This document shows positions 1-64,000 of a stretch of 64,000 nucleotides of DNA, one piece after another. Source of the DNA: Herbaspirillum rhizosphaerae (GTDB lineage: Bacteria; Pseudomonadota; Gammaproteobacteria; Burkholderiales; Burkholderiaceae_D); the NCBI RefSeq assembly GCF_001189965.1, contig NZ_LFLU01000022.1, positions 1 through 64,000 on the forward strand, in the 5' to 3' direction. Position 1 is the stretch's first letter. Every line of letters starts with the position of its first letter. The translations under genes and the position numbers were made by a program. The notes under the pieces are model-generated. The model made no database searches. It was given only the letters and a program-made list of their open reading frames with translations, and was not told the origin of the DNA.

Positions 1-96
1 GCGGCTGCCGGGCCGCCCCCGGCAAACCAAGGTTGATCGAAGAAAGAACAGATTAAGCAATGAACAAACGTCAAGTCGGGACAACACCGCCCCCCC
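1..96. other. Left-edge intergenic stretch
   Basis: No gene is supported here. A 6-bp inverted repeat (GCCGGG at 7-12, CCCGGC at 18-23) lies just beyond the livF stop on the leftward strand and could be part of a terminator, but no T-run is visible inside the window. Confidence 0.3.
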
Positions 97-798
97 TCAC
101 GCCACCGCCACCAACCGATCCAACCTCTCCCCATCCGCCAACAAACTCGCACTATCCGAATCATGCACAATCCGCCCGCGATCCAGCACAATCGCCCGCT
201 GCGTCAGCGACAACGCCATGCGTGCATGCTGCTCCACCACAATCACCGACATGCCCATATCCTTGACCAGACCACGGATCACGCGCAGCAACTCCTGCAC
301 GATGATCGGCGCCAGCCCTTCCATCGGCTCGTCCAGCAACAGGATGCGGGGGCTCACCATCAGCGCGCGTGCGATCGCCAGCATCTGCTGCTCGCCGCCT
401 GAGAGCTGATTGCCCATGTTGTTGCGACGCTCTTCCAGACGCGGAAAGATTTTGTAGATCTTCGGCAGGTCCCATTCGCCGCCGCGCGCCACGACCGTCA
501 GATGTTCCTCCACCGTCAGCGACGGGAACATGTAACGCTCCTGCGGCACCCAGCCGAGACCGGCGTGCGCACGCCTGTAGGTCGGCATGCGCACGATGTC
601 GCCGCCGCGCCAGCGGACGCTGCCGCCGTGCAGACGGGTCAGGCCCATCAGCGTCACCAGCAGGCTGGTCTTGCCGACGCCGTTGCGTCCCAACAGCGCC
701 AGGCTATCGCCTTCCTTCATGGAAAACGACACGTCTTCCAATACGATCGAATCGCCGTAGCCGGCAGTGACCTTGTCGAGTGCAAGCAGCTCACTCAT
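97..798 (-). CDS. livF: Branched-chain-type ABC transporter, ATP-binding protein LivF
   Basis: Second cytoplasmic ATPase of a LivFGHM-type importer, 233 aa, the usual LivF length. Walker A is GRNGVGKT at about residues 37-44, the ABC signature is LSGGEQQ around residue 133, and Walker B is ILLLDEP followed by EGLAP, the LivF form. Its start overlaps the end of livG by 8 bases, and it is the last gene of the leftward run pcaIJF-livHMGF. That position suggests uptake of an aromatic or dicarboxylic acid rather than an amino acid. Family assignment is firm; the substrate is inferred from neighbours. Confidence 0.93.
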   Translation of the reverse strand: MSELLALDKVTAGYGDSIVLEDVSFSMKEGDSLALLGRNGVGKTSLLVTLMGLTRLHGGSVRWRGGDIVRMPTYRRAHAGLGWVPQERYMFPSLTVEEHLTVVARGGEWDLPKIYKIFPRLEERRNNMGNQLSGGEQQMLAIARALMVSPRILLLDEPMEGLAPIIVQELLRVIRGLVKDMGMSVIVVEQHARMALSLTQRAIVLDRGRIVHDSDSASLLADGERLDRLVAVA

Positions 799-1555
799 GT
801 TCCGACTCCCCCAGATAAACTTCCTTGACGCGTTTGTCGGCAGCGATTTCCGCCGGCGTGCCTTCGGTCAGCACCTTGCCGCCGACCAGCACCGTGATGC
901 GTTCGGCAAAGCGGAACACCAGGCCCATGTCGTGTTCGATGAAGACGACGGTGACGTCGCGCGGCAGTTGCGCGATGACTTCGAACAACTCCTTGCTTTC
1001 CGCCGAGGGAATGCCGGCCGCCGGTTCGTCCAGTAGCAGCACCTTCGGTTTCGTCGCCAGCGCCAGCGCGATTTCCACTAGGCGCTGCTTGCCGTAGGCC
1101 AGGCTGCGCGTGATGCTGTTGGCTTCCCCATCGAGCTTGAGCGAGGCCAGCAAGGCCATGGCCTCGTCGATAACGTCGTTCTGCTGCGCCACCGTCTTGT
1201 ACCAGACGTATTGCAGGCCGCGCCGTTCGGAGATCGCCAGCACGATGGATTCCAGCACGGTCAGGCCGGCGAACAGCGTATTGATCTGGAAGGTGCGCGT
1301 CATGCCGCGCTTGACGCGTTCGTGCTGCGGCAGCGAAGTGATGTCGTCGTCGCCGAAGAACACCTTGCCGCTCGATGGCGCAAAGCCGCCCGTCAGCAGG
1401 TTGATGAAGGTGGTCTTGCCGGCGCCGTTGGGGCCGATCAACGCATGGCGCGCGCCGGGAACGAAGGTCAGCGAGACGTCGCTGTTGGCCTTGAAGGCGC
1501 CCCATTGTTTGGACAGGCCTTCGGTGCGGAGAGTGGTGTTTTGCATGGTGCTCAT
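791..1555 (-). CDS. livG: Branched-chain-type ABC transporter, ATP-binding protein LivG
   Basis: First ATPase of the importer, 254 aa. It has Walker A GPNGAGKTT at about residues 41-49, the LivG-specific insert around RTFQINTLF, a divergent signature (SLAYGKQRLVEIA instead of LSGGQ, common in LivG) and Walker [11 protein letters not shown]. The chosen start is the ATG preceded by AAGGAGAGC; it overlaps the livM stop by 4 bases (ATGA), indicating translational coupling. It should pair with LivF under the LivH/LivM permeases. Confidence 0.93.
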   Translation of the reverse strand: MSTMQNTTLRTEGLSKQWGAFKANSDVSLTFVPGARHALIGPNGAGKTTFINLLTGGFAPSSGKVFFGDDDITSLPQHERVKRGMTRTFQINTLFAGLTVLESIVLAISERRGLQYVWYKTVAQQNDVIDEAMALLASLKLDGEANSITRSLAYGKQRLVEIALALATKPKVLLLDEPAAGIPSAESKELFEVIAQLPRDVTVVFIEHDMGLVFRFAERITVLVGGKVLTEGTPAEIAADKRVKEVYLGESEHE

Positions 1556-2610
1556 GAACGCTCTCCTTTCGCGGCGGAAGAGTTGCGCAGCTTATTCCAG
1601 ATCAGAGTCAGACCGCCAAGGATGCCGCCGCGGGCGAACATCACGATGACGATCAGCAGCAGGCCGATCCAGAATTGCCAGTACGCCGGATTCAGACCGG
1701 ACAGATAATCTTGCGCCAGCATGAAGATCGCCGCGCCGACCAGGCCGCCGTAGAGGCGGCCGGTTCCGCCCAGCACCAGGATGATCAGCAGCTCTGCCGA
1801 GCGCGGAAAACCCAGCACATCGAGGCCGACGAACTGCGTGGTCTGCGCCAGCAAGGCGCCGGCCACGCCGGCGATCGCCGCGCTGACGGTGAAGATCACC
1901 GTCAGGCGCTGGTTGACGTTGACGCCAATGGCCGGCATGCGGCGGCCGCCTTCGCGGATGCCGACCAGGCTCAGGCCGAACGGCGAATTGACCAGACGGC
2001 GCAACACGGCAAACAGGATGAACAACACGACAAAGCTGTAGATATAGGCGACCTTGCCGTTAAGATCGAACTCGAACACGCCGAAGATCTTGTCCACCAT
2101 CATGCCCGACAAGCCGTCGACGCCGCCGGTGATGAAGGCGGCCTTGTTGGCAGCTTCGAACAGCATCAGGCCGATGCCCAGCGTCACCATCAGGCGCGCC
2201 AGGTCGTTGCCGCGCACCACCAGGAAACTGATGAGGTAGCCGAACGCCGCCGCGACGATCGCCGCCAGCAGCATGCCGCTGATCGGCTCGCCCCAGCCGT
2301 GCGCCGACAGCAGGCCGGCGGTGTAGGCGCCGAGGCCGAAGAAGGCGGCATGGCCGAGCGACACGATGCCGCCGTAGCCGAGGATCAGGTCGAGCGAGAT
2401 CGCGAACAGGCCGACGATCATGATCTGGCTGATCAGGATCAGATAATCGGGAAAGATGAAATAAGCCGCCACCGGCAGCAGCCAGAAAATGATTTCCAGC
2501 GGCTTCCAGCGGTCATTGGGAAGACGAAGCAAGGGAGACATGGCAGTGGTCTTTGCGCTAGTGGTGGGTGCAGCCGCGGCGGGCGCGGAAGTCGGTGTGC
2601 TCGCGCTCAT
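1552..2610 (-). CDS. livM: Branched-chain-type ABC transporter, permease LivM
   Basis: Inner-membrane permease of 352 aa with about nine or ten hydrophobic segments. The LivM motif appears as YGGIVSLGHAAFFGLGAY at about residues 79-96. The first 35 residues are an Ala/Thr/Pro-rich cytoplasmic tail without clear conservation, so a later start cannot be excluded, but the ATG used here overlaps the livH stop by 4 bases, which favours it. It forms the channel with LivH. The substrate is not readable from the sequence; the linkage to pcaIJF suggests aromatic acids or 3-oxoadipate-type compounds. Confidence 0.92.
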   Translation of the reverse strand: MSASTPTSAPAAAAPTTSAKTTAMSPLLRLPNDRWKPLEIIFWLLPVAAYFIFPDYLILISQIMIVGLFAISLDLILGYGGIVSLGHAAFFGLGAYTAGLLSAHGWGEPISGMLLAAIVAAAFGYLISFLVVRGNDLARLMVTLGIGLMLFEAANKAAFITGGVDGLSGMMVDKIFGVFEFDLNGKVAYIYSFVVLFILFAVLRRLVNSPFGLSLVGIREGGRRMPAIGVNVNQRLTVIFTVSAAIAGVAGALLAQTTQFVGLDVLGFPRSAELLIILVLGGTGRLYGGLVGAAIFMLAQDYLSGLNPAYWQFWIGLLLIVIVMFARGGILGGLTLIWNKLRNSSAAKGERS

Positions 2611-3473
2611 CCGCGCCTCCGCATCAGTCCGGCGGGGAACAGGATCAGCAGCAACACCATCAGGCCGTAGATGACGAAGGCGCCGATCTCCGGCACATAG
2701 TATTTTCCGGCCACGTCGAAAATGCCGAGGATCACGGCTGCCAGCAACGGCCCCTTGATCGTGCCGGCGCCGCCGACGGCCACCACCAGCAGGAAGTACA
2801 CCATGTACTTGATCGGGAACGTCGGATCGAGACCCAGCACGTCGATGCCGAGACCGCCGCCCAGGCCGGCCAGGCCGGAGCCGAGCGCGAAGGTCAGGCT
2901 GAACACGCGGCTGACGTTGATGCCCAGACCGGCGGCGGCGACCTGGTTGTCGACCGAGGCGCGGATCTGCGCGCCGAAACGCGTGCGCTCGATCAGCAGG
3001 CCCAATGCTGCGGTAACCAGCACCACCACGCCGATCAGGAATACCCGATACGCGCCGACGTCGAGACCGAGCAGAGAGATTTGTCCGCGCAGCCAGTCCG
3101 GCAAATGCACCGGCTGTTGCGTCGGGCCCCAGACGTAGGTTGCGCCGGCCACCGCCATGAAGGTCAGGCCGATGGAGAACAGCACCTGATCCAGGTGACT
3201 GGCTTTATACAGGCGGCGATACAGCGAACGCTCCAGCACCAGGCCGACCAGCGCCGACGCCAGGAAGGCCACCGGCAGCGACGCCAGGAAAGGCAGGCCG
3301 AGCTGATTGAGGATGGTGACGCAGACGTAGCCGCCCAGCATCGCGAACGCGCCGTGCGCCAGGTTGATGAAATTCATCATGCCCATCGTGACCGACAGGC
3401 CGACGCTGATCAGGAACAGCAGCGCGCCGTAGGCGATGCCGTCGAACATCACGCCGATGAAATTGCCGATCAT
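2607..3473 (-). CDS. livH: Branched-chain-type ABC transporter, permease LivH
   Basis: Inner-membrane permease, 288 aa, beginning MIGNFIGVMFDGIAYG, with the typical LivH segment MGMMNFINLAHGAFAMLGGY near residue 37. An in-frame ATG 21 bases upstream exists, but the chosen ATG has GGAG 7 bases ahead and matches the usual LivH N-terminus. First gene of the transporter part of the leftward operon, 178 bases after pcaF. No binding-protein gene is attached; the LivK-type protein at 9520-10695 is the likely partner. Confidence 0.92.
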   Translation of the reverse strand: MIGNFIGVMFDGIAYGALLFLISVGLSVTMGMMNFINLAHGAFAMLGGYVCVTILNQLGLPFLASLPVAFLASALVGLVLERSLYRRLYKASHLDQVLFSIGLTFMAVAGATYVWGPTQQPVHLPDWLRGQISLLGLDVGAYRVFLIGVVVLVTAALGLLIERTRFGAQIRASVDNQVAAAGLGINVSRVFSLTFALGSGLAGLGGGLGIDVLGLDPTFPIKYMVYFLLVVAVGGAGTIKGPLLAAVILGIFDVAGKYYVPEIGAFVIYGLMVLLLILFPAGLMRRRG

Positions 3474-3651
3474 GAGCAGTCTCCATGGCGGCAAGCTGCT
3501 GCGCTGCCGCGTCGGGTGCGGACAAGGGTGGGGTAAAGCATTGGTGTCTCCTCTTCAATCTCTTGTGCAAACGCTGCTCTATATTTTCATGGCTCTTGGT
3601 GGCCGGCAGCGTTGTCTTTACTTCTCTTTTCTTACATCGCGATCCAAATCT

Positions 3652-4854
3652 TCAGACGCGCTCAATGATAGTCGCAATCCCCTGGCCGACGCCGATGCAC
3701 ATGGTGCACAGCGCATAACGGCCGCCGGTGCGTTGCAGCTGGTACATCGCGGTGGTGATCAGGCGCGCGCCGCTCATGCCGAGCGGATGGCCGAGCGCAA
3801 TCGCGCCGCCGTTCGGGTTGACGCGCGGGTCGTCGTCGGCCACGCCGAGCTCGCGCAACACTGCCAGACCTTGCGAGGCGAATGCTTCGTTCAGTTCGAT
3901 CACGTCCATCTGTTCGATGGTCAGGCCGACTTGCTGCAACAGTTTTTTGGTGGCCGGCGCCGGGCCGATGCCCATGACGCGCGGCGCGACGCCGGCGGTC
4001 GCCATGCCGACGATGCGCGCGCGCGGCGTCAGGCCGTATTGCTTGACCGCTTCGGCGCTCGCCAGCAGCAGGGCGCAGGCGCCGTCGTTGACGCCGGAGG
4101 CATTGCCCGCCGTGACAGTGCCGTCGGCGCGCACCACGCCCTTGAGTTTTGCCAGCGCTTCCATGCTGGTGGCGCGCGGATGTTCGTCGTTGCTGACGGT
4201 AACCGGCTCGCCCTTCTTTTGCGGAATCACCACCGGCGTGATTTCCTGCGCCAGCGTGCCGTTGGCTTGCGCCGCGGCGGCCTTGGCCTGGCTGGCGACG
4301 GCGAATCTGTCCTGGTCGAGGCGGCTGATCTTGAAATCGTCCGCGACGTTTTCGCCGGTTTCCGGCATGGAATCGGTGCCGTAGAGCGCCTTCATCTGCG
4401 CGTTCGGGAAGCGCCAGCCGATGGTGGTGTCGTAGATGTTGGCGTTGCGCGAAAACGCGCTGTCGGCCTTGCCCATGACGAACGGCGCGCGCGTCATCGA
4501 TTCAACGCCGCCGGCCAGCATCAGTTGCGCTTCGCCCGACTTGATGGCGCGCGCCGCTGTGCCGACTGCATCCATGCCTGAGCCGCACAGGCGGTTCATG
4601 GTGGTGCCCGGCACCGATTGCGGCAAGCCGGCCAGTAGCGCCGACATGCGCGCGACGTTGCGGTTGTCTTCGCCGGCCTGGTTGGCGCAGCCGAAGATGA
4701 CGTCGTCGACGGCGTTCCAGTCGACTTGCGGATTGCGCGCGATCAGGGCGCGCAGCGGAATCGCGCCGAGATCGTCGGCGCGCACGTCTTTCAGTGCGCC
4801 GCCGTAGCGGCCGATGGGAGTGCGGATGGCGTCGCAGATAAAGGCTTCGGTCAT
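3652..4854 (-). CDS. pcaF: 3-oxoadipyl-CoA thiolase
   Basis: Last step of the beta-ketoadipate pathway: cleaves 3-oxoadipyl-CoA with CoA to succinyl-CoA and acetyl-CoA in the cytoplasm. It is 400 aa, exactly the usual PcaF/PaaJ length. The thiolase residues are visible: nucleophile Cys90 (NRLCGSGMDA), His356 (GGAIALGHPLGMSG) and Cys386 (CTMCIGVGQG). The N-terminus TEAFICDAIRTPIGRYGG is characteristic of PcaF. It follows pcaIJ by 36 bases in the same direction, giving the complete two-step conversion of 3-oxoadipate. Confidence 0.95.
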   Translation of the reverse strand: MTEAFICDAIRTPIGRYGGALKDVRADDLGAIPLRALIARNPQVDWNAVDDVIFGCANQAGEDNRNVARMSALLAGLPQSVPGTTMNRLCGSGMDAVGTAARAIKSGEAQLMLAGGVESMTRAPFVMGKADSAFSRNANIYDTTIGWRFPNAQMKALYGTDSMPETGENVADDFKISRLDQDRFAVASQAKAAAAQANGTLAQEITPVVIPQKKGEPVTVSNDEHPRATSMEALAKLKGVVRADGTVTAGNASGVNDGACALLLASAEAVKQYGLTPRARIVGMATAGVAPRVMGIGPAPATKKLLQQVGLTIEQMDVIELNEAFASQGLAVLRELGVADDDPRVNPNGGAIALGHPLGMSGARLITTAMYQLQRTGGRYALCTMCIGVGQGIATIIERV

Positions 4855-4890
4855 GGTGTTCTCTTCGTATGCTTCGTATCGGTTGCGGAA

Positions 4891-5532
4891 TTATGCCGGC
4901 GGCAACAGCGGCGCACCGGTAATCTTTTGCAGTTCTTCGAACGACATGCCATCGACGATCTCGCGCACTTGCAAGCCGTGCTCGGTCACGTCCAGCACGG
5001 CGACGTCGGTGTAGATGCGGTTGACGCAGCCGATACCGGTCAGCGGATAGTCGCAATGCGACACGATCTTGCTCTCGCCGGTCTTGGTCTGGTGTTCCAT
5101 CATGACGAACACCTGCTTGGCGCCGATGGCCAGGTCCATGGCGCCGCCGACGGCGGGAATCGCGTCCGGTGCGCCGGTGTGCCAGTTGGCCAGGTCGCCG
5201 GTGGCCGACACCTGGAAGGCGCCGAGCACGCAGATGTCGAGATGGCCGCCGCGCATCATGGCGAACGAGTCGCCGTGGTGGAAGTAGGCGCCGCCGGTCA
5301 GCAAGGTCACCGGCTGCTTGCCGGCGTTGATGAGGTCTTCGTCTTCTTCGCCGGGTGCGGGCGCCGGGCCCATGCCGAGCAAGCCGTTTTCGCTGTGCAG
5401 GAAAACTTCCTTGTCGGCCGGCAGGTAATTGGCGACCTTGGTCGGCAGGCCGATGCCGAGGTTGACGTAGGCGCCTTCGGGAATATCCTGCGCCACGCGT
5501 GCGGCGATCTGATCACGAGAGAAGCGATTCAT
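4891..5532 (-). CDS. pcaJ: 3-oxoadipate CoA-transferase, beta subunit
   Basis: Transfers CoA from succinyl-CoA to 3-oxoadipate together with PcaI. 213 aa, with the family nucleophile Glu48 in HSENGLLGMG. The frame is open farther upstream, but the ATG at 5532 is the natural start: it shares one base with the pcaI stop (TAATG) and has CAGGAG about 8 bases upstream. The acetoacetate CoA-transferase ScoB is a close relative; linkage to a PcaF-type thiolase supports the 3-oxoadipate assignment. Confidence 0.93.
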   Translation of the reverse strand: MNRFSRDQIAARVAQDIPEGAYVNLGIGLPTKVANYLPADKEVFLHSENGLLGMGPAPAPGEEDEDLINAGKQPVTLLTGGAYFHHGDSFAMMRGGHLDICVLGAFQVSATGDLANWHTGAPDAIPAVGGAMDLAIGAKQVFVMMEHQTKTGESKIVSHCDYPLTGIGCVNRIYTDVAVLDVTEHGLQVREIVDGMSFEELQKITGAPLLPPA

Positions 5533-6209
5533 TATTTGGTCTCCTGTGCGTTCTGCAGCACGACGCGTTGCACGAAGATGCCCGGCGTGACGATGGCTTC
5601 CGGATCCAGCTGGCCCAGCTCGACGACTTCGCTCACCTGGGCGATGGCGCACTTGGCGGCCATGGCCATGATGGGGCCGAAGTTGCGCGCGGTCTTGCGG
5701 TACACCAGGTTGCCCCAGCGGTCGCCGCGCAGTGCCTTGATCAATGCGAAGTCGGCGTGGATCGGCGACTCCAGCACATAGTGGCGGCCGTCGATGAGGC
5801 GGGTTTCCTTGCCGTCGGCCAGCATGGTGCCGTAGCCGGTGGGCGAGAAGAAACCGCCGATACCGGCGCCGGCGGCGCGGATGCGCTCGGCCAGGTTGCC
5901 TTGCGGCGTCAGTTCCAGTTCGATTTCGCCGGCTCGGTAGAGCGCGTCGAATACATGGGAGTCGGTCTGGCGCGGGAAAGAGCAGATGATCTTCTTCACG
6001 CGCTTGGCCTTGAGCAAAGCCGCCAGGCCGGTGTCGCCGTTGCCGGCGTTGTTGTTGACGATGGTGAGCTCGCGCGCGCCTTGCGCAATCAGCGCATCGA
6101 TCAGCGCCGCCGGCATGCCGGCATTGCCGAAGCCGCCGATCATGACAGTCGCGCCGTCGTGAATGTCGGCCACGGCTTGTTCCAGTGACTCAGTAATTTT
6201 GTCGATCAC
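5532..6209 (-). CDS. pcaI: 3-oxoadipate CoA-transferase, alpha subunit
   Basis: Alpha subunit of 225 aa. The glycine-rich CoA-transferase I motif GGFGNAGMPAALI is near the N-terminus and GAGIGGFFSPTGYGT in the middle. I chose a GTG start at 6209 (protein VIDKITESLEQAV), with AAAGAGA upstream, because homologues begin here. The open frame continues to 6461, but that extension is Arg/Gln-rich and unlike the family. First gene of the leftward operon, with a leader of about 220 bases below the operator at 6428-6461. Confidence 0.9.
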   Translation of the reverse strand: MIDKITESLEQAVADIHDGATVMIGGFGNAGMPAALIDALIAQGARELTIVNNNAGNGDTGLAALLKAKRVKKIICSFPRQTDSHVFDALYRAGEIELELTPQGNLAERIRAAGAGIGGFFSPTGYGTMLADGKETRLIDGRHYVLESPIHADFALIKALRGDRWGNLVYRKTARNFGPIMAMAAKCAIAQVSEVVELGQLDPEAIVTPGIFVQRVVLQNAQETK

Positions 6210-6636
6210 GTTGCGTCTCTTTCGTGAATCCGTTCGTTGAACAGCAAATGCATGAAAATGGTCCTGCGATGCGCCGGCGCGATCCTGCCATGCTGCTGCA
6301 GCCGGGCTTTCAGGAATGGCTTGTCTCCGCCTGGTTTTTCTATGCTCCTGCGCTTTCCAACCGCTGTTTTGGCCCTTGTGCGAGTCAAAATGCGTGCGCG
6401 CCTGAATTCTTTTATGTACAATCATTTGTGCGATAAACGAACTAATGTTTGTTTTTCGCACACATTAGTGTAGCGATACCTGGCTTCCTGCGTCAAGAAC
6501 AAACAGGCAGGCCTGTGCGATGTCCGCACAACATATTAGAATCGCGGACAATCCCGTGGCCGCCGCTTATGCAGATCATCCGGCTTATTGCTCGTCGTTG
6601 CCAATCCTTGCCCACTGTTGCCCATCGTCATTTTGA
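6210..6636. promoter_or_regulatory. Divergent pcaI / pcaR-like regulator intergenic region
   Basis: This 427-bp AT-richer gap must carry the promoters of the leftward pca-liv operon and the rightward IclR-family regulator. It contains the long inverted repeat at 6428-6461. I see no convincing separate coding frame in it. Confidence 0.7.
6428..6461. promoter_or_regulatory. Inverted-repeat operator, probably for the IclR/PcaR-type regulator
   Basis: Half-sites GTGCGATAAAC (6428-6438) and GTTTTTCGCAC (6451-6461) are inverted around a 12-bp spacer. The symmetry extends to 15 bp per arm with only two mismatches and a 4-bp centre. A site with the same half-site pattern and the same spacer lies at 9217-9250. 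IclR regulators of the PcaU/PobR class are known to bind long inverted repeats in the gap to their target operon, so autoregulation plus pcaIJF control is a reasonable inference. Confidence 0.75.
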
Positions 6637-7536
6637 ATGCCTATGTCCAAGACACCTGCTCCAGCAAAAACCCGCAAGCCCGCAGCCAAATCCGGCAAGG
6701 CAAAGGGTGACGCCGTCGTCGCTCCCGCCGCCGATCAGGCCGAAGAAAAAGAACTCACCATCGCCGAGGAAATCGACGCCCTCACCGATCCCAGTTTCAT
6801 GACCTCGCTGGCGCGCGGCCTGGCGGTGGTGCGCGCCTTCAGCGACACGCGCCGCACGCTGACCATTGCGCAGATCAGCCAGAAGACCGGCATCCCGCGC
6901 GCGGCGGTGCGCCGCTGCCTGCATACACTGAAACAGCTGGGCTATGCCGATTCCGAGGTGAACAATTTTTCGCTGCGCCCGAAGATCCTGACGTTGGGTT
7001 ATTCCTATCTGTCGTCGACGCCGCTGACCGTGTCGGCCCAGCCTTGCCTGAACAACATCACGCGCACGCTCAATGAGTCTTGCTCGCTGGCGGTGCTGGA
7101 CGACAATGAGGTGTTGTATGTCTCGCGTTCAGCGACGGCGCGCGTGATGTCGGTGGCGCTCAATACCGGCAGCCGTCTGCCGGCGTATTGCACTTCGCTG
7201 GGACGCGTGATGCTGGCGCACATGCCGGAAGAGGCCCTGAAGGCCTACTTCGACAAAGTCAAACTCCGCGCCTTCACCGACAAGACCGTGGTCTCGCAAA
7301 AGCGCCTGCGCGAAATCCTCGCCGAAGTGCGCGAATCCGGTTACGCCGTCATCGACGAAGAACTGGAAGTCGGCCTGCGTTCGATCGCGGTCCCGGTGCG
7401 CGGCGCGTCCGGCAATGTGCTGGCGGCGCTCAACGTCGGCGCCCAGGCCGCACGTGTGAGCCGGCGCCAGATGGAAGACGAGTTCCTGCCGGTGCTGCTG
7501 CGCGGCTCGCAGGAATTGTCCGTGCTGCTGCCATAA
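6637..7536 (+). CDS. pcaR: IclR-family regulator, PcaR/PcaU/PobR subfamily
   Basis: 299 aa. A 45-residue Lys/Ala-rich tail precedes an N-terminal winged helix-turn-helix (SLARGLAVVRAFSD to LHTLKQLGYAD) and an IclR effector domain. Hallmarks of the PcaR/PcaU/PobR subgroup are IPRAAVRRCLHTL in the recognition helix region, GYSYLSSTPL after the wing, and YVSRSATARVMSVALNTGSRLPAYCTSLGR split across the effector domain. The subgroup senses 3-oxoadipate, protocatechuate or 4-hydroxybenzoate. It is divergent from pcaIJF, and the inverted repeat at 6428-6461 lies between them. A second possible start is two codons downstream; neither has a clear ribosome site. Confidence 0.88.
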   Translation: MPMSKTPAPAKTRKPAAKSGKAKGDAVVAPAADQAEEKELTIAEEIDALTDPSFMTSLARGLAVVRAFSDTRRTLTIAQISQKTGIPRAAVRRCLHTLKQLGYADSEVNNFSLRPKILTLGYSYLSSTPLTVSAQPCLNNITRTLNESCSLAVLDDNEVLYVSRSATARVMSVALNTGSRLPAYCTSLGRVMLAHMPEEALKAYFDKVKLRAFTDKTVVSQKRLREILAEVRESGYAVIDEELEVGLRSIAVPVRGASGNVLAALNVGAQAARVSRRQMEDEFLPVLLRGSQELSVLLP

Positions 7537-7618
7537 CTGTAAGCAGACACAAAAAATCCAGCGGACTTTGCAGTGCGCCGGATTGAAGACAGCAGCCTGA
7601 GCCGCTGTCGATACTACG

Positions 7619-7643
7619 GGCGCGCCCTGCTCAGTGGCGCGCC
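7619..7643. terminator. Stem-loop between convergent regulator and porin genes
   Basis: Two copies of the self-complementary GGCGCGCC (7619-7626 and 7636-7643) are separated by 9 bases and can form an 8-bp GC stem. It sits between the ends of the regulator and the porin. No strong T-run follows on either strand, so terminator function is only possible. Confidence 0.35.
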
Positions 7644-7683
7644 ATCCTCCTCAAGATTTCCTTGAAACGGCTTCAGACCTGCA

Positions 7684-8799
7684 TCAGAAGGTGTGACGGA
7701 TACCCGACATCACGCCCAACTGATTCTTGCCGGCGCCCACGGTGCCGCCTGCATCGATCGCCACGGCAGAAGTGCCGCCGTTTTTCTGATAGCCCAGCGA
7801 GGTGTACAGCGCAGTGCGCTTGGACAGGTTGTAGGTCAGGCGGCCCACCATCAGGGTCACGTCGTTGGGGCTGCTCTTGACGTTCAGCTTGGCGACCTGT
7901 GCGTCCAGCACCAGTGCCGTCGACAGCGGCACGCTCGCGCCCAGGTAATACAGGTCAGAGTTGGTGTTGACCGCACCGGCGGCACGGGTGCGACGATCGA
8001 CCACGCCGGCGCCGATCTTGGTGTCGCCGATCATGACGAAACCGTTCAACGTGACGCGCTGGTCGGTGTTGTCGCTGCTGGTCAGGCCGCCGGCTGCGCC
8101 GGTGTTGCCGTACAGGATGTCGTAGGACGAGGTCACGCCGAACGACTTGTTGTCGTAGCCGACCAGGGCAGTGACCTGACGGCAGGCTTTGGAATTGCCG
8201 GCGACTTCACCCGCGCAGCCGGTTGCGGCAGGACCGCCTGTGGCCGAGGTGTCGCGGCCGAAGCTGTATGTCGCGCCGACGGTGAAGTTGGAGAAATTGC
8301 CCAGGTAGCCGATCGAATTATCGCTGCGTGCGTTCGGCAGATAGCCGTCGATGCTACCGATCGCAAAAATGTTCGGCCCCATGACGTCGGTCTTCAGCGT
8401 CGCGATGTAGGTCATGTTGACCTGGCGGCCCAGCATGACCTGCCCCCAGCTATTGCTCTTCAGACCGACCAGCGATTGACGGCCGAACAGGCGATTGCCC
8501 TGCCCCATCGAACCGGTGTCGGGTGCGAAGCCGGTTTCCAGCACGAACATCGCTTCCAGCCCGCCGCCCAGGTCTTCCGACCCCTTGAAGCCCAGGCGCG
8601 ACGGGAACGAACCGGTCAGCGACGGCATCTTGAATACCGAATTGCCGGCGGCGTTGGCGTTGGTGGTGTAGACCACGCCGGTGTCGACGATACCGTAGAC
8701 GGTGACCGAGCTCTGCGCCATGGCGTTGCCTGCGCACAGCGCACCCATTGCACCCATTGCACCCATCAGCGCGATTGCGCTGCAAACTGATTTCTTCAT
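7684..8799 (-). CDS. Gram-negative porin (trimeric, OmpC-like betaproteobacterial type)
   Basis: Outer-membrane diffusion channel, 371 aa. It has a signal peptide ending GNAMAQ, then the porin start SSVTVYGIVDTGVVY; internal motifs GSEDLGGGLEAMFVLETGF and [13 protein letters not shown]; and a C-terminal strand ending in HTF, the aromatic end needed for BAM insertion. The start at 8799 is preceded by AGGAGGAGG; the frame is open upstream but that part is not porin-like. It faces the LivK-type gene at 9520 across a long gap holding a PcaR-like operator, so it may admit the same aromatic substrate. It resembles the porin at 28846-29946. Confidence 0.92.
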   Translation of the reverse strand: MKKSVCSAIALMGAMGAMGALCAGNAMAQSSVTVYGIVDTGVVYTTNANAAGNSVFKMPSLTGSFPSRLGFKGSEDLGGGLEAMFVLETGFAPDTGSMGQGNRLFGRQSLVGLKSNSWGQVMLGRQVNMTYIATLKTDVMGPNIFAIGSIDGYLPNARSDNSIGYLGNFSNFTVGATYSFGRDTSATGGPAATGCAGEVAGNSKACRQVTALVGYDNKSFGVTSSYDILYGNTGAAGGLTSSDNTDQRVTLNGFVMIGDTKIGAGVVDRRTRAAGAVNTNSDLYYLGASVPLSTALVLDAQVAKLNVKSSPNDVTLMVGRLTYNLSKRTALYTSLGYQKNGGTSAVAIDAGGTVGAGKNQLGVMSGIRHTF

Positions 8800-8823
8800 T
8801 GTGCCTCCTCCTGAAACGTAAAG

Positions 8824-8849
8824 ATTTTTAAATTCGATTTTTAAATTCG
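8824..8849. repeat. Tandem 13-bp direct repeat in the porin leader
   Basis: The sequence ATTTTTAAATTCG occurs twice back to back (8824-8836, 8837-8849), 25 bases upstream of the porin ATG. It lies in the presumed 5' untranslated region and is much AT-richer than its surroundings. Confidence 0.7.
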
Positions 8850-9216
8850 TCTTGTTGATCTTGTTGATGCGGTTGCTGACTTTGCTGCTGATTTTGTTGC
8901 CGACTTTCTTGATGCTGCCGGATGACTCGGCATGTCCGCAGATTGCAGACATGCGTCGTACTCCCTCCGCGGTGTCGATACGTGGATTCTTTGTCGCCGA
9001 ACGCGGGCTTCCGCGGGTTTCGCAGGGGGCGTTCAGCCTGCCTCCCGGCTGATCGCCGGAGGCCTTCATGTGTTACGTCGATGTTGCTTGAATACTGCCT
9101 GCGTGCAGCCGGTAGTCGCCGGCGAAATTCTGCAATGCTGCAAATGCCTGCCTGATCGTCCCCTGCCTGGAGTGGCCCGGAGAGTTTCGTCTCGATTATT
9201 TCGATTTTTATTTAAT

Positions 9217-9250
9217 GTTCGATAAACGCACAATATGTTGTTTACCGAAC
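9217..9250. promoter_or_regulatory. Second copy of the PcaR-type inverted-repeat operator
   Basis: Half-sites GTTCGATAAAC (9217-9227) and GTTTACCGAAC (9240-9250) are inverted around 12 bp, the same layout as at 6428-6461. A possible -10 (TACTAT) lies shortly downstream toward the binding-protein gene. This ties the solitary binding protein, and perhaps the porin, to the pca regulator. Confidence 0.7.
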
Positions 9251-9519
9251 GCTTGTTGCGATACTATTGTTCTCGCTGAAGCTTGTCAAGAATGCGCAAA
9301 GCAGAAAATTCCCGGCAGCGTCGTCTGCGAGCAACAGCTAAAATCCGGCGACAAGAAAAATTTTCCAACGGACATCGCCATCTGCAAGGTACCGGGCAGT
9401 GCGGCTGCATCGCCCGTCCGGCAAGGAATACGGCGCTGCAAGGGATGCACGGAAAGCACGGCTCAGGATGAACAACCGCGTATGCACTACGCCACGACAA
9501 CGTATCGAAGGAGACAAAC

Positions 9520-10695
9520 ATGAGATTTAAAAAATCGGCATTGCTGGCAATGCTGGCAGGGATGAATATTTTTGCAGCGGCGCAGGCGCATGCCGCGGAC
9601 ACCATCAAGATCGGCCTGATCGCGGCCTTCTCCGGCCCCTTCGCCGACTACGGCAAGCAGATGGAAGGCGGCATCAAGGCCTACATGGCGCAGAACGGCG
9701 ACACCGTGGCCGGCAAGAAAATCCAGATCATCGTCAAGGACACCACCGGCCCGTCGCCTGAAATCGCCAAACGCCTGGCGCAGGAACTGGTGGTGCGCGA
9801 CAAGGTCGACTTCCTCGCCGGTTTCGGCCTGACGCCGGAAGCGCTGGCGGTGGCGCCGATCGCCGAGCAGGCCAAGAAGCCGATGATCATCATGAACGCC
9901 GCGACCTCGATCATCACCACCAAGTCGAACTACATCGCGCGCTTCTCGATGACGCTGCCGCAGGTGTCCGGCCCGATGGCGACCTGGGCGCTGAAGAACA
10001 ACATCAAGAAAGTCGTGACGCTGGTGGCCGACTACGGTCCGGGCATCGATGCCGAGACCGCGTTCAAGACCAACCTGCTGGGCGGCGGCGGACAAGTGAT
10101 CGAATCGATCCGCGTGCCGTTGCGCAATCCTGAGTTCGCGCCCTACATCCAGCGCATCAAGGACGCCAAGCCGGAAGCCGTGTTCATCTTCGTACCGGCC
10201 GGCGAGCAAGGCATCGCCTTCATGAAGGGCTATCGCGAGCGCGGCCTGGCCGAAGCCGGCATCAAGGTCATTGCTACCGGCGACCTGACCGACGACCACG
10301 TGCTGCCGGCGATGGGCGACGCGACGCTGGGCGTGATCACGACGTTCCACTATTCGGCGGCGCACAACTCGCCCGAGAACAAGGCCTTCCTGAAGAGCTA
10401 TGCCGCGGTGAATCCGAACGGCGGCCGGCCGAATTTCATGGCCGTGGCTGCCTATGACGGCATGGCGGCGATCTATGAAGTGTCGAAGAAACTCAACGGC
10501 AACATCGACGGCGACAAGGCCATGGCGATCCTGAAGAATATCAAGCTCAACAGCCCGCGCGGCCCGATCTCGATTGACCCGGCGACACGCGACATCGTGC
10601 AGACGGTGTATGTACGCAAGGTGGAAAAAGTCGGCAACGAAGTCTATAACGTCGAGTTCGATAAATTCCTCAACGTGAAGGACACCGGCAAGTAA
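9520..10695 (+). CDS. LivK-type periplasmic binding protein of an ABC importer
   Basis: Periplasmic solute receptor, 391 aa. It has a signal peptide with probable cleavage after AHA (residue 25) and a mature start DTIKIGLIAAFSGPFADYGKQ, typical of type I branched-chain-type receptors (Peripla_BP_6). The ATG is preceded by AAGGAG. No permease or ATPase follows it; a strong terminator comes at 10725-10758. The orphan LivHMGF set at 97-3494 has no receptor, and both units share the same operator type, so they probably form one transporter for an aromatic acid or 3-oxoadipate-related compound. The ligand is not readable from the sequence. Confidence 0.9.
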   Translation: MRFKKSALLAMLAGMNIFAAAQAHAADTIKIGLIAAFSGPFADYGKQMEGGIKAYMAQNGDTVAGKKIQIIVKDTTGPSPEIAKRLAQELVVRDKVDFLAGFGLTPEALAVAPIAEQAKKPMIIMNAATSIITTKSNYIARFSMTLPQVSGPMATWALKNNIKKVVTLVADYGPGIDAETAFKTNLLGGGGQVIESIRVPLRNPEFAPYIQRIKDAKPEAVFIFVPAGEQGIAFMKGYRERGLAEAGIKVIATGDLTDDHVLPAMGDATLGVITTFHYSAAHNSPENKAFLKSYAAVNPNGGRPNFMAVAAYDGMAAIYEVSKKLNGNIDGDKAMAILKNIKLNSPRGPISIDPATRDIVQTVYVRKVEKVGNEVYNVEFDKFLNVKDTGK

Positions 10696-10724
10696 TCTGC
10701 CGTGAAAATCTGCGCAGGATGATG

Positions 10725-10758
10725 ACGCCGGTGATGCAATGCACACCGGCGTTTTTTT
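10725..10758 (+). terminator. Rho-independent terminator of the binding-protein gene
   Basis: A perfect 9-bp stem ACGCCGGTG / CACCGGCGT with a 10-base loop is followed by seven T residues. Confidence 0.9.
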
Positions 10759-10934
10759 CGTTCCAGACGCAGGAAGATCGATTCATGCGGAGCAACGGCA
10801 GACACCGGTCGCGCAGTTGTTTCGATGCAGCGCAGCATGAGACCATCGCTGCAATCCAGACGGCAAGCGGCATTGCGGCGTTCGGTAGCCGCCCTGTTTT
10901 ACGTTTTCAATGCACTTGCCGCGCATGTTATCGC

Positions 10935-10962
10935 TTGCATTTGCTGTTTACATACTTATACT
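10935..10962 (+). promoter_or_regulatory. Candidate sigma-70 promoter of the phenylpropanoid operon
   Basis: TTGCAT (10935-10940) and TATACT (10957-10962) are separated by 16 bp in an AT-rich patch, about 110 bases before the first gene of the operon. Confidence 0.55.
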
Positions 10963-10969
10963 AAATAAC

Positions 10970-10986
10970 AGTTATAACTTATAAGT
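10970..10986. promoter_or_regulatory. Two overlapping 10-bp palindromes, candidate MarR operator
   Basis: AGTTATAACT (10970-10979) and ACTTATAAGT (10977-10986) are each perfectly self-complementary and share three bases. They lie at the expected transcription start of the operon that ends with a MarR gene. MarR proteins bind short palindromes, so repression of this promoter is a plausible inference. Confidence 0.55.
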
Positions 10987-11074
10987 AATTGCCGGCATCC
11001 CCGTCAGGCAATCTGAGACAAACGATCTGCACCAAGCAACACCTCAGTGCGCAAGCACCAACAACAGGCTGGCC

Positions 11075-11860
11075 ATGACGAATCATTCTGACGATCTTCT
11101 CGATATCCATTACGACGGCGCAATTGCCGTCGTCGCCATCAACCGCATCGCCAAGCGCAATGCGCTGAGCGACCCGCTGGTGCGCACCATCCAGCGCTGC
11201 TTCGAATCCTTTCCGCCGGAAATCAAGGTCGCCATCATTCGCGGCAACGGCGATCATTTCTGCGCCGGTCTCGATCTCTCCGAACTGCGTGAGCGCGACA
11301 CCAGCGAAAGCATGTACCACTCGCGCATGTGGCACGCCGCCTTCGAGCGCGTGCAATTCGGCGGCGTACCGGTGATCGCTGTGCTGCACGGCGCGGTCAT
11401 CGGCGGCGGCCTGGAACTGGCCTCCGCCGCCCACATCCGCGTGGCCGAAGACAGCGCCTTCTACGGCCTGCCGGAAGGGCAGCGCGGCTTGTTCGTCGGC
11501 GGCGGCGGATCGGTGCGCATCTCGCGCCTGGTCGGCGTCGCCTGCATGAGCGACATGATGCTGACCGGCCGCGTGCTGTCGTCGCAGGAAGGCCATCAGG
11601 CCGGCATTTCGCAATATCTCACCGCCGCCGGCAAGGGCATGGAGAAAGCCATGGAGTTGGCGGGACGCATCGCCAAGAATGCGCCGATGACCAACTACGG
11701 CGTGACGCATGTGTTGCCGCGCATCGCCGACCAGTCGATCCAGGACGGGCTGGTGACGGAATCGCTCATGGCCGCCGTGGCCGGCAGCGATCCCGAAACC
11801 AAGGGCAGGCTCGCCGCTTTTCTCGATCTGAAGATGAACAAGGTCGAGCGAGGCACCTAG
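11075..11860 (+). CDS. Enoyl-CoA hydratase (crotonase family), phenylpropenoyl-CoA hydration
   Basis: 261 aa crotonase. The oxyanion-hole segment is HFCAGLDLSE (residues 61-70), and both hydratase glutamates are kept: Glu114 in IGGGLELA and Glu134 in YGLPEGQRG. The hydratase/lyase (HCHL/Ech) that splits feruloyl-CoA to vanillin lacks the first of these, so this enzyme should only add water across the side-chain double bond, as in beta-oxidation. It opens the rightward operon, just ahead of a feruloyl-CoA-synthase-like ligase, thiolase and dehydrogenase. The exact cinnamoyl-CoA substrate is inferred. Confidence 0.85.
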   Translation: MTNHSDDLLDIHYDGAIAVVAINRIAKRNALSDPLVRTIQRCFESFPPEIKVAIIRGNGDHFCAGLDLSELRERDTSESMYHSRMWHAAFERVQFGGVPVIAVLHGAVIGGGLELASAAHIRVAEDSAFYGLPEGQRGLFVGGGGSVRISRLVGVACMSDMMLTGRVLSSQEGHQAGISQYLTAAGKGMEKAMELAGRIAKNAPMTNYGVTHVLPRIADQSIQDGLVTESLMAAVAGSDPETKGRLAAFLDLKMNKVERGT

Positions 11861-11930
11861 CAACAGCTAATCTATATCGACAATTTGCGGCCCCATACAA
11901 AGCAGTACCGATAACTATTAAGAGACATGT

Positions 11931-13811
11931 ATGAGCACAACCCCACGCTATCGCAGCGTACGATTCGGCATCGGCGGCGTTGACGTCGCCGAAGTTGCTG
12001 ACGGACAGAGCATTGTCAGGACCAGGCAGCCCTTGCAGGACTACCCGGCGCGCCTGAGCGACAAGCTGAAATACTGGGCGGCGCAGACGCCCGACACCAG
12101 CTTCATGGCCAGGCGCGACGCCGACGGCGTCTGGCAGCACATCACTTACGCACAGGCATTGCAGACCGCCCGCCACATCGGCCAGGGCCTGCTCAATCGC
12201 GGCCTGTCGGCGGAACGCCCGTTGCTGATCCTGTCGGAGAACGACCTCGAACACGCCATGCTGGCGCTGGCCTGCCACTATGTCGGCGTGCCGTATGCGC
12301 CGGTGTCGTCGGCGTACTCTTTGCTGTCGAAGGATTACGCCAAGCTGCGCCATGCCGTCAATCTGCTGACGCCGGGCATGATCTTCGCCGCGCATGGCGA
12401 GAAGTTCGTCGCCGCCGTCAATGCCGTGGCGACCAGCGACATCGAATTCGTCGCCACCGAAGCTCCCCCCTCCGCGCGCGCCACCACGCTCTACAGCGAA
12501 CTGGCCGCGACGCCGGTCACCGATGCCGTCGAGCGCGCGCATGACGCCACCACGCCGGACACCATCGCCAAGTTCCTGTTCACCTCCGGTTCGACCAAGT
12601 TGCCGAAGGCGGTGATCAACACCCAGCGCATGATCTGCAGCAACCTGCAGATGATCGTGCAAACCTTTCCCTTCCTCGGCGAAGAGCCGCCGGTGCTGAT
12701 CGACTGGCTGCCCTGGAACCATACCTTCGGCAGCAATCACAATGTCGGCATCGTGCTCTACAACGGCGGCACTATGTATATCGACGAGGGCAAGCCGACG
12801 CCGCAGGGCCTCGCCGTCACGCTGCAAAACCTGCGCGAGATCGCGCCGACGATTTACTTCAACGTACCGATCGGCTGGGAAGGCATCGCCCACGCCCTGG
12901 AAAAAGACGCCGCCCTGCGCGACAAGTTTTACAGCCGCCTGAAGATGCAGTTCTACGCCGGCGCCGCGCTGGCGCAACCGGTATGGGACAAGCTGCACGC
13001 CACCGCTGAAGCCGCCTGCGGCGAACGCATCGTGATGTCCTGCGGCCTCGGCATGACCGAGACCGCGCCGTCGGCCTTGTTCGTGGTGGAAGAACAGGTG
13101 CGCTCCGGCCAGATCGGCATCCCCACGCCCGGCATGGAAATCAAGCTGGTACCCAACGGCGACAAGATGGAAATCCGCTATCGCGGTCCCAACGTCACGC
13201 CGGGTTATTGGCGCGCACCGGAGCAGACGAAAGAAGCCTTCGATGAAGAAGGTTTCTTCTGCTCGGGCGACGCCGTCAAATGGCTGGATCCGACCAATCA
13301 CGATCTCGGCTTCATGTTCGACGGCCGCGTGGCCGAAGACTTCAAGCTCTATACCGGAACCTGGGTCAGCGTCGGCCCGCTGCGCGCGGTCATCGCCCAT
13401 GAAGGCGCGCCCTACTTGCAGGACGCCGTCATCACCGGCCAGGACCGCAACGAAGTCGGCATGCTGATCGTGCCCAACCTGGAACGCTGCCGCCAGCTGG
13501 CAGGACTGCCTGCAAGCGCTTCGCGCGATGAGATCGTCGCCGCGCAACCGGTGCGCGACTTTTTCAGCAATGTGCTGCAGCGCCTGCAACAACACGCCAC
13601 CGGCAGCGCCTCGCGCGTGGCGCGCGCATTGGTGCTGGTCGATCCGCCGTCTTTCGATAAAGGCGAAATCACCGACAAGGGTTCTATCAACCAGCGCGCT
13701 GTGCTGACGCACCGCGCCGATCTGGTTGAGGCGCTCTACGCCGACATCAATCCGGCCATCCTCAAACCGCGTCCGCTGGCGGGCAGGAACGCCACAGCGA
13801 CAGGAGCATAA
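11931..13811 (+). CDS. fcs: Feruloyl-CoA synthase-like acyl-CoA ligase
   Basis: 626 aa ANL-superfamily ligase, the Fcs length. The adenylate loop is FLFTSGSTKLPKAV (about residues 215-228), followed by INTQRMICSN, then DWLPWNHTFGSNHNVG and CGLGMTETAPS, all typical of feruloyl-CoA synthases. It activates a hydroxycinnamate (ferulate, p-coumarate or caffeate) with ATP and CoA. The expected C-terminal hinge is present (FDGRVAEDFKLYTG), and the catalytic Lys region near the end reads DKGEITDKGSINQ. ATG with AAGAGA upstream. Next gene begins 5 bases later. Which cinnamate is preferred cannot be told. Confidence 0.9.
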   Translation: MSTTPRYRSVRFGIGGVDVAEVADGQSIVRTRQPLQDYPARLSDKLKYWAAQTPDTSFMARRDADGVWQHITYAQALQTARHIGQGLLNRGLSAERPLLILSENDLEHAMLALACHYVGVPYAPVSSAYSLLSKDYAKLRHAVNLLTPGMIFAAHGEKFVAAVNAVATSDIEFVATEAPPSARATTLYSELAATPVTDAVERAHDATTPDTIAKFLFTSGSTKLPKAVINTQRMICSNLQMIVQTFPFLGEEPPVLIDWLPWNHTFGSNHNVGIVLYNGGTMYIDEGKPTPQGLAVTLQNLREIAPTIYFNVPIGWEGIAHALEKDAALRDKFYSRLKMQFYAGAALAQPVWDKLHATAEAACGERIVMSCGLGMTETAPSALFVVEEQVRSGQIGIPTPGMEIKLVPNGDKMEIRYRGPNVTPGYWRAPEQTKEAFDEEGFFCSGDAVKWLDPTNHDLGFMFDGRVAEDFKLYTGTWVSVGPLRAVIAHEGAPYLQDAVITGQDRNEVGMLIVPNLERCRQLAGLPASASRDEIVAAQPVRDFFSNVLQRLQQHATGSASRVARALVLVDPPSFDKGEITDKGSINQRAVLTHRADLVEALYADINPAILKPRPLAGRNATATGA

Positions 13812-13816
13812 TTCAC

Positions 13817-15073
13817 ATGGCAAAGAAATCTTTCTACTCCAACTTCGACGACGTCTGGATGCTGGGCGGCGTGCGCACGCCGATGGTCGATTATTGCAGC
13901 ACCTTCTCGCAACTGTCGCCGACCGACATGGGTATCAAGGTTGCGCGTGAAGTCCTCAAACGCACCGGCGTGCCGGCGGCCGACATCGGCTCCGTCATCG
14001 CCGGCAACATGGCGCCCGGCGATTGCTTCCAATACATGCTGCCACGCCATATCGGCTTGTACGCCGGCGTGTCGATAGACGTGCCGGCCATCATGGTGCA
14101 ACGTATCTGCGGCACCGGCTTCGAACTGATACGCCAGGCCGGCGACCAGATCGAACGCGGCTATACCGACACGACGCTGGTGGTCGGCTCAGAATCGATG
14201 ACCCGCAATCCGATTGCGGCCTTCTCGCATCGCGGCGGCTTCCGACTCGGCGCGCCGGTGGAATTCCAGGATTACATGTGGGAAGCGTTGATCGACCCGG
14301 CGCCCGGCATCACCATGCCGCAGACGGCAGAAAATCTTGCGAAGAAATACGGCATCACGCGCCGCGAAGTGGACGAATACGCCGCGCTCTCGTTTGAACG
14401 CGCCGTGCGTGCGCAGCAGGAAGGTTTTCACGTCGACGAGATCGTGCCGGTGATTAATGAAACCTTCAAGCTCGACGGCTACAACGACCGGCACATCAAG
14501 CTGCAGGGCAAGGTCACGGAGGCGGCCACCGATACCCATCCGCGTCCGTCGCCGGTGGAAGTATTAGGCAAGCTGCGCACGCTCTATCCCGACGGCGTGC
14601 AGACCGGCGGCAACAGCTCGGCGCTGGTGGACGCGGCAGCCGCAACCGTCATCGCCTCCGGCAGCTACCTGCGCGACCACCGCTGCACACCGCTGGCGCG
14701 CGTGGTCGCCGCCGCCGTGGTCGGCGTGCCGCCGGAAATCATGGGCATCGGTCCGGCGCCGGCGATCCGCCTGCTGCTGGAACGCAACAGCCTGACGCTG
14801 GACGACATCGGCTGTTTCGAAATCAATGAAGCGCAAGGCGCGCAAACCATCGCCGTCGAACGCGAACTCGGGCTCGACCGCAGCAGGCTCAACGTCAACG
14901 GCGGCGCGATTGCGCTGGGCCATCCGCTGGCCGCGACCGGCGTGCGGTTGTCGATCACCGCCGCGCGCGAAATGCGCAAGCGCGGCGCACGCTACAGCAT
15001 CGCCTCGGCCTGCATCGGCGGCGGACAAGGCATCGCACTGCTGCTGGAAAACCCGGCCGCTTCCAATCAATAA
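13817..15073 (+). CDS. Thiolase (acetyl-CoA acetyltransferase family)
   Basis: 418 aa thiolase with nucleophile Cys98 (QRICGTGFE), His369 (GGAIALGHPLAATG) and Cys399 (ASACIGGGQG), so catalytically complete. In this operon it is expected to cleave the 3-keto-3-arylpropionyl-CoA made by the SDR dehydrogenase into aroyl-CoA (for example 4-hydroxybenzoyl-CoA or vanilloyl-CoA) plus acetyl-CoA. It is clearly different from PcaF at 3652-4854. GGAG lies 10 bases before the ATG. Confidence 0.88.
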   Translation: MAKKSFYSNFDDVWMLGGVRTPMVDYCSTFSQLSPTDMGIKVAREVLKRTGVPAADIGSVIAGNMAPGDCFQYMLPRHIGLYAGVSIDVPAIMVQRICGTGFELIRQAGDQIERGYTDTTLVVGSESMTRNPIAAFSHRGGFRLGAPVEFQDYMWEALIDPAPGITMPQTAENLAKKYGITRREVDEYAALSFERAVRAQQEGFHVDEIVPVINETFKLDGYNDRHIKLQGKVTEAATDTHPRPSPVEVLGKLRTLYPDGVQTGGNSSALVDAAAATVIASGSYLRDHRCTPLARVVAAAVVGVPPEIMGIGPAPAIRLLLERNSLTLDDIGCFEINEAQGAQTIAVERELGLDRSRLNVNGGAIALGHPLAATGVRLSITAAREMRKRGARYSIASACIGGGQGIALLLENPAASNQ

Positions 15074-15091
15074 TCTGCGAAAGAAGTCGAT

Positions 15092-15856
15092 ATGAAATTG
15101 CAAGGACAAGCAGCGCTGGTCACCGGCGGCGCTTCCGGACTCGGCGCCGAAGTGGTGCGCCAATTGGCGCAGGGCGGCGCGCGCGTAACCATCCTCGACG
15201 TGAACATCGAAGGCGCGCAGGCGCTGGCGAAAGAAGTCGGCGGCCACGCGGCAGCCTGCGACATCACCGACACCGCCAGCGTCGAAGCGGCGCTGGCGTC
15301 GGCGCGCGCGGCCCACGGCCCGGCGCGCATCCTGATCAACTGCGCCGGCATCGGCGGCGCCAAACGGCTGGTCGGCAAAGACGGCGTCGCTATGCCGCTG
15401 GAGGATTTCAGCCGCATCATCAACGTCAACCTGATCGGCACCTTCAACATGATCCGCCTTGCCGCGGCAGAAATGATCGCGCAAGAGCCGCTGGAAGACG
15501 GCGAGCGCGGCGTGATCGTCGCCACGGCATCGGTGGCCGCCTATGACGGCCAGGTCGGGCAAGCCGCTTATGCTGCATCGAAAGGCGGCATCACTTCGCT
15601 GACCTTGCCGCTGGCGCGCGACCTCGCACAGTTCGGCGTGCGCGTGATGACGATTGCGCCGGGGCTGTTTCTGACGCCGCTGCTCTACAAGCTGCCGGAA
15701 GAAGTGCAGCAGTCGCTGGCGGCGTCTATCCCTTTTCCCAAGCGCCTCGGCAAGGCAGAAGAGTTCGCGCATCTGGCGGTGCACATCGTCGGCAACCTGT
15801 CGCTCAACGGCGAAGTGATCCGCCTCGACGGCGCATTGCGCCTGCCACCTCGTTAA
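15092..15856 (+). CDS. SDR-family 3-hydroxyacyl-CoA dehydrogenase
   Basis: 254 aa classical short-chain dehydrogenase. It has TGGASGLG (residues 11-18) for the dinucleotide, Asp36 at the end of beta-2 favouring NAD, Ser147, and the catalytic Tyr160-x3-Lys164 (YAASK). It resembles the type II 3-hydroxyacyl-CoA dehydrogenase group (HSD17B10-like). Position between thiolase and thioesterase suggests oxidation of 3-hydroxy-3-arylpropionyl-CoA to the 3-keto form. Start 19 bases after the thiolase stop. Confidence 0.85.
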   Translation: MKLQGQAALVTGGASGLGAEVVRQLAQGGARVTILDVNIEGAQALAKEVGGHAAACDITDTASVEAALASARAAHGPARILINCAGIGGAKRLVGKDGVAMPLEDFSRIINVNLIGTFNMIRLAAAEMIAQEPLEDGERGVIVATASVAAYDGQVGQAAYAASKGGITSLTLPLARDLAQFGVRVMTIAPGLFLTPLLYKLPEEVQQSLAASIPFPKRLGKAEEFAHLAVHIVGNLSLNGEVIRLDGALRLPPR

Positions 15857-15873
15857 CACATTCAGGAGTCAGC

Positions 15874-16293
15874 ATGTCCAAAGTTGTGGTGTATCCCGTC
15901 AATGTCGAGTTCGGCGATTGCGATCCGGCGGGGATAGTTTTCTTTCCCAATTTCTTCCGCTGGTACGACGCGTCGTCTCGCAATTTCTTCCGCAGCTGCG
16001 GCGTACCGGCTTGGCGCGATACCGAGAAGAGCCACGGCATCATCGGCACGCCGGTGGTCGACATCGGCTCGCGCTTCATCCAGCCGGCAACTTACGGCGA
16101 CAAGGTCGAGGTGCATACCTCGGTGGTCGAATGGAACGCCAAGACCTTCGTCATGCTGCACCAGCTGAAGCACGACGGCGTGCTGCTGTCGGAAGGCCGC
16201 GACACCCGCGTGTTCGCCATCCGCCATCCGGAAGATCCGGCGCGCATCAAGGCCATACCGATACCGGAAGACATCAGGCAACTTTGCAGTTAA
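15874..16293 (+). CDS. 4-hydroxybenzoyl-CoA thioesterase-type enzyme
   Basis: 139 aa hotdog-fold thioesterase. The N-terminal motif EFGDCDPAGIVFFPNFFRW matches the Pseudomonas 4-hydroxybenzoyl-CoA thioesterase, including the catalytic aspartate at residue 17; the C-terminus ending LCS is also alike. It would release free hydroxybenzoate and CoA from the aroyl-CoA made by the thiolase, feeding protocatechuate and then the pca branch. AGGAG is 6 bases before the ATG. Residue-level similarity is from memory of the family, so exact identity is not claimed. Confidence 0.88.
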   Translation: MSKVVVYPVNVEFGDCDPAGIVFFPNFFRWYDASSRNFFRSCGVPAWRDTEKSHGIIGTPVVDIGSRFIQPATYGDKVEVHTSVVEWNAKTFVMLHQLKHDGVLLSEGRDTRVFAIRHPEDPARIKAIPIPEDIRQLCS

Positions 16294-16354
16294 GAACCCG
16301 CAACAGCAACAGGCAAACGAATCGATCCAGGTAACTATAAAAAAGGAGACGGAG

Positions 16355-17506
16355 ATGAAAAAGATGTTTAAAGCAACGGTGCTGGCTTCGGCGCTGGCAT
16401 TCTCAGGTTTGATCGCGCAACAGGCGCATGCGGAACTGACCATCGGCGTGATCATGTCGCTGACCGGTCCGGGTTCCGGTCTCGGTATTCCTGCCAAGAA
16501 CGGCTTTGCCCTGTGGCCCGACAGCATAGGCGGAGAGAAGGTCAAACTGATCATCCTCGACGACGCCACCGATCCGACCCAGGCCAGCAAGAATGCACGC
16601 CGCCTGATCGCCGAAGACAAGGTCGACATGATCATCGGCTCGGCCGCGGTGCCGCCGACGCTGGCGATTGCCGACGTCGCCATGGAAACGCAGACCGTGC
16701 AGCTGGCGATCTCGCCGATCGAAACGCCGGAAGGCAAGGACGCCTGGACCTTCCGCCTGCCGCAATCGACGGCGGTGATGGCCGGCGGCGTGGTGGATCA
16801 CATGAAGAAGCATGGCGTGAAGACCTTTGCCTTCCTCGGCTATTCGGATTCTTACGGTGAGAACTGGCTCAAGGAAACTGCCCGCCTGACCAAACAGGCC
16901 GGCATCAACATGACCGTCGCCGAACGCTTCGGCCGCGCCGACACCAGCGTCACGGCGCAGGCGCTGCGCGTGGTCAGTTCCAATCCGGATGCGGTGCTGG
17001 TGGTGGCCTCGGGCAGCGGCGCGGCGATGCCGCACAAGGCGCTGATTGAGCGCGGCTACAAAGGCAAGATTTATCAGACCCACAGCGCCGCCTCGCGCGA
17101 CCTGATCCGCCTCGGCGGCAAGGATGTCGAAGGTTCGTTCGTGGTGTCCGGCCCTGCCGTGGTGCCGGAAGCGCTACCCGACAGCAATCCTTCGAAGAAG
17201 CTGGCGACCGATTTCGTGACGCGCTATGAAAAACAATACGGCGCCGGCACCCGCAACCTGTTCGCCGCGCACATCTACGACGCGCAACTGGTGCTGCAAC
17301 GCGTGGTGCCTGAGGCATTGAAGAAAGCCAAGCCGGGTACGCCTGCCTTCCGCGCGGCGCTGAAGGAAGCGCTGGAGAATTCCGGCAACATCCAGATTTC
17401 GCAAGGCACCATGCATTACACCGCCAAGGATCACTTCGGCCTGGGCGACGATGCGCGCATCATGCTGACCATCCAGAACGGCAACTGGAAAGCGGCGGCG
17501 CCTTAA
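16355..17506 (+). CDS. LivK-type periplasmic binding protein, phenylpropanoid importer
   Basis: 383 aa type I receptor with a signal peptide ending QQAHA and a mature start ELTIGVIMSLTGPGSGLGIP, typical of Peripla_BP_6 receptors for aromatic acids and branched-chain amino acids. AAAGGAGACGGAG precedes the ATG. It belongs to the ABC set that follows (17636-21244). Related CoA-dependent p-coumarate clusters in other bacteria have such a receptor, so a cinnamate or phenylpropionate ligand is likely but inferred. A strong hairpin right after it may raise its level relative to the permeases. Confidence 0.88.
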   Translation: MKKMFKATVLASALAFSGLIAQQAHAELTIGVIMSLTGPGSGLGIPAKNGFALWPDSIGGEKVKLIILDDATDPTQASKNARRLIAEDKVDMIIGSAAVPPTLAIADVAMETQTVQLAISPIETPEGKDAWTFRLPQSTAVMAGGVVDHMKKHGVKTFAFLGYSDSYGENWLKETARLTKQAGINMTVAERFGRADTSVTAQALRVVSSNPDAVLVVASGSGAAMPHKALIERGYKGKIYQTHSAASRDLIRLGGKDVEGSFVVSGPAVVPEALPDSNPSKKLATDFVTRYEKQYGAGTRNLFAAHIYDAQLVLQRVVPEALKKAKPGTPAFRAALKEALENSGNIQISQGTMHYTAKDHFGLGDDARIMLTIQNGNWKAAAP

Positions 17507-17520
17507 GTTAAGCGATGCAG

Positions 17521-17550
17521 CGCCGGAAGACGTACTGGCGTCTTCCGGCG
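17521..17550 (+). terminator. Strong intra-operon hairpin after the binding-protein gene
   Basis: A perfect 12-bp stem CGCCGGAAGACG / CGTCTTCCGGCG with a 6-base loop is followed by TTCTCTTC, a weak U-rich tail. It lies between the receptor and first permease genes and could act as partial terminator or 3' stabiliser. Confidence 0.65.
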
Positions 17551-17635
17551 TTCTCTTCATTTGTTCTGCTCTCTTGTTTCACCGCGTGTAATTTGCGAGT
17601 GATTTGCATGTGATTTAACCGGAACCGTCTCTTTC

Positions 17636-18688
17636 ATGGATTCTTCTATTGCCGCCATCCTGTTGCTCGATGGCCTGACCAACGGCATCGTCTACGGGCT
17701 CATTGCGATTGCCCTGGTGCTGGTGTTTGCGGTGACGCGCATCCTGTTCATTCCGCAGGGCGAATTCGTCGCCTTCGGCGCGCTGACGCTGGCGATGCTG
17801 CAACAAGGCATGGTGCCGGGGCCGGTCTGGCTGCTGCTGTTGCTGGCCGTGTGCGCCACCGGCATGCAGGTCGCAGCCTTGCTGCGCAGCGGACAAACTG
17901 CCGGTATTGCGCGCTGTATTTCACGCTGTATTGCCAAAAACCTGTTCGTACCCGTACTGATTGCAGCGCTGGTGGCGTGGGCCGCACCGCAGCAGTTTGC
18001 GCTGCCGGTGCAGGTGGCGCTGACGCTGCTGCTGATCACCGCGCTCGGTCCGCTGATGTATCAGGTGGTGTATGAATCGCTGGCCGACGCCAGCGTGCTG
18101 GTGCTGCTGATCGTCTCAGTCGGCATCCATCTGGCGATGACGGGATTGGGACTGGTGTTTTTCGGCGCCGAGGGTTTCCGCACGCCGGCGTTCTGGGACA
18201 GCCGCTGGTCCTTCGGCGCGGTGACGCTGAGTGCCCAGACTATCGTCGTCGTGCTTGCTGCGCTGGCGCTGCTGGTGGCGCTGTGGCTGTTCTCCGGGCG
18301 CACGCTGTATGGCAAGGCCTTGCGAGCGACTGCCGTCAATCGGCTCGGCGCGCGTCTCATGGGCATCTCGACCACGCTGGCCGGCAAGCTCAGCTTTGCC
18401 GTGGCCGCCTTCATCGGCGCGCTGTCGGGGGTGCTGATCGGACCGATGAGCACCATCTTCTACGACTCCGGATTTTTGATCGGCCTCAAGGGTTTCGTCG
18501 CCGCCACTATCGGCGGGCTGGCGAGTTTTCCACTGGCGGCTTGCGGCGCGGTGTTCGTCGGCTTGCTGGAATCCTTCAGCTCTTTCTGGGCCAGCGACTA
18601 CAAGGAAGTGATCGTCTTCATGTCCCTGCTGCCGGTGCTGTTGTGGCGTTCGTTCGTCGCGCCGGCGCATGACGAAGACGAGGAATAA
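17636..18688 (+). CDS. Branched-chain-type ABC permease (LivH-like)
   Basis: 350 aa inner-membrane permease. The N-terminus DGLTNGIVYGLIAIALVLVF and RILFIPQGEFVAFGAL are the LivH pattern; the C-terminal half has GKALRATAVNRLGARLMGI, the EAA-like loop that contacts the ATPase, and about eight to nine hydrophobic segments. It is longer than a standard LivH (about 290 aa) because of extra sequence around residues 60-130. It pairs with the fused permease-ATPase downstream. Confidence 0.88.
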   Translation: MDSSIAAILLLDGLTNGIVYGLIAIALVLVFAVTRILFIPQGEFVAFGALTLAMLQQGMVPGPVWLLLLLAVCATGMQVAALLRSGQTAGIARCISRCIAKNLFVPVLIAALVAWAAPQQFALPVQVALTLLLITALGPLMYQVVYESLADASVLVLLIVSVGIHLAMTGLGLVFFGAEGFRTPAFWDSRWSFGAVTLSAQTIVVVLAALALLVALWLFSGRTLYGKALRATAVNRLGARLMGISTTLAGKLSFAVAAFIGALSGVLIGPMSTIFYDSGFLIGLKGFVAATIGGLASFPLAACGAVFVGLLESFSSFWASDYKEVIVFMSLLPVLLWRSFVAPAHDEDEE

Positions 18689-18695
18689 GCCAGCG

Positions 18696-20503
18696 ATGAA
18701 CATCATGCAATCACAGAAAAAAATTCTCTCTCCGCGCTCCCTCATCTTGCTGCTGGCGGTGGTGCTGTTTCCGCTGTTGCCGACGCCGCAGTTCTGGATC
18801 ATCCAGGCCAACTACATCGGCCTCTATGCACTGGTCGCCATCGGCCTGGTGCTTTTGACCGGCATCGGCGGCATGACCTCGTTCGGCCAGGCGGCCTTCG
18901 TCGGCATCGGCGCCTACACCACCTCTTACCTGACCACCGCCTGCGCCATATCGCCCTGGCTGACGCTTCCGATCGGCCTGCTGATCACCGGCGTGTCGGC
19001 TTATGTGCTGGGCCGTATCACGCTGCGCATGTCGGGCCACTACCTGCCGCTGGCGACGATCGCCTGGGGCATCAGCCTGTACTTCCTGTTCGGCAAGGTG
19101 GAGTGGCTGGGCAAGTACGACGGCATCGCCGGCATCCCTGCCCTGCAACTGTTCGGCTTCGACCTGGCGCAAGAACGCCATCTGTACTTCCTGATCTGGG
19201 CCATCGTGCTGGGCGCGACCTGGCTGGCGCTGAACCTGCTCGACTCGCGCGCCGGCCGCGCCATCCGCGCACTCAAGGGCGGCCGCACCATGGCCGAAGC
19301 GATGGGCGTCGACACCGGCCGCTACAAGATCCTGATCTTCGTGCTGGCGGCCTTGCTGGCGTCGGTGTCGGGATGGCTGTTCGCGCACATGCAGCGCACC
19401 GTCAATCCGTCGCCGTTCAGCCTGGCGATGGGGATTGAATATCTGTTCATCGTGGTGGTCGGCGGCATCGCTCACATCTGGGGTGCGCTGCTCGGCGCGG
19501 GCGTGCTGAAGCTGCTGGCCGATCAGTTGCAGGTGCTGTTGCCGGCCCTGCTCGGCAGCGGCGGCAACTACGAAAGCATCGTCTTCGGCGTGATCCTGAT
19601 TCTGTTGCTGAAATATGCGCGCGGCGGCCTGTGGCCCTGGATCTGCTCGCTCGCAGCGCACCTCATGCCGCCGGCAAAGAAGACCGTACTGCAAGCGACT
19701 GCATCGGGCATCGCCCGACGCGACGTGCCGGCAAAGGGAAGCCCCCTGTTGCAGGTCGAACAGATCTCCAAGCGCTTCGGCGGACTAGTGGCGGTCAATG
19801 ATGTTTCCTTCGGTGTCAAGGCGGGCGAGATCGTCGGCCTGATCGGCCCCAACGGCGCCGGCAAGTCGACCACCTTCAACCTGGTGACCGGCTTGTTGCG
19901 CGCCTCCGGCGGCAGTGTGAGCTTCAACGCGGAAAATATCACCGGCCTGCATTCGCGCGCCATCGCCACGCGCGGTATTGCGCGCACCTTCCAGCACGTC
20001 AAGCTGTTGCCGAGCATGTCGGTGCTGGAGAACGTCGCTCTCGGCGCGCATCTGCGCAGCGAACAAGGCTTCGTGCGCAATACCCTCAACGCCATGCTGC
20101 ATCTGGAGCGCAAGGAAGAGCAGGAATTGCTCAACGAAGCAGCACGCGCCCTCACGCGCGTCGGCTTGCAGCATCTGATGCACGAGCAGGCCGGCAATCT
20201 GGCGCTGGGCCAGCAACGCATCCTGGAAATCGCCCGCGCGCTGTGCTGCGATCCATTGCTGCTGTTGCTCGACGAACCGGCCGCCGGTCTGCGTCATCTG
20301 GAAAAGCAGGCGCTCAGCAAAGTCTTGCAGGAATTGAGAGAAAGCGGCATGAGCATCCTGCTGGTGGAACACGACATGGAGTTCGTCATGCAACTGACCG
20401 ATCACATCGTGGTGATGGAATTCGGCGCCAAGATTGCAGAAGGCACGCCGGAGCAAATCCAGCAGCACCCTGCGGTGATCGAAGCGTATCTGGGCGGAAT
20501 CGA

Positions 20504-20507
<4 letters not shown>
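18696..20507 (+). CDS. Fused ABC permease-ATPase (LivM-LivG fusion)
   Basis: About 603 aa. The first 340 residues are a LivM-type permease ([19 protein letters not shown], then [19 protein letters not shown]), followed by a short Ala/Pro linker. A complete LivG-type ATPase follows: Walker [10 protein letters not shown], the LivG segment [21 protein letters not shown], signature [15 protein letters not shown], and Walker [14 protein letters not shown]. The reading frame is uninterrupted, so this is a true fusion. An in-frame ATG at 18669 overlaps the previous gene by 20 bases; I prefer 18696, just after that gene's stop, but the choice is uncertain. Confidence 0.88.
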
Positions 20508-21244
<737 letters not shown>

Positions 21245-21297
21245 CGCGCATTTCATCAAGCATCAATTCAAGCATCCATCCACGAGGAGACAAAGAA

Positions 21298-21864
21298 ATG
21301 AAAAAAATCATTCTGCTGCTGCAATCCATGCTGCTGACCGCCAGCATGATGGCAAACCCGGCTTACGCAGCCAGCGATGCCGACAGCAACACCATGAACC
21401 CACCCAAGCCCAATCTGACTTTCATGGCGCGCTTCTCGGTCGACCTCATCGCGCCGATCTGGGAACTGGGCAAGACCTCCGACCTCGGCAAGCGCCGCAT
21501 CATCCCGATCACCGGCGGCAACTTCAAAGGTCCGCTGATCAATGGCGAAATCCTCAACAACGGCGCCGACTGGCAGACCGTCACCGCGGACGGCCTGGCC
21601 ATCATCGATACGCGTTACCTGCTGAAGATGGATGACGGCGAACTGGTCTACCTGCAAACCCGCGGCGTACGTTACGGCCCGCCGGAAGTCATGGCCGAAG
21701 TCGCCAAGGGCAAGCCGGTCGATCCGAGCAAGTACTACTTCCGCCTGTACATGAACTTCGAAACCGCGTCCAAGAAGTACGATTGGCTCAACCGCGCCAT
21801 GGGCGTCGGCTATGCAATGCGCCTGGGCAATGCGGTGGTGTACGACGCTTATCTGCTGAACTGA
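21298..21864 (+). CDS. Exported DUF3237-family protein
   Basis: 188 aa, with a signal peptide (cleavage likely after AYA, residue 24) and a DUF3237 domain: PNLTFMARFSVDLIAPIWELG, then KRRIIPITGGNFKGPLINGEIL, GADWQTVTADGLAIIDTRY and YYFRLYMNFETAS. The biochemical role of DUF3237 is not established; the family is a small beta-barrel-like fold, and many members lack a signal peptide. Placement between the ABC importer and acyl-CoA dehydrogenase genes suggests a periplasmic role in handling the phenylpropanoid or an ester of it. GAGGAGACA precedes the ATG. Confidence 0.82.
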   Translation: MKKIILLLQSMLLTASMMANPAYAASDADSNTMNPPKPNLTFMARFSVDLIAPIWELGKTSDLGKRRIIPITGGNFKGPLINGEILNNGADWQTVTADGLAIIDTRYLLKMDDGELVYLQTRGVRYGPPEVMAEVAKGKPVDPSKYYFRLYMNFETASKKYDWLNRAMGVGYAMRLGNAVVYDAYLLN

Positions 21865-21877
21865 TCCCTCTGCTGTC

Positions 21878-23662
21878 ATGACTTATCAACCGCCGCTGCG
21901 CGACATGGCGTTCGTACTCGACGATGTGCTGGATGCGCCGGCGCGACTGTCGACATTGACTGCACATGCAGACATCGATGCCGGCCTGATGAAACAGGTG
22001 CTGGAAGAGGCCGGCCGCTTTGCCGCCGAAGTGGTCGCGCCGCTCAATGCCGGCGGCGACCGCGAAGGCTGCCGCTTTGCAGACGGCAAGGTGCAGACGC
22101 CCGCCGGCTTCGCCGCCGCATACCGGCAGTTCTGCGAAGCCGGCTGGCCGGCGCTGGCCTGCGCGACGAAGCACGGCGGCCAGGGTCTGCCGCATCTGCT
22201 CAACTGCGCACTGTTCGAAATGCTGAGCGCCGCCAACCACGGCTGGACCATGTATCCCGGCCTGCTGCACGGCGCGTATGCCTGCCTCAGCACGCATGCG
22301 AGCGATGCGCTCAAAACACAGTATCTAGGAAAAATCGTCAGCGGCGAATGGCTGGCGACCATGTGCCTGACCGAAGCACACGCCGGCAGCGACCTCGGCC
22401 TGCTGCGCACGCGCGCCGTCCTGCAAGACGACGGCAGCTATCGCTTGAGCGGCGACAAGATTTTCATCTCCGGCGGCGAGCAGGACATGACGGACAACAT
22501 CGTGCATCTGGTATTGGCGCGCCTGCCCGATGCACCCACCGGCAGCAAGGGTCTGTCGCTGTTTCTGGTACCGAAATTTCTGCCGGACGGCACACGCAAC
22601 GCAGTGCATTGCACCGGCATCGAACACAAGATGGGCATCCGCGGCAGCGCCACCTGCAGCATGCACTTCGAACAGGCGACCGGCTGGCTGGTCGGCGATG
22701 AAGGACGCGGACTGGCAGCAATGTTCGTGATGATGAATTCGGCGCGCCTGCATGTCGGCGCGCAAGGATTGGGGATTGCCGAGGCGGCGTATCAGCGAGC
22801 ACTGGCTTATGCGCGCGAGCGTACGCAATCGCGTGCGCCGGGGCGCACCGCGACGGCAAACGCCGCCGATCCCATCGTCATGCAGCCGGCGGTGCAAAAG
22901 CTGTTGATGGAGCAACGCTGCCGCATCGAAGGCGGCCGCATGCTGGCGTACTGGAGCGGCTTGCTGCTGGATCTGGCGGAACACGATCATGACGCTGGCC
23001 AGCGCCGCCTGCATCACGACCGGCTGGAGTTCATCACACCGGTGATCAAGGCCGTGCTGACCGACAATGGTTTTCAGAACGCCAGTCTGGCCTTGCAGGT
23101 TTTCGGCGGACATGGTTACGTGACCGAGACCGGAATCGATCAGTATCTGCGCGATGCGCGCATCACGATGATCTATGAAGGCAGCAACGAAATCCAGGCC
23201 ATCGATTTTCTGCTGCGCAAAGCGCTGGCCGACGGCGGACGCCGCATGACGGATTTCATCGCCATGATTGAACAGGATGTCGCACAGAACGGTGCAAGCG
23301 ACGATAGCCTGGCGACACAAAAACAACAATTGCTGCAACTGACACGCTATCTGGAACAGACCACACATGCGATCGCTGCAGCAAGCGCCGGGCAGCCGCA
23401 GCTTCCTTACTTCATCGCCGAAGAAATGCTGCGCCTGACCGGCCACGCCGCGATGGCGTGGCTGTGGCTGAAAGCGGCGCGCAGTGCGACGCGGCAACAT
23501 GCTGCAGACCCCTTGTTCTACGGCGGCAAGCGCGACAGCGCGTGCTATTATTTCGCCTTCCTGTTTCCGGAAGTGCAGCAGCTGTGCGGTGTCGTCGATA
23601 CCTGCCTGGCTGCAGGCGCACCGGCGATACCATCCGACCTGACCCACCACGATGCTGCCTAA
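21878..23662 (+). CDS. Acyl-CoA dehydrogenase (DmdC-like, long form)
   Basis: 594 aa flavoenzyme, of the roughly 590-600 aa acyl-CoA dehydrogenase group that includes 3-methylmercaptopropionyl-CoA dehydrogenase. It has LTEAHAGSDLGLLRTRA (flavin/substrate loop), KIFISGGEQDMTDNIVHLVLAR, and the catalytic Glu at about residue 434 in MIYEGSNEIQAIDFLL. In this operon it probably introduces the side-chain double bond into an arylpropanoyl-CoA, letting saturated phenylpropanoids such as dihydroferulate enter the same route. No clear Shine-Dalgarno precedes the ATG; it starts 13 bases after the DUF3237 gene. Confidence 0.86.
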   Translation: MTYQPPLRDMAFVLDDVLDAPARLSTLTAHADIDAGLMKQVLEEAGRFAAEVVAPLNAGGDREGCRFADGKVQTPAGFAAAYRQFCEAGWPALACATKHGGQGLPHLLNCALFEMLSAANHGWTMYPGLLHGAYACLSTHASDALKTQYLGKIVSGEWLATMCLTEAHAGSDLGLLRTRAVLQDDGSYRLSGDKIFISGGEQDMTDNIVHLVLARLPDAPTGSKGLSLFLVPKFLPDGTRNAVHCTGIEHKMGIRGSATCSMHFEQATGWLVGDEGRGLAAMFVMMNSARLHVGAQGLGIAEAAYQRALAYARERTQSRAPGRTATANAADPIVMQPAVQKLLMEQRCRIEGGRMLAYWSGLLLDLAEHDHDAGQRRLHHDRLEFITPVIKAVLTDNGFQNASLALQVFGGHGYVTETGIDQYLRDARITMIYEGSNEIQAIDFLLRKALADGGRRMTDFIAMIEQDVAQNGASDDSLATQKQQLLQLTRYLEQTTHAIAAASAGQPQLPYFIAEEMLRLTGHAAMAWLWLKAARSATRQHAADPLFYGGKRDSACYYFAFLFPEVQQLCGVVDTCLAAGAPAIPSDLTHHDAA

Positions 23663-24152
23663 AAAGCCGGCCGAATTTGAACTGGAAGATGCCGGCGCCG
23701 ATGCCGCAGACGCTGCGCCGCCGCTCGACCAGAGCCTGCTGCTGAGCCTGGTCGGCTACAACTGCCGGCGCGCCTACATCACGATCATGCCGCTGTTCGA
23801 AAAGCGCATGGCGAAGTTCGAGCTGCGTCCGGTCGACTTCACGGTGCTGAGCCTGCTCAAGGCCAATCCCAACATCAACCAGAAGCGCCTGTCGAAAGCC
23901 ATCAACGTGTCGCCGCCAAATCTGGCGACCCTGCTCGATCGCCTGGAACAGCGCGACCTGGTGATGCGCCAGCGCAATCCTCAGGATCGCCGCTCGCAGA
24001 CGCTGGTGCTGACGACTGCCGGCATGCGCATGTGCGTCAAGGCGGAAAAGACCGCCGCCGAACTGGAAGAAAAAGCCACCGAAGCGCTCAATGACGCCGA
24101 GCGTGCGCAATTGATCAAGCTGCTGCAAAAAATCTTCATCGCCAGCCTCTGA
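23652..24152 (+). CDS. MarR-family transcriptional regulator
   Basis: 166 aa with a winged helix: NINQKRLSKAINVSPPNLATLLDRLEQRDLV as the recognition region and RNPQDRRSQTLVLTTAG as the wing with the conserved DxRS core. Its ATG overlaps the end of the acyl-CoA dehydrogenase gene by 11 bases. MarR proteins of the CouR/FerR/HcaR kind sense cinnamoyl-CoA thioesters and repress such operons. Control of the promoter at 10935-10986 is the obvious hypothesis. Confidence 0.88.
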   Translation: MLPKKPAEFELEDAGADAADAAPPLDQSLLLSLVGYNCRRAYITIMPLFEKRMAKFELRPVDFTVLSLLKANPNINQKRLSKAINVSPPNLATLLDRLEQRDLVMRQRNPQDRRSQTLVLTTAGMRMCVKAEKTAAELEEKATEALNDAERAQLIKLLQKIFIASL

Positions 24153-24229
24153 ATGAGGCAGGAGCATGCAAGTCGACGTGATCGTCGTAGTGCTGCTCCG
24201 TCAGGCTCCATGCCATCCCTCATCGTTCA

Positions 24230-24312
24230 CCGTCGTCCCAGCGCACGCTGGGACCCAGTGTCGTGACAGTCGCCGATACGACGCTGGGTCCTGACTTTCG
24301 TCAGGACGACGG
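24230..24312. repeat. Extragenic palindromic repeat
   Basis: An 83-bp imperfect palindrome: outer arms CCGTCGTCC and GGACGACGG, inner arms around GACCCAGTGTCGT and ACGACGCTGGGTC, with side hairpins in both arms. It lies after the MarR gene, between convergent genes. It resembles the REP/BIME-type elements often scattered between genes in proteobacteria and may also stop transcription. Confidence 0.7.
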
Positions 24313-24391
24313 CGATATAAGTTCTGGCAAGGAAAAGATTTAGCAAGCCTAACTGCACGACGTAAGGGCGTCGGCTTTTTACTGCTGGAAA

Positions 24392-24811
24392 TTAACGCAG
24401 GAAAATCAGTTCAGCATAGCTTGGGTTGGCATGCGCCTGTTGATACTGCTTCAGCTCTTCCACCACTTGTGCGCGTGTCTTGGTCGACACCGGTGCGGAT
24501 GCAATCGCCTTGTCCGGATAGGTCGCATCGTTGATCGGCAGTTCGCCGTTGGCGCGCGCTTGCTTCAGTTCGTCGATCACTTCGGCGCGGGTCTTGGTCG
24601 AGATCGATGCGGCGGCGATGGACTTGTCCGGATAAGACACGTCGTTGATCGGCAGCTCGCCATTGGCGCGTGCCTGGGCCAGCTCGGCGACGACTTCGGC
24701 ACGGGTCTTGGTCGATACGAATTTGCTGTCTTCAGGATAAGGTGCTTCTGCCAGGGCGGCGCCGGCAAGGCTCAACATAAGGACGGCTGCGGAAATTTTC
24801 TTGATGTTCAT
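24392..24811 (-). CDS. DUF4148 repeat protein, secreted
   Basis: 139 aa with a signal peptide (KKISAAVLMLSLAGAALAEA). The mature part is three tandem 38-residue units that each begin (V/I)STKTRA(E/Q)V, continue ELxQARANGELPIND and end SYPDK or TYPDK; the third unit is truncated. This is DUF4148 of Burkholderiales, function unknown. Start at 24811 is preceded by TTGGAG; upstream in-frame ATGs would bury the signal peptide. Monocistronic. Confidence 0.85.
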   Translation of the reverse strand: MNIKKISAAVLMLSLAGAALAEAPYPEDSKFVSTKTRAEVVAELAQARANGELPINDVSYPDKSIAAASISTKTRAEVIDELKQARANGELPINDATYPDKAIASAPVSTKTRAQVVEELKQYQQAHANPSYAELIFLR

Positions 24812-25111
24812 GATTGACTCCAACGGGTGTTGCTGCAGCCGGACATTCACACGAAGGTCCTGTTTCATAACTGCGTTCACCATGGAGATCATCTTATTTG
24901 TTGCAACAACAAAGAAAAACCGGGATGCGAGCAATGCTCTATTTCGATTCCCGAAATAATGGCGTTCCGCGGGGAAGACGAACGACTGAAACGCGTGAGC
25001 TGGTCTGACGCTGAAAGCCTTATTCAGAAAGGGTTCTGGACATGCTGACGCGACCGTGGCAATGCGATTATTGCTCGCTGGCAGCCTGCGAGGCTGAAGG
25101 GAAAATGAAAG
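24812..25111. other. Intergenic region upstream of the DUF4148 gene
   Basis: No gene is supported in these 300 bases. A perfect 12-bp palindrome TTGTTGCAACAA (24898-24909) lies about 90 bases before the DUF4148 start and is the only regulatory-looking element. Confidence 0.45.
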
Positions 25112-26092
25112 CTAACCGGCCTTCTTCATTGCAGATGGAACAACAATCCCGTGACGTACGGCGGTCATTTCGGCGATGACGGAGACGGCGATCTCGGCCG
25201 GCGTCTTGCTGCCGATAGGCAAGCCGACCGGGCCGTGCAGGCGGACGATCTGCTCGGGCGCAAGATCGAACAGCGCCAGCCGTTCGCGGCGCCGCGCGTT
25301 GTTGTCGAGCGAACCGATGGCGCCGACATAGAAGGCCGGCGAACGCAGCGCTTCCATCAGGGCCAGATCGTCGAGCTTGGGATCGTGCGTGAGCGCCACC
25401 ACGGCGGTGCAGGCATCGGGACGCATCTCGATGACCAGATCGTCAGGCATCGCATGGATCACCGGCACGCCGGGGACCTGCCACACGCTGCGGAATTCTT
25501 CACGCGGATCGCAGACGCTCACCTGGTAGTCCATCCCCATCGCGATCTGCGCCAGGAAGGCCGACAGCTGTCCCGCACCGATCAGCAGCAAGCGCCAGCG
25601 CGGACCGTGATGCGTGACGACGTTGTTGCCGGCGATGCTGACCAGTTCCTGCGGCAAGGCCGGCGCACCGGCGCGCAACTCCACATCGCCGCTGTCGATG
25701 CGCAGGCGGCGTTCGATCAGTTGCTGATGCTCCAGCGCGTGCAACAACTCGCCGATGCGACTGCGTGAAGACAAGGGTTCGCGCACCAGCTCGATGGTGC
25801 CGCCGCAGGGCAGGCCGAAGCGATGCGCTTCGTCGGCGCTTAGGCCGTAGCGCAGAATATCCGGCACGCGGCGCTGCATGCCTTCGCGGCGGATGCAGGC
25901 GATCAGGTCGTCTTCAATGCAGCCGCCCGAAACGGAGCCGACCACGCGGCCGTCTTCGCACAGCGCCAGCATTGAGCCCGGCGGACGCGGACTGGAACCC
26001 CAGGTCTTCGCCACGGTGACCAGCTCGCAGCGCAGGCCTTGTAGCAGCCAGCCGCGCGCGGCTTTCAATACTTCCAGATCCATGCTGTCCAT
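25112..26092 (-). CDS. xdhC: XdhC-family molybdenum-cofactor maturation protein
   Basis: 326 aa. The N-terminal XdhC/CoxI domain has VTVAKTWGSSPRPPGSMLAL and GSVSGGCIEDDLI; the C-terminal Rossmann domain has RLLLIGAGQLSAFLAQIA, HDPKLDDLALMEAL and FYVGAIGS. XdhC proteins bind the molybdenum cofactor, promote its sulfuration and hand it to xanthine-dehydrogenase-type enzymes. The adjacent iorB/iorA genes are the expected client. Start at 26092 is chosen with GGAAGAG upstream; an ATG three codons later is also possible. Confidence 0.88.
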   Translation of the reverse strand: MDSMDLEVLKAARGWLLQGLRCELVTVAKTWGSSPRPPGSMLALCEDGRVVGSVSGGCIEDDLIACIRREGMQRRVPDILRYGLSADEAHRFGLPCGGTIELVREPLSSRSRIGELLHALEHQQLIERRLRIDSGDVELRAGAPALPQELVSIAGNNVVTHHGPRWRLLLIGAGQLSAFLAQIAMGMDYQVSVCDPREEFRSVWQVPGVPVIHAMPDDLVIEMRPDACTAVVALTHDPKLDDLALMEALRSPAFYVGAIGSLDNNARRRERLALFDLAPEQIVRLHGPVGLPIGSKTPAEIAVSVIAEMTAVRHGIVVPSAMKKAG

Positions 26093-26188
26093 GGGATGTC
26101 GCTCTTCCACCTTGATCCGATCAACAACAACCGGGCCGCCGTCGGGAAATCCGGCGGCCCGGCCTGCCTGCTGCAAGCGACTGATGCG

Positions 26189-28390
26189 TTATGCCTGATC
26201 CAGCTTCAACGGCATGGAACGCAGGCGACGCTTGCTTGCCTTGAAGATCGCGCTGGCCACTGCGGGGGCGACAGGGGCCAGCGCGACTTCGCCGCAACCT
26301 TGCGGAGGACGGTCGCTGTTGACGATGACGACCTCGATATGCGGCATCTCCGCCAGACTCAGCAACGGGTAATCGTGGAAGTTGCTCTGCACGGCGGCGC
26401 CTTCGGCGAACGTGATTTCGCTCTTGAAGGTGTTGGTCAGCGCAAAGCCGATGCCGCCTTCGATGTTGGCTTTGATCAGCCCCGGATTGATGGCGGTGCC
26501 GGCGTCGACGCCGCACACCACGCGCTTTACCTTGATGCCGCCCTTGCCGGATTCGATCTCGACCGCCATCGCGACATAGGTCTCGAAGGCGCCGCCGCGC
26601 CCGGTGTACAGGTTGAAGGCGAAGCCGCGATGGCGGTTCTTTGGCAGCGGTTTGTCCCAACCGGCGGCCGCCACGGTCTTATCCAGCACCGCCAGCGCCA
26701 GCTTGTCGTGCGCCAGCAGTTTGCGGCGATAGCGATAGGCGTCGATGCCGGCCTGGTCGGCCAGCTCGTTGATGAAGCTCTCCAGGAAGAACACGCTGGA
26801 GGTGCTGCCGACGCTGCGCATGAAACTCACCGGAATCGGCTGCTTGATGTCGATGGCGTCGACGGTCAGGTTGGGTACACCGTAGGCGAGATCGTAGATC
26901 GCCTCGACCATGGTCTCGTCCCAGCCTCCGTTAGCCGCCATCTTGTCCTGCTTGATCATGCCGTACAGCGACTGCCCGACCACGCGCGCGTGCAAGGCCG
27001 TCGGATAGCCGTCCTTGCCCAGCACCGCGCGCATGCGCGCCGACACGCCGGGGCGATAGAAGCCATGCTGGATGTCGCCTTCGCGTGAGCGGATTACCTT
27101 GACCGGACGCCCCACCGCCTTGGATGCCTGCGCGGCATGCAACACGAAATCGGGAACGTATTTACGGCCGAAACTGCCACCCAGGAAATTGGTGTGGACG
27201 ATGACTTTTTCCGGCGCCATCTTGTAGGCGCGGCCCAATGTTTCGCGCACCATGTCTTGCCCCTGGATCGGGCCCCAGACTTCAATGTCGTTGTCGCGCA
27301 CGTGCACCGTCGCCACCACCGGCTCCATCGACGCATGCACGATGTAAGGCGTGTGGTAGCGCGCCTCGATCATCTTGCCGGGATTGGCGTCGAAGATCGC
27401 CTTGGTGTTGCCGATGCGCGAGGCGACGATGGCCTTGTCGTCATCCATGGCGGCCAGGCGCTGCTCGTGGATTTTCTTGCTGTCGACGTGCACGCCCGGC
27501 CCGGGATCGACTTCCAGCTCGAGCGCATCGGCCGCCTGCTTGGCGATCCAGTAGCTGTCGGCGACGACGATGACGGTGTTGGGCACCGGCTTGGGCCAGG
27601 TGGTGCCGATGACGACAGCATGCACGCCGGGACGCGCCAGGATCTGGGCTTCGTTGCGCACGCTGAGGATCTTGCCGGTGTAGGCCGGCGCCATGCGCGC
27701 GGCGCCGACCAGCATGTCGGGCACCTTGACGTCGATGCCGAAGACGGCGCTGCCGTTGACTTTCATCGGCGTGTCGAGACGCTTCATGTTGCGGCCGATG
27801 AAGGTGCGCTGGCTGCTGCTCTTGAGATGCGGCCCCGGATCGAGACGCAGGCGTGCAGCGTCGGCCGCCACTTCGCCATACGAGACCGAGCGTCCGGTGG
27901 CGGAATGGATCACACGGCCTTCGCTGGTATGACATTGCGTGGCGCGCACACCCAGCCGCGCCGCGCCGGCTTGCGTGAGCACATCGCGCGCCTGCGCCCC
28001 GGCGATACGCAAACGCTGGAACAGCATGGTCATGGACATCGACGCGCCGACGAATTGCTGCGGCGGCTCATAGGCGGCCGACATGCGATAAGCGTCGCGG
28101 CCGGTGACGAACTCGACGCTGACATCGCTCCATTTTGCATCCAGCTCGTCGGCCAGCACTTGCGGCAAGCCGATGTAGACGCCCTGGCCGACTTCGCATT
28201 GCGACAGGCCGATGATGGTCTTGCCATGGGCATCAATGCGCACCCAGTCGGTGATTTCCACCAGGCCGGTCGTCGGCATGTCTGCCGCATACGCCAACGG
28301 CACGATCAGGCCGACCGCCGCTGCGCCGGTGGCCTTGAGAAAACCGCGGCGCGACAGGTTCGGACCTGTCTCAGGAATTGGCTGCTGCAT
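26189..28390 (-). CDS. iorB: Molybdopterin-binding subunit of a xanthine-dehydrogenase-family hydroxylase (IorB-like)
   Basis: 733 aa large subunit of the isoquinoline-1-oxidoreductase/aldehyde-oxidase type. It carries a twin-arginine signal ([16 protein letters not shown], residues 11-26), so the holoenzyme is periplasmic. Later features are [16 protein letters not shown] near the N-terminus, [27 protein letters not shown] and the probable catalytic Glu701 in [12 protein letters not shown]. It overlaps iorA by 20 bases in the same direction. Substrate cannot be read: IorAB relatives hydroxylate N-heteroaromatics or oxidise aldehydes. Confidence 0.9.
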
Positions 28391-28814
28391 GGATCGCCTC
28401 CCGGATGCGGTGATAGGTTGCGCAACGGCACAGGTTGCTCATGTATTCGTCGATCTGCGCATCGCTCGGTTTCGGATATTTTTTCAACAAGGCGGTGGCC
28501 GCCATGATCATGCCGGACTGGCAGTAGCCGCATTGCGGCACATCGAGCTTGATCCAGGCCAGTTGCACCGGGTGGCTGGTGTCGCTCGACAGACCTTCGA
28601 TGGTGGTCACGCTGCGCCCGGCGACGCTGGATACCGGCACGCTGCACGAACGCATCTGCTCGCCGTCGACGTGCACGGTGCAGGCGCCGCACATGCCGAT
28701 GCCGCAACCGTATTTGGTGCCGGTCAGTCCGGCCGATTCGCGGATCACCCACAACAGCGGCGTCTGCTCGTCGCCGTCGAAGGTGGCCGGTCGCCGGTTC
28801 AGTGTGAATTCCAT
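28371..28814 (-). CDS. iorA: 2Fe-2S subunit of the molybdenum hydroxylase (IorA-like)
   Basis: 147 aa. The plant-ferredoxin-type cluster is at Cys37, Cys42, Cys45 and Cys57 ([16 protein letters not shown]) and the second cluster at Cys95, Cys98, Cys129 and Cys131 ([16 protein letters not shown]). These two [2Fe-2S] centres pass electrons from the molybdenum subunit. It has no signal peptide and would be exported by hitchhiking on the Tat signal of IorB. GGAG precedes the ATG. No cytochrome c subunit is encoded beside it. Confidence 0.92.
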
Positions 28815-28845
28815 GGTGGTCTCCTGCCTTGTTGAAATGGGAACG

Positions 28846-29946
28846 TCAGAACGCGTGGCGAATGCCGGTCATGACGCCGAGCTGGTTCATGCCGGTGCCG
28901 ACGGTGCCGCCCGGATCGAGCGAGACGGCGGCCGTGCTCGAGTTCGTCATGTAACCGAGCGAGGTGTAGAGCATGGTGCGCTTGGACAGGTTGTAGCCCA
29001 GGCGCAGCACCGACAGCGTCGACACCTTGTCGGTGTCCTTGACCTTGTAGCGGATGACCTGGCCGTCCACGATCCATTGCGTGGCGAAGGGATAGCTGGC
29101 GCCGACGAAATACATATTAGAGGTCTGGTTCGCCGCGGCAGTGATCTTGCGATTCTCCAGACCCACGCCGATCTTGAGGTCGCCGAACAGGACGTAGCCG
29201 TTGAGCGTCAGGCGGCGGTCCGAATAATCGGCGCTGGTCAGGGGCGCCGTCGCACCGCTGCCGCCGTTCATCTTGTCGTAGGCGGCAGCCATGCCGAAGG
29301 TCTTGCTGTCGTAGGCCAACAGGCCTGTGATCTGGCGACAGGCCGCGGGATTGCCGGCCACTTCGCCGGCGCAGTTGGTCGCCGCCGGACCGCCTGCGCT
29401 GGAGGTGTCGCGACCGAAGCTGTAGGTGCCGCCGACCGTCACGCCGGAGAAGGTGCCGAGATAGCCGATAGCGTTGTCGCTGCGCGCGTTGGGCAGATAG
29501 GAATCGATGCTGCCGGTGCCGTAAATGTTGGGACCGAGAATGTCGGCCTTGAGTCCGGCGATGTAAGTCATGTTGACCTGGCGGCCCAGCATCACGCTGC
29601 CGTATTCGCTCTTCAGACCGACGTAGGACTGGCGACCGAACAGACGGTTGCCCTGCCCCATGCCGCCGGTGTCAGGTGTGAATCCCGCTTCCAGCACGAA
29701 CAGCGCCTGCAAACCGCCGCCCAGGTCTTCCGCGCCCTTGAAGCCGATGCGCGACGGCACGGTGCCGGTCAGCGAGGGCATTTTCACCACGCCCGCACCG
29801 GCGGCGTTGGTGTTGCTGACGTATTCGACGCCGGTGTCGATAATGCCGTAGATCGTGACTTGCGCCATGGCGCCGGTGGAGAAAGTGCTGGCGAATGCGC
29901 CGGCCGCGAACGTAGCCGCCGTCATCCATGCGTTGACTGGTTTCAT
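28846..29946 (-). CDS. Gram-negative porin, second paralogue
   Basis: 366 aa, with signal peptide ending GAMAQ, mature start [16 protein letters not shown] and C-terminal GIRHAF. It shares many blocks with the porin at 7684-8799, including [19 protein letters not shown] and NQLGVM. The ATG at 29946 has GAGG nine bases upstream. It sits just upstream of iorA in the same direction and may bring the hydroxylase substrate into the periplasm. Confidence 0.92.
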
Positions 29947-30367
29947 CTTGTTTTGCCTCATCTGGGTATCTGGATCATTGACTCTCGAATGACGCGTCTC
30001 ACCACAGTGAAACGCGCATTCATCCTTGTGCCTGACTGACGAAGCTTTCCCCCCTCCGACAGCGTGCGTGCCGCTCTCCATAAGCAACGGCGCGATGCTG
30101 GTGTCACGCGGCCGTCACATATCGAGGCCCCATTCTTGCAAAGGCCCACCTGCGCAACAACCACGCTGCAACCCAAAAAGGGAACCATTTGACCCAAGCT
30201 GAAAACCCGCTGCAGAGCGCCATAAAACGGTGAGTCGGCGACGTGCGCGCGCACTGAATCGGCTCGCGCGACGCCAGGCCGCGATGCGCATGCGATGCAG
30301 GAAAAATGGCGAAAAAGGAGAGGAGAGAAAAAACCGGAAAGCCGGCGCGAGCGCGCCGGCCGGTGGA
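29947..30367. other. Intergenic region between porin and AraC genes (421 bp)
   Basis: Upstream leader of the porin on the left and the AraC-gene terminator on the right. No gene is supported; open frames here are rich in Arg/Ala and not protein-like. Confidence 0.5.
30328..30360 (-). terminator. Rho-independent terminator of the AraC-family gene
   Basis: On the leftward strand an 8-bp stem GCCGGCGC / GCGCCGGC (30341-30360) is followed by CTTTCC and a run of T residues (complement of A at 30328-30333). Confidence 0.75.
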
Positions 30368-31327
30368 TCAATGTGGTGCAGTCGCCTGCCGTGTCTTGTC
30401 CTGCTGGCGCAGATAAGTACGCGGCGGCACACCGGCCCAGCGGCGGAAGGCGCGCGTGAAGCTTTTCTCCGATGCATAGCCGACCTTGTCGGCGACTTCG
30501 CCGATGCGGCAATTGCCGGCGGCCAGATATTCGCTGGCCAAATGCATGCGATGCGTGGTGAGGAAAGAGATCGGCGATTCGCCCACCAGCTCGCGGAAGC
30601 GTGCATCGAAGCGCGAGCGCGACATCGCAACTTCCGACGCCAGCGTCGACACGGTCCAGTCACGCTGCGGCTGGCGATGCATGAGCATCAGCGAGTCGCC
30701 GATCTTGGGGTCGCGCAGGCCGCGCAGCCAGCCGAGATCGCTATCCTCGCTACGCTGCAGATAGATGCGCAGCACGTGCAGCAAGAGCAGGTCGGCCAGG
30801 CGCGCGGCGGCGAAGTTCCAGCCGATCTGGCAGCTCATGGATTCTTCGACGAAGCATTTCAATGTGGAAGTGAACCAGGACGAGACGTTGATTTCTTCGG
30901 CGCGGATGTGGATCAGGTCGGGCAGCGCCGACAGCACGGCGTTGCGGCGCGCTTCGCGAAACAGCAGGATGCCGGTGTACATGTCGGTGACCGCACCGCC
31001 GCCGCCGGCGCAGAACGCCAGCGGACGGGTGATATCGGGAATGATGCCGAGCTCCATCACCATGAGATCGAAATGATGCAGCCGTACGTCGACGCTGGAC
31101 ATCATTTTGTGTTCGTCGCCGTGCGGCAAGAGAATCAGGTCGCCCGGCTGGATCAGCACCGGCGGCGCATCCCTGACGGAGATCCAGAAGGGGTTGTCGG
31201 TGGCGATGCGGAAGTTGGCGCCGTTGACGGGGTCCTTGACAAAACCCCATGGCGCGCTGAGGGTGAAGCGCCCCGTGACGATCCCATCGGATCGCATCCC
31301 ATCAAGAATTTCGCTCAATACATCCAT
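30368..31327 (-). CDS. AraC-family regulator with cupin domain
   Basis: 319 aa. An N-terminal cupin-type sensor (SAPWGFVKDPVNGANF, then LIQPGDLILLPHGDEHKM) is followed by a C-terminal double helix-turn-helix: WTVSTLASEVAMSRSRFDARFRELVGESP and IGEVADKVGYASEKSFTRAFRRWAG. Start ATG at 31327 has GGAG eight bases upstream; earlier in-frame ATGs lack a site. It probably controls the neighbouring porin/iorAB genes or the binding-protein gene upstream; the inducer is unknown. Confidence 0.88.
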   Translation of the reverse strand: MDVLSEILDGMRSDGIVTGRFTLSAPWGFVKDPVNGANFRIATDNPFWISVRDAPPVLIQPGDLILLPHGDEHKMMSSVDVRLHHFDLMVMELGIIPDITRPLAFCAGGGGAVTDMYTGILLFREARRNAVLSALPDLIHIRAEEINVSSWFTSTLKCFVEESMSCQIGWNFAAARLADLLLLHVLRIYLQRSEDSDLGWLRGLRDPKIGDSLMLMHRQPQRDWTVSTLASEVAMSRSRFDARFRELVGESPISFLTTHRMHLASEYLAAGNCRIGEVADKVGYASEKSFTRAFRRWAGVPPRTYLRQQDKTRQATAPH

Positions 31328-31611
31328 TGACTGCTCCGTGGATTGACGGCCGTCACCGAGCAGCAATCTCTGCTTCATGCAAATAACTTGCACGACATTT
31401 CTGCGGTGTCCGGCCGGGTGATGTATTGACTCATCAATTCATGTGAGTGAGCCCTTCCATGTCGACTGCAGCCGACTTTAACGCGAAAAGCTTTTTTCGC
31501 CAAGTCATCTTTTGCGGTGGAGCATCATTCCGCATCCTGCAGCCGGAGCGGCTTTCCGGGCGGAAAGCTGATTTTTTGCAAATTATTTACATCCCGCCTG
31601 GCCGGTTTTCG

Positions 31612-32760
31612 TCAGTTGCCCGCACCGACGTGATACTGCTTGAACATGGTCCAGGCCGAGTTCCTGACCTGGAAGGTAGAAAAGGTCAGTTCGCGCAGAT
31701 CGCCGTTGGCGTCGAAGGCGATGTTGCCGCTCAGCCCGCTGTATTTGATCGCGTGCAAGGCGCCGGCGACCTTGCGCGGATTGGTTGAACCGGCACGCGC
31801 CACGGCTGCCGCCAGCACCTGCACCTGATCGTAGGCGACTGCGGAATACGGACCGATGGCGGTGTTGTAGCGTTGCTGGTAGTTCTTCTCGAAGCTCTCC
31901 AACTGCTTGCTCTTGCGCTGATGCGAACCCGGCATGATGGATACCGTTCCTTCCGCGCCCGGCCCTGCGGTCTGCAGGAACATCGGCCCCACCACCGACG
32001 CCGCAGTGATCAGGGTGATGTCGGTGCCGAGCCTATACATGTTCTGCGCAAACATGGCGCTTTGCGATCCGAGGCCGCCGAAGAAAATGGCGTCGGCCTT
32101 GCCGGTGCGTATCGTCTTGAGAATGTCGTTGAAATCGTAAGTCGTGGCGCTGACGGCATTGACGCTGACGATCTTGCCGCCCATCCTGGTGAAGGCGTTT
32201 TCGAATTTCTCTTTGTAGTCGCGGCCGAAGACGCTGTCGTCATGGACGATGGCAATCCTTGTCTTGTGCAACTCTTGCGCGGTATACGCAGCGAGCACAT
32301 GAGCGCGCTGTTCGTCGTAGGCGGCGAAGCGGAAAGCCGTGTCATGTCCCTGCTGGGTGAAACGCCGCGTGCCGGAGACGGCGAAATGCGGAATGCCGGC
32401 TTTCTGATAAATCTCCGACGAACTGACCGCCACTGCGCTGTTGAAAATGCCGACGACCCCGACGACGCCGCTCTTGGCGAAATACTTGGCGGCGATTTCG
32501 GCGATACGCGGATTGGACTTGTCGTCCTGCGTCACCAGCTTGAAGCTGAGTTTTTCTCCATTGATGCGCAGATCGGCGTTATTGGCGTCGTCCACCGCCA
32601 TCTTGGCGGCGTTCAGCATGCTGGTCCCGCTGGCGGCGCTCAGGCCGCTGAGCGGTCCGGCAAACCCGATGGAGACGATCTTTTCGGCCATGGCCGCCGG
32701 CGATGCCAGCAGTGCTGCCATGGCCAGCAGCATGACGCCGCGTTTGCCTGTCTTCTCCAT
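31612..32760 (-). CDS. LivK-type periplasmic binding protein, orphan
   Basis: 382 aa type I receptor with a signal peptide ending SPAAMAE and a mature start KIVSIGFAGPLSGLSAASG, similar to branched-chain amino acid receptors (LivJ/LivK). AGGGACAT precedes the ATG. No permease or ATPase genes adjoin it, so it must share a transporter encoded elsewhere, possibly one of the two in this window. Neighbours are an AraC regulator and the hydroxylase/porin group. Confidence 0.87.
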   Translation of the reverse strand: MEKTGKRGVMLLAMAALLASPAAMAEKIVSIGFAGPLSGLSAASGTSMLNAAKMAVDDANNADLRINGEKLSFKLVTQDDKSNPRIAEIAAKYFAKSGVVGVVGIFNSAVAVSSSEIYQKAGIPHFAVSGTRRFTQQGHDTAFRFAAYDEQRAHVLAAYTAQELHKTRIAIVHDDSVFGRDYKEKFENAFTRMGGKIVSVNAVSATTYDFNDILKTIRTGKADAIFFGGLGSQSAMFAQNMYRLGTDITLITAASVVGPMFLQTAGPGAEGTVSIMPGSHQRKSKQLESFEKNYQQRYNTAIGPYSAVAYDQVQVLAAAVARAGSTNPRKVAGALHAIKYSGLSGNIAFDANGDLRELTFSTFQVRNSAWTMFKQYHVGAGN

Positions 32761-32874
32761 ATGTCCCTGTCCTTGTCTTCATCGCGCTGGTTTATGTATA
32801 GCTGAGTTATAGATGCGCGACCCGGATAGTTATATCACTCCGGCGAGGGAAGCCATATGGGGGAAATGAAGCAT

Positions 32875-32902
32875 AAAAGCCGGTGATTTCAAGATCGCCG
32901 GC
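32875..32902 (-). terminator. Terminator of the haloacetate-dehalogenase-like gene
   Basis: On the leftward strand GCCGGCGAT and ATCACCGGC form a 9-bp stem with one G-U pair and a 6-base loop, followed by TTTTAT. Confidence 0.6.
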
Positions 32903-32977
32903 GGATGTTGCCGCGATGTTGCTGAATTGGCATGACCGCCTCATATCGGACAGCCTCGGACTGAAGACCGGAGAAAT

Positions 32978-33856
32978 TCAGTCGCCGAAGAAAGGCAGCA
33001 CCTTCTCCAGCAAAGCCTCCGGCGCTTCTTCTGGAATATAGTGGCCGCAATCGAGCGCGCCACCGTCGAGCCTGTCCGAAAATTTCGCCCATTCCTTGAG
33101 CGGCTCGAAGCATTTTTCAATCACGCCCTGCTTGCCCCACAAGGCCAGCATCTCGCAGCGGATCTTGTTGCCGGCGGCGAGGTCGTGGCGTTCATGCTCC
33201 AGATCGATGCCGGCGCTGGCGCGGTAGTCTTCGCAGATGCCGTGAATGGTGGCCGGATCGCGCAGGCAGCGCAGGTATTCCGCATAGGCTTCCGGCGTGA
33301 ACGGTTTCATCCCGGCGCTGCGGCCGCCGATGGTGTGCTTCAGATAATCCTCCGGATGCGCGCTGAGCAAGGTCTCGGGAAACGGCGCCGGACGGATCAG
33401 GAAGAACCAGTGGTAATACGCGGTGGCGAATTCCCTGCTGGTCTGTTCATACATGGCGAGCGTCGGCGCGATGTCGAGCACCGCCAGCTTGCGGATCGCC
33501 TCGGGATGATCGAGCGCCATGCGATAGGCCACGCGGCCGCCGCGGTCATGTCCCATGAGCAGAAATTGCGGGAAGCCGAGCGAGGCCATCAGGTCGATCT
33601 GATCCTGCCCCATGACGCGCTTGGCGTAGTTGCTGTGATCGGGCAGGCCGGCCGGCTTGCCGCTGTCGCCGTAACCGCGCAGGTCGGCGGCGATGACGGT
33701 GTAGCGCTCAGCGAGTTGCGGCGCCACCTTGTGCCAGATCGCATGCGTCTGCGGATGGCCGTGCAGCAGCAGCAAGGCCGGACCGGAACCGCCGCGGACA
33801 TAGTTGATATGCGTGCCGTTGACCTCGGCGACGTGGCGTGTGAATCCTGCAAACAT
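32978..33856 (-). CDS. Fluoroacetate/haloacetate dehalogenase-like alpha/beta hydrolase
   Basis: 292 aa. It keeps the residue pattern of fluoroacetate dehalogenases: nucleophile Asp104 with Arg105 and Arg108 (GHDRGGR), Asp128 (VLDIAP), the halide-binding His149-Trp150 (YYHWFF), Tyr211 (DYRAS) and His272 (CGHYIPEEAPE). The spacing Asp-to-His-Trp of 45 residues equals that of the characterised enzyme, by family knowledge. It would release halide and glycolate from a haloacetate. Monocistronic and leftward, with its own terminator. A general epoxide-hydrolase-like role is the alternative. Confidence 0.82.
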   Translation of the reverse strand: MFAGFTRHVAEVNGTHINYVRGGSGPALLLLHGHPQTHAIWHKVAPQLAERYTVIAADLRGYGDSGKPAGLPDHSNYAKRVMGQDQIDLMASLGFPQFLLMGHDRGGRVAYRMALDHPEAIRKLAVLDIAPTLAMYEQTSREFATAYYHWFFLIRPAPFPETLLSAHPEDYLKHTIGGRSAGMKPFTPEAYAEYLRCLRDPATIHGICEDYRASAGIDLEHERHDLAAGNKIRCEMLALWGKQGVIEKCFEPLKEWAKFSDRLDGGALDCGHYIPEEAPEALLEKVLPFFGD

Positions 33857-34202
33857 GGCCTGCTCCTCTGATGTCGTCTCTTGCTGCCTGTCGTATTGTG
33901 TTTGCCGTATTGCTGCTTGCCGTATTTACGATTGCTGCCTGCCGCTGCACAAGCGCTTGTCACGGAAAGATTGTACGTCCGTCGCGACGGCACATCATTC
34001 AGTTGGATCAAATCCATTATTTCTTTTGGTTTAACAATCAGGCAATCGTGACGCCGCCTGCGGTGCAACGATATTCACCTTGAAAAACATTTCAGGATTC
34101 AACAAAAACCCAGCTAATTTCGGCACTTATTTACTGACATCGCTTCCTTGCATGGCTTGAGATCGCTAGCATCGTCGGCTCCATGACAATGAAAGGATAG
34201 GT
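33857..34202. other. Intergenic region with short direct repeats (346 bp)
   Basis: No gene is supported. Between 33881 and 33946 the sequences TTGCTGCCTG (33881, 33932) and TTGCCGTATT (33902, 33917) are each repeated. This precedes the dehalogenase gene on one side and the small lipoprotein gene on the other. Confidence 0.5.
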
Positions 34203-34547
34203 ATGAAAAAATTATTGATCTTGTCGAGCGCCTTGCTGCTGAGTGCATGCGCCGATCTTTCCGACCGGATAGGCCTGTTGCAAAGCCCGGCGTTTGAGGT
34301 TGCTTCCCGTCCCGGCGCCACCAAGCGAGATGTCATTACAGCCCTGGGCCAGCCGCGCAGCAGCTTGGCGACGCTCAATGGACGCGGCACCTGTTCTAAC
34401 TATCTGGCAAACGTGAACGGACAAGCCAAACCTGTGTATATCGGCTTCAACCAAAAGGAGCAAGTCGTTGCCTATGGTGCACTGACATGCGAAGAAGCGC
34501 AGAAAAGCGGCTATCTGAACGCGACTGAACCGCCAAAGAAAAAATAG
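34203..34547 (+). CDS. Small lipoprotein, SmpA/OmlA-like
   Basis: 114 aa with a lipobox LLSAC (modified Cys16). The mature part has GATKRDVITALGQPRSSL, reminiscent of the SmpA/BamE-OmlA fold in which a Gly-x-Pro loop follows the first helix. AAAGGATAGG precedes the ATG. Probably an outer-membrane lipoprotein; specific function unknown. Confidence 0.75.
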   Translation: MKKLLILSSALLLSACADLSDRIGLLQSPAFEVASRPGATKRDVITALGQPRSSLATLNGRGTCSNYLANVNGQAKPVYIGFNQKEQVVAYGALTCEEAQKSGYLNATEPPKKK

Positions 34548-34559
34548 GAACCGTTGCGT

Positions 34560-35078
34560 TCAGTTGTCGAGATACTCGAATTCTTCTTCCGGCAACGTGC
34601 GCGAAGCCGGCTTCATCGCGCCATCCTGCGAGCAGAGGCGCGTAGTCACGCTCTTGCCATGCCGCGTGATGATGCCGGCGCTGAACTCGGGATTGTTGGG
34701 GCCGTTGCCGAAACCGGTGCGCACGGTGCGTTCGAACAAAAAATAGTCGTAGTCGCCATTCTTGAAACGAATACGCTCTTCGCCGCCGCCGGAATAGCCG
34801 GTCTCGCTCTTGAAGAATTTTCCGTCCGCCGGTTGCGGCGTGGCGGGGTAACTCAGCTCAATCTTTTGCGCGGTGCCGAAGCGGTATTGCAGTTTGCCGG
34901 CGTCGTCCTTTCCGCCGCCCGACGCGCACAAGGACACTTGCTTGCCCTTGATCGTGCATTGGAACAAAGGCGTTTCGCCGGCAGCGCACAGACTCTTTTC
35001 CGGCGCGGCGGCCAACGCAGCGTGCGGTATCAGCAGGACGCCGGCAAGAGTGGAGAGCAAGGGAAGCAGTTTTTTCAT
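34560..35078 (-). CDS. Hypothetical periplasmic protein
   Basis: 172 aa with a signal peptide MKKLLPLLSTLAGVLL ending in ALAAAP. The mature part has four cysteines (SLCAAGETPLFQC, VSLCAS, TRLCSQD), which could form two disulfides, and a Gly-rich middle (GYSGGGEERIRFKNGDYDY). I do not recognise a named family. No strong ribosome site; the start is chosen because of the signal peptide. Confidence 0.7.
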   Translation of the reverse strand: MKKLLPLLSTLAGVLLIPHAALAAAPEKSLCAAGETPLFQCTIKGKQVSLCASGGGKDDAGKLQYRFGTAQKIELSYPATPQPADGKFFKSETGYSGGGEERIRFKNGDYDYFLFERTVRTGFGNGPNNPEFSAGIITRHGKSVTTRLCSQDGAMKPASRTLPEEEFEYLDN

Positions 35079-35128
35079 GGTTTGGGCGCGCGGAGAAGAA
35101 TGACGCCGAGTATAGCGAACAATCCGTC

Positions 35129-35455
35129 TCAGGCCTGCCACACGCCGTAACCCGCCTCGCGCAGGCCGATCGCCAGTTCGACCTCCATGTCGCGCGCGCC
35201 GTCGTAGGGCATGGGGTTATACATCTCGTAGAGCTTGGGCAGAAGATGCAGGCCGTATTCGCGCACGAAGCGATTGGACTGGATGCCGGCCTTGTGCTTG
35301 TCGAAACGCTGGTCGACATTCAGCCCGGTCATGCCGACGTAGACGCAGGGCTTGCCGGTGACGTAGTCTGGATTGGCTTTGCGAAAGCGCGCCTCGTAGA
35401 GCACGTCCGCCGACAGTTCAATGACATAGACGGAGTAGTGATAACGGCGCGCCAT
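35129..35455 (-). CDS. GIY-YIG-like small protein
   Basis: 108 aa. YSVYVIEL near the N-terminus and CVYVGMTG followed by RFDKHKAG resemble the two GIY-YIG strands and the Arg/His helix of that nuclease superfamily. The remainder (PMPYDGARDMEVELAIGLREAG) includes a Glu in the place of the metal ligand. It starts 7 bases after the stop of the DMT transporter gene, so it is likely co-transcribed. Function unknown. Confidence 0.65.
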   Translation of the reverse strand: MARRYHYSVYVIELSADVLYEARFRKANPDYVTGKPCVYVGMTGLNVDQRFDKHKAGIQSNRFVREYGLHLLPKLYEMYNPMPYDGARDMEVELAIGLREAGYGVWQA

Positions 35456-35462
35456 GACGGAC

Positions 35463-36401
35463 TCAGTGTGCGGAACCCGAAGCATTCGCCGAGGACTTGC
35501 CCGGCACCGTGACCAGCAGCATGCCGGCCAGTGCAACGGCGAAGGCGGCGAGCTGGATCATGGTCAGTTGCTCACCGAGCGCCAGCACGCCGACCAGTGC
35601 GGTGCTGACCGGCAGCATGACGGTGAACACGCCGGCACGCGAAGCAGGGATCGATTTCAGACCGGTCATCCACAACCACACGCTCCAGACGCTGGCGGCC
35701 AGCGCGTAGAACAGCAACAGCAGCCAGATGCCTTTGTGCACGGCGCCGAAGTCGAAGTGCAGCGCCGTGTAAAAACCCATCGGCGTCATCAGGATCAGGC
35801 CCCACAGATTGATGATGGAGCTGATGCGCTTGGGACTCAGGACGGCGGTGAGCTTCTTGCCGATGACAGCGTACGAGGCTTCGCACAGCACGGCGGCAAA
35901 CACCAGCAGGTTGCCGAGCCAGGCCTGATGTTCGGCTGCACTGTCGAGTCCCGGCGCATGCGGGTTCTTCGCCAGCGACAGCAAACCGATGCCGAGCGCG
36001 CCGCAGGCAACCGCCATCCAGACGCGCAGGCCGATGCGTTCGCGCAGGAAGATCCAGCTCATCAACGCCACCGCCGCCGGGATCACCGACATGATGACGC
36101 CGGCCGAGACCGCGCTGGTCATGCTCACGCCGCTGATCATGCAGATCGTGAACAGGAAGTTGCCGAGGAAGGATTCCAGAAACACCAGCAGGCGCGTACG
36201 CGGTGTCAGCGGCGCTTCCGTGCCGGGCTTCTTCAGCCAGCGGATCATGGCGACGGCGCCGATGCCGAAGCGCAGCCATGCCAGCAGGAACACCGGCAGC
36301 GCCGCCGCCAGCGGTTTGGTGAGCGCAACGTAGGCGCCGACCATGGACATGCTCAGCGCCAGACAGACATAGGCCATCATGCGGCCGGGGGTGTAATTCA
36401 T
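35463..36401 (-). CDS. EamA/DMT-superfamily transporter
   Basis: 312 aa inner-membrane protein with ten hydrophobic segments in two EamA repeats (VALTKPLAAALPVFLLAWLR in the first; SRAGVFTVMLPVSTALVGVL in the second). Such drug/metabolite transporters usually export amino acids or metabolites. Start is the first ATG of the frame; no clear ribosome site, and internal ATGs 6-7 codons later are possible. Substrate unknown. Confidence 0.85.
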   Translation of the reverse strand: MNYTPGRMMAYVCLALSMSMVGAYVALTKPLAAALPVFLLAWLRFGIGAVAMIRWLKKPGTEAPLTPRTRLLVFLESFLGNFLFTICMISGVSMTSAVSAGVIMSVIPAAVALMSWIFLRERIGLRVWMAVACGALGIGLLSLAKNPHAPGLDSAAEHQAWLGNLLVFAAVLCEASYAVIGKKLTAVLSPKRISSIINLWGLILMTPMGFYTALHFDFGAVHKGIWLLLLFYALAASVWSVWLWMTGLKSIPASRAGVFTVMLPVSTALVGVLALGEQLTMIQLAAFAVALAGMLLVTVPGKSSANASGSAH

Positions 36402-36619
36402 CGGATAGGGGAGTGAAGTTGTGCTTTCCTGCGGGAAAGCCGGTCGTGCATTCTAATATGAAGCCTGTCGATGGGCAGAGCGGCGCGTCAAATTCACCGA
36501 AATCGCCAACTTGGTAAGAATTGTAAGCAAGTAATGCCAAGCCTTTCGCGGCGACCGAAATGCCCTATATTTGAATCGTGGCGACAAATCAGATGCGCCT
36601 CAACTGAAAGGACATCATC

Positions 36620-36988
36620 ATGATTACCAAAAAAATTATCCCCGCCCTGCTGGTTACCGCAGTACTCGCAGCGTCGGTATCGACTTCCGCTTCCGCGCAT
36701 GACCGCGGCGGCAACAACGGCCTTGCCATCGCCGCCGGCATCATCGGCGCGGTCGCCATCGGCTCGATGATCGCCAACGCCAATTCGGGTCCGAGCTACG
36801 CGCCGCCGCAACAGGTCTATCAGCCGGCTCCGCAGCCTGTGTATTACCAGGCGCCGCAGCAAGTGTATTACCAACCCGCACCGGTATATGTGCGTCCGGC
36901 TCCGGTCTATGTGGAACGTGAATATCGCGAACGTCCTGTCTACCGTGAATACCGTCGCGAATACCGCGACGTGTACTACACCCGCTAA
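36620..36988 (+). CDS. Small secreted Tyr/Pro/Gln-rich protein
   Basis: 122 aa with a signal peptide (LLVTAVLAASVSTSASAHD), then a glycine/isoleucine-rich hydrophobic stretch (LAIAAGIIGAVAIGSMIA) that could be a glycine-zipper helix, then low-complexity repeats of the kind APQQVYQPAPQPVYYQ and PVYVRPAPVYVE, ending in YREYRREYRD. CTGAAAGGAC precedes the ATG. Probably an envelope or surface protein; no known function. Confidence 0.75.
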   Translation: MITKKIIPALLVTAVLAASVSTSASAHDRGGNNGLAIAAGIIGAVAIGSMIANANSGPSYAPPQQVYQPAPQPVYYQAPQQVYYQPAPVYVRPAPVYVEREYRERPVYREYRREYRDVYYTR

Positions 36989-37014
36989 CAACTGACAGGC
37001 TGATCGCAGCACCA

Positions 37015-37062
37015 ACGGCCGGGGCGGCGCGCAGAGCAATCTGCCGCCGCCTCGGTCGTTTT
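37015..37062 (+). terminator. Terminator of the Tyr-rich protein gene
   Basis: A long GC hairpin (ACGGCCGGGGCGGCG pairing with CGCCGCCTCGGTCGT, two mismatches, with an inner CAGA/TCTG stem) ends in TTTT. Confidence 0.7.
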
Positions 37063-37156
37063 CATATTGCGCCGAAAAAGACGATCTTTGCCCGCGCGCT
37101 CTTGTGCAATGGCAAACTGCTCCCAACTAGCCCTGAACTCTTTGGGAGAATTGCAG

Positions 37157-37819
37157 ATGAACGTTCTGATTTTCGGCGCCACCGGCATGGTCGGCCAGGG
37201 CCTGTTGCGCGAATGCCTGCGCGACCCCGCCATCGCCTCGGTACGCGTGGTCGGCCGCACCCCGGTCGGCGTGCAACATCCCAAGCTGACTGAATTGCTG
37301 CATGCCGATCTCTATCGCTACGACAGCGTGGAAGAACAATTGCGCGGCTTCGATGCCTGCTTCTTTTGCCTGGGCGTGTCGGTCAGCGGCAAGACCGAGG
37401 CGCAATACACCCGCATCACCTACGACCTGACCATGGCGGCGGCGCAGACCTTGTGCCGGCTTAATCCGGAGATGCGTTTCTTCTACATCTCCGGCGCCAG
37501 CACCGACAGTACGGAACAAGGCAAGGTCATGTGGGCGCGCGTCAAGGGAAAGACCGAAAACGCCTTGTTGAAATTGCCGTTCAAGGGCGCCTACATGTTC
37601 CGTCCCGGCGCGATCCAGCCGATGCACGGCGAGGTGTCGAAGACGCCTGCCTATCGCTGGTTCTACACACTGGCCGGTCCGCTGCTATCGCTGGCGCGCT
37701 CGCTGTTCCCGCAGCACGTCACCACCACCGAACAACTGTCGCGCGCCATGATCAACGTCGCCCGGCACGGACATGACAAATCCATCATTCACAACGCCGA
37801 TATTGCCGGATTGGCATAA
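37157..37819 (+). CDS. NAD(P)-binding epimerase-like protein
   Basis: 220 aa with an N-terminal Rossmann motif LIFGATGMVGQGLLREC, then VVGRTP, FFCLGVSVSG and YISGASTDS, as in atypical SDR/NmrA-like nucleotide-binding proteins (semialdehyde-dehydrogenase-like, HTATIP2 relatives). GGGAG sits 8 bases before the ATG at 37157; the frame is open upstream but without support. Enzymatic role unknown. Monocistronic, downstream of a terminator. Confidence 0.8.
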   Translation: MNVLIFGATGMVGQGLLRECLRDPAIASVRVVGRTPVGVQHPKLTELLHADLYRYDSVEEQLRGFDACFFCLGVSVSGKTEAQYTRITYDLTMAAAQTLCRLNPEMRFFYISGASTDSTEQGKVMWARVKGKTENALLKLPFKGAYMFRPGAIQPMHGEVSKTPAYRWFYTLAGPLLSLARSLFPQHVTTTEQLSRAMINVARHGHDKSIIHNADIAGLA

Positions 37820-37975
37820 CGGGATGGCAACTTACTTGTCCGGCATATAACGGAATGCCTGATTCCGTCTGCGCATGGCGTTGAAATCAGATTTTGTCCT
37901 ACAGAAATGGCTGGGGCGGCAGGCATAAAATAAATCACCTTCAACACGCGCCGCTGTGCGCCAGGGTGAACCGCC

Positions 37976-38527
37976 ATGAGCAAGAAACTCGACTACCCCG
38001 TCGCCAATATCCGTCACTATCTGGAACCCGGCCCCATCGTGCTGGTGACCTCGCGCTGGCAGGATGCAACGGATGTCATGACGCTGGGCTGGCATACCGT
38101 GATGGAATTCACGCCGTCGCTGGTGGGTTGCATCATCGCATCCGGCAACCACAGCTTCGAACTGATCCGCAGCAGCCGCGAATGCGTGATCAACATCCCG
38201 ACCGTAGACATGATCGACACCGTGGTCGACATCGGCAATTGCTCCTGCGCCGAGGTCGACAAGTTCAGCCGTTTCGGCCTGGCTACCAGCCCTGCGGCCA
38301 AGGTCCGTGCGCCGCTGATCGACGATTGCTTCGTCAATCTGGAATGCAAACTCTACGACGACTGCCTGATCGACACCTACAACTATTTCATCTTCGAAGT
38401 CGTCAAGGCGCATGCCGCGGCGAGCCCGAAACATCCGCAGACCGTTCACTACACCGGCGACGGCGAGTTCATGTCGGCCGGCAAGCATGTCAGCCGCCGC
38501 GGTCGTTTCGCCGCGCAGAATCTGTAA
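37976..38527 (+). CDS. Flavin-reductase-family protein
   Basis: 183 aa with a flavin-binding split barrel: PIVLVTSRWQDATDVMTLGWHTVMEFTPSL and SGNHSFELIRSSRECVINIP are typical of FMN-binding flavin reductases. It could supply reduced flavin or reduce a substrate directly. A strong bidirectional terminator follows at 38543-38578. Substrate unknown. Confidence 0.83.
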   Translation: MSKKLDYPVANIRHYLEPGPIVLVTSRWQDATDVMTLGWHTVMEFTPSLVGCIIASGNHSFELIRSSRECVINIPTVDMIDTVVDIGNCSCAEVDKFSRFGLATSPAAKVRAPLIDDCFVNLECKLYDDCLIDTYNYFIFEVVKAHAAASPKHPQTVHYTGDGEFMSAGKHVSRRGRFAAQNL

Positions 38528-38542
38528 TTAACCCACGCAAAC

Positions 38543-38578
38543 AAAAAGGCCGCACGGACAAGCGTGCGGCCTTTTTTT
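38543..38578. terminator. Bidirectional rho-independent terminator
   Basis: The stem GGCCGCACG / CGTGCGGCC has a 6-base loop, is flanked by an A-run on the left and a T-run on the right, and lies between convergent flavin-reductase and chemoreceptor genes. Confidence 0.92.
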
Positions 38579-38599
38579 GCCTGGCTGATCAGACCGGCA

Positions 38600-40273
38600 T
38601 CAGGCATCCATCTCGTGTTCGATGCGCTGCAGATCCGACGAACTCAGGCGCGCTGCCGAGGGTGTGATATCGATGGCCCGCTTGGCGACGAGTTTGGATG
38701 ATTGCGCAGCGGCGCTGGTGACGATGCGCGCAGCATCGAGCTTGAACACGCTGACCACCTGCTCCAGCGTCTCGGCCTGATCCTGCAGTGCTTGCGCGGC
38801 GGCAGCGGCCTCTTCGACCAGCGCGGCGTTTTGCTGCGTGACGTCGTCCATTTGCGACACGGCCTGGTTGACCTGGCTGATGCCGCTGCTTTGCTCTTCG
38901 CTGGCGCTGGCGATTTCGCCGACGATGTCGGTGACCTTCTGCACGCTGTTGACGATGTCGCTCATGGTGGTGCCGGCTTGCTGCACCAGCTTGCTGCCGG
39001 AACCGACCTTGTCGACCGAGTCGTCGATCAGCGTCTTGATCTCTTTCGCCGCCGCTGCCGAACGCTGCGCCAGGCTGCGCACTTCGGACGCAACCACGGC
39101 GAAGCCGCGGCCCTGTTCGCCGGCACGCGCCGCTTCGACCGCTGCATTCAACGCCAGGATATTGGTCTGGAACGCAATACCGTCGATGACGCTGATGATG
39201 TCGACAATCTTGCGCGACGAGTCGTTGATCGAGTTCATGGTATCGACCACCTGGCGCACCACGTCGCCGCCTTGCGAGGCGATGTGCGACGCCGACAGCG
39301 CAAGCTGGTTGGCTTGCTTGGCGTTCTCGGTGTTTTGCTTGACCACGGAAGTCAGTTGCTCGAGGCTGGATGCGGTCTCTTCCAGCGAAGCGGCCTGCTG
39401 TTCGGTGCGCGACGACAAATCGGTGTTGCCGACCGCGATCTGCTTGGCGGCGACGCTGACCGAGTCGGTCGACGTACGCACGGTGCCGATCACGTCGACG
39501 ATGCGCACGCGCAGCTTGTTGAAGGCGGTGGCGGCGTGGCCGATTTCATCCATGCGCTCGACGCGCATCGGCTGGGACAGATCCAGCGAAGCGCTGACTT
39601 CTTCGAAGGTGTTCTTGATGTTGCGCAAGCTGCCGCTGATGTTGCGATACAGGGTCAGCGCCAGCGTGCCGGTGAACAAAATCGCCACGACGATGACCGC
39701 CACCATGCTCTTGAAGGCGAACTCGTAGGCCGCGACGCTTTCCGCACGCACGTCGTCGACCAGCTTGCTGTTGTAGGCGATATGATCGTCGATGCCTTTC
39801 TTCACGCCTGCCGCCGACACCGCCAGCGGACTGCCCGCCATCAGCGTGGCGCGCACGCCGTCCATGTCGCCCGCATGCGCGGCGGCGAAGAACGGGATCA
39901 ACGCCTTGCGATAGGCTTCCATGTTGACCTTGTCGGCTTCCAGCATCTTGCCGTCGGTCTCATCGTAGATCTGCTCTTTCGCGTACTTGGCGACCACGTC
40001 GTCAAACGCCTTGTTGGCATCGGCCACGGCTTTATCCAGCGCCGTCTTGTCGCTCAGGTTGGAAAACACCGACAAGCGGTAACCGGCCAGGCGCGTATCG
40101 GCGAGGAAACCCTTAGCGGCGTTCAGGCCGCTGATGCTGGGGATGATGCGGTTTTGCACCGTATCGAAGCGCACCTGCGCGCGCTGCAACTGCACGAGGC
40201 CGTCGATGCCGACGAAGAGGAGAGCCAGCAGGGCCACCGACAAGGTAAGAAGAAGGCGTTTGGTGATTGTCAT
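38600..40273 (-). CDS. Methyl-accepting chemotaxis protein (4HB sensor)
   Basis: 557 aa. First membrane segment residues about 8-28 ([20 protein letters not shown]), a periplasmic four-helix-bundle sensor, a second membrane segment near residue 200, HAMP, then the cytoplasmic signalling coil with the conserved tip [22 protein letters not shown]-terminal tail (after FKLDA) of about 44 residues lacks the CheR-binding pentapeptide. The signalling part is nearly identical to the receptor at 47670-49223. The start is placed at the ATG opening the signal-anchor helix. Ligand unknown. Confidence 0.9.
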
Positions 40274-40500
40274 GGTCGTATCGTTTCTCAAGAAAGTGGG
40301 TGGGATCCGAAGCTGCGTTGGCCCCGGGGCTGGCGTCGTCTCCTCGTGCTGCGGCTGCGGAGTTGCATGCTGGAAAATATATTGCAAATCAAGACTGCTA
40401 CGCCGCCGGCATGCATGGCCCGCCTGAACGGCGGGACCGACATGTTAGCGACGCTGTGTTACTGCTTGATGAATCAGGTATCGCTCAATCCGTTCGCCGC

Positions 40501-41643
40501 TCAGGCAGCCATGGAAGCGCCTTCGAAGGCGTCCTGCAGGGATTCGCCATGCTCGCGGCAGAATTTCTGCCCGGCGCGGTAGCCGACGTCGAACAACAGT
40601 TGCATGTTCGAAGACGACCAGTCCAGCACCTCCGGCCAGTGCTCGTCCGGAATGCCGCTCATCAGGTCGACCTTGAGCAGGCGGCGCAGCGGTTCACCGG
40701 TTTCCGGATGCGTATTGTGTTCAAGTTCGAACAGGCGCATTTCGGATTTCGAGATTTTCACCAGCGGCGTGATGATGGAGCGCACCCAGGCGTCGTACAG
40801 GTTGCGCGGCTTGCGGATCAGGCGATCCTCGCCGAGGATGTCGAGCACCACCAGCGTTTCGATGTCGGCATGCTTGCCCGAGGTGGACAGCAGCGGATCG
40901 AAATTGAGCGTGTCGAGCGCCGCGCCTTCGATGTAATCGTCGCCCTCGATTTCCGTCGGCGGATAGAGGAAGGGGAAGGACAACGCGGCGCGCACGTGGA
41001 TCGGTTCGATTTCCTTCTTGTCCCAGATCTGCATCTCGCCTTTGCTCATGTTGTAGGCGTTGATGTAGAAATCCGGCTTCATGCGCGCGATGGCGTCGAA
41101 GTCGATCGACTGTTCGAGGAAAGGATGATGCGCGCACAGGCCGAGGCTCTTGGACGACAGATCCGACGGCGACATGGCCGACAGCATCAGGTGCATCCAG
41201 TCGTTCCATGCGCCGGAGGCTTCCGCAAAGCGCTGCGTGAACACGTCGAGGAAAGGATAACCGGCCGCCATGGAGGACATGTTCGGCATGCCGGGCATTG
41301 ACGCCATACCAGGCATGGCGGGCATCTGCGACGGCACGTTGTCGCGGAAGCTGCGCGCGTCCTGCCCCGGCTTCTTGAAGATCTTGTAGTTGATGGGGAA
41401 CATCTTGTAGATGCTGTCGGCCACGCCGACTTCGGCCCAGCGCATCAATGCTTCACGCGGCGAGCAATCCAGCGGGGCCTGGTACAGCAAGCCCATCAGC
41501 ACGCCCGCGCCCGACGCCGAGATGACGTCGAATTCTATGCCCTCATCCAGAAACGCCGTCAATGCGCCGGCAATCAAGGTGGAGTTCGGGGCGCCGCCGC
41601 CGATCACCAATGCTTTTTTTCCCGCCCGATACTGATTGGTCAT
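40501..41643 (-). CDS. Patatin-like phospholipase family protein, atypical active site
   Basis: 380 aa. The glycine-rich oxyanion motif GGGAPN (residues 15-20) is present, but the nucleophile elbow reads SASGA around Ser44 instead of GxSxG, and the catalytic Asp of the DG motif appears as Glu (IEGAALDTLNFDPL). A Met-rich segment (PAMPGMASMPGMPNMSSM) lies around residues 115-132. It may be a divergent lipase or inactive. Related proteins are common in Burkholderiales near storage-lipid and envelope genes. Leftward, monocistronic. Confidence 0.75.
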   Translation of the reverse strand: MTNQYRAGKKALVIGGGAPNSTLIAGALTAFLDEGIEFDVISASGAGVLMGLLYQAPLDCSPREALMRWAEVGVADSIYKMFPINYKIFKKPGQDARSFRDNVPSQMPAMPGMASMPGMPNMSSMAAGYPFLDVFTQRFAEASGAWNDWMHLMLSAMSPSDLSSKSLGLCAHHPFLEQSIDFDAIARMKPDFYINAYNMSKGEMQIWDKKEIEPIHVRAALSFPFLYPPTEIEGDDYIEGAALDTLNFDPLLSTSGKHADIETLVVLDILGEDRLIRKPRNLYDAWVRSIITPLVKISKSEMRLFELEHNTHPETGEPLRRLLKVDLMSGIPDEHWPEVLDWSSSNMQLLFDVGYRAGQKFCREHGESLQDAFEGASMAA

Positions 41644-41979
41644 GTGAGCCTCTCAGATTTCCCGTTGTGTTTTGGAACGGTGCGCAGATGAAAATAAATG
41701 AAATGACGCACCGCAAAAATTTTTCTTTGTGAGGGAAATATAGCCGCAAAGAAACAGAAAGAAAGGATTAGCAGTGATTTAATTAACGCATATCAGGTAT
41801 TCAACAGACTGATATGGGGACGCCTGCTGCGTTTGCGCGGCGCGGTCTTTACATCCTGCAGCCTGAGCGGCGGAGATCTCTTACCTGAATGACAGCAAAT
41901 GGCAGACGAAGTCATTGATCTGTAATGAATCGGCTGCTCATCGCGACTATATTTTGTGCACACAACGGAGACATGAAAT
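41644..41979. other. AT-rich intergenic region (336 bp)
   Basis: Divergent promoter region for the patatin and DUF1223 genes. No gene is seen. It contains the 8-bp inverted repeat CATATCAG (41789-41796) / CTGATATG (41809-41816) with a 12-base spacer, a possible operator. Confidence 0.5.
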
Positions 41980-42780
41980 ATGAAAGCGCCTGCCTATTTC
42001 CTCGCAGTTTTTTATGCCGCGACAGCCCTGGCGACATCCTCCGCCGCCTATGCCGCGCAATGCGAGAAGCAAAGCCCGGCGCATCGCCTGGCACTGGTGG
42101 AGTTGTATACCTCCGAAGGCTGCAACAGCTGTCCGCCCGCAGATCGCTGGCTGCGCCAGATCGACACGCGCAACGCCGCCGACCGCGATATCGTGCCGCT
42201 CGCCTTGCACGTGGATTACTGGGACAGCCTGGGCTGGCGCGATGTATTTTCGCAGCACATCTTCACCGAACGGCAAGAACAATTGAGCCGCCTCGGCACG
42301 ACGCGTTTTTCCTATACGCCGGAAGTGTTCGTGAGCGGCAGGGAGTTCCGCAACTGGCGCAGCGAGAGTGAATTTCGCTCGGCGATGAAGGCCATCAACA
42401 GCAAGCCGGCGGCGGCCGACATCCGTCTCGCGTGGACCCCGGCGGCGGATGGCCGGGTCAAGATCGATGCCGAGTTTTCACCTGCCGGCGCGAGCTCTGC
42501 GTCCGCCTCGCAAGCCTATGTTGCGGTCTACGAGAACCGGCTCAGCAACAAGATTGCCGCCGGCGAAAACAACGGCGCGACCTTGCAGCATGACTACGTG
42601 GTGCGCCAATGGAAGGGGCCGATACATCTTGACGGAAAAACCGTGGTGATGGACGTCTTCAAACTTCCCCCGGGTCGTGACGGCAAGCGCGCCGATACGG
42701 GCAATCTGGGCGTCGCCGCGTTCGTACAGGATTCCAGCACCGGCGAAGTGTTGCAGGCGCTGGCCTTGCCGGCCTGCTGA
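41980..42780 (+). CDS. DUF1223 thioredoxin-like secreted protein
   Basis: 266 aa with a signal peptide (ATSSAAYAAQ). A CxxC motif Cys48-Asn-Ser-Cys51 (TSEGCNSCPPADRWL) begins the DUF1223 thioredoxin-like fold, followed by PLALHVDYWDSLGWRDVF. The family is periplasmic and of unknown function, possibly a disulfide reductase. GGAGACATGAAAT precedes the ATG. Confidence 0.83.
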   Translation: MKAPAYFLAVFYAATALATSSAAYAAQCEKQSPAHRLALVELYTSEGCNSCPPADRWLRQIDTRNAADRDIVPLALHVDYWDSLGWRDVFSQHIFTERQEQLSRLGTTRFSYTPEVFVSGREFRNWRSESEFRSAMKAINSKPAAADIRLAWTPAADGRVKIDAEFSPAGASSASASQAYVAVYENRLSNKIAAGENNGATLQHDYVVRQWKGPIHLDGKTVVMDVFKLPPGRDGKRADTGNLGVAAFVQDSSTGEVLQALALPAC

Positions 42781-42839
42781 GATTCCGGCGGCACGTCGGC
42801 TGAATTCGAAGCAATCGGCGACAATGAGCGTTCCTCACG

Positions 42840-43796
42840 ATGCAGAACATGATTGTGTGCATGCTCAATAAAGCTTATTCACTGGTCTTTCCCGACGATC
42901 GTCTCACGCTCGGCCTGATGACGCCGTTGACGCCGCCGACCGGCGTACTCGCAGATCCTGAAACGGAGAAGGCATTGGCGCAGCATGCCGAAGCATGCGG
43001 CTTCAGCGCGCTGTGGACGCGCGACGTCCCGCTGATGATTCCGCAGGCCGGCGAAGTCAGCGCACTGGACGATCCTTTTCTCTGGCTGGGAATGCTGGCG
43101 GCGGCCACCACGACGATTGCCGTCGGTACAGCTGCGGCGGTGCTGCCTTTACGGCATCCGCTGTTGCTGGCCAAGAGTGCGCTGAGCCTGGATCGACTGT
43201 CCGGCGGGCGCTTTTTGCTCGGCGTCGGATCGGGCGACCGGGAAGAAGAATTTGCTGCATTCGGCATGACGGCGGAGCAAGGCGGCGAACGCTTCCGGAC
43301 ACACTGGGAAATCCTGCGTGCCGCACTGGACGATGCACCCGACCAAGCAGCAGAAGAAGTGTTGATGCAGGCCACCGGCGGCTACCGGGTGCTGCCGCCA
43401 CCGGCACAGCGCATCGCCATGCTGGCAGTCGGTTCTGCCCGCCAGTCCCTGCAGTGGATTGCCGCCAACGCCGACGGCTGGGCCTCCTACCATCGCGAAG
43501 AACAACGCCAGCAAGGCCGCATCGGCCTGTGGCAACAGGCGCTGGCGCAACGCGCAGGCGGTGCGGCCAAACCCTTCATCCAGTCATTGAATCTGGATTT
43601 GCTCGACGATCCGGACGCGCCCTCCGAACCGATCACGCTGGGCATGCGCGGCGGCCGCCATGCCTTGCTCGATTATCTGCGCAGATTGCACGGCTACGGC
43701 GTCGGCCACGTGCTGTTGAACCTGGCGCGCCAGGGCAGACCGCGCCGCGAGGTGATGGATGAAATGGGCCGCGAGGTCATCCCGCAGTTAGGATGA
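42840..43796 (+). CDS. Luciferase-like (LLM class) flavin-dependent oxidoreductase
   Basis: 318 aa TIM-barrel monooxygenase: LTLGLMTPLTPPTG, CGFSALWTRDVPL, AVLPLRHPLLLAKSALSLDRLSGGRFLLGVGSGDREEE is the F420/FMN-binding core pattern of the LLM family. The first nine residues (MQNMIVCML) may not be translated, because an ATG at residue 9 also fits and no ribosome site is clear. It follows the DUF1223 gene by 60 bases. Substrate unknown. Confidence 0.82.
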   Translation: MQNMIVCMLNKAYSLVFPDDRLTLGLMTPLTPPTGVLADPETEKALAQHAEACGFSALWTRDVPLMIPQAGEVSALDDPFLWLGMLAAATTTIAVGTAAAVLPLRHPLLLAKSALSLDRLSGGRFLLGVGSGDREEEFAAFGMTAEQGGERFRTHWEILRAALDDAPDQAAEEVLMQATGGYRVLPPPAQRIAMLAVGSARQSLQWIAANADGWASYHREEQRQQGRIGLWQQALAQRAGGAAKPFIQSLNLDLLDDPDAPSEPITLGMRGGRHALLDYLRRLHGYGVGHVLLNLARQGRPRREVMDEMGREVIPQLG

Positions 43797-43820
43797 CTTC
43801 GGGGATGACCGCCAAGATAT

Positions 43821-44759
43821 CTATTTGCCCCAGCGCAGCACCAGCGGATCGAGACGACGCGCGATCTTGATGAGGCCTTCGCGTGTGGCAGGATGCATCG
43901 CCGCCAGCGGGTGGCGCACGGCATCCGATTTGATGATGCCGCCTTCTTTCATCAGCGCCTTGCACGACGCCAGGCCGCCCTGGCGGTTTTCATAGTTGAT
44001 CAGCGGCAGCCACTCCTGATAATGCCGGGCCGCCAGTTCGGTATCGCCGGCGAAGTACGCATCGAGGATGCGGCGAATGCCGTCCGGATAGCCGCCGCCG
44101 GTCATGGCGCCGGTAGCGCCGGCATCCAGATCGGCCATCAGCGTGATGGCTTCTTCGCCGTCCCACGGGCCGACAATCGCTTCGCCGCCGAGTGCGATGA
44201 TTTCACGCAGTTTGTTGGCTGCCTGCGGCACTTCGATCTTGAAATACGAAACATTGGCGATGTCCTGCGCCATGCGCACCAGCAGCGACGGCGACAGCGT
44301 GGTGCCGCTGACCGGCGCATCCTGGATCATGATCGGAATGCTGATCGCATCCGACACGGTGCTGAAAAAATCATAAATGCCGGTCTCGCCGATGCGAATC
44401 GTCGCGCCGTGATACGGCGGCATGATCATGACCATGGCCGCGCCGGCATCTTGCGCGATGCGGCTGCGCTGGGCGCAGATGCGCGAACTGAAATGCGTTG
44501 TCGTGACGATCACCGGCACGCGTCCGGCAACGTGATCGAGCACCGTGCTGATGAGCGCGTTGCGTTCGTCGTCGGTCAGCGCGAACTGTTCGGAAAAATT
44601 GGCCAGAATGCAAATGCCGTCCGAACCGGCATCGATCATGAAGTCGATACAGCGGCGCTGCCCTTCCAGATCGATATCGCCGTGGTCGTCGAAAATGGTC
44701 GGCGCCACGGGAAAAACGCCGCGATAGACCGGCGTAGGCGCATTCTTGTTTTTGCTCAT
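43821..44759 (-). CDS. L-2-keto-3-deoxyarabonate dehydratase-like protein (DapA family)
   Basis: 312 aa class I aldolase-fold enzyme with Schiff-base Lys174 (YFKIEVP) and Tyr116 (MPPYHG). Segments ANFSEQF, TDDERNALI, AAMVMIMPPYHGAT, GPWDGEEAITLMADL and AGATGAMTGGG closely follow the Azospirillum L-2-keto-3-deoxyarabonate dehydratase, which makes 2-oxoglutarate semialdehyde in the arabinose pathway. The usual DapA GxTGE is replaced by ANFSE, as in that enzyme. Start at 44759; GAGAGAGA upstream. No other arabinose genes are nearby, so the physiological substrate is open. Confidence 0.83.
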   Translation of the reverse strand: MSKNKNAPTPVYRGVFPVAPTIFDDHGDIDLEGQRRCIDFMIDAGSDGICILANFSEQFALTDDERNALISTVLDHVAGRVPVIVTTTHFSSRICAQRSRIAQDAGAAMVMIMPPYHGATIRIGETGIYDFFSTVSDAISIPIMIQDAPVSGTTLSPSLLVRMAQDIANVSYFKIEVPQAANKLREIIALGGEAIVGPWDGEEAITLMADLDAGATGAMTGGGYPDGIRRILDAYFAGDTELAARHYQEWLPLINYENRQGGLASCKALMKEGGIIKSDAVRHPLAAMHPATREGLIKIARRLDPLVLRWGK

Positions 44760-44875
44760 GATCGTGTGTCTCTCTCTTGGTAATGCGGACAGCCGCTTGA
44801 TGTTGTCGTCTTTGCGGCGCCGGTCCGGGATCACCTCGGCGCATCACGCTGGATGGCGCCGGATGCCGTTGTGCT

Positions 44876-47125
44876 TCAGCGTCCCTTCAGCAATTGATTG
44901 ACTTGCTGAAACTCCATGGGCGGGTAGTAATAGAAGCCCTGGAAGAACTGGCATCCGATGGCTTTGAGAAATTTCTCCTGCACCAGTGTTTCCACTCCTT
45001 CGGCGACAGTGGTGCAAGAGAGAATCTTCGCCAGCGATACGACTGCGCGGATAATCAGCTCGCTCTTCTCGCTGATCCCGATTTGCGCCACAAAAGACTG
45101 GTCTATCTTAATACTTTTCGTGGGAAAGCGACTCAGCTTCTGCAAAGAGGAGTAACCGGTCCCGAAATCGTCGATGGTAATCCCGTAACCTTTGGCGTTG
45201 AGCGCTTCAAGATGGCTGATGGCGAGATTCTCGTTGCCGACCAGGCCGGTCTCGGTAATTTCGAACTCCAGGTAGTCGGAACTGATGCGGTGTTTCTGGC
45301 AGGACGCGTTGACCAGATCGAGCAGATCGGCGCGGACGATATCGATGGCCGACAGGTTGATGGCGATCGGCAGGCTGCGCTCGCCGGCGTCCAGCGTCTG
45401 GCGAATATACGCGCAGACGCTGTCGACCACGAAGGCCGTGATGAAGTGAATCGCGCCGCTGCTCTCCGCCACAGGAATGAATTCCGCCGGCGAGACATCG
45501 CCCAGCGTCGGCGAACGCCAGCGGATGAGCGCCTCGAGTCCGACGATCTCGCCGTCGCGCGTGACCTTGGGCTGATACACCAGGCGCAATTCGTTTTCAC
45601 GCAAGGCCATGAGGATGGCCTGCTCGATGTTGAGACGACGGCGGATCTGCGCCGCCGCCTCGTCGTCGAATACGGCGACGCTCTGGTTGCCGGAACGGCG
45701 CGCCGTATCCAACGCGATCTTGCCGCGTTGAAGCAATTCGTCGCCGTCGGTTTCACCGGGACGCGAGAACGCCACCGCCATGGAAATCTGCACCGGATGA
45801 CGCTCGCCGTTGAGCACCAGTTCCTCCGGCAGGCTGCGGCGGATATGCTCGATCTGGGGAATGGCGTCGCGGCTGCCATGCGTGCTTTCGATGGTGAATC
45901 CGAACACCACGCTGCGCAAGCGGGCGCACAGGCTGCTGTCCGGCAACAAGCGTCTGAGCGTGCCGGCGAACGTCACGATCAGGTCGTCGCCGGCAGCGCT
46001 GCCATGCGCGTCATTGACGAACTTGATACTGTCGAGCCGGATGATGATCAACGCCAGCTGGCGGCGCGGCGGCATGGCGCTCAGGGCGGCGGCCAGTTGC
46101 TGCAGCATCATGTCGCGGTTAGGCAGCCTGGTCAGCTGGTCGTGGCTGCTGAGAAAAGATTCGCGCTCTTTGCTGCGGCTCAGCGCTTCCTGGATGCGGC
46201 GCATCTGGGAGATGTCGCGCAACAGGACGATGTAGTGATTTTCGGACGTCGGCGAGATGCTCTCGATCGAGATCAGGCGACCGTCGCGGGTCTCGAATTC
46301 CTGTCCCGGTTTGAGCGAGAGGATATCGGCGGTTTTTTCTTCCTTGTCCTTGCACTTGTGCGCCAGCAAGGCAAACAGGCTGGCGGATTTTTTATCCTGG
46401 CGGCCGATGATGGCGTCGGCCAGCGAGTTGGCTTTGAGGATGCGCGCCTGGGCGTCGCACAGCAGGATGGCGCCGCCGGCGTTTTCAAAAATCTCCTGAT
46501 ATTGCGCGTGGCTGCTCTGCAGTTCGATGCTGGCCGCACGGTGGCGCCTGACCGCCGCGTCAAGCGCATGTAGCAGACGGAACACGCCCAGCGGCACGCA
46601 GATATTGAAGAACAGGAACAGCAAGGATTGGATGTACGCATGCGCGTTGGCCAACGGCGTCGACAGCCCCGGATAGCTCGGCAAGGGCTCGTTGCGGATC
46701 AGCAGCATGAACGGCAACACATTGACCGCCATCAGCACCAGCGCGAGGCGGGATCCGAAGAACAGACGCGCGATCAGCGGCGCAGTGTACACAAACATGA
46801 TGCCGAGTTTGGCTATCTCAGGATCGTTGACGAAATAGACGATGCAAAACGCCGCGGCGTAAATCGTTGCGATCAGCATGGCGCTGCCGATCACCGGCCG
46901 CCGCAAGGAAGCGAATACCGCAATCGACAAGGCGATGAAAAATCCCGTAACGATGACGATGATGTAATAGGCCCCGACCTTGATCGCATCAATCGCGCTG
47001 AGCAGGCCGATGCCGAATTCGAGCAGCAGGCCCGACACCAGAATGATGCGCAGCGCGCTCTCTTTCCAGACTGTGTTTTCCGCTGCGCTCAGCGCGTTTT
47101 CTTTAAGCAGTAGCCACTGGAACAT
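44876..47125 (-). CDS. Membrane PAS-GGDEF(degenerate)-EAL cyclic-di-GMP phosphodiesterase
   Basis: 749 aa. About six N-terminal hydrophobic segments form a MASE-like sensor, followed by a PAS domain (YQEIFENAGGAILLCDAQ), a GGDEF fold whose signature is lost (RSVVFGFTI where RxGGDEF is expected) and a complete EAL domain. The EAL residues are present: Glu531 (EALIRW), Asn590 (INLSA), Glu622 (EITETG), Asp652-Asp653 (DDFGTGYSSL), Lys673 (KIDQSF), Glu709 (AEGVET). It should hydrolyse cyclic di-GMP, with the GGDEF domain acting as a regulator. Start chosen at MFQWLL. Confidence 0.88.
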   Translation of the reverse strand: MFQWLLLKENALSAAENTVWKESALRIILVSGLLLEFGIGLLSAIDAIKVGAYYIIVIVTGFFIALSIAVFASLRRPVIGSAMLIATIYAAAFCIVYFVNDPEIAKLGIMFVYTAPLIARLFFGSRLALVLMAVNVLPFMLLIRNEPLPSYPGLSTPLANAHAYIQSLLFLFFNICVPLGVFRLLHALDAAVRRHRAASIELQSSHAQYQEIFENAGGAILLCDAQARILKANSLADAIIGRQDKKSASLFALLAHKCKDKEEKTADILSLKPGQEFETRDGRLISIESISPTSENHYIVLLRDISQMRRIQEALSRSKERESFLSSHDQLTRLPNRDMMLQQLAAALSAMPPRRQLALIIIRLDSIKFVNDAHGSAAGDDLIVTFAGTLRRLLPDSSLCARLRSVVFGFTIESTHGSRDAIPQIEHIRRSLPEELVLNGERHPVQISMAVAFSRPGETDGDELLQRGKIALDTARRSGNQSVAVFDDEAAAQIRRRLNIEQAILMALRENELRLVYQPKVTRDGEIVGLEALIRWRSPTLGDVSPAEFIPVAESSGAIHFITAFVVDSVCAYIRQTLDAGERSLPIAINLSAIDIVRADLLDLVNASCQKHRISSDYLEFEITETGLVGNENLAISHLEALNAKGYGITIDDFGTGYSSLQKLSRFPTKSIKIDQSFVAQIGISEKSELIIRAVVSLAKILSCTTVAEGVETLVQEKFLKAIGCQFFQGFYYYPPMEFQQVNQLLKGR

Positions 47126-47669
47126 TGTATTTTTCTTGGTGAGTTTGGGCACGGGTCTTACGCATCTGCGGACTGCCATTCACATCGATCGAGCCGCATC
47201 GCGCTTCCGGCAGACGAGAGGGATGGCCCCGTCATGGCTTGCATGCCACCGCAGCGCGCTGCTTGCGCGCCGATTGATGCACCGGTGTTCGCTGGCTGTA
47301 ACTCGGTTAATTTCTAACAAGTTCTAATTCAACCTCGCATAGTCTCACAAACAATTTCCATTAAGCAATGATATTCAACAGCGGAAACCCCTCATTTACA
47401 TTTGCCGGCTCGCATATGGGCGAACGTGTTTCCATCTGTGCAAGTGCTTGTCGATTCTTTGTTGTCTCGATGCCAATGTGCAGGCTTGGAAGCGCGGCTC
47501 GGGCGGGGCGCATAGCTCGCATTTGATGCAGGCCGCAACGAGACGGTTCACCTCGGCAGCGTCAGGCCCGGGCTTCGGTTTTCCGCGAGCACAAAAAAGC
47601 CCGCGGACATTTCTGTTCGCGGGCTTTTTTTAGGGAAACCGGTGATCGGGTTTCCTCGGCGCAAACGTC
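47126..47669. other. Intergenic region upstream of the EAL gene (544 bp)
   Basis: Contains the leader of the EAL gene and, at 47593-47631, the terminator of the chemoreceptor gene. No gene, tRNA or strong promoter was recognised in the remainder. Confidence 0.5.
47593..47631. terminator. Bidirectional rho-independent terminator
   Basis: The stem GCCCGCG / CGCGGGC has a 12-base loop and is flanked by six A on the left and seven T on the right. It ends the leftward chemoreceptor gene. Confidence 0.9.
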
Positions 47670-49223
47670 TTAACGCCGGGACAGCTTGAACACGCTGACG
47701 ACCTGCGTCAGCTTGCTGGCCTGTTCTTGCAGGGACTGCGCTGCAGCGGCGGCTTCTTCCACCAGTGCGGCGTTCTGCTGGGTGGTTTCGTCCATTTGCG
47801 TGATGGCGCGATTGACTTCTTCGATGCCGGTGCTTTGCTCGCTGCTGGCGGCACTGATTTCGCCGACGATATCGGTCACGCGACGCACGCTGGCAACGAC
47901 TTCTTGCATGGTTTCACCGGCCTGCTGCACCAGCTTGCTGCCGACGTCGACCTTCGATACCGAATCGTCGATCAGCGTCTTGATCTCTTTTGCCGCAGCG
48001 GATGAGCGTTGCGCCAGGCTGCGCACTTCCGACGCCACCACCGCAAAACCGCGGCCCTGTTCGCCGGCGCGCGCTGCTTCCACCGCTGCATTCAAGGCGA
48101 GAATATTGGTCTGGAAGGCGATGCCGTCGATGACGCTGATGATGTCGACAATCTTGCGCGAGGAGTCGTTGATCGAGCCCATGGTGTCGACCACCTGGCC
48201 CACCACATTGCCGCCCTGCTGCGCGACTTCCGACGCCGAGACGGCAAGCTGGTTGGCCTGACGCGCGTTGTCGGCGTTCTGCTTGACGGTGGAGGTCAGC
48301 TCTTCCATGGCCGATGCGGTTTCTTCCAGCGAGCCGGCTTGCTGCTCGGTGCGCGACGACAAGTCGAGGTTGCCGCTGGCGATCTGCGTCGACGCCGTGG
48401 CGATGGTGTCGGTGCCGATGCGGACTTCGCCGACGATACGCAGCAGGCTGTCGTTCATCGCGCGCAGGGCGTCCATCAGACGGCCGGTTTCATCCTTGCT
48501 CTCGGAGCGGATGTCGGCGCCGAGGTCGCCCTCTGCGACGCGTTGCGCAATGTCGACGGCCTTGTTGAGCGGCACCGATACGATGCGTGCGACCCAGATC
48601 GCGAGACCGAAGGCAATCACCACGATGGCGATCAGCAGGCCGAGAATCCAGGCGCGCGCCATGTTGAATACCTTGTCCGCGTCGTTGTTCGAACGCGTGG
48701 TTCCGTCATCGTTGATCTTGACGAGTCCGCCCAGCTGATCGACGGCCTGGCGGAACAGCTTGTTCGACTCACCCTTGTATTGCGCCCGCGCCTCCTCCTT
48801 CTGGTTGGCGCGCGACAACGCCAGGATCTTCTTGTTTTCCGCCAGGTACTTTTGCATGGTCTGCTGGAACTGCGGATACAGCACGCGCTCTTCCGGTTCG
48901 GAGATCATGTCCTCGTAGCTCTTGAGGTCCTTGTTGATGATTTCCAGACGCGTCTTCATGGCCTTTTCGGCGTCGTCGTAATCCTTCTCTTCCGTCGACA
49001 CGATGTGCTGCAGTTCCGAGATGCGGAAGCGCGCCATCGAGGTCTGCAGTTGCAGGCCGACCTTGATGCTCGGCATCCAGTTGGTCGCGATCTCGGTGGA
49101 GGCCTGATTGACCTTGACCAGTTCGACGATGGAGAAAATGCCGAGCGCCGCGGTCAGGATGATGACGGACAGAAAAGACAGGATCAGTTTTTTGGCGATG
49201 TTCAGGTTATAGAACCAGGTCAT
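47670..49223 (-). CDS. Methyl-accepting chemotaxis protein (4HB_MCP_1)
   Basis: 517 aa: membrane segment at residues 12-34, four-helix-bundle sensor ([21 protein letters not shown] to the second membrane helix at about 190), HAMP, and a signalling coil with tip [20 protein letters not shown]. No C-terminal pentapeptide. The signalling module matches the receptor at 38600-40273 almost residue for residue, while the sensor halves differ. AAGG lies 9 bases before the ATG. Ligand unknown. Confidence 0.92.
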
Positions 49224-49542
49224 GATGATTGCCTTAGATGAAGATAGGAATTGCTGTTTATTTGACGTTTTTGTAAAAACCGGGGCATGGCCAGCGCCAG
49301 CATCCCACGAATGGTACGCATCCTGCCCCCGTCTTCATCATGGAAGAAGGAGGTCGTTTACTACCCATTTGTGCTTACGGGAATGTCCTGAAACGCCGCC
49401 CTGCGGGGGCTACGAGGAGAAACTGCCGGGTATTTTCACACGGCATTGTGATGTGAATATGACGAAATGCGCAGCCGCAACGTCAGGCCTTGCACCTGAC
49501 GAAATCCTGACGTCGTCGCCTCGACTGCGCCACCTGATCCGC
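49224..49542. other. Intergenic region between chemoreceptor and TetR genes (319 bp)
   Basis: Leader of the chemoreceptor gene and 3' end region of the TetR gene, both leftward. No gene or clear regulatory element was found. Confidence 0.45.
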
Positions 49543-50163
49543 TCAGCCCGGCTCGGCCGCATAGATGCGATAGAAGGCGTCGAGGGCGCGCTCGACTGAC
49601 TCTTTCACCTTGGCCGGCGGCAATGTCGTGATGACGTTGAGGATGCGCCCCTCAGCCCATTCCGCCTCGATCAGCACGCGAAACTGAATACCTGCCAGCC
49701 ATGAATCCGCCTCGCGGAAGATGCCTTTTTCCATGGCGCGTTTCATGAAGTCGGCGATCGCCAGCCAGCCGCGCCGGGGGCCGTTCTCATAATAGAGGCA
49801 ACCCAGCTCCGAACGTTCGGCGTTGTAGTACAGCAAGCGCCGCACCGCGATCACCTCGGGCGACAGCACCAGATGCAGGTATTTGTTGGCGAACAGTTTC
49901 AGCGTCGCACGCACCTTGTCCGAATCGTGGCTGTCTTCCGACAGGATGGCAAACAGCGATTCGAACTGCATGCCGGCCTGCTGCTTCATGACCGCCAGGA
50001 AGATTTCTTCCTTCGAGGAAAAATAGTTGTACAGCGTCGCCTTCGATCCGCCCAGGCGTGCAGAAATCTCGGCCATTGAGGCGCGATCGAATCCTATCTC
50101 GTTAAACAATTCCGCAGCAACATCAATGATGGCCTGGCGCCGCTCTTCACTTTTTTTACGCAT
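49543..50163 (-). CDS. TetR/AcrR-family repressor of the efflux operon
   Basis: 206 aa. Helix-turn-helix AELFNEIGFDRASMAEISARLGGSKATLYNYFSSKEEIF, typical of TetR; the ligand domain has LLYYNAERSELGCLYYENGPRRGW and resembles the AefR-type C-terminal domain. Start at 50163, though the frame is open farther upstream. It is divergent from the NodT-EmrA-EmrB operon, whose promoter carries a palindrome at 50315-50326; it is therefore the likely repressor. Confidence 0.88.
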   Translation of the reverse strand: MRKKSEERRQAIIDVAAELFNEIGFDRASMAEISARLGGSKATLYNYFSSKEEIFLAVMKQQAGMQFESLFAILSEDSHDSDKVRATLKLFANKYLHLVLSPEVIAVRRLLYYNAERSELGCLYYENGPRRGWLAIADFMKRAMEKGIFREADSWLAGIQFRVLIEAEWAEGRILNVITTLPPAKVKESVERALDAFYRIYAAEPG

Positions 50164-50283
50164 GTAAATCTTTGTCTGTATGGCCGGATTGCGGTCTGGA
50201 CCGCAGTGAGCCTGGTTTCCCCGGAGGCTGTTGCTTTTTTTGCGACTGCAGCATTTGCGCTCCGTATTTTCGCCTAGTTTTGC

Positions 50284-50313
50284 TTGACGCTCGTTAAAAG
50301 TCAATACTATACT
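50284..50313 (+). promoter_or_regulatory. Sigma-70 promoter of the efflux operon
   Basis: TTGACG (50284-50289), 18-bp spacer, TATACT (50308-50313). Close to consensus, with the operator immediately downstream. Confidence 0.75.
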
Positions 50314-50314
50314 G

Positions 50315-50326
50315 AACTGTACAGTT
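50315..50326. promoter_or_regulatory. Palindromic operator at the efflux start site
   Basis: The perfect 12-bp palindrome AACTGTACAGTT starts one base after the -10 hexamer, so a bound TetR dimer would cover the transcription start. Confidence 0.7.
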
Positions 50327-50348
50327 TAATTATGAGTGGATTTACATC

Positions 50349-51815
50349 ATGGAAGTTCAATCTGTTTCTCTCAGGGAAAGCCGTTCGCAGCCGCTGCGAC
50401 CTTTGCTGACGCTCTCCGCACTGGCACTGGCGGCACTGACGCTGGCCGGCTGCGCGCAGTTCTCCGACCTCGGCCCGCGCGCCGAACCCAAGGCCGCCGA
50501 CGCCTATCAATCGTCGCAATCGCTGGCCGGCACTACTGTTGCCTGGCCCGACGACAACTGGTGGACGGTCTACGGCGACCGGCAGCTCAACACGCTGATC
50601 GGCGAAGCGCTGCACGGCGCACCGTCGCTGGCCGTGGCGCGGGCGCGCCTGCTGAAGGCCGAAGGCGTGGCGCAGCAGCAAGGCGCAGCCCTGTTGCCGC
50701 AGGTCAGCGCGAATGCTTCGCTGGATCACATGAAGCAGAGTTACAACAACGGCGTGCCGCCCGACTTCGTCCCGCGCGGCTACAACAACGAAACACGCGC
50801 CACGCTCGACTTCAGCTACGAGATCGACTTCTGGGGCAAGAACCGCGCTGCGCTGGCCGCCGCCACATCCGACCTCGAAGCCTCGCGCGCCGATGCCGCA
50901 CAAGCGCGCATCACGCTGTCGACCTCGATTGCCGCCGCCTATGCCGAACTGGAGCGCCTGTTCAGCCAGCGCGACACTTCCGAAGCTGCGCTGCAAGTGC
51001 GTGTGGAAACCGAAAACCTGTTCCAGCAGCGCCGCCTCAACGGCCTGGAAACCGAAGGCAGCGTCAAGCAAGTCACCGCGCGCCGCGCCATGGCCGAAGC
51101 CGATCTGTTGAGCCTGGACGAATCGATTGCACTTCAGCGCAACAAGCTGGCGGCGCTGGCCGGCGCGGGTCCGGATCGCGGCCTGCAGCTGGCGCGCCCG
51201 GTGATCGACATGTCCAAACCGTTCAACTTGCCCAAGGAATTGCCGGCTGAGTTGCTGGGGCGCCGCCCCGACATCGTCGCCGCGCGTCTGCGTGCAGAAT
51301 CGGCCGCCAAGCAGATCAAGGTGGCGCGTGCGCAGTTTTATCCGAATGTGAACCTGAGCGCCTATTTCGGCTTCCAGTCGCTGGGCACCAACCTGCTGAC
51401 GCAATCGGGATCGAGCATCGGCAGTTTCGGCCCCGCCATTTCGCTGCCGATTTTTGAAGGCGGCCGTCTGCGCGGCCAGTTCCGTTCGGCCAGCGCCAGC
51501 TACGACGAAGCCGTCGCCAACTACGACAGCGCCGTTACGCAAGCCCTGCAGGATGTCGCCGACGTCGCCGTCAGCGAGAAAGCGCTCAGCGGCCGCCTGA
51601 ACAAGACCGAGGAAGCCGCGCACGCCGCCGAAGAAGCCTATCGCATCGTGCGCAACCGCTACGAAGGCGGCCTCACCAATTACCTCGATGTACTCAATGC
51701 GCAGGATACGCTGCTGACCAATCTGCGCGAGCTGTCGACCCTGCGTTCGCGCATGTTCGCGCTCGACGTCTCAATGGTCCGCGCACTGGGCGGCGGCTAT
51801 CAGCACGCCAGCTGA
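50349..51815 (+). CDS. NodT-type outer-membrane efflux lipoprotein
   Basis: 488 aa TolC-like outer-membrane factor with lipobox TLAGC (Cys35), WPDDNWWTVYGDRQLNTLI, LDFSYEIDFWGKNRAAL and the second repeat ending YDEAVANYDSAVTQALQDV. It forms the exit duct for the EmrAB pair downstream. First gene of the rightward operon with its own promoter and operator. Confidence 0.92.
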   Translation: MEVQSVSLRESRSQPLRPLLTLSALALAALTLAGCAQFSDLGPRAEPKAADAYQSSQSLAGTTVAWPDDNWWTVYGDRQLNTLIGEALHGAPSLAVARARLLKAEGVAQQQGAALLPQVSANASLDHMKQSYNNGVPPDFVPRGYNNETRATLDFSYEIDFWGKNRAALAAATSDLEASRADAAQARITLSTSIAAAYAELERLFSQRDTSEAALQVRVETENLFQQRRLNGLETEGSVKQVTARRAMAEADLLSLDESIALQRNKLAALAGAGPDRGLQLARPVIDMSKPFNLPKELPAELLGRRPDIVAARLRAESAAKQIKVARAQFYPNVNLSAYFGFQSLGTNLLTQSGSSIGSFGPAISLPIFEGGRLRGQFRSASASYDEAVANYDSAVTQALQDVADVAVSEKALSGRLNKTEEAAHAAEEAYRIVRNRYEGGLTNYLDVLNAQDTLLTNLRELSTLRSRMFALDVSMVRALGGGYQHAS

Positions 51816-51866
51816 TCGCAGCTGAGCGCCCCGCAAATCGAATTCAACAAGATACAAGGAACCGTC

Positions 51867-53114
51867 ATGTCACACAGTGATTCTCAAGCCATCCAAACCA
51901 TCGCCGCCAGCACGGACAAGGCGCCCGGCAAGCGCAAGAAGCTGTTCACCATTTTTGCCGGCGTGATCGCCGTCGCCGCCATCGGCTACGGCACGTACTG
52001 GTATTTCATCGGCTCGCGCTACGTCACCACCGACAACGCCTACACCGCCGTCGAAGTGTCGCAGGTGACGCCGGCCGTCAACGGCATCGTGTCGGAAGTC
52101 AAAGTCGTCGACACCCAATACGTCAGGCAAGGCGACGTGCTGGTCGTCATCGACAAGCGCGACGCCGCGCTCGCGCTGGCGCAAGCAGAAGCCGACCTGA
52201 GCCGCGCCGAACGCCGCGTGCAAGGTTACTTCGCCAACGACACCGGACTGGCGGCGCAAGTGCTGGCGCGCGAAGCGGAACAAAAACGCTCGGCAGCGCA
52301 ACTGCTGTCGGCGCAAGCCGATCTGCAACGCGCCGAACTGGATCTGCGCCGCCGCGAAGCACTGGAAAAATCCGGCTCGGTCTCGGGTGAAGAACTGACC
52401 AACGCCCGCACTACCGTGCTGACCATGCAAGCCAACCTGAAAGCCGCCGAAGCCGGCCGCATCCAGGCCGACGCCAACCGCAACGCCACCATCGGCGCGC
52501 AAAAAGCCAGCACCGTGCTGACCGCCAACACCACCGTCGACACCAATCCGGAAGTCACGTTTGCCCGCACCAGACGCGATCAGGCCAAGCTGGATCTGGA
52601 ACGCACCGTGCTGCGCGCACCGGTGGACGGCGTCGTCGCCCGCCGCCAGGTGCAAGTCGGCCAGCGCGTGCAAGCCGGCACCACCCTGTTGTCAGTCGTG
52701 CCGACCGGCCTGATGCACGTTGACGCCAACTTCAAGGAAGGCCAACTTTCGCAGGTGCGTCTGGGTCAACCGGTCACCATGAAGGCCGACATCTACGGCA
52801 GCGCGGTGGAATATCACGGCACCGTGATCGGCGTGGCCGGCGGCACTGGGTCCGCCTTCGCGGTGATCCCGGCACAGAACGCCACCGGCAACTGGATCAA
52901 GGTCGTGCAGCGTCTGCCGGTGCGTATCTCCATCGACAGCAAGGAACTGGTGCAGCAACCGCTGAGCGTGGGCTTGTCGATGGATGTGTCGATCGACACG
53001 CGCGGCAAGAGCGGTGCCGGTAACCTCGGCAATTCGGCGATGACCTCCAACGGTGCACTGACGGTCGGCAAGAATACCGACGACAACAAACCAGCCAACG
53101 CATCGACTCTGTAA
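51867..53114 (+). CDS. emrA: EmrA/HlyD-type membrane fusion protein
   Basis: 415 aa: membrane anchor at about residues 28-47 (FTIFAGVIAVAAIGYGTYWYF), lipoyl half YVTTDNAYTAVEVSQVTPAV, a long coiled-coil hairpin (residues 100-190), the second lipoyl half LRAPVDGVVARRQVQVGQRV, and a C-terminal beta-barrel. It links the EmrB-type pump to the NodT channel. It begins 51 bases after the NodT gene. Confidence 0.92.
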   Translation: MSHSDSQAIQTIAASTDKAPGKRKKLFTIFAGVIAVAAIGYGTYWYFIGSRYVTTDNAYTAVEVSQVTPAVNGIVSEVKVVDTQYVRQGDVLVVIDKRDAALALAQAEADLSRAERRVQGYFANDTGLAAQVLAREAEQKRSAAQLLSAQADLQRAELDLRRREALEKSGSVSGEELTNARTTVLTMQANLKAAEAGRIQADANRNATIGAQKASTVLTANTTVDTNPEVTFARTRRDQAKLDLERTVLRAPVDGVVARRQVQVGQRVQAGTTLLSVVPTGLMHVDANFKEGQLSQVRLGQPVTMKADIYGSAVEYHGTVIGVAGGTGSAFAVIPAQNATGNWIKVVQRLPVRISIDSKELVQQPLSVGLSMDVSIDTRGKSGAGNLGNSAMTSNGALTVGKNTDDNKPANASTL

Positions 53115-53127
53115 TCAGGCGGCAATC

Positions 53128-54666
53128 ATGTCATCCAATTTTTCCGACGCGGCCATGAAGCCGCTGGAGGGCGCGCAGCTGATCGGCGCCGGCTTGCTGC
53201 TGGCGGCCGCCAACTTCATCGCGGTGCTTGACACCACGATCGCCAACGTCTCGGTGTCGACCATCTCGGGCGCGCTCGGCGCGTCGTCCAGCCAGGGCAC
53301 GTACGTCATTACTTCGTACGCCGTGGCCGAAGCAATCACCGTGCCGCTGACCGGCTGGCTCGCCAACCGCTTCGGCACGGTGCGCGTGTTCATCACCTCG
53401 ATGATCCTGTTCGGCGTGTTCTCCGCGCTGTGCGGCCTGGCCAATTCGCTCGGCATGCTGATCGCCTTCCGCGTGTTGCAAGGTCTGGCCGGCGGTCCGC
53501 TGATGCCGCTGTCGCAAACCCTGCTGCTGCGCATTTTCCCCAAGGAGAAAGCGCCCGCCGCGGTCGGCTTGTGGGCCATGACCACGCTGATTGCACCGAT
53601 TGCCGGACCGATCCTCGGCGGCGTGCTGTGCGATCAGTACAGCTGGCCCTACATCTTCTTCATCAACGTGCCGGTGGCGCTGCTGTGCGGCTACATGGGC
53701 TGGAAGATGCTCAGGCGCTACGAGTCGCCGCTGCTGAAACTGCCGATCGACAAGATCGGCCTGATCCTGATGATCGTGTGGGTGGCGGCCTTGCAACTGA
53801 TGCTGGATGAAGGCAAGGAAAAGGACTGGTTCGCTTCCAACGAAATCATCATCCTGGCGCTGGTGGCTGTCGCAGGTTTCGTCGCCTTCATGATCTGGGA
53901 ACTGACCGAGCGCAATCCGATTGTCGACTTGCGCGTGTTCCGCCATCGCGGCTATTCGGCCAGCGTGACCACCATCTGCCTCGCCTTTGGCGCGTTCTTC
54001 GGCGCCACGGTGCTGACGCCTTTGTGGCTGCAAGGTTATATGGGATACACCGCGACGCACTCGGGCGAGACCACGGCGATGAGCGGCATCCTTGCGGTGA
54101 TGACGGCGCCCTTCGTGGCGAAGATGTCGACCAAGGTCGATCCGCGCAAGCTGGTCTTCATCGGCGTGATGTGGCTGGGCGCAGTGACGCTGTTCCGCAG
54201 CTTCAACACCTCCGACATGACCAACTTCCAGATCGGCTGGCCGCTGCTGCTGCAAGGCATCGGCCTGCCGCTGTTCTTCGTGCCGCTGACCGGCCTGGCG
54301 CTGGCCAGCGTGGACGAATCCGAGACGGCGTCGGCGGCGGGGCTGATGAGTTTCTGCCGCACCATGTCGGGTGCGATTGCGACTTCGCTGGTCAACACCA
54401 GTTGGGAAAACAAGTCGATCTACTATCACGCCGAGCTGTCCGGCCTGGTCGATCAGTTCGGCGACGCGGTCAATTCGCTGACGCAGGCCGGCATGTCGCT
54501 GGACCAGGCGCGCGCCAGCATCGAGCAGACCTTGCAGTCGCAGAGCATCATGCTGTCGACCAATCATATCTTCATGATGGCGGCGATCTCATTCGGGCTG
54601 GCGGCGACCGCGGTATGGTTTGCACCGAAGCCGAAACGGGTGGCGGATACGTCGGCGGCGCACTGA
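53128..54666 (+). CDS. emrB: EmrB-type DHA2 multidrug exporter (MFS, 14 TM)
   Basis: 512 aa inner-membrane proton antiporter. It has VLDTTIANVS in helix 1 (motif D1), WLANRFGTVRVF (motif A) and APIAGPILGGVL (antiporter motif C), with 14 hydrophobic segments. With the adaptor and NodT protein it should expel hydrophobic drugs, phenolics or fatty acids. Starts 13 bases after emrA; a strong terminator follows. Confidence 0.93.
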   Translation: MSSNFSDAAMKPLEGAQLIGAGLLLAAANFIAVLDTTIANVSVSTISGALGASSSQGTYVITSYAVAEAITVPLTGWLANRFGTVRVFITSMILFGVFSALCGLANSLGMLIAFRVLQGLAGGPLMPLSQTLLLRIFPKEKAPAAVGLWAMTTLIAPIAGPILGGVLCDQYSWPYIFFINVPVALLCGYMGWKMLRRYESPLLKLPIDKIGLILMIVWVAALQLMLDEGKEKDWFASNEIIILALVAVAGFVAFMIWELTERNPIVDLRVFRHRGYSASVTTICLAFGAFFGATVLTPLWLQGYMGYTATHSGETTAMSGILAVMTAPFVAKMSTKVDPRKLVFIGVMWLGAVTLFRSFNTSDMTNFQIGWPLLLQGIGLPLFFVPLTGLALASVDESETASAAGLMSFCRTMSGAIATSLVNTSWENKSIYYHAELSGLVDQFGDAVNSLTQAGMSLDQARASIEQTLQSQSIMLSTNHIFMMAAISFGLAATAVWFAPKPKRVADTSAAH

Positions 54667-54695
54667 CGATACGTTGATGCGATTCAGCCGGAAAG

Positions 54696-54723
54696 AAAAA
54701 CGGGACCCGCGGGTCCCGTTTTT
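54696..54723. terminator. Bidirectional terminator between two efflux operons
   Basis: The 18-bp perfect palindrome CGGGACCCGCGGGTCCCG is flanked by A-run and T-run, between the convergent emrB and NodT genes. Confidence 0.9.
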
Positions 54724-54740
54724 CATGTCTGCTCTTCAGA

Positions 54741-56192
54741 CTATTTCTGCACCAGCTTCGCATCCGGCCAATCGCCGCCCAGGGTCTTGATCAAAAACAC
54801 CGACGTCAGCATGCGCTGCCCCATCAGCTGTGCCGCCTGGCGTTCGCTGTTGAGCAGCGACTGCTGCGCGGTGATCACATCGAGGTAAGTCGCCACGCCG
54901 CCTTCATAACGGCTGTTGGCGATATCGAGCACGCGGCGTGCAGAGACGATGGCGGCCTGGGCCTGCGCATAAGCCCGGTCCAGCGCAGAGACGCCGGTGA
55001 TGCCGTCTTCCACTTCCTGCATCGCGGTCAAGACGATGCGGCGGTAGTTGGCGACGGAGGCTTCATAGCCGCCTTTGGCGAAATCGACGTTGGCGCTGAT
55101 GCGGCCGCCGTCAAAGATGGTCTGCGTCAACGATACCCCGAGCGACCACACCACACTCGGCGCATTGAACAAAGTCTCGATGGTGCGGCTGTCGACGCCG
55201 TACGAGGGCGCCAGAATCACGCTCGGGAAAAACGCTGCGCGCGCGACGCCGATCTGCGCATTGGAGGCGGCCATGGCGCGTTCTGCCGATGCGATGTCAG
55301 GACGGCGCTCCAGCAGATCGGACGGCACGCCGATCGGCACCGCCGGCGGCGTCATCGGCGCCAGTGCAGGCGGCAAGGAGAAGTTCGGCGCAGGCGTGCC
55401 GGTCAGCGTGGCGATCGCGTGTTCATATTGCGAGCGCGCCTTGCGCAGCACGTCGACTTGCGTCAGCGTGGTGTCGAGCAGGGCTTGCTGCTGGGCGACA
55501 TCCAGGCCCGAAGTCGCGCCGAGATCATGACGCGAGGTCGCCAGTTCCAGCGCCTTGCGTTGCAGCTCGATGGAGCGCGACAGCACATCGAGCTCGACGT
55601 CCAGTTCGCGCAGGTTGAAGTAATTGGTCGCCAGATCGGCGCTCAGCAGCAGGCGCGTGTTTTCCAGATCGGCGGCGGATTGCTCGGCCGAAGCGCGGGC
55701 GCCTTCGACATTGCGTTGCACGCGGCCGAACAGATCGACTTCATAGCTGGCGTTCAGGCCCAGCGCGAAATCGTTCTGCACGGTGGCGAAGTTCGGCGCG
55801 TTGTAGTTGGTCAATGGCCGGTTGCCCGCGATGCGCAGACGCGAGGCGCGCACGCCTGCGCCGACTTGCGGATACATGCCGGCGGAAACGGAATTGGCCG
55901 TGGCGCGCGCCTGCGTCAGCCGCGCGGCGGCGACCGCCAGCGTCTGGTTGCCCTCCAGCGCCTGCTCTTGCAAGGCATTCAGTTTGGCGTCGCCGAAACG
56001 TTCCCACCACGCGCCCTTGGCTTGCGTGTCGCTCGGCGTGCTTTGCCGCCACGGCGCATCGAGCTGCCAGGTCACCGGCATGTCGACGTCAGGCTTGCGA
56101 TAATCGGGACCGGCGGCGCAGCCCGCCAGCACGGCAGCGCTCAGCACAACGGCAGAGGTTGCGACAGCAATCGGATGCAGGCGCAGCTTCAT
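54741..56192 (-). CDS. NodT-type outer-membrane efflux lipoprotein, RND partner
   Basis: 483 aa, lipobox VLAGC (Cys25), GPDYRKPDVDMPVTW, and repeats of the OEP fold ending NYRRIVLTAMQEVEDG. The stop of the adaptor overlaps the ATG by one base (TGATG); a GTG one codon earlier is also open. Last gene of the leftward RND operon. It is distinct in sequence from the NodT protein at 50349. Confidence 0.9.
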   Translation of the reverse strand: MKLRLHPIAVATSAVVLSAAVLAGCAAGPDYRKPDVDMPVTWQLDAPWRQSTPSDTQAKGAWWERFGDAKLNALQEQALEGNQTLAVAAARLTQARATANSVSAGMYPQVGAGVRASRLRIAGNRPLTNYNAPNFATVQNDFALGLNASYEVDLFGRVQRNVEGARASAEQSAADLENTRLLLSADLATNYFNLRELDVELDVLSRSIELQRKALELATSRHDLGATSGLDVAQQQALLDTTLTQVDVLRKARSQYEHAIATLTGTPAPNFSLPPALAPMTPPAVPIGVPSDLLERRPDIASAERAMAASNAQIGVARAAFFPSVILAPSYGVDSRTIETLFNAPSVVWSLGVSLTQTIFDGGRISANVDFAKGGYEASVANYRRIVLTAMQEVEDGITGVSALDRAYAQAQAAIVSARRVLDIANSRYEGGVATYLDVITAQQSLLNSERQAAQLMGQRMLTSVFLIKTLGGDWPDAKLVQK

Positions 56193-57448
56193 CACGACTT
56201 GCCTTGTTCAGCTGGCTTGCCGTCTGCCTTGGCCGCCGGTTTAGTGTCGGGAGCCAAAGCAACTTCATCGCCTTCCGCCACCGAATCGGACGGATTGAGG
56301 ATCAGGCGTTCGGCTCCGGTGATGCCGTCGAGCACTTCCACGGTCTGGCCGTAGTTGCGGCCGAGCTGCACGCGCTTCAGGTGTACGCGGTTCTTGTCAT
56401 CGACGGCGGCGACCAGCGTGCCGTCGCGACGGAAAATCAGGGTGTCGGTCGACACCACCAGCGCGCCGCTCGGTTTCAGCGGCAAGGCGACCTGGACGAA
56501 GGCGCCCGGCAGCAAGGCGCCATCGGCGTTCGGCAGCGACACTTCCACCTGCATGGTGCGTGTGGCGGTATCGATCGATGCCGCGGTGCGGACCACCTTG
56601 CCGTCGAAACTCTGACCGCGCAGTTCGGATTGCGTCACGACGACCTTTTGCCCCTGCTTGACCAAATTGGCGTAAGACTGCGGCACGTTGATATAGACGC
56701 GCAGCGGATCGGTCTGCGCCAGAGTGAACAAGGCGCGTCCTGCGCCGCCGCCCGCACCCGGATCGATCAGGTCGCCGACGTCGACGTTGCGGCGCGTGAT
56801 CACGCCGGCAAACGGCGCGACGATGCGTTTGAAGCCTTCCACCTGACGCAGACGTTCGACGTTGGCGTCGGCGGCGGCGAGGTTGGAACGCGCTTGCGAA
56901 TAGCCGCTGCGGCGCTCATCGAGTTCCTGTTGCGAGACGGCGTCTTTCTTGCGCAAGGCTTCCCAGCGATCCACCGTGCTCTTGGCCAGCTCCAGGCTGG
57001 AAGCGGCCTGCTGGCGCGCAGCCACGGCCTGCGACAGTTGCTGGTCGATTTCCGGCGTATCGAGTTCAGCCAGCAGCTCGCCCTTTTCGACGCGGCTGCC
57101 GATGTCCTTGTGCCAGCGTTTCAGATAGCCGCCGGCGCGCGCCGAAATCGGCGATTGCACAAAGCCTTGCAGCGTGCCCGGCAGCGACAGCGTCTGGCCG
57201 GCGTCGCTGCTTTTGGCGATGGCGGTCTTGACGTATTGCTTGGCGCGCTCGGCGGTGCCGGATTCCAGTTCGCGTGCGTTGAAGACGCGGCTGATCACGG
57301 TGCGGGCAGCGCCTGCAGCGAGCAGCACCAGCACCACGACCATCACGATCTTGGTGCGGCGTACGATCTGCTGACGTTTCAGCAGCTCTCCTGATTCATC
57401 CGGATTAACGGGATGAATGCCGAGTTGGGAATGACGTTCTTGCGACAT
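56192..57448 (-). CDS. RND periplasmic adaptor (AcrA/MexA-type)
   Basis: 418 aa with one N-terminal membrane anchor (VMVVVLVLLAAGAARTVI) and no lipobox. Lipoyl half ARAGGYLKRWHKDIGSRVEKG, hairpin helices, second half GFKRIVAPFAGVITRRNVDVG, then beta-barrel and membrane-proximal domains; a Lys/Pro-rich C-terminus. It joins the RND pump to NodT. Leftward, 16 bases after the pump gene. Confidence 0.9.
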   Translation of the reverse strand: MSQERHSQLGIHPVNPDESGELLKRQQIVRRTKIVMVVVLVLLAAGAARTVISRVFNARELESGTAERAKQYVKTAIAKSSDAGQTLSLPGTLQGFVQSPISARAGGYLKRWHKDIGSRVEKGELLAELDTPEIDQQLSQAVAARQQAASSLELAKSTVDRWEALRKKDAVSQQELDERRSGYSQARSNLAAADANVERLRQVEGFKRIVAPFAGVITRRNVDVGDLIDPGAGGGAGRALFTLAQTDPLRVYINVPQSYANLVKQGQKVVVTQSELRGQSFDGKVVRTAASIDTATRTMQVEVSLPNADGALLPGAFVQVALPLKPSGALVVSTDTLIFRRDGTLVAAVDDKNRVHLKRVQLGRNYGQTVEVLDGITGAERLILNPSDSVAEGDEVALAPDTKPAAKADGKPAEQGKS

Positions 57449-57464
57449 TGCTTCCTATCTCCTG

Positions 57465-60400
57465 TTACGGCTGCTGAGGCTGAGGGGGCTGGGGTGGCGT
57501 ACCACTGCTATCGGCCGGCCCATGCCCATGATGCTGGCGCGCTTCTTTGCGGCGCGCCAGTCGTTGATGAACGCCGGCGAAAACGACGGGAACGAAAAAT
57601 AAAGTCGATACGGTAGCGAAGATCAGGCCGCCGATCACGGCGCGTCCGAGCGGCGCGTTCTGCTCTGCGCCTTCGCCCAGGCCCAGCGCCATCGGGATCA
57701 TGCCGATGATCATCGCCAGCGCCGTCATCAGCACCGGACGGATGCGCGTGGCGCCCGATTCCAGCGCTGCCGCCAATGGCGTGGCGCCCTCATCCTTGCG
57801 CTGACGCGCGAACGAGACGATCAGAATACTGTTGGCGGTCGCCACCCCCATGGTCATGATGGCCCCGGTCAAGGCCGGCACCGAGAGCGTGGTGCCGGTG
57901 ATGAACAGCATCCAGGCGATCCCTGCCAGCGCCGCGGGCAAGGCGGCAATAATGATCGCCGCATCGATCCACGACTGGAAGTTGACCACCACCAGCAGGT
58001 AGACCAGCACGATCGCCATGGCCAGGCCGACGCCCAGGCCGATGAAGGACGCCTGCATGGTCTGCACCTGGCCGCGGATTGCGACCTGGCTGCCGCGCGG
58101 CAGCTTCGGTTTCATTTCTTCGACCAGCTTGCTGACCTTGCCGGCGACGGTGGCGAGGTCGGTGCCCTGCACGCTGACAAACACGTCGATCGCCGGCAGG
58201 ATGTTGTAGCGCGAGGAAATCGCCGGTTGGCGTCCTTGCTTGACATCCACAAGGTTGCCCAGCAGTTGCGTGTTGGTCGGTGCGCCCGTGGCGGTGCCGA
58301 CGCCGCCAGCGCCGATCGGGATATTGAGCAGCGAATCCAGCGAGTCGACGCGGTATTGCGGCGACTGCACGGCGACGTTATAGACCACGCCGTTTTGCGG
58401 ATTGAGCCAGAAGGCCGGCGTCGTCTGCGAGCTGCCGGACAAGGCGATCAGCACGTTCTGGCCAACGTTGGCGGCGGACAGGCCGTACTGCTGCAGGCGC
58501 GTGCGATCCATCTGCATATCCAGGCTCGGACCGTCCAGGCGTTGATGCACGTGGGCGTCGACTGCGCCGGGGATCTGGCGGATTTTCTTGGTCAGTTCCG
58601 CAGCAAGCTCGGCGTTCTGTTGCAGATTCGGCCCGGTGAACTGCACGTCGATCGCCGCCGGCAAACCGAAGTTCAGAATCTGCGTGACGATGTCGGCCGG
58701 CTGGAAGAAGAACTCGATGCCGGGGAAGCGCTTCGGCAATTCGGCGCGCAGCATGCTGACCAGCTGTTCGGTCGGACGGTGTCCTTCATGCAGCGACATC
58801 AGGATTTCGCCGTCGAGCGTGCCGATGGTGCCGGCGTTGCTATACGACAAATTGATACCGCTGTTGGGCACACCGATGTTGTCGAGCACGGTTTCCAGTT
58901 CGCTGGCGGGGATCATTTCGCGAATGGCGGACTCCACCTGATCGGCGATGCGCGCGGTCTCTTCGATACGCGTGCCGGTCGGCGCACGCATGTGCAGACG
59001 GATCTGGCCGCCGTCGACGTTGGGGAAGAAGTCGCGGCCGAGGAAGGGATACAGCAGGCAAGACAGCACGCAGAAGCCGAGGAAGGCCAGCGCGAAGCGG
59101 CGGCGATGCGCCAGCAGCGACGACAGCACCAGCGTGTAGGCGCGCCGCACGCGTTCGAAGCGCGCATCGAAACCACGATACAGACGTTGCAGCAGACTCG
59201 GCTTGCCGCCATCGTCGGCGCCGTGGGCGTTGTTCATCAACAGCATCACCAGCGTCGGCACCAGCGTACGCGACAGGATATACGATGCCGCCATCGCGAA
59301 CACCACCGCTTCGGCCAGCGGCACGAACAGAAAGCGCGCCACGCCCGACAGGAAGAACATCGGCACGAACACGATACAGATACACACGGTCGAGACGAAG
59401 GCCGGCACGCCGATTTCGCCGGCGCCGACGATGATGGCGTCGTGCAGCGGTTTGCCCATGTGCATGTGCCGCTCGATATTTTCAATCGTCACGATCGCCT
59501 GGTCGACCAGGATACCCACCGAGAGCGCGAGGCCGCCCAGCGTCATCAGGTTGAGCGTCTCGCCCAGCATGTAGAGGATGAGGATCGAGGCCAGAATCGA
59601 CAAGGGAATCGTCACGGCGATGATCAGCGTACTGCGCCAGTTGCCGAGGAACAGCAACACCATCGCCGCCGTCAGGCCGGCGGCGATCAGTGCTTCGGCG
59701 ACCACGCCCTTGACCGCCGCTTTCACGAACAGCGACTGGTCGAACAGCGGCGTGATCTTGACGTCGGCCGGCATGGTTTGCTGCGCTTGCGGCAGCAGCG
59801 CGCGCAGGTTGTTGACGATGTCCAGCGTGGAGGCGCCGCCGTTTTTCAATACCGACAACAGCACCCCGCGCACGCCATCCTGGCGCACCACGTTGGTCTG
59901 CGGCGAGAAGCCGTCGCGCACGTAGGCGACATCGCGCAAATACGTGGTGGCGCCGTTGGCGGTGCGCACCGGCAAATCGTTCAAGCCGTTCACCGCTTCC
60001 GGTGAGCCGTTCATCTTGATGGTGTATTCGGTGCCGCCGAACTTGGCGGTGCCGGACGGCAGGATCAGGTTTTGCGTGTTGACGGCGTTGACCACGTCGA
60101 CCGGCGACAGGCCTCGCGCCTGCAGCGCCTGGGTATCCAGGTCGACCGAGATCAGACGGGTCTTGCCGCCGTAAGGGAAAGGCACGGCGACGCCGGGAAT
60201 CGTGATCAGCTGCGGGCGCAGCGTATTGACGGCAGCATCGAACAGCTGCTGCTCAGGCAGGGTCGGGCTCGACAACGCCAGCTGCATGACGGGAATACTG
60301 GAAGCGGAATACTTGATCACCAGCGGCGGCGTGATGCCCGGCGGCAGCTGGCGCAACTGCGATTGCACCGAAGCGACGGTCTGGGCGATGGCGTTCTGGA

Positions 60401-60704
60401 TGTTGGCGGTCGGCTGGAAGAACACCTTGATCACGGACACGCCGGCCAGCGATTGCGACTCGATGTGTTCGATGTCGCTGACCACGGTGGTCAGGCCGCG
60501 CTCGTTCTGGGAGGCGATGCGCTGCCCCATTTCCTGCGCGGACAGGCCGTTGTAGTTCCAGATGATGCTGATGACCGGAATATTGATTTCCGGGAAGATG
60601 TCCGTCGCCATTTTCATGAGGACAAGCGGCGTGGACAGCACGATCAGCATCGCCATCACAATAAAGGTGTACGGGCGACGCAGCGCCAACTCGACCATTG
60701 ACAT
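57465..60704 (-). CDS. RND-family efflux pump permease
   Basis: 1079 aa inner-membrane pump with two large periplasmic loops and 12 TM segments. The TM4 proton-relay pair is Asp401-Gln402 (GILVDQAIVTIEN) where AcrB-type pumps have Asp-Asp, and the AcrB Lys940 position is Ala957 (GVATANSILIV), so the proton path differs from classical HAE1 pumps. A Pro/Gln-rich tail (PPQPPQPQQP) closes the protein. First gene of a permease-adaptor-NodT operon, an uncommon order. Substrate unknown. Confidence 0.9.
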   Translation of the reverse strand: MSMVELALRRPYTFIVMAMLIVLSTPLVLMKMATDIFPEINIPVISIIWNYNGLSAQEMGQRIASQNERGLTTVVSDIEHIESQSLAGVSVIKVFFQPTANIQNAIAQTVASVQSQLRQLPPGITPPLVIKYSASSIPVMQLALSSPTLPEQQLFDAAVNTLRPQLITIPGVAVPFPYGGKTRLISVDLDTQALQARGLSPVDVVNAVNTQNLILPSGTAKFGGTEYTIKMNGSPEAVNGLNDLPVRTANGATTYLRDVAYVRDGFSPQTNVVRQDGVRGVLLSVLKNGGASTLDIVNNLRALLPQAQQTMPADVKITPLFDQSLFVKAAVKGVVAEALIAAGLTAAMVLLFLGNWRSTLIIAVTIPLSILASILILYMLGETLNLMTLGGLALSVGILVDQAIVTIENIERHMHMGKPLHDAIIVGAGEIGVPAFVSTVCICIVFVPMFFLSGVARFLFVPLAEAVVFAMAASYILSRTLVPTLVMLLMNNAHGADDGGKPSLLQRLYRGFDARFERVRRAYTLVLSSLLAHRRRFALAFLGFCVLSCLLYPFLGRDFFPNVDGGQIRLHMRAPTGTRIEETARIADQVESAIREMIPASELETVLDNIGVPNSGINLSYSNAGTIGTLDGEILMSLHEGHRPTEQLVSMLRAELPKRFPGIEFFFQPADIVTQILNFGLPAAIDVQFTGPNLQQNAELAAELTKKIRQIPGAVDAHVHQRLDGPSLDMQMDRTRLQQYGLSAANVGQNVLIALSGSSQTTPAFWLNPQNGVVYNVAVQSPQYRVDSLDSLLNIPIGAGGVGTATGAPTNTQLLGNLVDVKQGRQPAISSRYNILPAIDVFVSVQGTDLATVAGKVSKLVEEMKPKLPRGSQVAIRGQVQTMQASFIGLGVGLAMAIVLVYLLVVVNFQSWIDAAIIIAALPAALAGIAWMLFITGTTLSVPALTGAIMTMGVATANSILIVSFARQRKDEGATPLAAALESGATRIRPVLMTALAMIIGMIPMALGLGEGAEQNAPLGRAVIGGLIFATVSTLFFVPVVFAGVHQRLARRKEARQHHGHGPADSSGTPPQPPQPQQP

Positions 60705-60733
60705 GAACTTTGGTTCCCTGAAATGAGACTTTT

Positions 60734-60761
60734 ATTATACTCAGAATAATTTGCCGTAAAG
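60734..60761 (-). promoter_or_regulatory. Candidate promoter of the RND operon
   Basis: On the leftward strand a perfect TATAAT (60734-60739) is preceded by CTTTAC (60756-60761) at 16 bp, 30 bases before the RND start codon. Confidence 0.55.
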
Positions 60762-60896
60762 CTACTACTCTTGCGCGTTTTTCTTCTGCTCTTGCTCTTT
60801 TTTATTCTTTTCTTCCCTCTTTTGTCGTCTTTCTGCGTCCAACTGACAAAAGCCTTACCATTTCATCTTTGCCGCCTCACGTCATTTCAAGCCGCC

Positions 60897-61784
60897 ATGC
60901 AAGCCATCGAAGCACTCCGCATCCGCATCGAAACCAGCGTCGTCAGCATCAGCCGCCCTCCCGGCAGCCCCGACTTTCGCCATCCCCCGGGCGATCCCGG
61001 CCTGTTCGGCCCGGATTCCGCCGCGTGGCTGGTGCATAGCGACTTTACCGCGATGCTGATCGGCGGCGTCAGCGCACTGCTGATGCAAATGCTGCACCCG
61101 CTGGCGCTGGCCGGCGTGTGGGATCATTCCACATTTCAGCAAGACATGCTTGGCCGCTTGCGGCGCACCGCGCAGTTTATCGCAGGAACGACCTACGGCA
61201 ACCGCCAGGATGCAGAGAAACTGATCGCCCTGGTGCGCCGCATCCACAGCGGCGTGCGCGGCGTCGCGCCGGACGGCCGCGCTTATTCGGCGGACGATCC
61301 CGATCTGCTGACCTGGGTGCACGTGGCGGAGGTGTCGAATTTTCTGCGCGCGTATCTGCGCTATCGCAATCCGCAACTGGGCGCGGCGCAGCAGAACCGC
61401 TACCTCGACGAAATCGCCCTGATCGCGGAACAACTCGGAGCAAGAAATGTGCCGCGCACTGTGACGGACATGGATAGTTATATAGAGAAAATGCGGCCGC
61501 AACTGCATTGCGACGCACGCACGCTGAAGACCCTGGAACTGGTGATGAACGCACCCGCGCCGAATGCGCTGGCGGTGCCGTGGACACGGCTGATGATGCG
61601 CGCCGGCGTCGACCTGCTGCCGGACTGGGCCAAGCTGCAGCTCGGCGTGAAACCGCTGCGCCCGCTGCAGCAGCTGATGCTGCAACGGGCAGTCGCCGTG
61701 GCGGCGAAGCCGATACGCTGGGCGGTCCGGCAGAGTTCCGCCCAGTTGGCCCGCCAGCGCATGGCGCCGGCGCAATTTCTTTAG
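60897..61784 (+). CDS. MpaB-type oxygenase-like protein (DUF2236)
   Basis: 295 aa of the ER-bound-oxygenase/Lcp (DUF2236) family: MLHPLALAGVWDHS carries the conserved His of the haem pocket, followed by RRTAQFIAGTTYG and VHVAEVSNFLRAYLRY. I start at the ATG of MQAIEALRIRIET; the frame is open upstream across a pyrimidine-rich tract, giving a false hydrophobic N-terminus. Function in bacteria is poorly known; some members are latex-clearing oxygenases. Confidence 0.8.
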   Translation: MQAIEALRIRIETSVVSISRPPGSPDFRHPPGDPGLFGPDSAAWLVHSDFTAMLIGGVSALLMQMLHPLALAGVWDHSTFQQDMLGRLRRTAQFIAGTTYGNRQDAEKLIALVRRIHSGVRGVAPDGRAYSADDPDLLTWVHVAEVSNFLRAYLRYRNPQLGAAQQNRYLDEIALIAEQLGARNVPRTVTDMDSYIEKMRPQLHCDARTLKTLELVMNAPAPNALAVPWTRLMMRAGVDLLPDWAKLQLGVKPLRPLQQLMLQRAVAVAAKPIRWAVRQSSAQLARQRMAPAQFL

Positions 61785-61936
61785 AACCTGTTCACGATCT
61801 GTAGCGAGAGGCCATCAGCCGGTGGCGGACGGAGCGGACGAACCGGAGTGTACTTTAGTACATGAGGATTCGGAGCACCGCCCAAGGATTGCCAATTCGC
61901 GGATCATGGCCTCGCAGTAAGATCGTGGACAGGTTC
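61784..61936. mobile_element. 153-bp terminal-inverted-repeat element (MITE-like)
   Basis: Ends GAACCTGTTCACGATCT and AGATCGTGGACAGGTTC are inverted with 16 of 17 matches, and the similarity continues inward through GCGAG and GGCCAT. A central TGTACT-TT-AGTACA hairpin lies within GAACC/GGATTC arms. It exactly fills the gap between the stop codons of the convergent DUF2236 and EmrB-like genes and encodes nothing. Confidence 0.65.
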
Positions 61937-63544
61937 TCAGTGCGCGTCGGCTGACGGCGCCTTAGGCGGCGCCACCTTGTGCATGAACGGAATCAGCACG
62001 ATCGCCACCAGGAAGCACACCATCACCGCAAGGAAGGCATCGGCGAACGTCTGCGTCTGCGCCTCGCGCATGGTCAGCTTCCACAATTGCTGCAAAGCGC
62101 CGGTTGGTGCGGTCCCGGCGTCAAGTCCCCAGGCCATCATGTTAGCGCCGGTGTTTTGCACCAGGTTGTTCATGGATTCGTTGGCGCTGTTGAGATGCTC
62201 CGCCAGGCGCAGGAAGTGCAGGTTGGTGCGATCGTTGAGGATGGTGCCGCACACCGCAATGCCGATCGCGCCACCCAGATTGCGCATGAGGTTGAACAAA
62301 CCCGAGGCCTGCTTCAGGCGTTCCGGCTTGAGCGCACCGAGCGTCAGCGTCACCACCGGCGCCACCGCGAACTGTTGCGCAAAACCGCGCAAGGCTTGCG
62401 GCAGCATCAGCTCGCGCCAGCCCCAGTCGTGCGTGATCGGCGTGAAATTCCACATGCTCAGCGCAAAGCACGCCATGCCGAACATCATCAGCCAGCGCAG
62501 ATCGACGCGCCGCCCCAGATAGGTATAAAACGGAATTGCGCAGATCTGAAACAGGCCGGTGGCGAAAATCGCCAGGCCGATGTCGAGCGCGCTGAAGCCG
62601 CGCACGTGCGCCAGGAATACCGGCGTCAGATACACCGTGGCGAAGATGCCGATACCGGTGACGAAGGAGAAGAAGCAGCCGAGCGCAAAGTTGCGGTCCT
62701 TGAGTGCGCGCAGATCGACCACGGGATTGGCGTAGCTCAGGCTGCGCCAGACAAACGCGATGCCGGCGATGATGGAAATCCATACAGTCGTGCGGATGAT
62801 GTCGTCACCCATCCAGCCCAGACGCGGACCTTCTTCCAGCGAATATTCCAGACAGCCGAGACTGGCCGCCAGCAGGATCATGCCGAGATAGTCGGCACCC
62901 TTGAGCAGCGACAGGTTGGGCTTGTCGATGCGCACCAGCATCGGCACCACCACCGCGACGAAAATGCCCGGCACCAGATTGATGAAGAACAGCCAGTGCC
63001 AGGAGTAATTGCTGGTGATCCAGCCGCCGACCGTGGGGCCGAGCGTGGGCGCCAGCGACGACAGCGCACCGACGGTGGCCGCCGCGATCACGCGCTGATG
63101 GCCCGAGAAATAGAAGAACGCCGAGGTGAACACCATCGGGATCATCGAGCCGCCGAGGAAGCCTTGCAGAGCACGAAAGAAGATCATGCTGTTGATATCC
63201 CAGGCCATGCCGCACAGCATGCTGGCGACGGTAAAGCCGACCGCCGACGCGCTGAACAGCCAGCGCGTCGACATCACCCGCGCCAGCCATCCGGATAGCG
63301 GAATCACGATGATCTCGGCGATCAGGTAACTGGTCTGCACCCAGGCGGTTTCATCGGCGCCGGCTGACAAGCCGCCGCCGATGTCGGCCAGCGAGGCCGA
63401 CACGATCTGGATATCGATCAGGGCGATGAACATGCCGACGCACATGGTGGCGAACGCGAGGATCTTGGCCTTGTGCGTCAGCTCTGCAGGCGACGTTTGG
63501 GGTGGCGCCATGGCGGTGCCGGGATTGCTGGCGACGGCGCTCAT
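61937..63544 (-). CDS. EmrB-type DHA2 multidrug exporter, second copy
   Basis: 535 aa, 14 hydrophobic segments, IALIDIQIVSASLADI in helix 1, WLARVMSTRWLF (motif A region) and LAPTLGPTVGGWI (motif C). Differs clearly from the EmrB at 53128. It follows the HlyD-type gene by 2 bases in the same direction, with GGAG 6 bases before the ATG. No NodT gene is seen here, although it could lie beyond the window. Confidence 0.9.
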   Translation of the reverse strand: MSAVASNPGTAMAPPQTSPAELTHKAKILAFATMCVGMFIALIDIQIVSASLADIGGGLSAGADETAWVQTSYLIAEIIVIPLSGWLARVMSTRWLFSASAVGFTVASMLCGMAWDINSMIFFRALQGFLGGSMIPMVFTSAFFYFSGHQRVIAAATVGALSSLAPTLGPTVGGWITSNYSWHWLFFINLVPGIFVAVVVPMLVRIDKPNLSLLKGADYLGMILLAASLGCLEYSLEEGPRLGWMGDDIIRTTVWISIIAGIAFVWRSLSYANPVVDLRALKDRNFALGCFFSFVTGIGIFATVYLTPVFLAHVRGFSALDIGLAIFATGLFQICAIPFYTYLGRRVDLRWLMMFGMACFALSMWNFTPITHDWGWRELMLPQALRGFAQQFAVAPVVTLTLGALKPERLKQASGLFNLMRNLGGAIGIAVCGTILNDRTNLHFLRLAEHLNSANESMNNLVQNTGANMMAWGLDAGTAPTGALQQLWKLTMREAQTQTFADAFLAVMVCFLVAIVLIPFMHKVAPPKAPSADAH

Positions 63545-63546
63545 GC

Positions 63547-64000
63547 TCAGCTCCGCTTGGCGTTGTTATTGGTACCGGAGGCCGGCATGCGCTCATCCAC
63601 TTCCGCCGTCACCGACAGGCCGGGACGCAATTTTCCGAGACGCGCAGCTTCGCCGTCGAGCAGAATCCGCACCGGCACGCGCTGGACGATCTTGGTGAAA
63701 TTGCCGGTGGCGTTTTCCGCCGGCAGGATACTGAATTGCGCGCCGGTTGCCGGGGCGATGCTGGCGACGTGGCCTTCGAAGGTTTCACCGGGCAACACGT
63801 CGGCCTTGATCTTCACCGCCATACCGGTCTGGAAATGGGCGATCTGGTTTTCCTTGAAATTGGCGTCGACCCACAGGCCTTGCGCCGGCACCACCGACAA
63901 TAACTGCGCGCCGGTCGCAGCGTAGGCGCCAAGACGTGCGCGGCGATTGCCGACCACGCCGTCAACCGGTGCGCGCAGTTCGGTGTAGGCCACGTTCAGT
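63547..64000 (-). CDS. EmrA/HlyD-type membrane fusion protein, 3' part only
   Basis: The C-terminal 150 residues of an HlyD/EmrA adaptor: second lipoyl half TELRAPVDGVVGNRRARLGAY, beta-barrel VDANFKENQIAHFQTGMAVKIK, and C-terminus ending NNNAKRS. The gene runs off the right edge, so the N-terminal anchor and coiled coil are outside the window. Partner of the EmrB at 61937. Confidence 0.88.
   Translation of the reverse strand, partial: LNVAYTELRAPVDGVVGNRRARLGAYAATGAQLLSVVPAQGLWVDANFKENQIAHFQTGMAVKIKADVLPGETFEGHVASIAPATGAQFSILPAENATGNFTKIVQRVPVRILLDGEAARLGKLRPGLSVTAEVDERMPASGTNNNAKRS

Follow-up and report, generated by a model that had tools for sequence, protein, structure and literature searches.

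PcaMNVWX of rhizobia is an ABC importer for protocatechuate, a Liv-type set tied to the protocatechuate pathway whose genes are encoded together under the LysR regulator PcaQ. PcaK is a carrier of the MFS type. CouPSTU, the p-coumarate importer of R. palustris, is likewise an ABC importer for an aromatic acid, and we take its CouP to be RPA1789. The gene for the RPA1789 receptor is described as close to its transporter operon and on the strand opposite to it (PMC3223731). In P. putida, uptake of 4-hydroxybenzoate is ascribed to PcaK (PMC3572157). The operators of PcaR, PcaU and PobR in P. putida and A. baylyi are reported to have a GTNCG-N5-CGNAC core and to stand beside pcaIJ (PMC8222616, PMC12455658); those of PcaU and PobR have an additional third, direct half-site, and HmgR, like these two, has known sites with three boxes (PMC8222616). 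Repression is described for PcaR boxes that overlap the -10 element or lie past it (PMC12455658), and IclR regulogs in general include Liv-type and AtoDA genes (PMC8222616).

Here we consider a related locus in Herbaspirillum rhizosphaerae, in a window of 64 kb (positions 1-64000 of contig C15, from an assembly of 5,266,109 bases). Its operators have the same core beside pcaIJ and the same third direct half-site but, unlike those of P. putida and A. baylyi, one also lies between a porin gene and a receptor gene. We consider it likely that PcaR, acting through three-box operators, represses one predicted split hydroxybenzoate importer together with pcaIJF until an inducer, predicted to be 3-oxoadipate, accumulates. 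The evidence is at the level of sequence, and consists of the operators, their conservation, gene order, co-occurrence and same-strand runs of genes.

The left part of the window encodes, on the minus strand, a Liv-type core of two ATPases and two permeases (97-3494), all recognised at family level: livF (97-798, by profile match, with the contig start 96 bp to its left), livG (791-1555) and livM (1552-2610), the latter two also recognised by their neighbours in relatives, and livH (2607-3494), which reached no equivalog cut-off. To the right of the receptor-less core, on the same strand, lie pcaF for 3-oxoadipyl-CoA thiolase (3652-4854, TIGR02430) and pcaJ (4891-5532, TIGR02428) and pcaI (5532-6209, TIGR02429) for CoA-transferase subunits B and A, all above cut-off. 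The regulator gene pcaR (6637-7536, plus strand) is convergent with a Porin_4 gene (7684-8799, minus strand; PF13609, 161.6 bits), with 147 bp between the gene ends in the window's ORF layout, so that the porin is not 'remote' as originally described. Divergent from the porin is the gene for a substrate-binding receptor (9520-10695, plus strand; PF13458, model pLDDT 90.9), a predicted hydroxybenzoate binder. The receptor gene is thus outside the operon of the permeases, where it would usually, although not strictly necessarily, be found.

The two operators occupy positions 6428-6461, in the pcaI-pcaR gap (GTGCG-ATAAA-CGAAC-N14-CGCAC), and 9217-9250, in the porin-receptor gap (GTTCG-ATAAA-CGCAC-N14-CGAAC), both given on the plus strand and read from the sequence; the first is conserved in an alignment of 12 sequences, and the second is covered by alignment A2. 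The original prediction placed inverted repeats correctly at these positions and in these gaps, each with 11-base half-sites 12 bp apart. It called their architecture identical, which goes too far: 24 of 34 bases agree, and the spacers are alike in length but not in sequence and begin with the remainder of a second box. Both sites are better read as three boxes than as two-part repeats, with the common structure GTKCG-N5-CGMAC-N14-CGMAC: an inverted pair, GTNCG-N5-CGNAC, and a third half-site as a direct repeat, following the three-box definition of PMC8222616. At up to 3 mismatches, the 34-bp pattern found only the two operators in the 64-kb window (4 strand matches), against a mean of 0.01 matches in 100 shuffled windows. 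A genome-wide search, as originally proposed, gave no extra copies either: at the same tolerance a related pattern found the two operators alone in the 5.27-Mb genome, with 0 matches for the reversed control. Since both patterns were built from these same two sites, this scarcity measures rarity and not independence, and the independent test of the operators is their conservation in relatives. Missing from the original prediction was a conserved two-box site, GTGCGATGTCCGCAC, upstream of pcaR (6515-6529, plus strand), whose GTKCG-N5-CGCAC is kept in 8/8 Herbaspirillum rows of alignment A1; it is a possible site of pcaR autoregulation.

Across relatives, we considered 80 named loci, which we sorted by record title and list position: 58 are Oxalobacteraceae-like and 22 Cupriavidus/Ralstonia-like, one of the latter being left unscored with less than 420 bp upstream. 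In 44 of the 58 Oxalobacteraceae-like loci the 420 bp preceding the receptor gene contained a full three-box match, which none of 11,600 shuffles gave. None of the 21 scorable Cupriavidus/Ralstonia-like loci had one, and five of these, of Ralstonia type, had a site with one mismatch, so that the receptor-permease pairing outlives this regulation. The pcaI-pcaR gaps of the named loci held full matches in 28/40 and sites with one mismatch in 10/40. The operator upstream of the receptor persists in several genomes where the receptor gene is away from pcaIJF-pcaR (L063, L066, L161, L177). Thirteen of the 58 Oxalobacteraceae-like loci had no site before the receptor at up to one mismatch: in three of these the receptor lay right behind pcaR, in three it lay beside livF, and in the remaining seven neither livH nor pcaR was seen in the stretch examined. 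In a family set of 97 genomes, 14 of the 21 with the receptor had a full-match site upstream of it. With up to 2 mismatches allowed, the 34-bp pattern matched 15/97 genomes (reversed control, 4/97). Two of the 15 (G032:C10 and G078:C38) have the look of chance matches, neither pca nor receptor genes having been found around them (L085, L086).

The regulator encoded between the operators scores 324 bits with the PcaR/PcaU/PobR family TIGR02431 (curated cut-off 284.75) and has an HTH_IclR domain (PF09339) and an IclR_C effector domain (PF01614). Among solved structures it scores best with that of a regulator of the Pca regulon (8eju), and the two proteins align with IPRAAVRRCLHTL identical. Furthermore, the first 15 bases of operator 2 match the P. 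putida PcaR operator published as GTTCGATAATCGCAC at 14/15 positions (PMC12455658). PcaR is the likely common regulator of both sites. Consensus scans predicted a minus-strand promoter on either side: TTGACG-N18-TACACT at 6467-6496 for pcaI, and TTGACA-N17-TAGTAT at 9261-9289 for the porin. Operator 1 begins 5 bp past the predicted -10 box of the first and operator 2 begins 10 bp past that of the second. Both pairs are conserved, with GTCAA and AGTNTA of the pcaI promoter, and TTGTCAA and GATANTAT of the porin promoter, kept in 12/12 aligned sequences each. Because the operators start 5-10 bp downstream of these promoter-like pairs, binding of PcaR would be expected to repress. The number of such pairs barely exceeds that in shuffles for both gaps (two in the pcaI region against a mean of 0.4; one in the porin gap against 0.7).

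In the mechanism we propose, PcaR from the adjacent IclR-type gene would bind both operators and repress the pcaI-side and porin-side promoters. Build-up of 3-oxoadipate, the predicted inducer, would release PcaR, and enzymes, pump, receptor and pore would be made together. The permease-ATPase core would be supplied from behind pcaIJF, and the likely receptor and porin from genes about 3 kb away; protocatechuate, 4-hydroxybenzoate or vanillate would pass from the receptor to the LivHMGF core, and the core would probably also take other orphan receptors, such as one encoded beside pcaHGBDC. In H. seropedicae, RNA-seq with naringenin is reported to show pcaJIF upregulated, and the upregulated ABC transporters named there are mainly anion transporters (PMC4440368). 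We count this naming against a PcaR-linked importer.

The pairing of the 9520 receptor with the receptor-less livHMGF, as the split-transporter reading of the original prediction had it, is well supported by comparative genomics. All 21 genomes of the 97-genome set with a receptor ortholog also have this livH, and 21 of the 23 with this livH have the receptor, leaving two without. By genus, all 12 with the receptor have the permease, which occurs in 13 of 44 genera. Of the 28 genomes whose PcaR match is near-full (at least 71%), 20 have both, one the permease only and seven neither; a partial PcaR match in G088, which has neither receptor nor permease, was left out of the 28. The p-values of this co-occurrence are only a guide, as some of the 97 genomes recur among the 80 named loci (e.g. 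G059 and L145) and related species are not independent. In some relatives the receptor and permease genes are end-to-end neighbours. Same-strand runs read pcaIJF-B-CD-livHMGF-receptor in L078, ring-cleavage genes-receptor-livHMGF in L081 and L082 (receptor 68-69% identical) and porin-livHMGF-receptor in L120 (receptor 72% identical).

The receptor is of the Peripla_BP_6 kind and close to aromatic-acid receptors: by identity it is nearest to 4ey3/4eyg (57%), crystallised with p-hydroxybenzoate and vanillate, and it is 45% identical to RPA0985, solved with 4-hydroxybenzoate. With p-hydroxybenzoate and vanillate as the ligands in its nearest solved relatives, a hydroxybenzoate would be a likelier cargo than 3-oxoadipate. 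The content of the operon suggests instead that 3-oxoadipate or a related dicarboxylate is carried, since the core is encoded behind pcaIJF, whose enzymes handle 3-oxoadipate; ABC sets with pimelate or adipate phenotypes in Cupriavidus basilensis, and with pimelate phenotypes in Ralstonia, are also described (PMC12543098). This is unlikely in view of the identity to hydroxybenzoate-bound receptors and of L081 and L082, where the receptor-livHMGF run directly follows the genes for protocatechuate ring cleavage. A different objection accepts PcaR control in common but has the receptor feed another permease, for instance the complete LivH2-MG2-F2 set within the window (17636-21244), which is on the receptor's strand. 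A degenerate relative of a third site, with box 3 lost and box 2 changed in the window, lies before an enoyl-CoA hydratase cluster (10880-10913, plus strand; alignment A3), and nine Herbaspirillum loci have a site with one mismatch in this place, right before the cluster containing the LivH2 set. We give this explanation little credence: the LivH2 set already has its own receptor (16355-17506), in Duganella, Collimonas and Glaciimonas the cluster was not seen in the 10 kb examined while the receptor and LivHMGF stay together, and co-occurrence and same-strand runs favour LivHMGF. The 16355 receptor is nearest to the group of 3tx6/4f8j, 4jb0 and 3ukj/4eyo/4eyq, some solved with p-coumarate or caffeate; RPA1789 (4jb0) is nearer to it than to the 9520 receptor, to which it is 18% identical.

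Doubt could also be directed at the regulator or at the sites themselves. Contig C26 encodes a second PcaR/PcaU-family regulator beside pcaHGBDC, which passes the same TIGR02431 cut-off (309.4 against 284.75) and could cross-bind; its own upstream site, GTGCGAGAATCGCAC, has the common half-sites, and the operator is also present in G021, an assembly 86% complete, in which no window-type PcaR match was found. That the sites belong to this regulator, or to both, is nevertheless improbable, as no three-box match at up to one mismatch lies near it, Cupriavidus-type receptor loci without PcaR in the stretch are also without the site, and the sites at both places are altered in loci of Ralstonia type, whose PcaR is 42-43% identical. 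That two short sites in AT-rich gaps are alike by chance or common low complexity has next to no probability, and is rejected by the window shuffles, the genome scan and conservation in 44/58 loci across genera. We retain PcaR control of a predicted split hydroxybenzoate importer as the likely reading.

The 9520 receptor might have been expected to be the sole candidate for LivHMGF in the genome, but this proved wrong. Two more permease-less receptors of the same subfamily, both overlooked in the original prediction, are encoded on contig C26 (14.7 kb), the first by a gene convergent with pcaHGBDC and the second beside an oxygenase-like gene that reached no family cut-off and is VanA-like by eye. 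In Massilia-type relatives (L128, L185), the receptor kind found beside pcaHGBDC follows livF on the same strand. With two further receptors in the genome, and one kind following livF in relatives, it is probable that several receptors use the LivHMGF core.

The components are all of known kinds, and their split, PcaR-linked layout is a variant. Compared with the hydroxybenzoate receptors of R. palustris (4ey3/4eyg; RPA0985, 4evs; RPB_2270, 4f06), that of the window is a predicted binder whose gene stands away from those of its likely permease and follows an operator of the PcaR type. Among the literature matches listed, no title or abstract start dealt with the PcaR-receptor-porin-livHMGF arrangement and those for the solved receptor entries had unrelated titles only, and a search on orphan receptors with shared permeases found nothing related; the supplementary tables of PMC8222616 may list some of these sites.

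Overall, the locus shows concretely how a conserved ABC receptor can be encoded apart from its permease under the same likely switch, and relatives that have the two joined make it possible to date and test the split. A porin, too, is identified as a likely member of an aromatic-acid uptake chain. More tentatively, although it is quite possible, the pcaIJF operon of Oxalobacteraceae may be a PcaR-gated hub, in which LivHMGF would work with a dedicated porin and with several hydroxybenzoate receptors, each encoded elsewhere, and 3-oxoadipate, as the end product of ring cleavage, would open all layers of uptake at once, beginning at the outer pore and ending with the last enzyme. For Herbaspirillum, Duganella, Massilia, Collimonas and their relatives, typically bacteria of soil or plants, genes of a kind that annotation usually assigns to the transport of branched-chain amino acids become a specific, testable prediction of hydroxybenzoate uptake, with plant-derived hydroxybenzoates as the predicted substrates of the importer.

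The inverted repeats of the original prediction are present at 6428-6461 (site 1, between pcaI and pcaR) and 9217-9250 (site 2, between a porin gene, 7684-8799 on the minus strand, and the gene at 9520-10695 on the plus strand for a substrate-binding receptor, a predicted hydroxybenzoate binder). Each consists of three boxes: GTKCG, five bases, CGMAC, fourteen bases and CGMAC. Boxes 1 and 2 form the GTNCG-N5-CGNAC palindrome known for PcaR, PcaU and PobR, and box 3 matches the additional direct half-site known for PcaU, PobR and HmgR (PMC8222616). The initial 15 bases of site 2, GTTCGATAAACGCAC, are one base off the PcaR operator reported for P. putida, GTTCGATAATCGCAC (PMC12455658); those of site 1 depart from it at three positions in the written orientation and at two in the opposite one. 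The regulator encoded between the sites (pcaR, 6637-7536, plus strand) belongs to the PcaR/PcaU/PobR family, scoring 324 against a curated cut-off of 284.75 bits. Its top-scoring solved relative is the Pca-regulon regulator 8eju, which is P. putida PcaR (PMC12455658), and IPRAAVRRCLHTL in the helix-turn-helix region is identical between the two.

Both sites match the paired repeat pattern on both strands, against 0.01 matches expected from 100 dinucleotide shuffles of the window, and the 64-kb window holds no further copy. Across the source genome (5,266,109 bases, 55 contigs) the two sites were the only matches at up to three mismatches, and a reversed-pattern control found none. Since the search patterns were derived from the sites themselves, this scarcity is evidence of rarity alone, and the importance of the sites has to be judged from their conservation.

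Using the receptor protein as query, we collected 80 named loci totalling 1.51 Mb. Of the 58 Oxalobacteraceae-like loci, 44 carry a full three-box match in the 420 bp preceding the receptor and another has a one-mismatch site there; 11,600 shuffles of these upstream stretches gave no match. The pcaI-pcaR gap carries a full match in 28 of 40 cases and one mismatch in 10. The order livFGMH-pcaFJI, operator, pcaR, porin, operator, receptor is shared by loci of Herbaspirillum, Duganella, Collimonas, Glaciimonas and Massilia, and the operator is kept before several receptors that are separate from pcaIJF-pcaR within the stretch retrieved (L063, L066, L161, L177). The 1.51 Mb contain 78 full matches, four of them outside the two expected places. 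All four lie ~1 kb past livF, in genomes of Duganella/Rugamonas type (L158:660, L166:670, L168:708, L213:645), and the one in L158 sits where an open frame (645-1223) for a small predicted secreted protein begins. In a set of 97 genomes of the family, a full match occurs within the 1.5 kb retrieved upstream of 14 of the 21 receptor orthologs; the site has one mismatch in G046 and two in G058.

The remaining 13 of the 58 loci have no site before the receptor at up to one mismatch. The receptor is immediately behind pcaR in three (L167, L181, L182) and adjoins livF in three others (L170, L178, L187); neither livH nor pcaR was found in the fetched stretch of L152, L153, L155, L183, L190, L204 and L214, of which L152, L153 and L214 are short contigs, L152 stopping in livF. 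A full match is absent from all 21 scorable Cupriavidus/Ralstonia-like loci. Five of them, of Ralstonia type, have a one-mismatch site; in the four of these where the regulator is seen, it is a PcaR only 42-43% identical, and the sites are changed at both positions. Within the family set, five genomes (G002, G023, G031, G060, G081) have receptor and pcaR with no site at up to two mismatches in the fetched flank, livF preceding the receptor on the same strand in G023; G021 has the site and no PcaR match in an 86%-complete assembly.

The original prediction joined the receptor to the receptor-less livHMGF core (97-3494, minus strand, behind pcaIJF at 3652-6209) as a split transporter under a shared regulator. 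At 79% identity or more, the receptor occurs in 21 of the 97 genomes and this livH in 23, including all 21 receptor genomes; G054 and G017 have livH only. By genus, 12 of 12 receptor genera have livH, and 13 of 44 genera have livH at all. Of the 28 genomes that carry this PcaR (at least 71%; G088, with a partial PcaR match and neither gene, was excluded), 20 have both, one has livH alone and seven have neither, one of these (G027) carrying a less similar pair (57% and 63%). Because of these counts and the 21/21 co-occurrence, we conclude that receptor and livH are gained and lost jointly while pcaR persists. Gene order elsewhere unites them on one strand: pcaIJF-B-CD-livHMGF-receptor downstream of a one-mismatch operator (L078), ring-cleavage genes-receptor-livHMGF (L081, L082; receptor 68-69% identical) and porin-livHMGF-receptor (L120; receptor 72%, porin 52%). 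In nine genomes (L039-L047) livH is immediately preceded, on the same strand, by a more distant receptor (57-69%). In Cupriavidus-type loci the receptor faces livFGMH, from adjacent to ~6 kb away (L205, L209), and neither pcaIJF nor pcaR was found in the fetched stretch. In the receptor tree, such livF-adjacent members fall inside the clade of the window receptor, and receptors directly upstream of livH beside it.

Four receptors of this subfamily are encoded in the source genome (E 1e-60 or better). The one on contig C45 comes with a livHMGF set of its own, beginning ~5 kb downstream; no permease was found beside the other three (window 9520, C26:7666 and C26:2184), contig C26 being only 14.7 kb. 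C26:7666 adjoins pcaHGBDC and C26:2184 an oxygenase-like gene. In the Massilia-type relatives L128 and L185, livF is followed on the same strand, after ~100-200 bp, by a C26:7666-type receptor, so on gene order two or more receptors probably feed the core. The C45 stretch (L118, 4549-16001) unites the receptor with an oxygenase-like gene, livHMGF and, truncated where the stretch stops, a porin match at 69%, another instance of this porin type paired with a Liv-type set. A second porin of the window (28846-30039), similar to the first, belongs to a different gene group, with genes named by eye from their translations as molybdenum-type oxidoreductase-like and AraC-like regulator.

Site 1 starts 5 bp past the -10 of a minus-strand promoter-like pair before pcaI (TTGACG-N18-TACACT), and site 2 starts 10 bp past that of the porin (TTGACA-N17-TAGTAT). 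Such pairs are weak by number alone (2 against 0.4 in shuffles for the pcaI region, 1 against 0.7 for the porin region); their key bases are conserved in all 12 rows of each alignment. A consensus scan of the porin-receptor region found no plus-strand receptor promoter. In tests of PcaR, a box overlapping the -10 or downstream of it gave repression and an upstream box activation (PMC12455658), from which repression by PcaR is predicted at pcaI and the porin. For a Ralstonia strain, transposon fitness data were taken by the authors as PcaR repression of its operon, and deleting pcaR permitted slight growth on glutarate (PMC12543098).

A third three-box-like site stands upstream of an enoyl-CoA hydratase/CoA-ligase cluster, at one mismatch in nine Herbaspirillum loci (L140:11338, L145:11338 and L151:11338 among them) and degenerate in the window (10880-10913). 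A conserved AT-rich repeat beside it (10953-10987) may be another regulator's site. The aromatic-acid-type cluster (11075-23662) also encodes thiolase, dehydrogenase, thioesterase, acyl-CoA dehydrogenase, its own Liv permeases and ATPases, and a receptor whose closest relatives are the 3tx6/4f8j group. A second PcaR/PcaU-family regulator lies by pcaHGBDC on C26 (L068, 13116-14042), with a perfect two-box palindrome, TTTGTGCGAGAATCGCACAAA, at 13205-13219, just upstream of where its homology starts. Upstream of pcaR in Burkholderia xenovorans, GTTCGCTAAACGAAT has been given as a putative LysR-type site (PMC3572157); its sequence looks like a PcaR/PcaU-kind box, GTNCG-N5-CGNAC.

A full three-box site is also present in the congener G026 (L060:9523-9556), ahead of a gene for 3-oxoadipate enol-lactonase and next to where a CatM/BenM-like regulator gene ends. 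In H. seropedicae, pcaJIF and catCD respond jointly to naringenin, with 3-7 fold increases (PMC4440368). The congener site and this joint response would fit one regulator for pcaJIF and catCD. The same study reports an ompC up 2.4 fold, with no tie to the window porin established, and where it discusses ABC transporters this livHMGF set goes unmentioned.

The observation behind the original prediction was correct, and its reading as a split transporter under a shared regulator holds in refined form. Regulator, operator and transporter are each of a known kind. Since Liv-type and AtoDA genes are reported among IclR-regulated genes generally (PMC8222616), parts of the arrangement may already appear in the supplement of that paper. 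The variation lies in the PcaR-linked split between core and receptor, together with the porin and, probably, several receptors.
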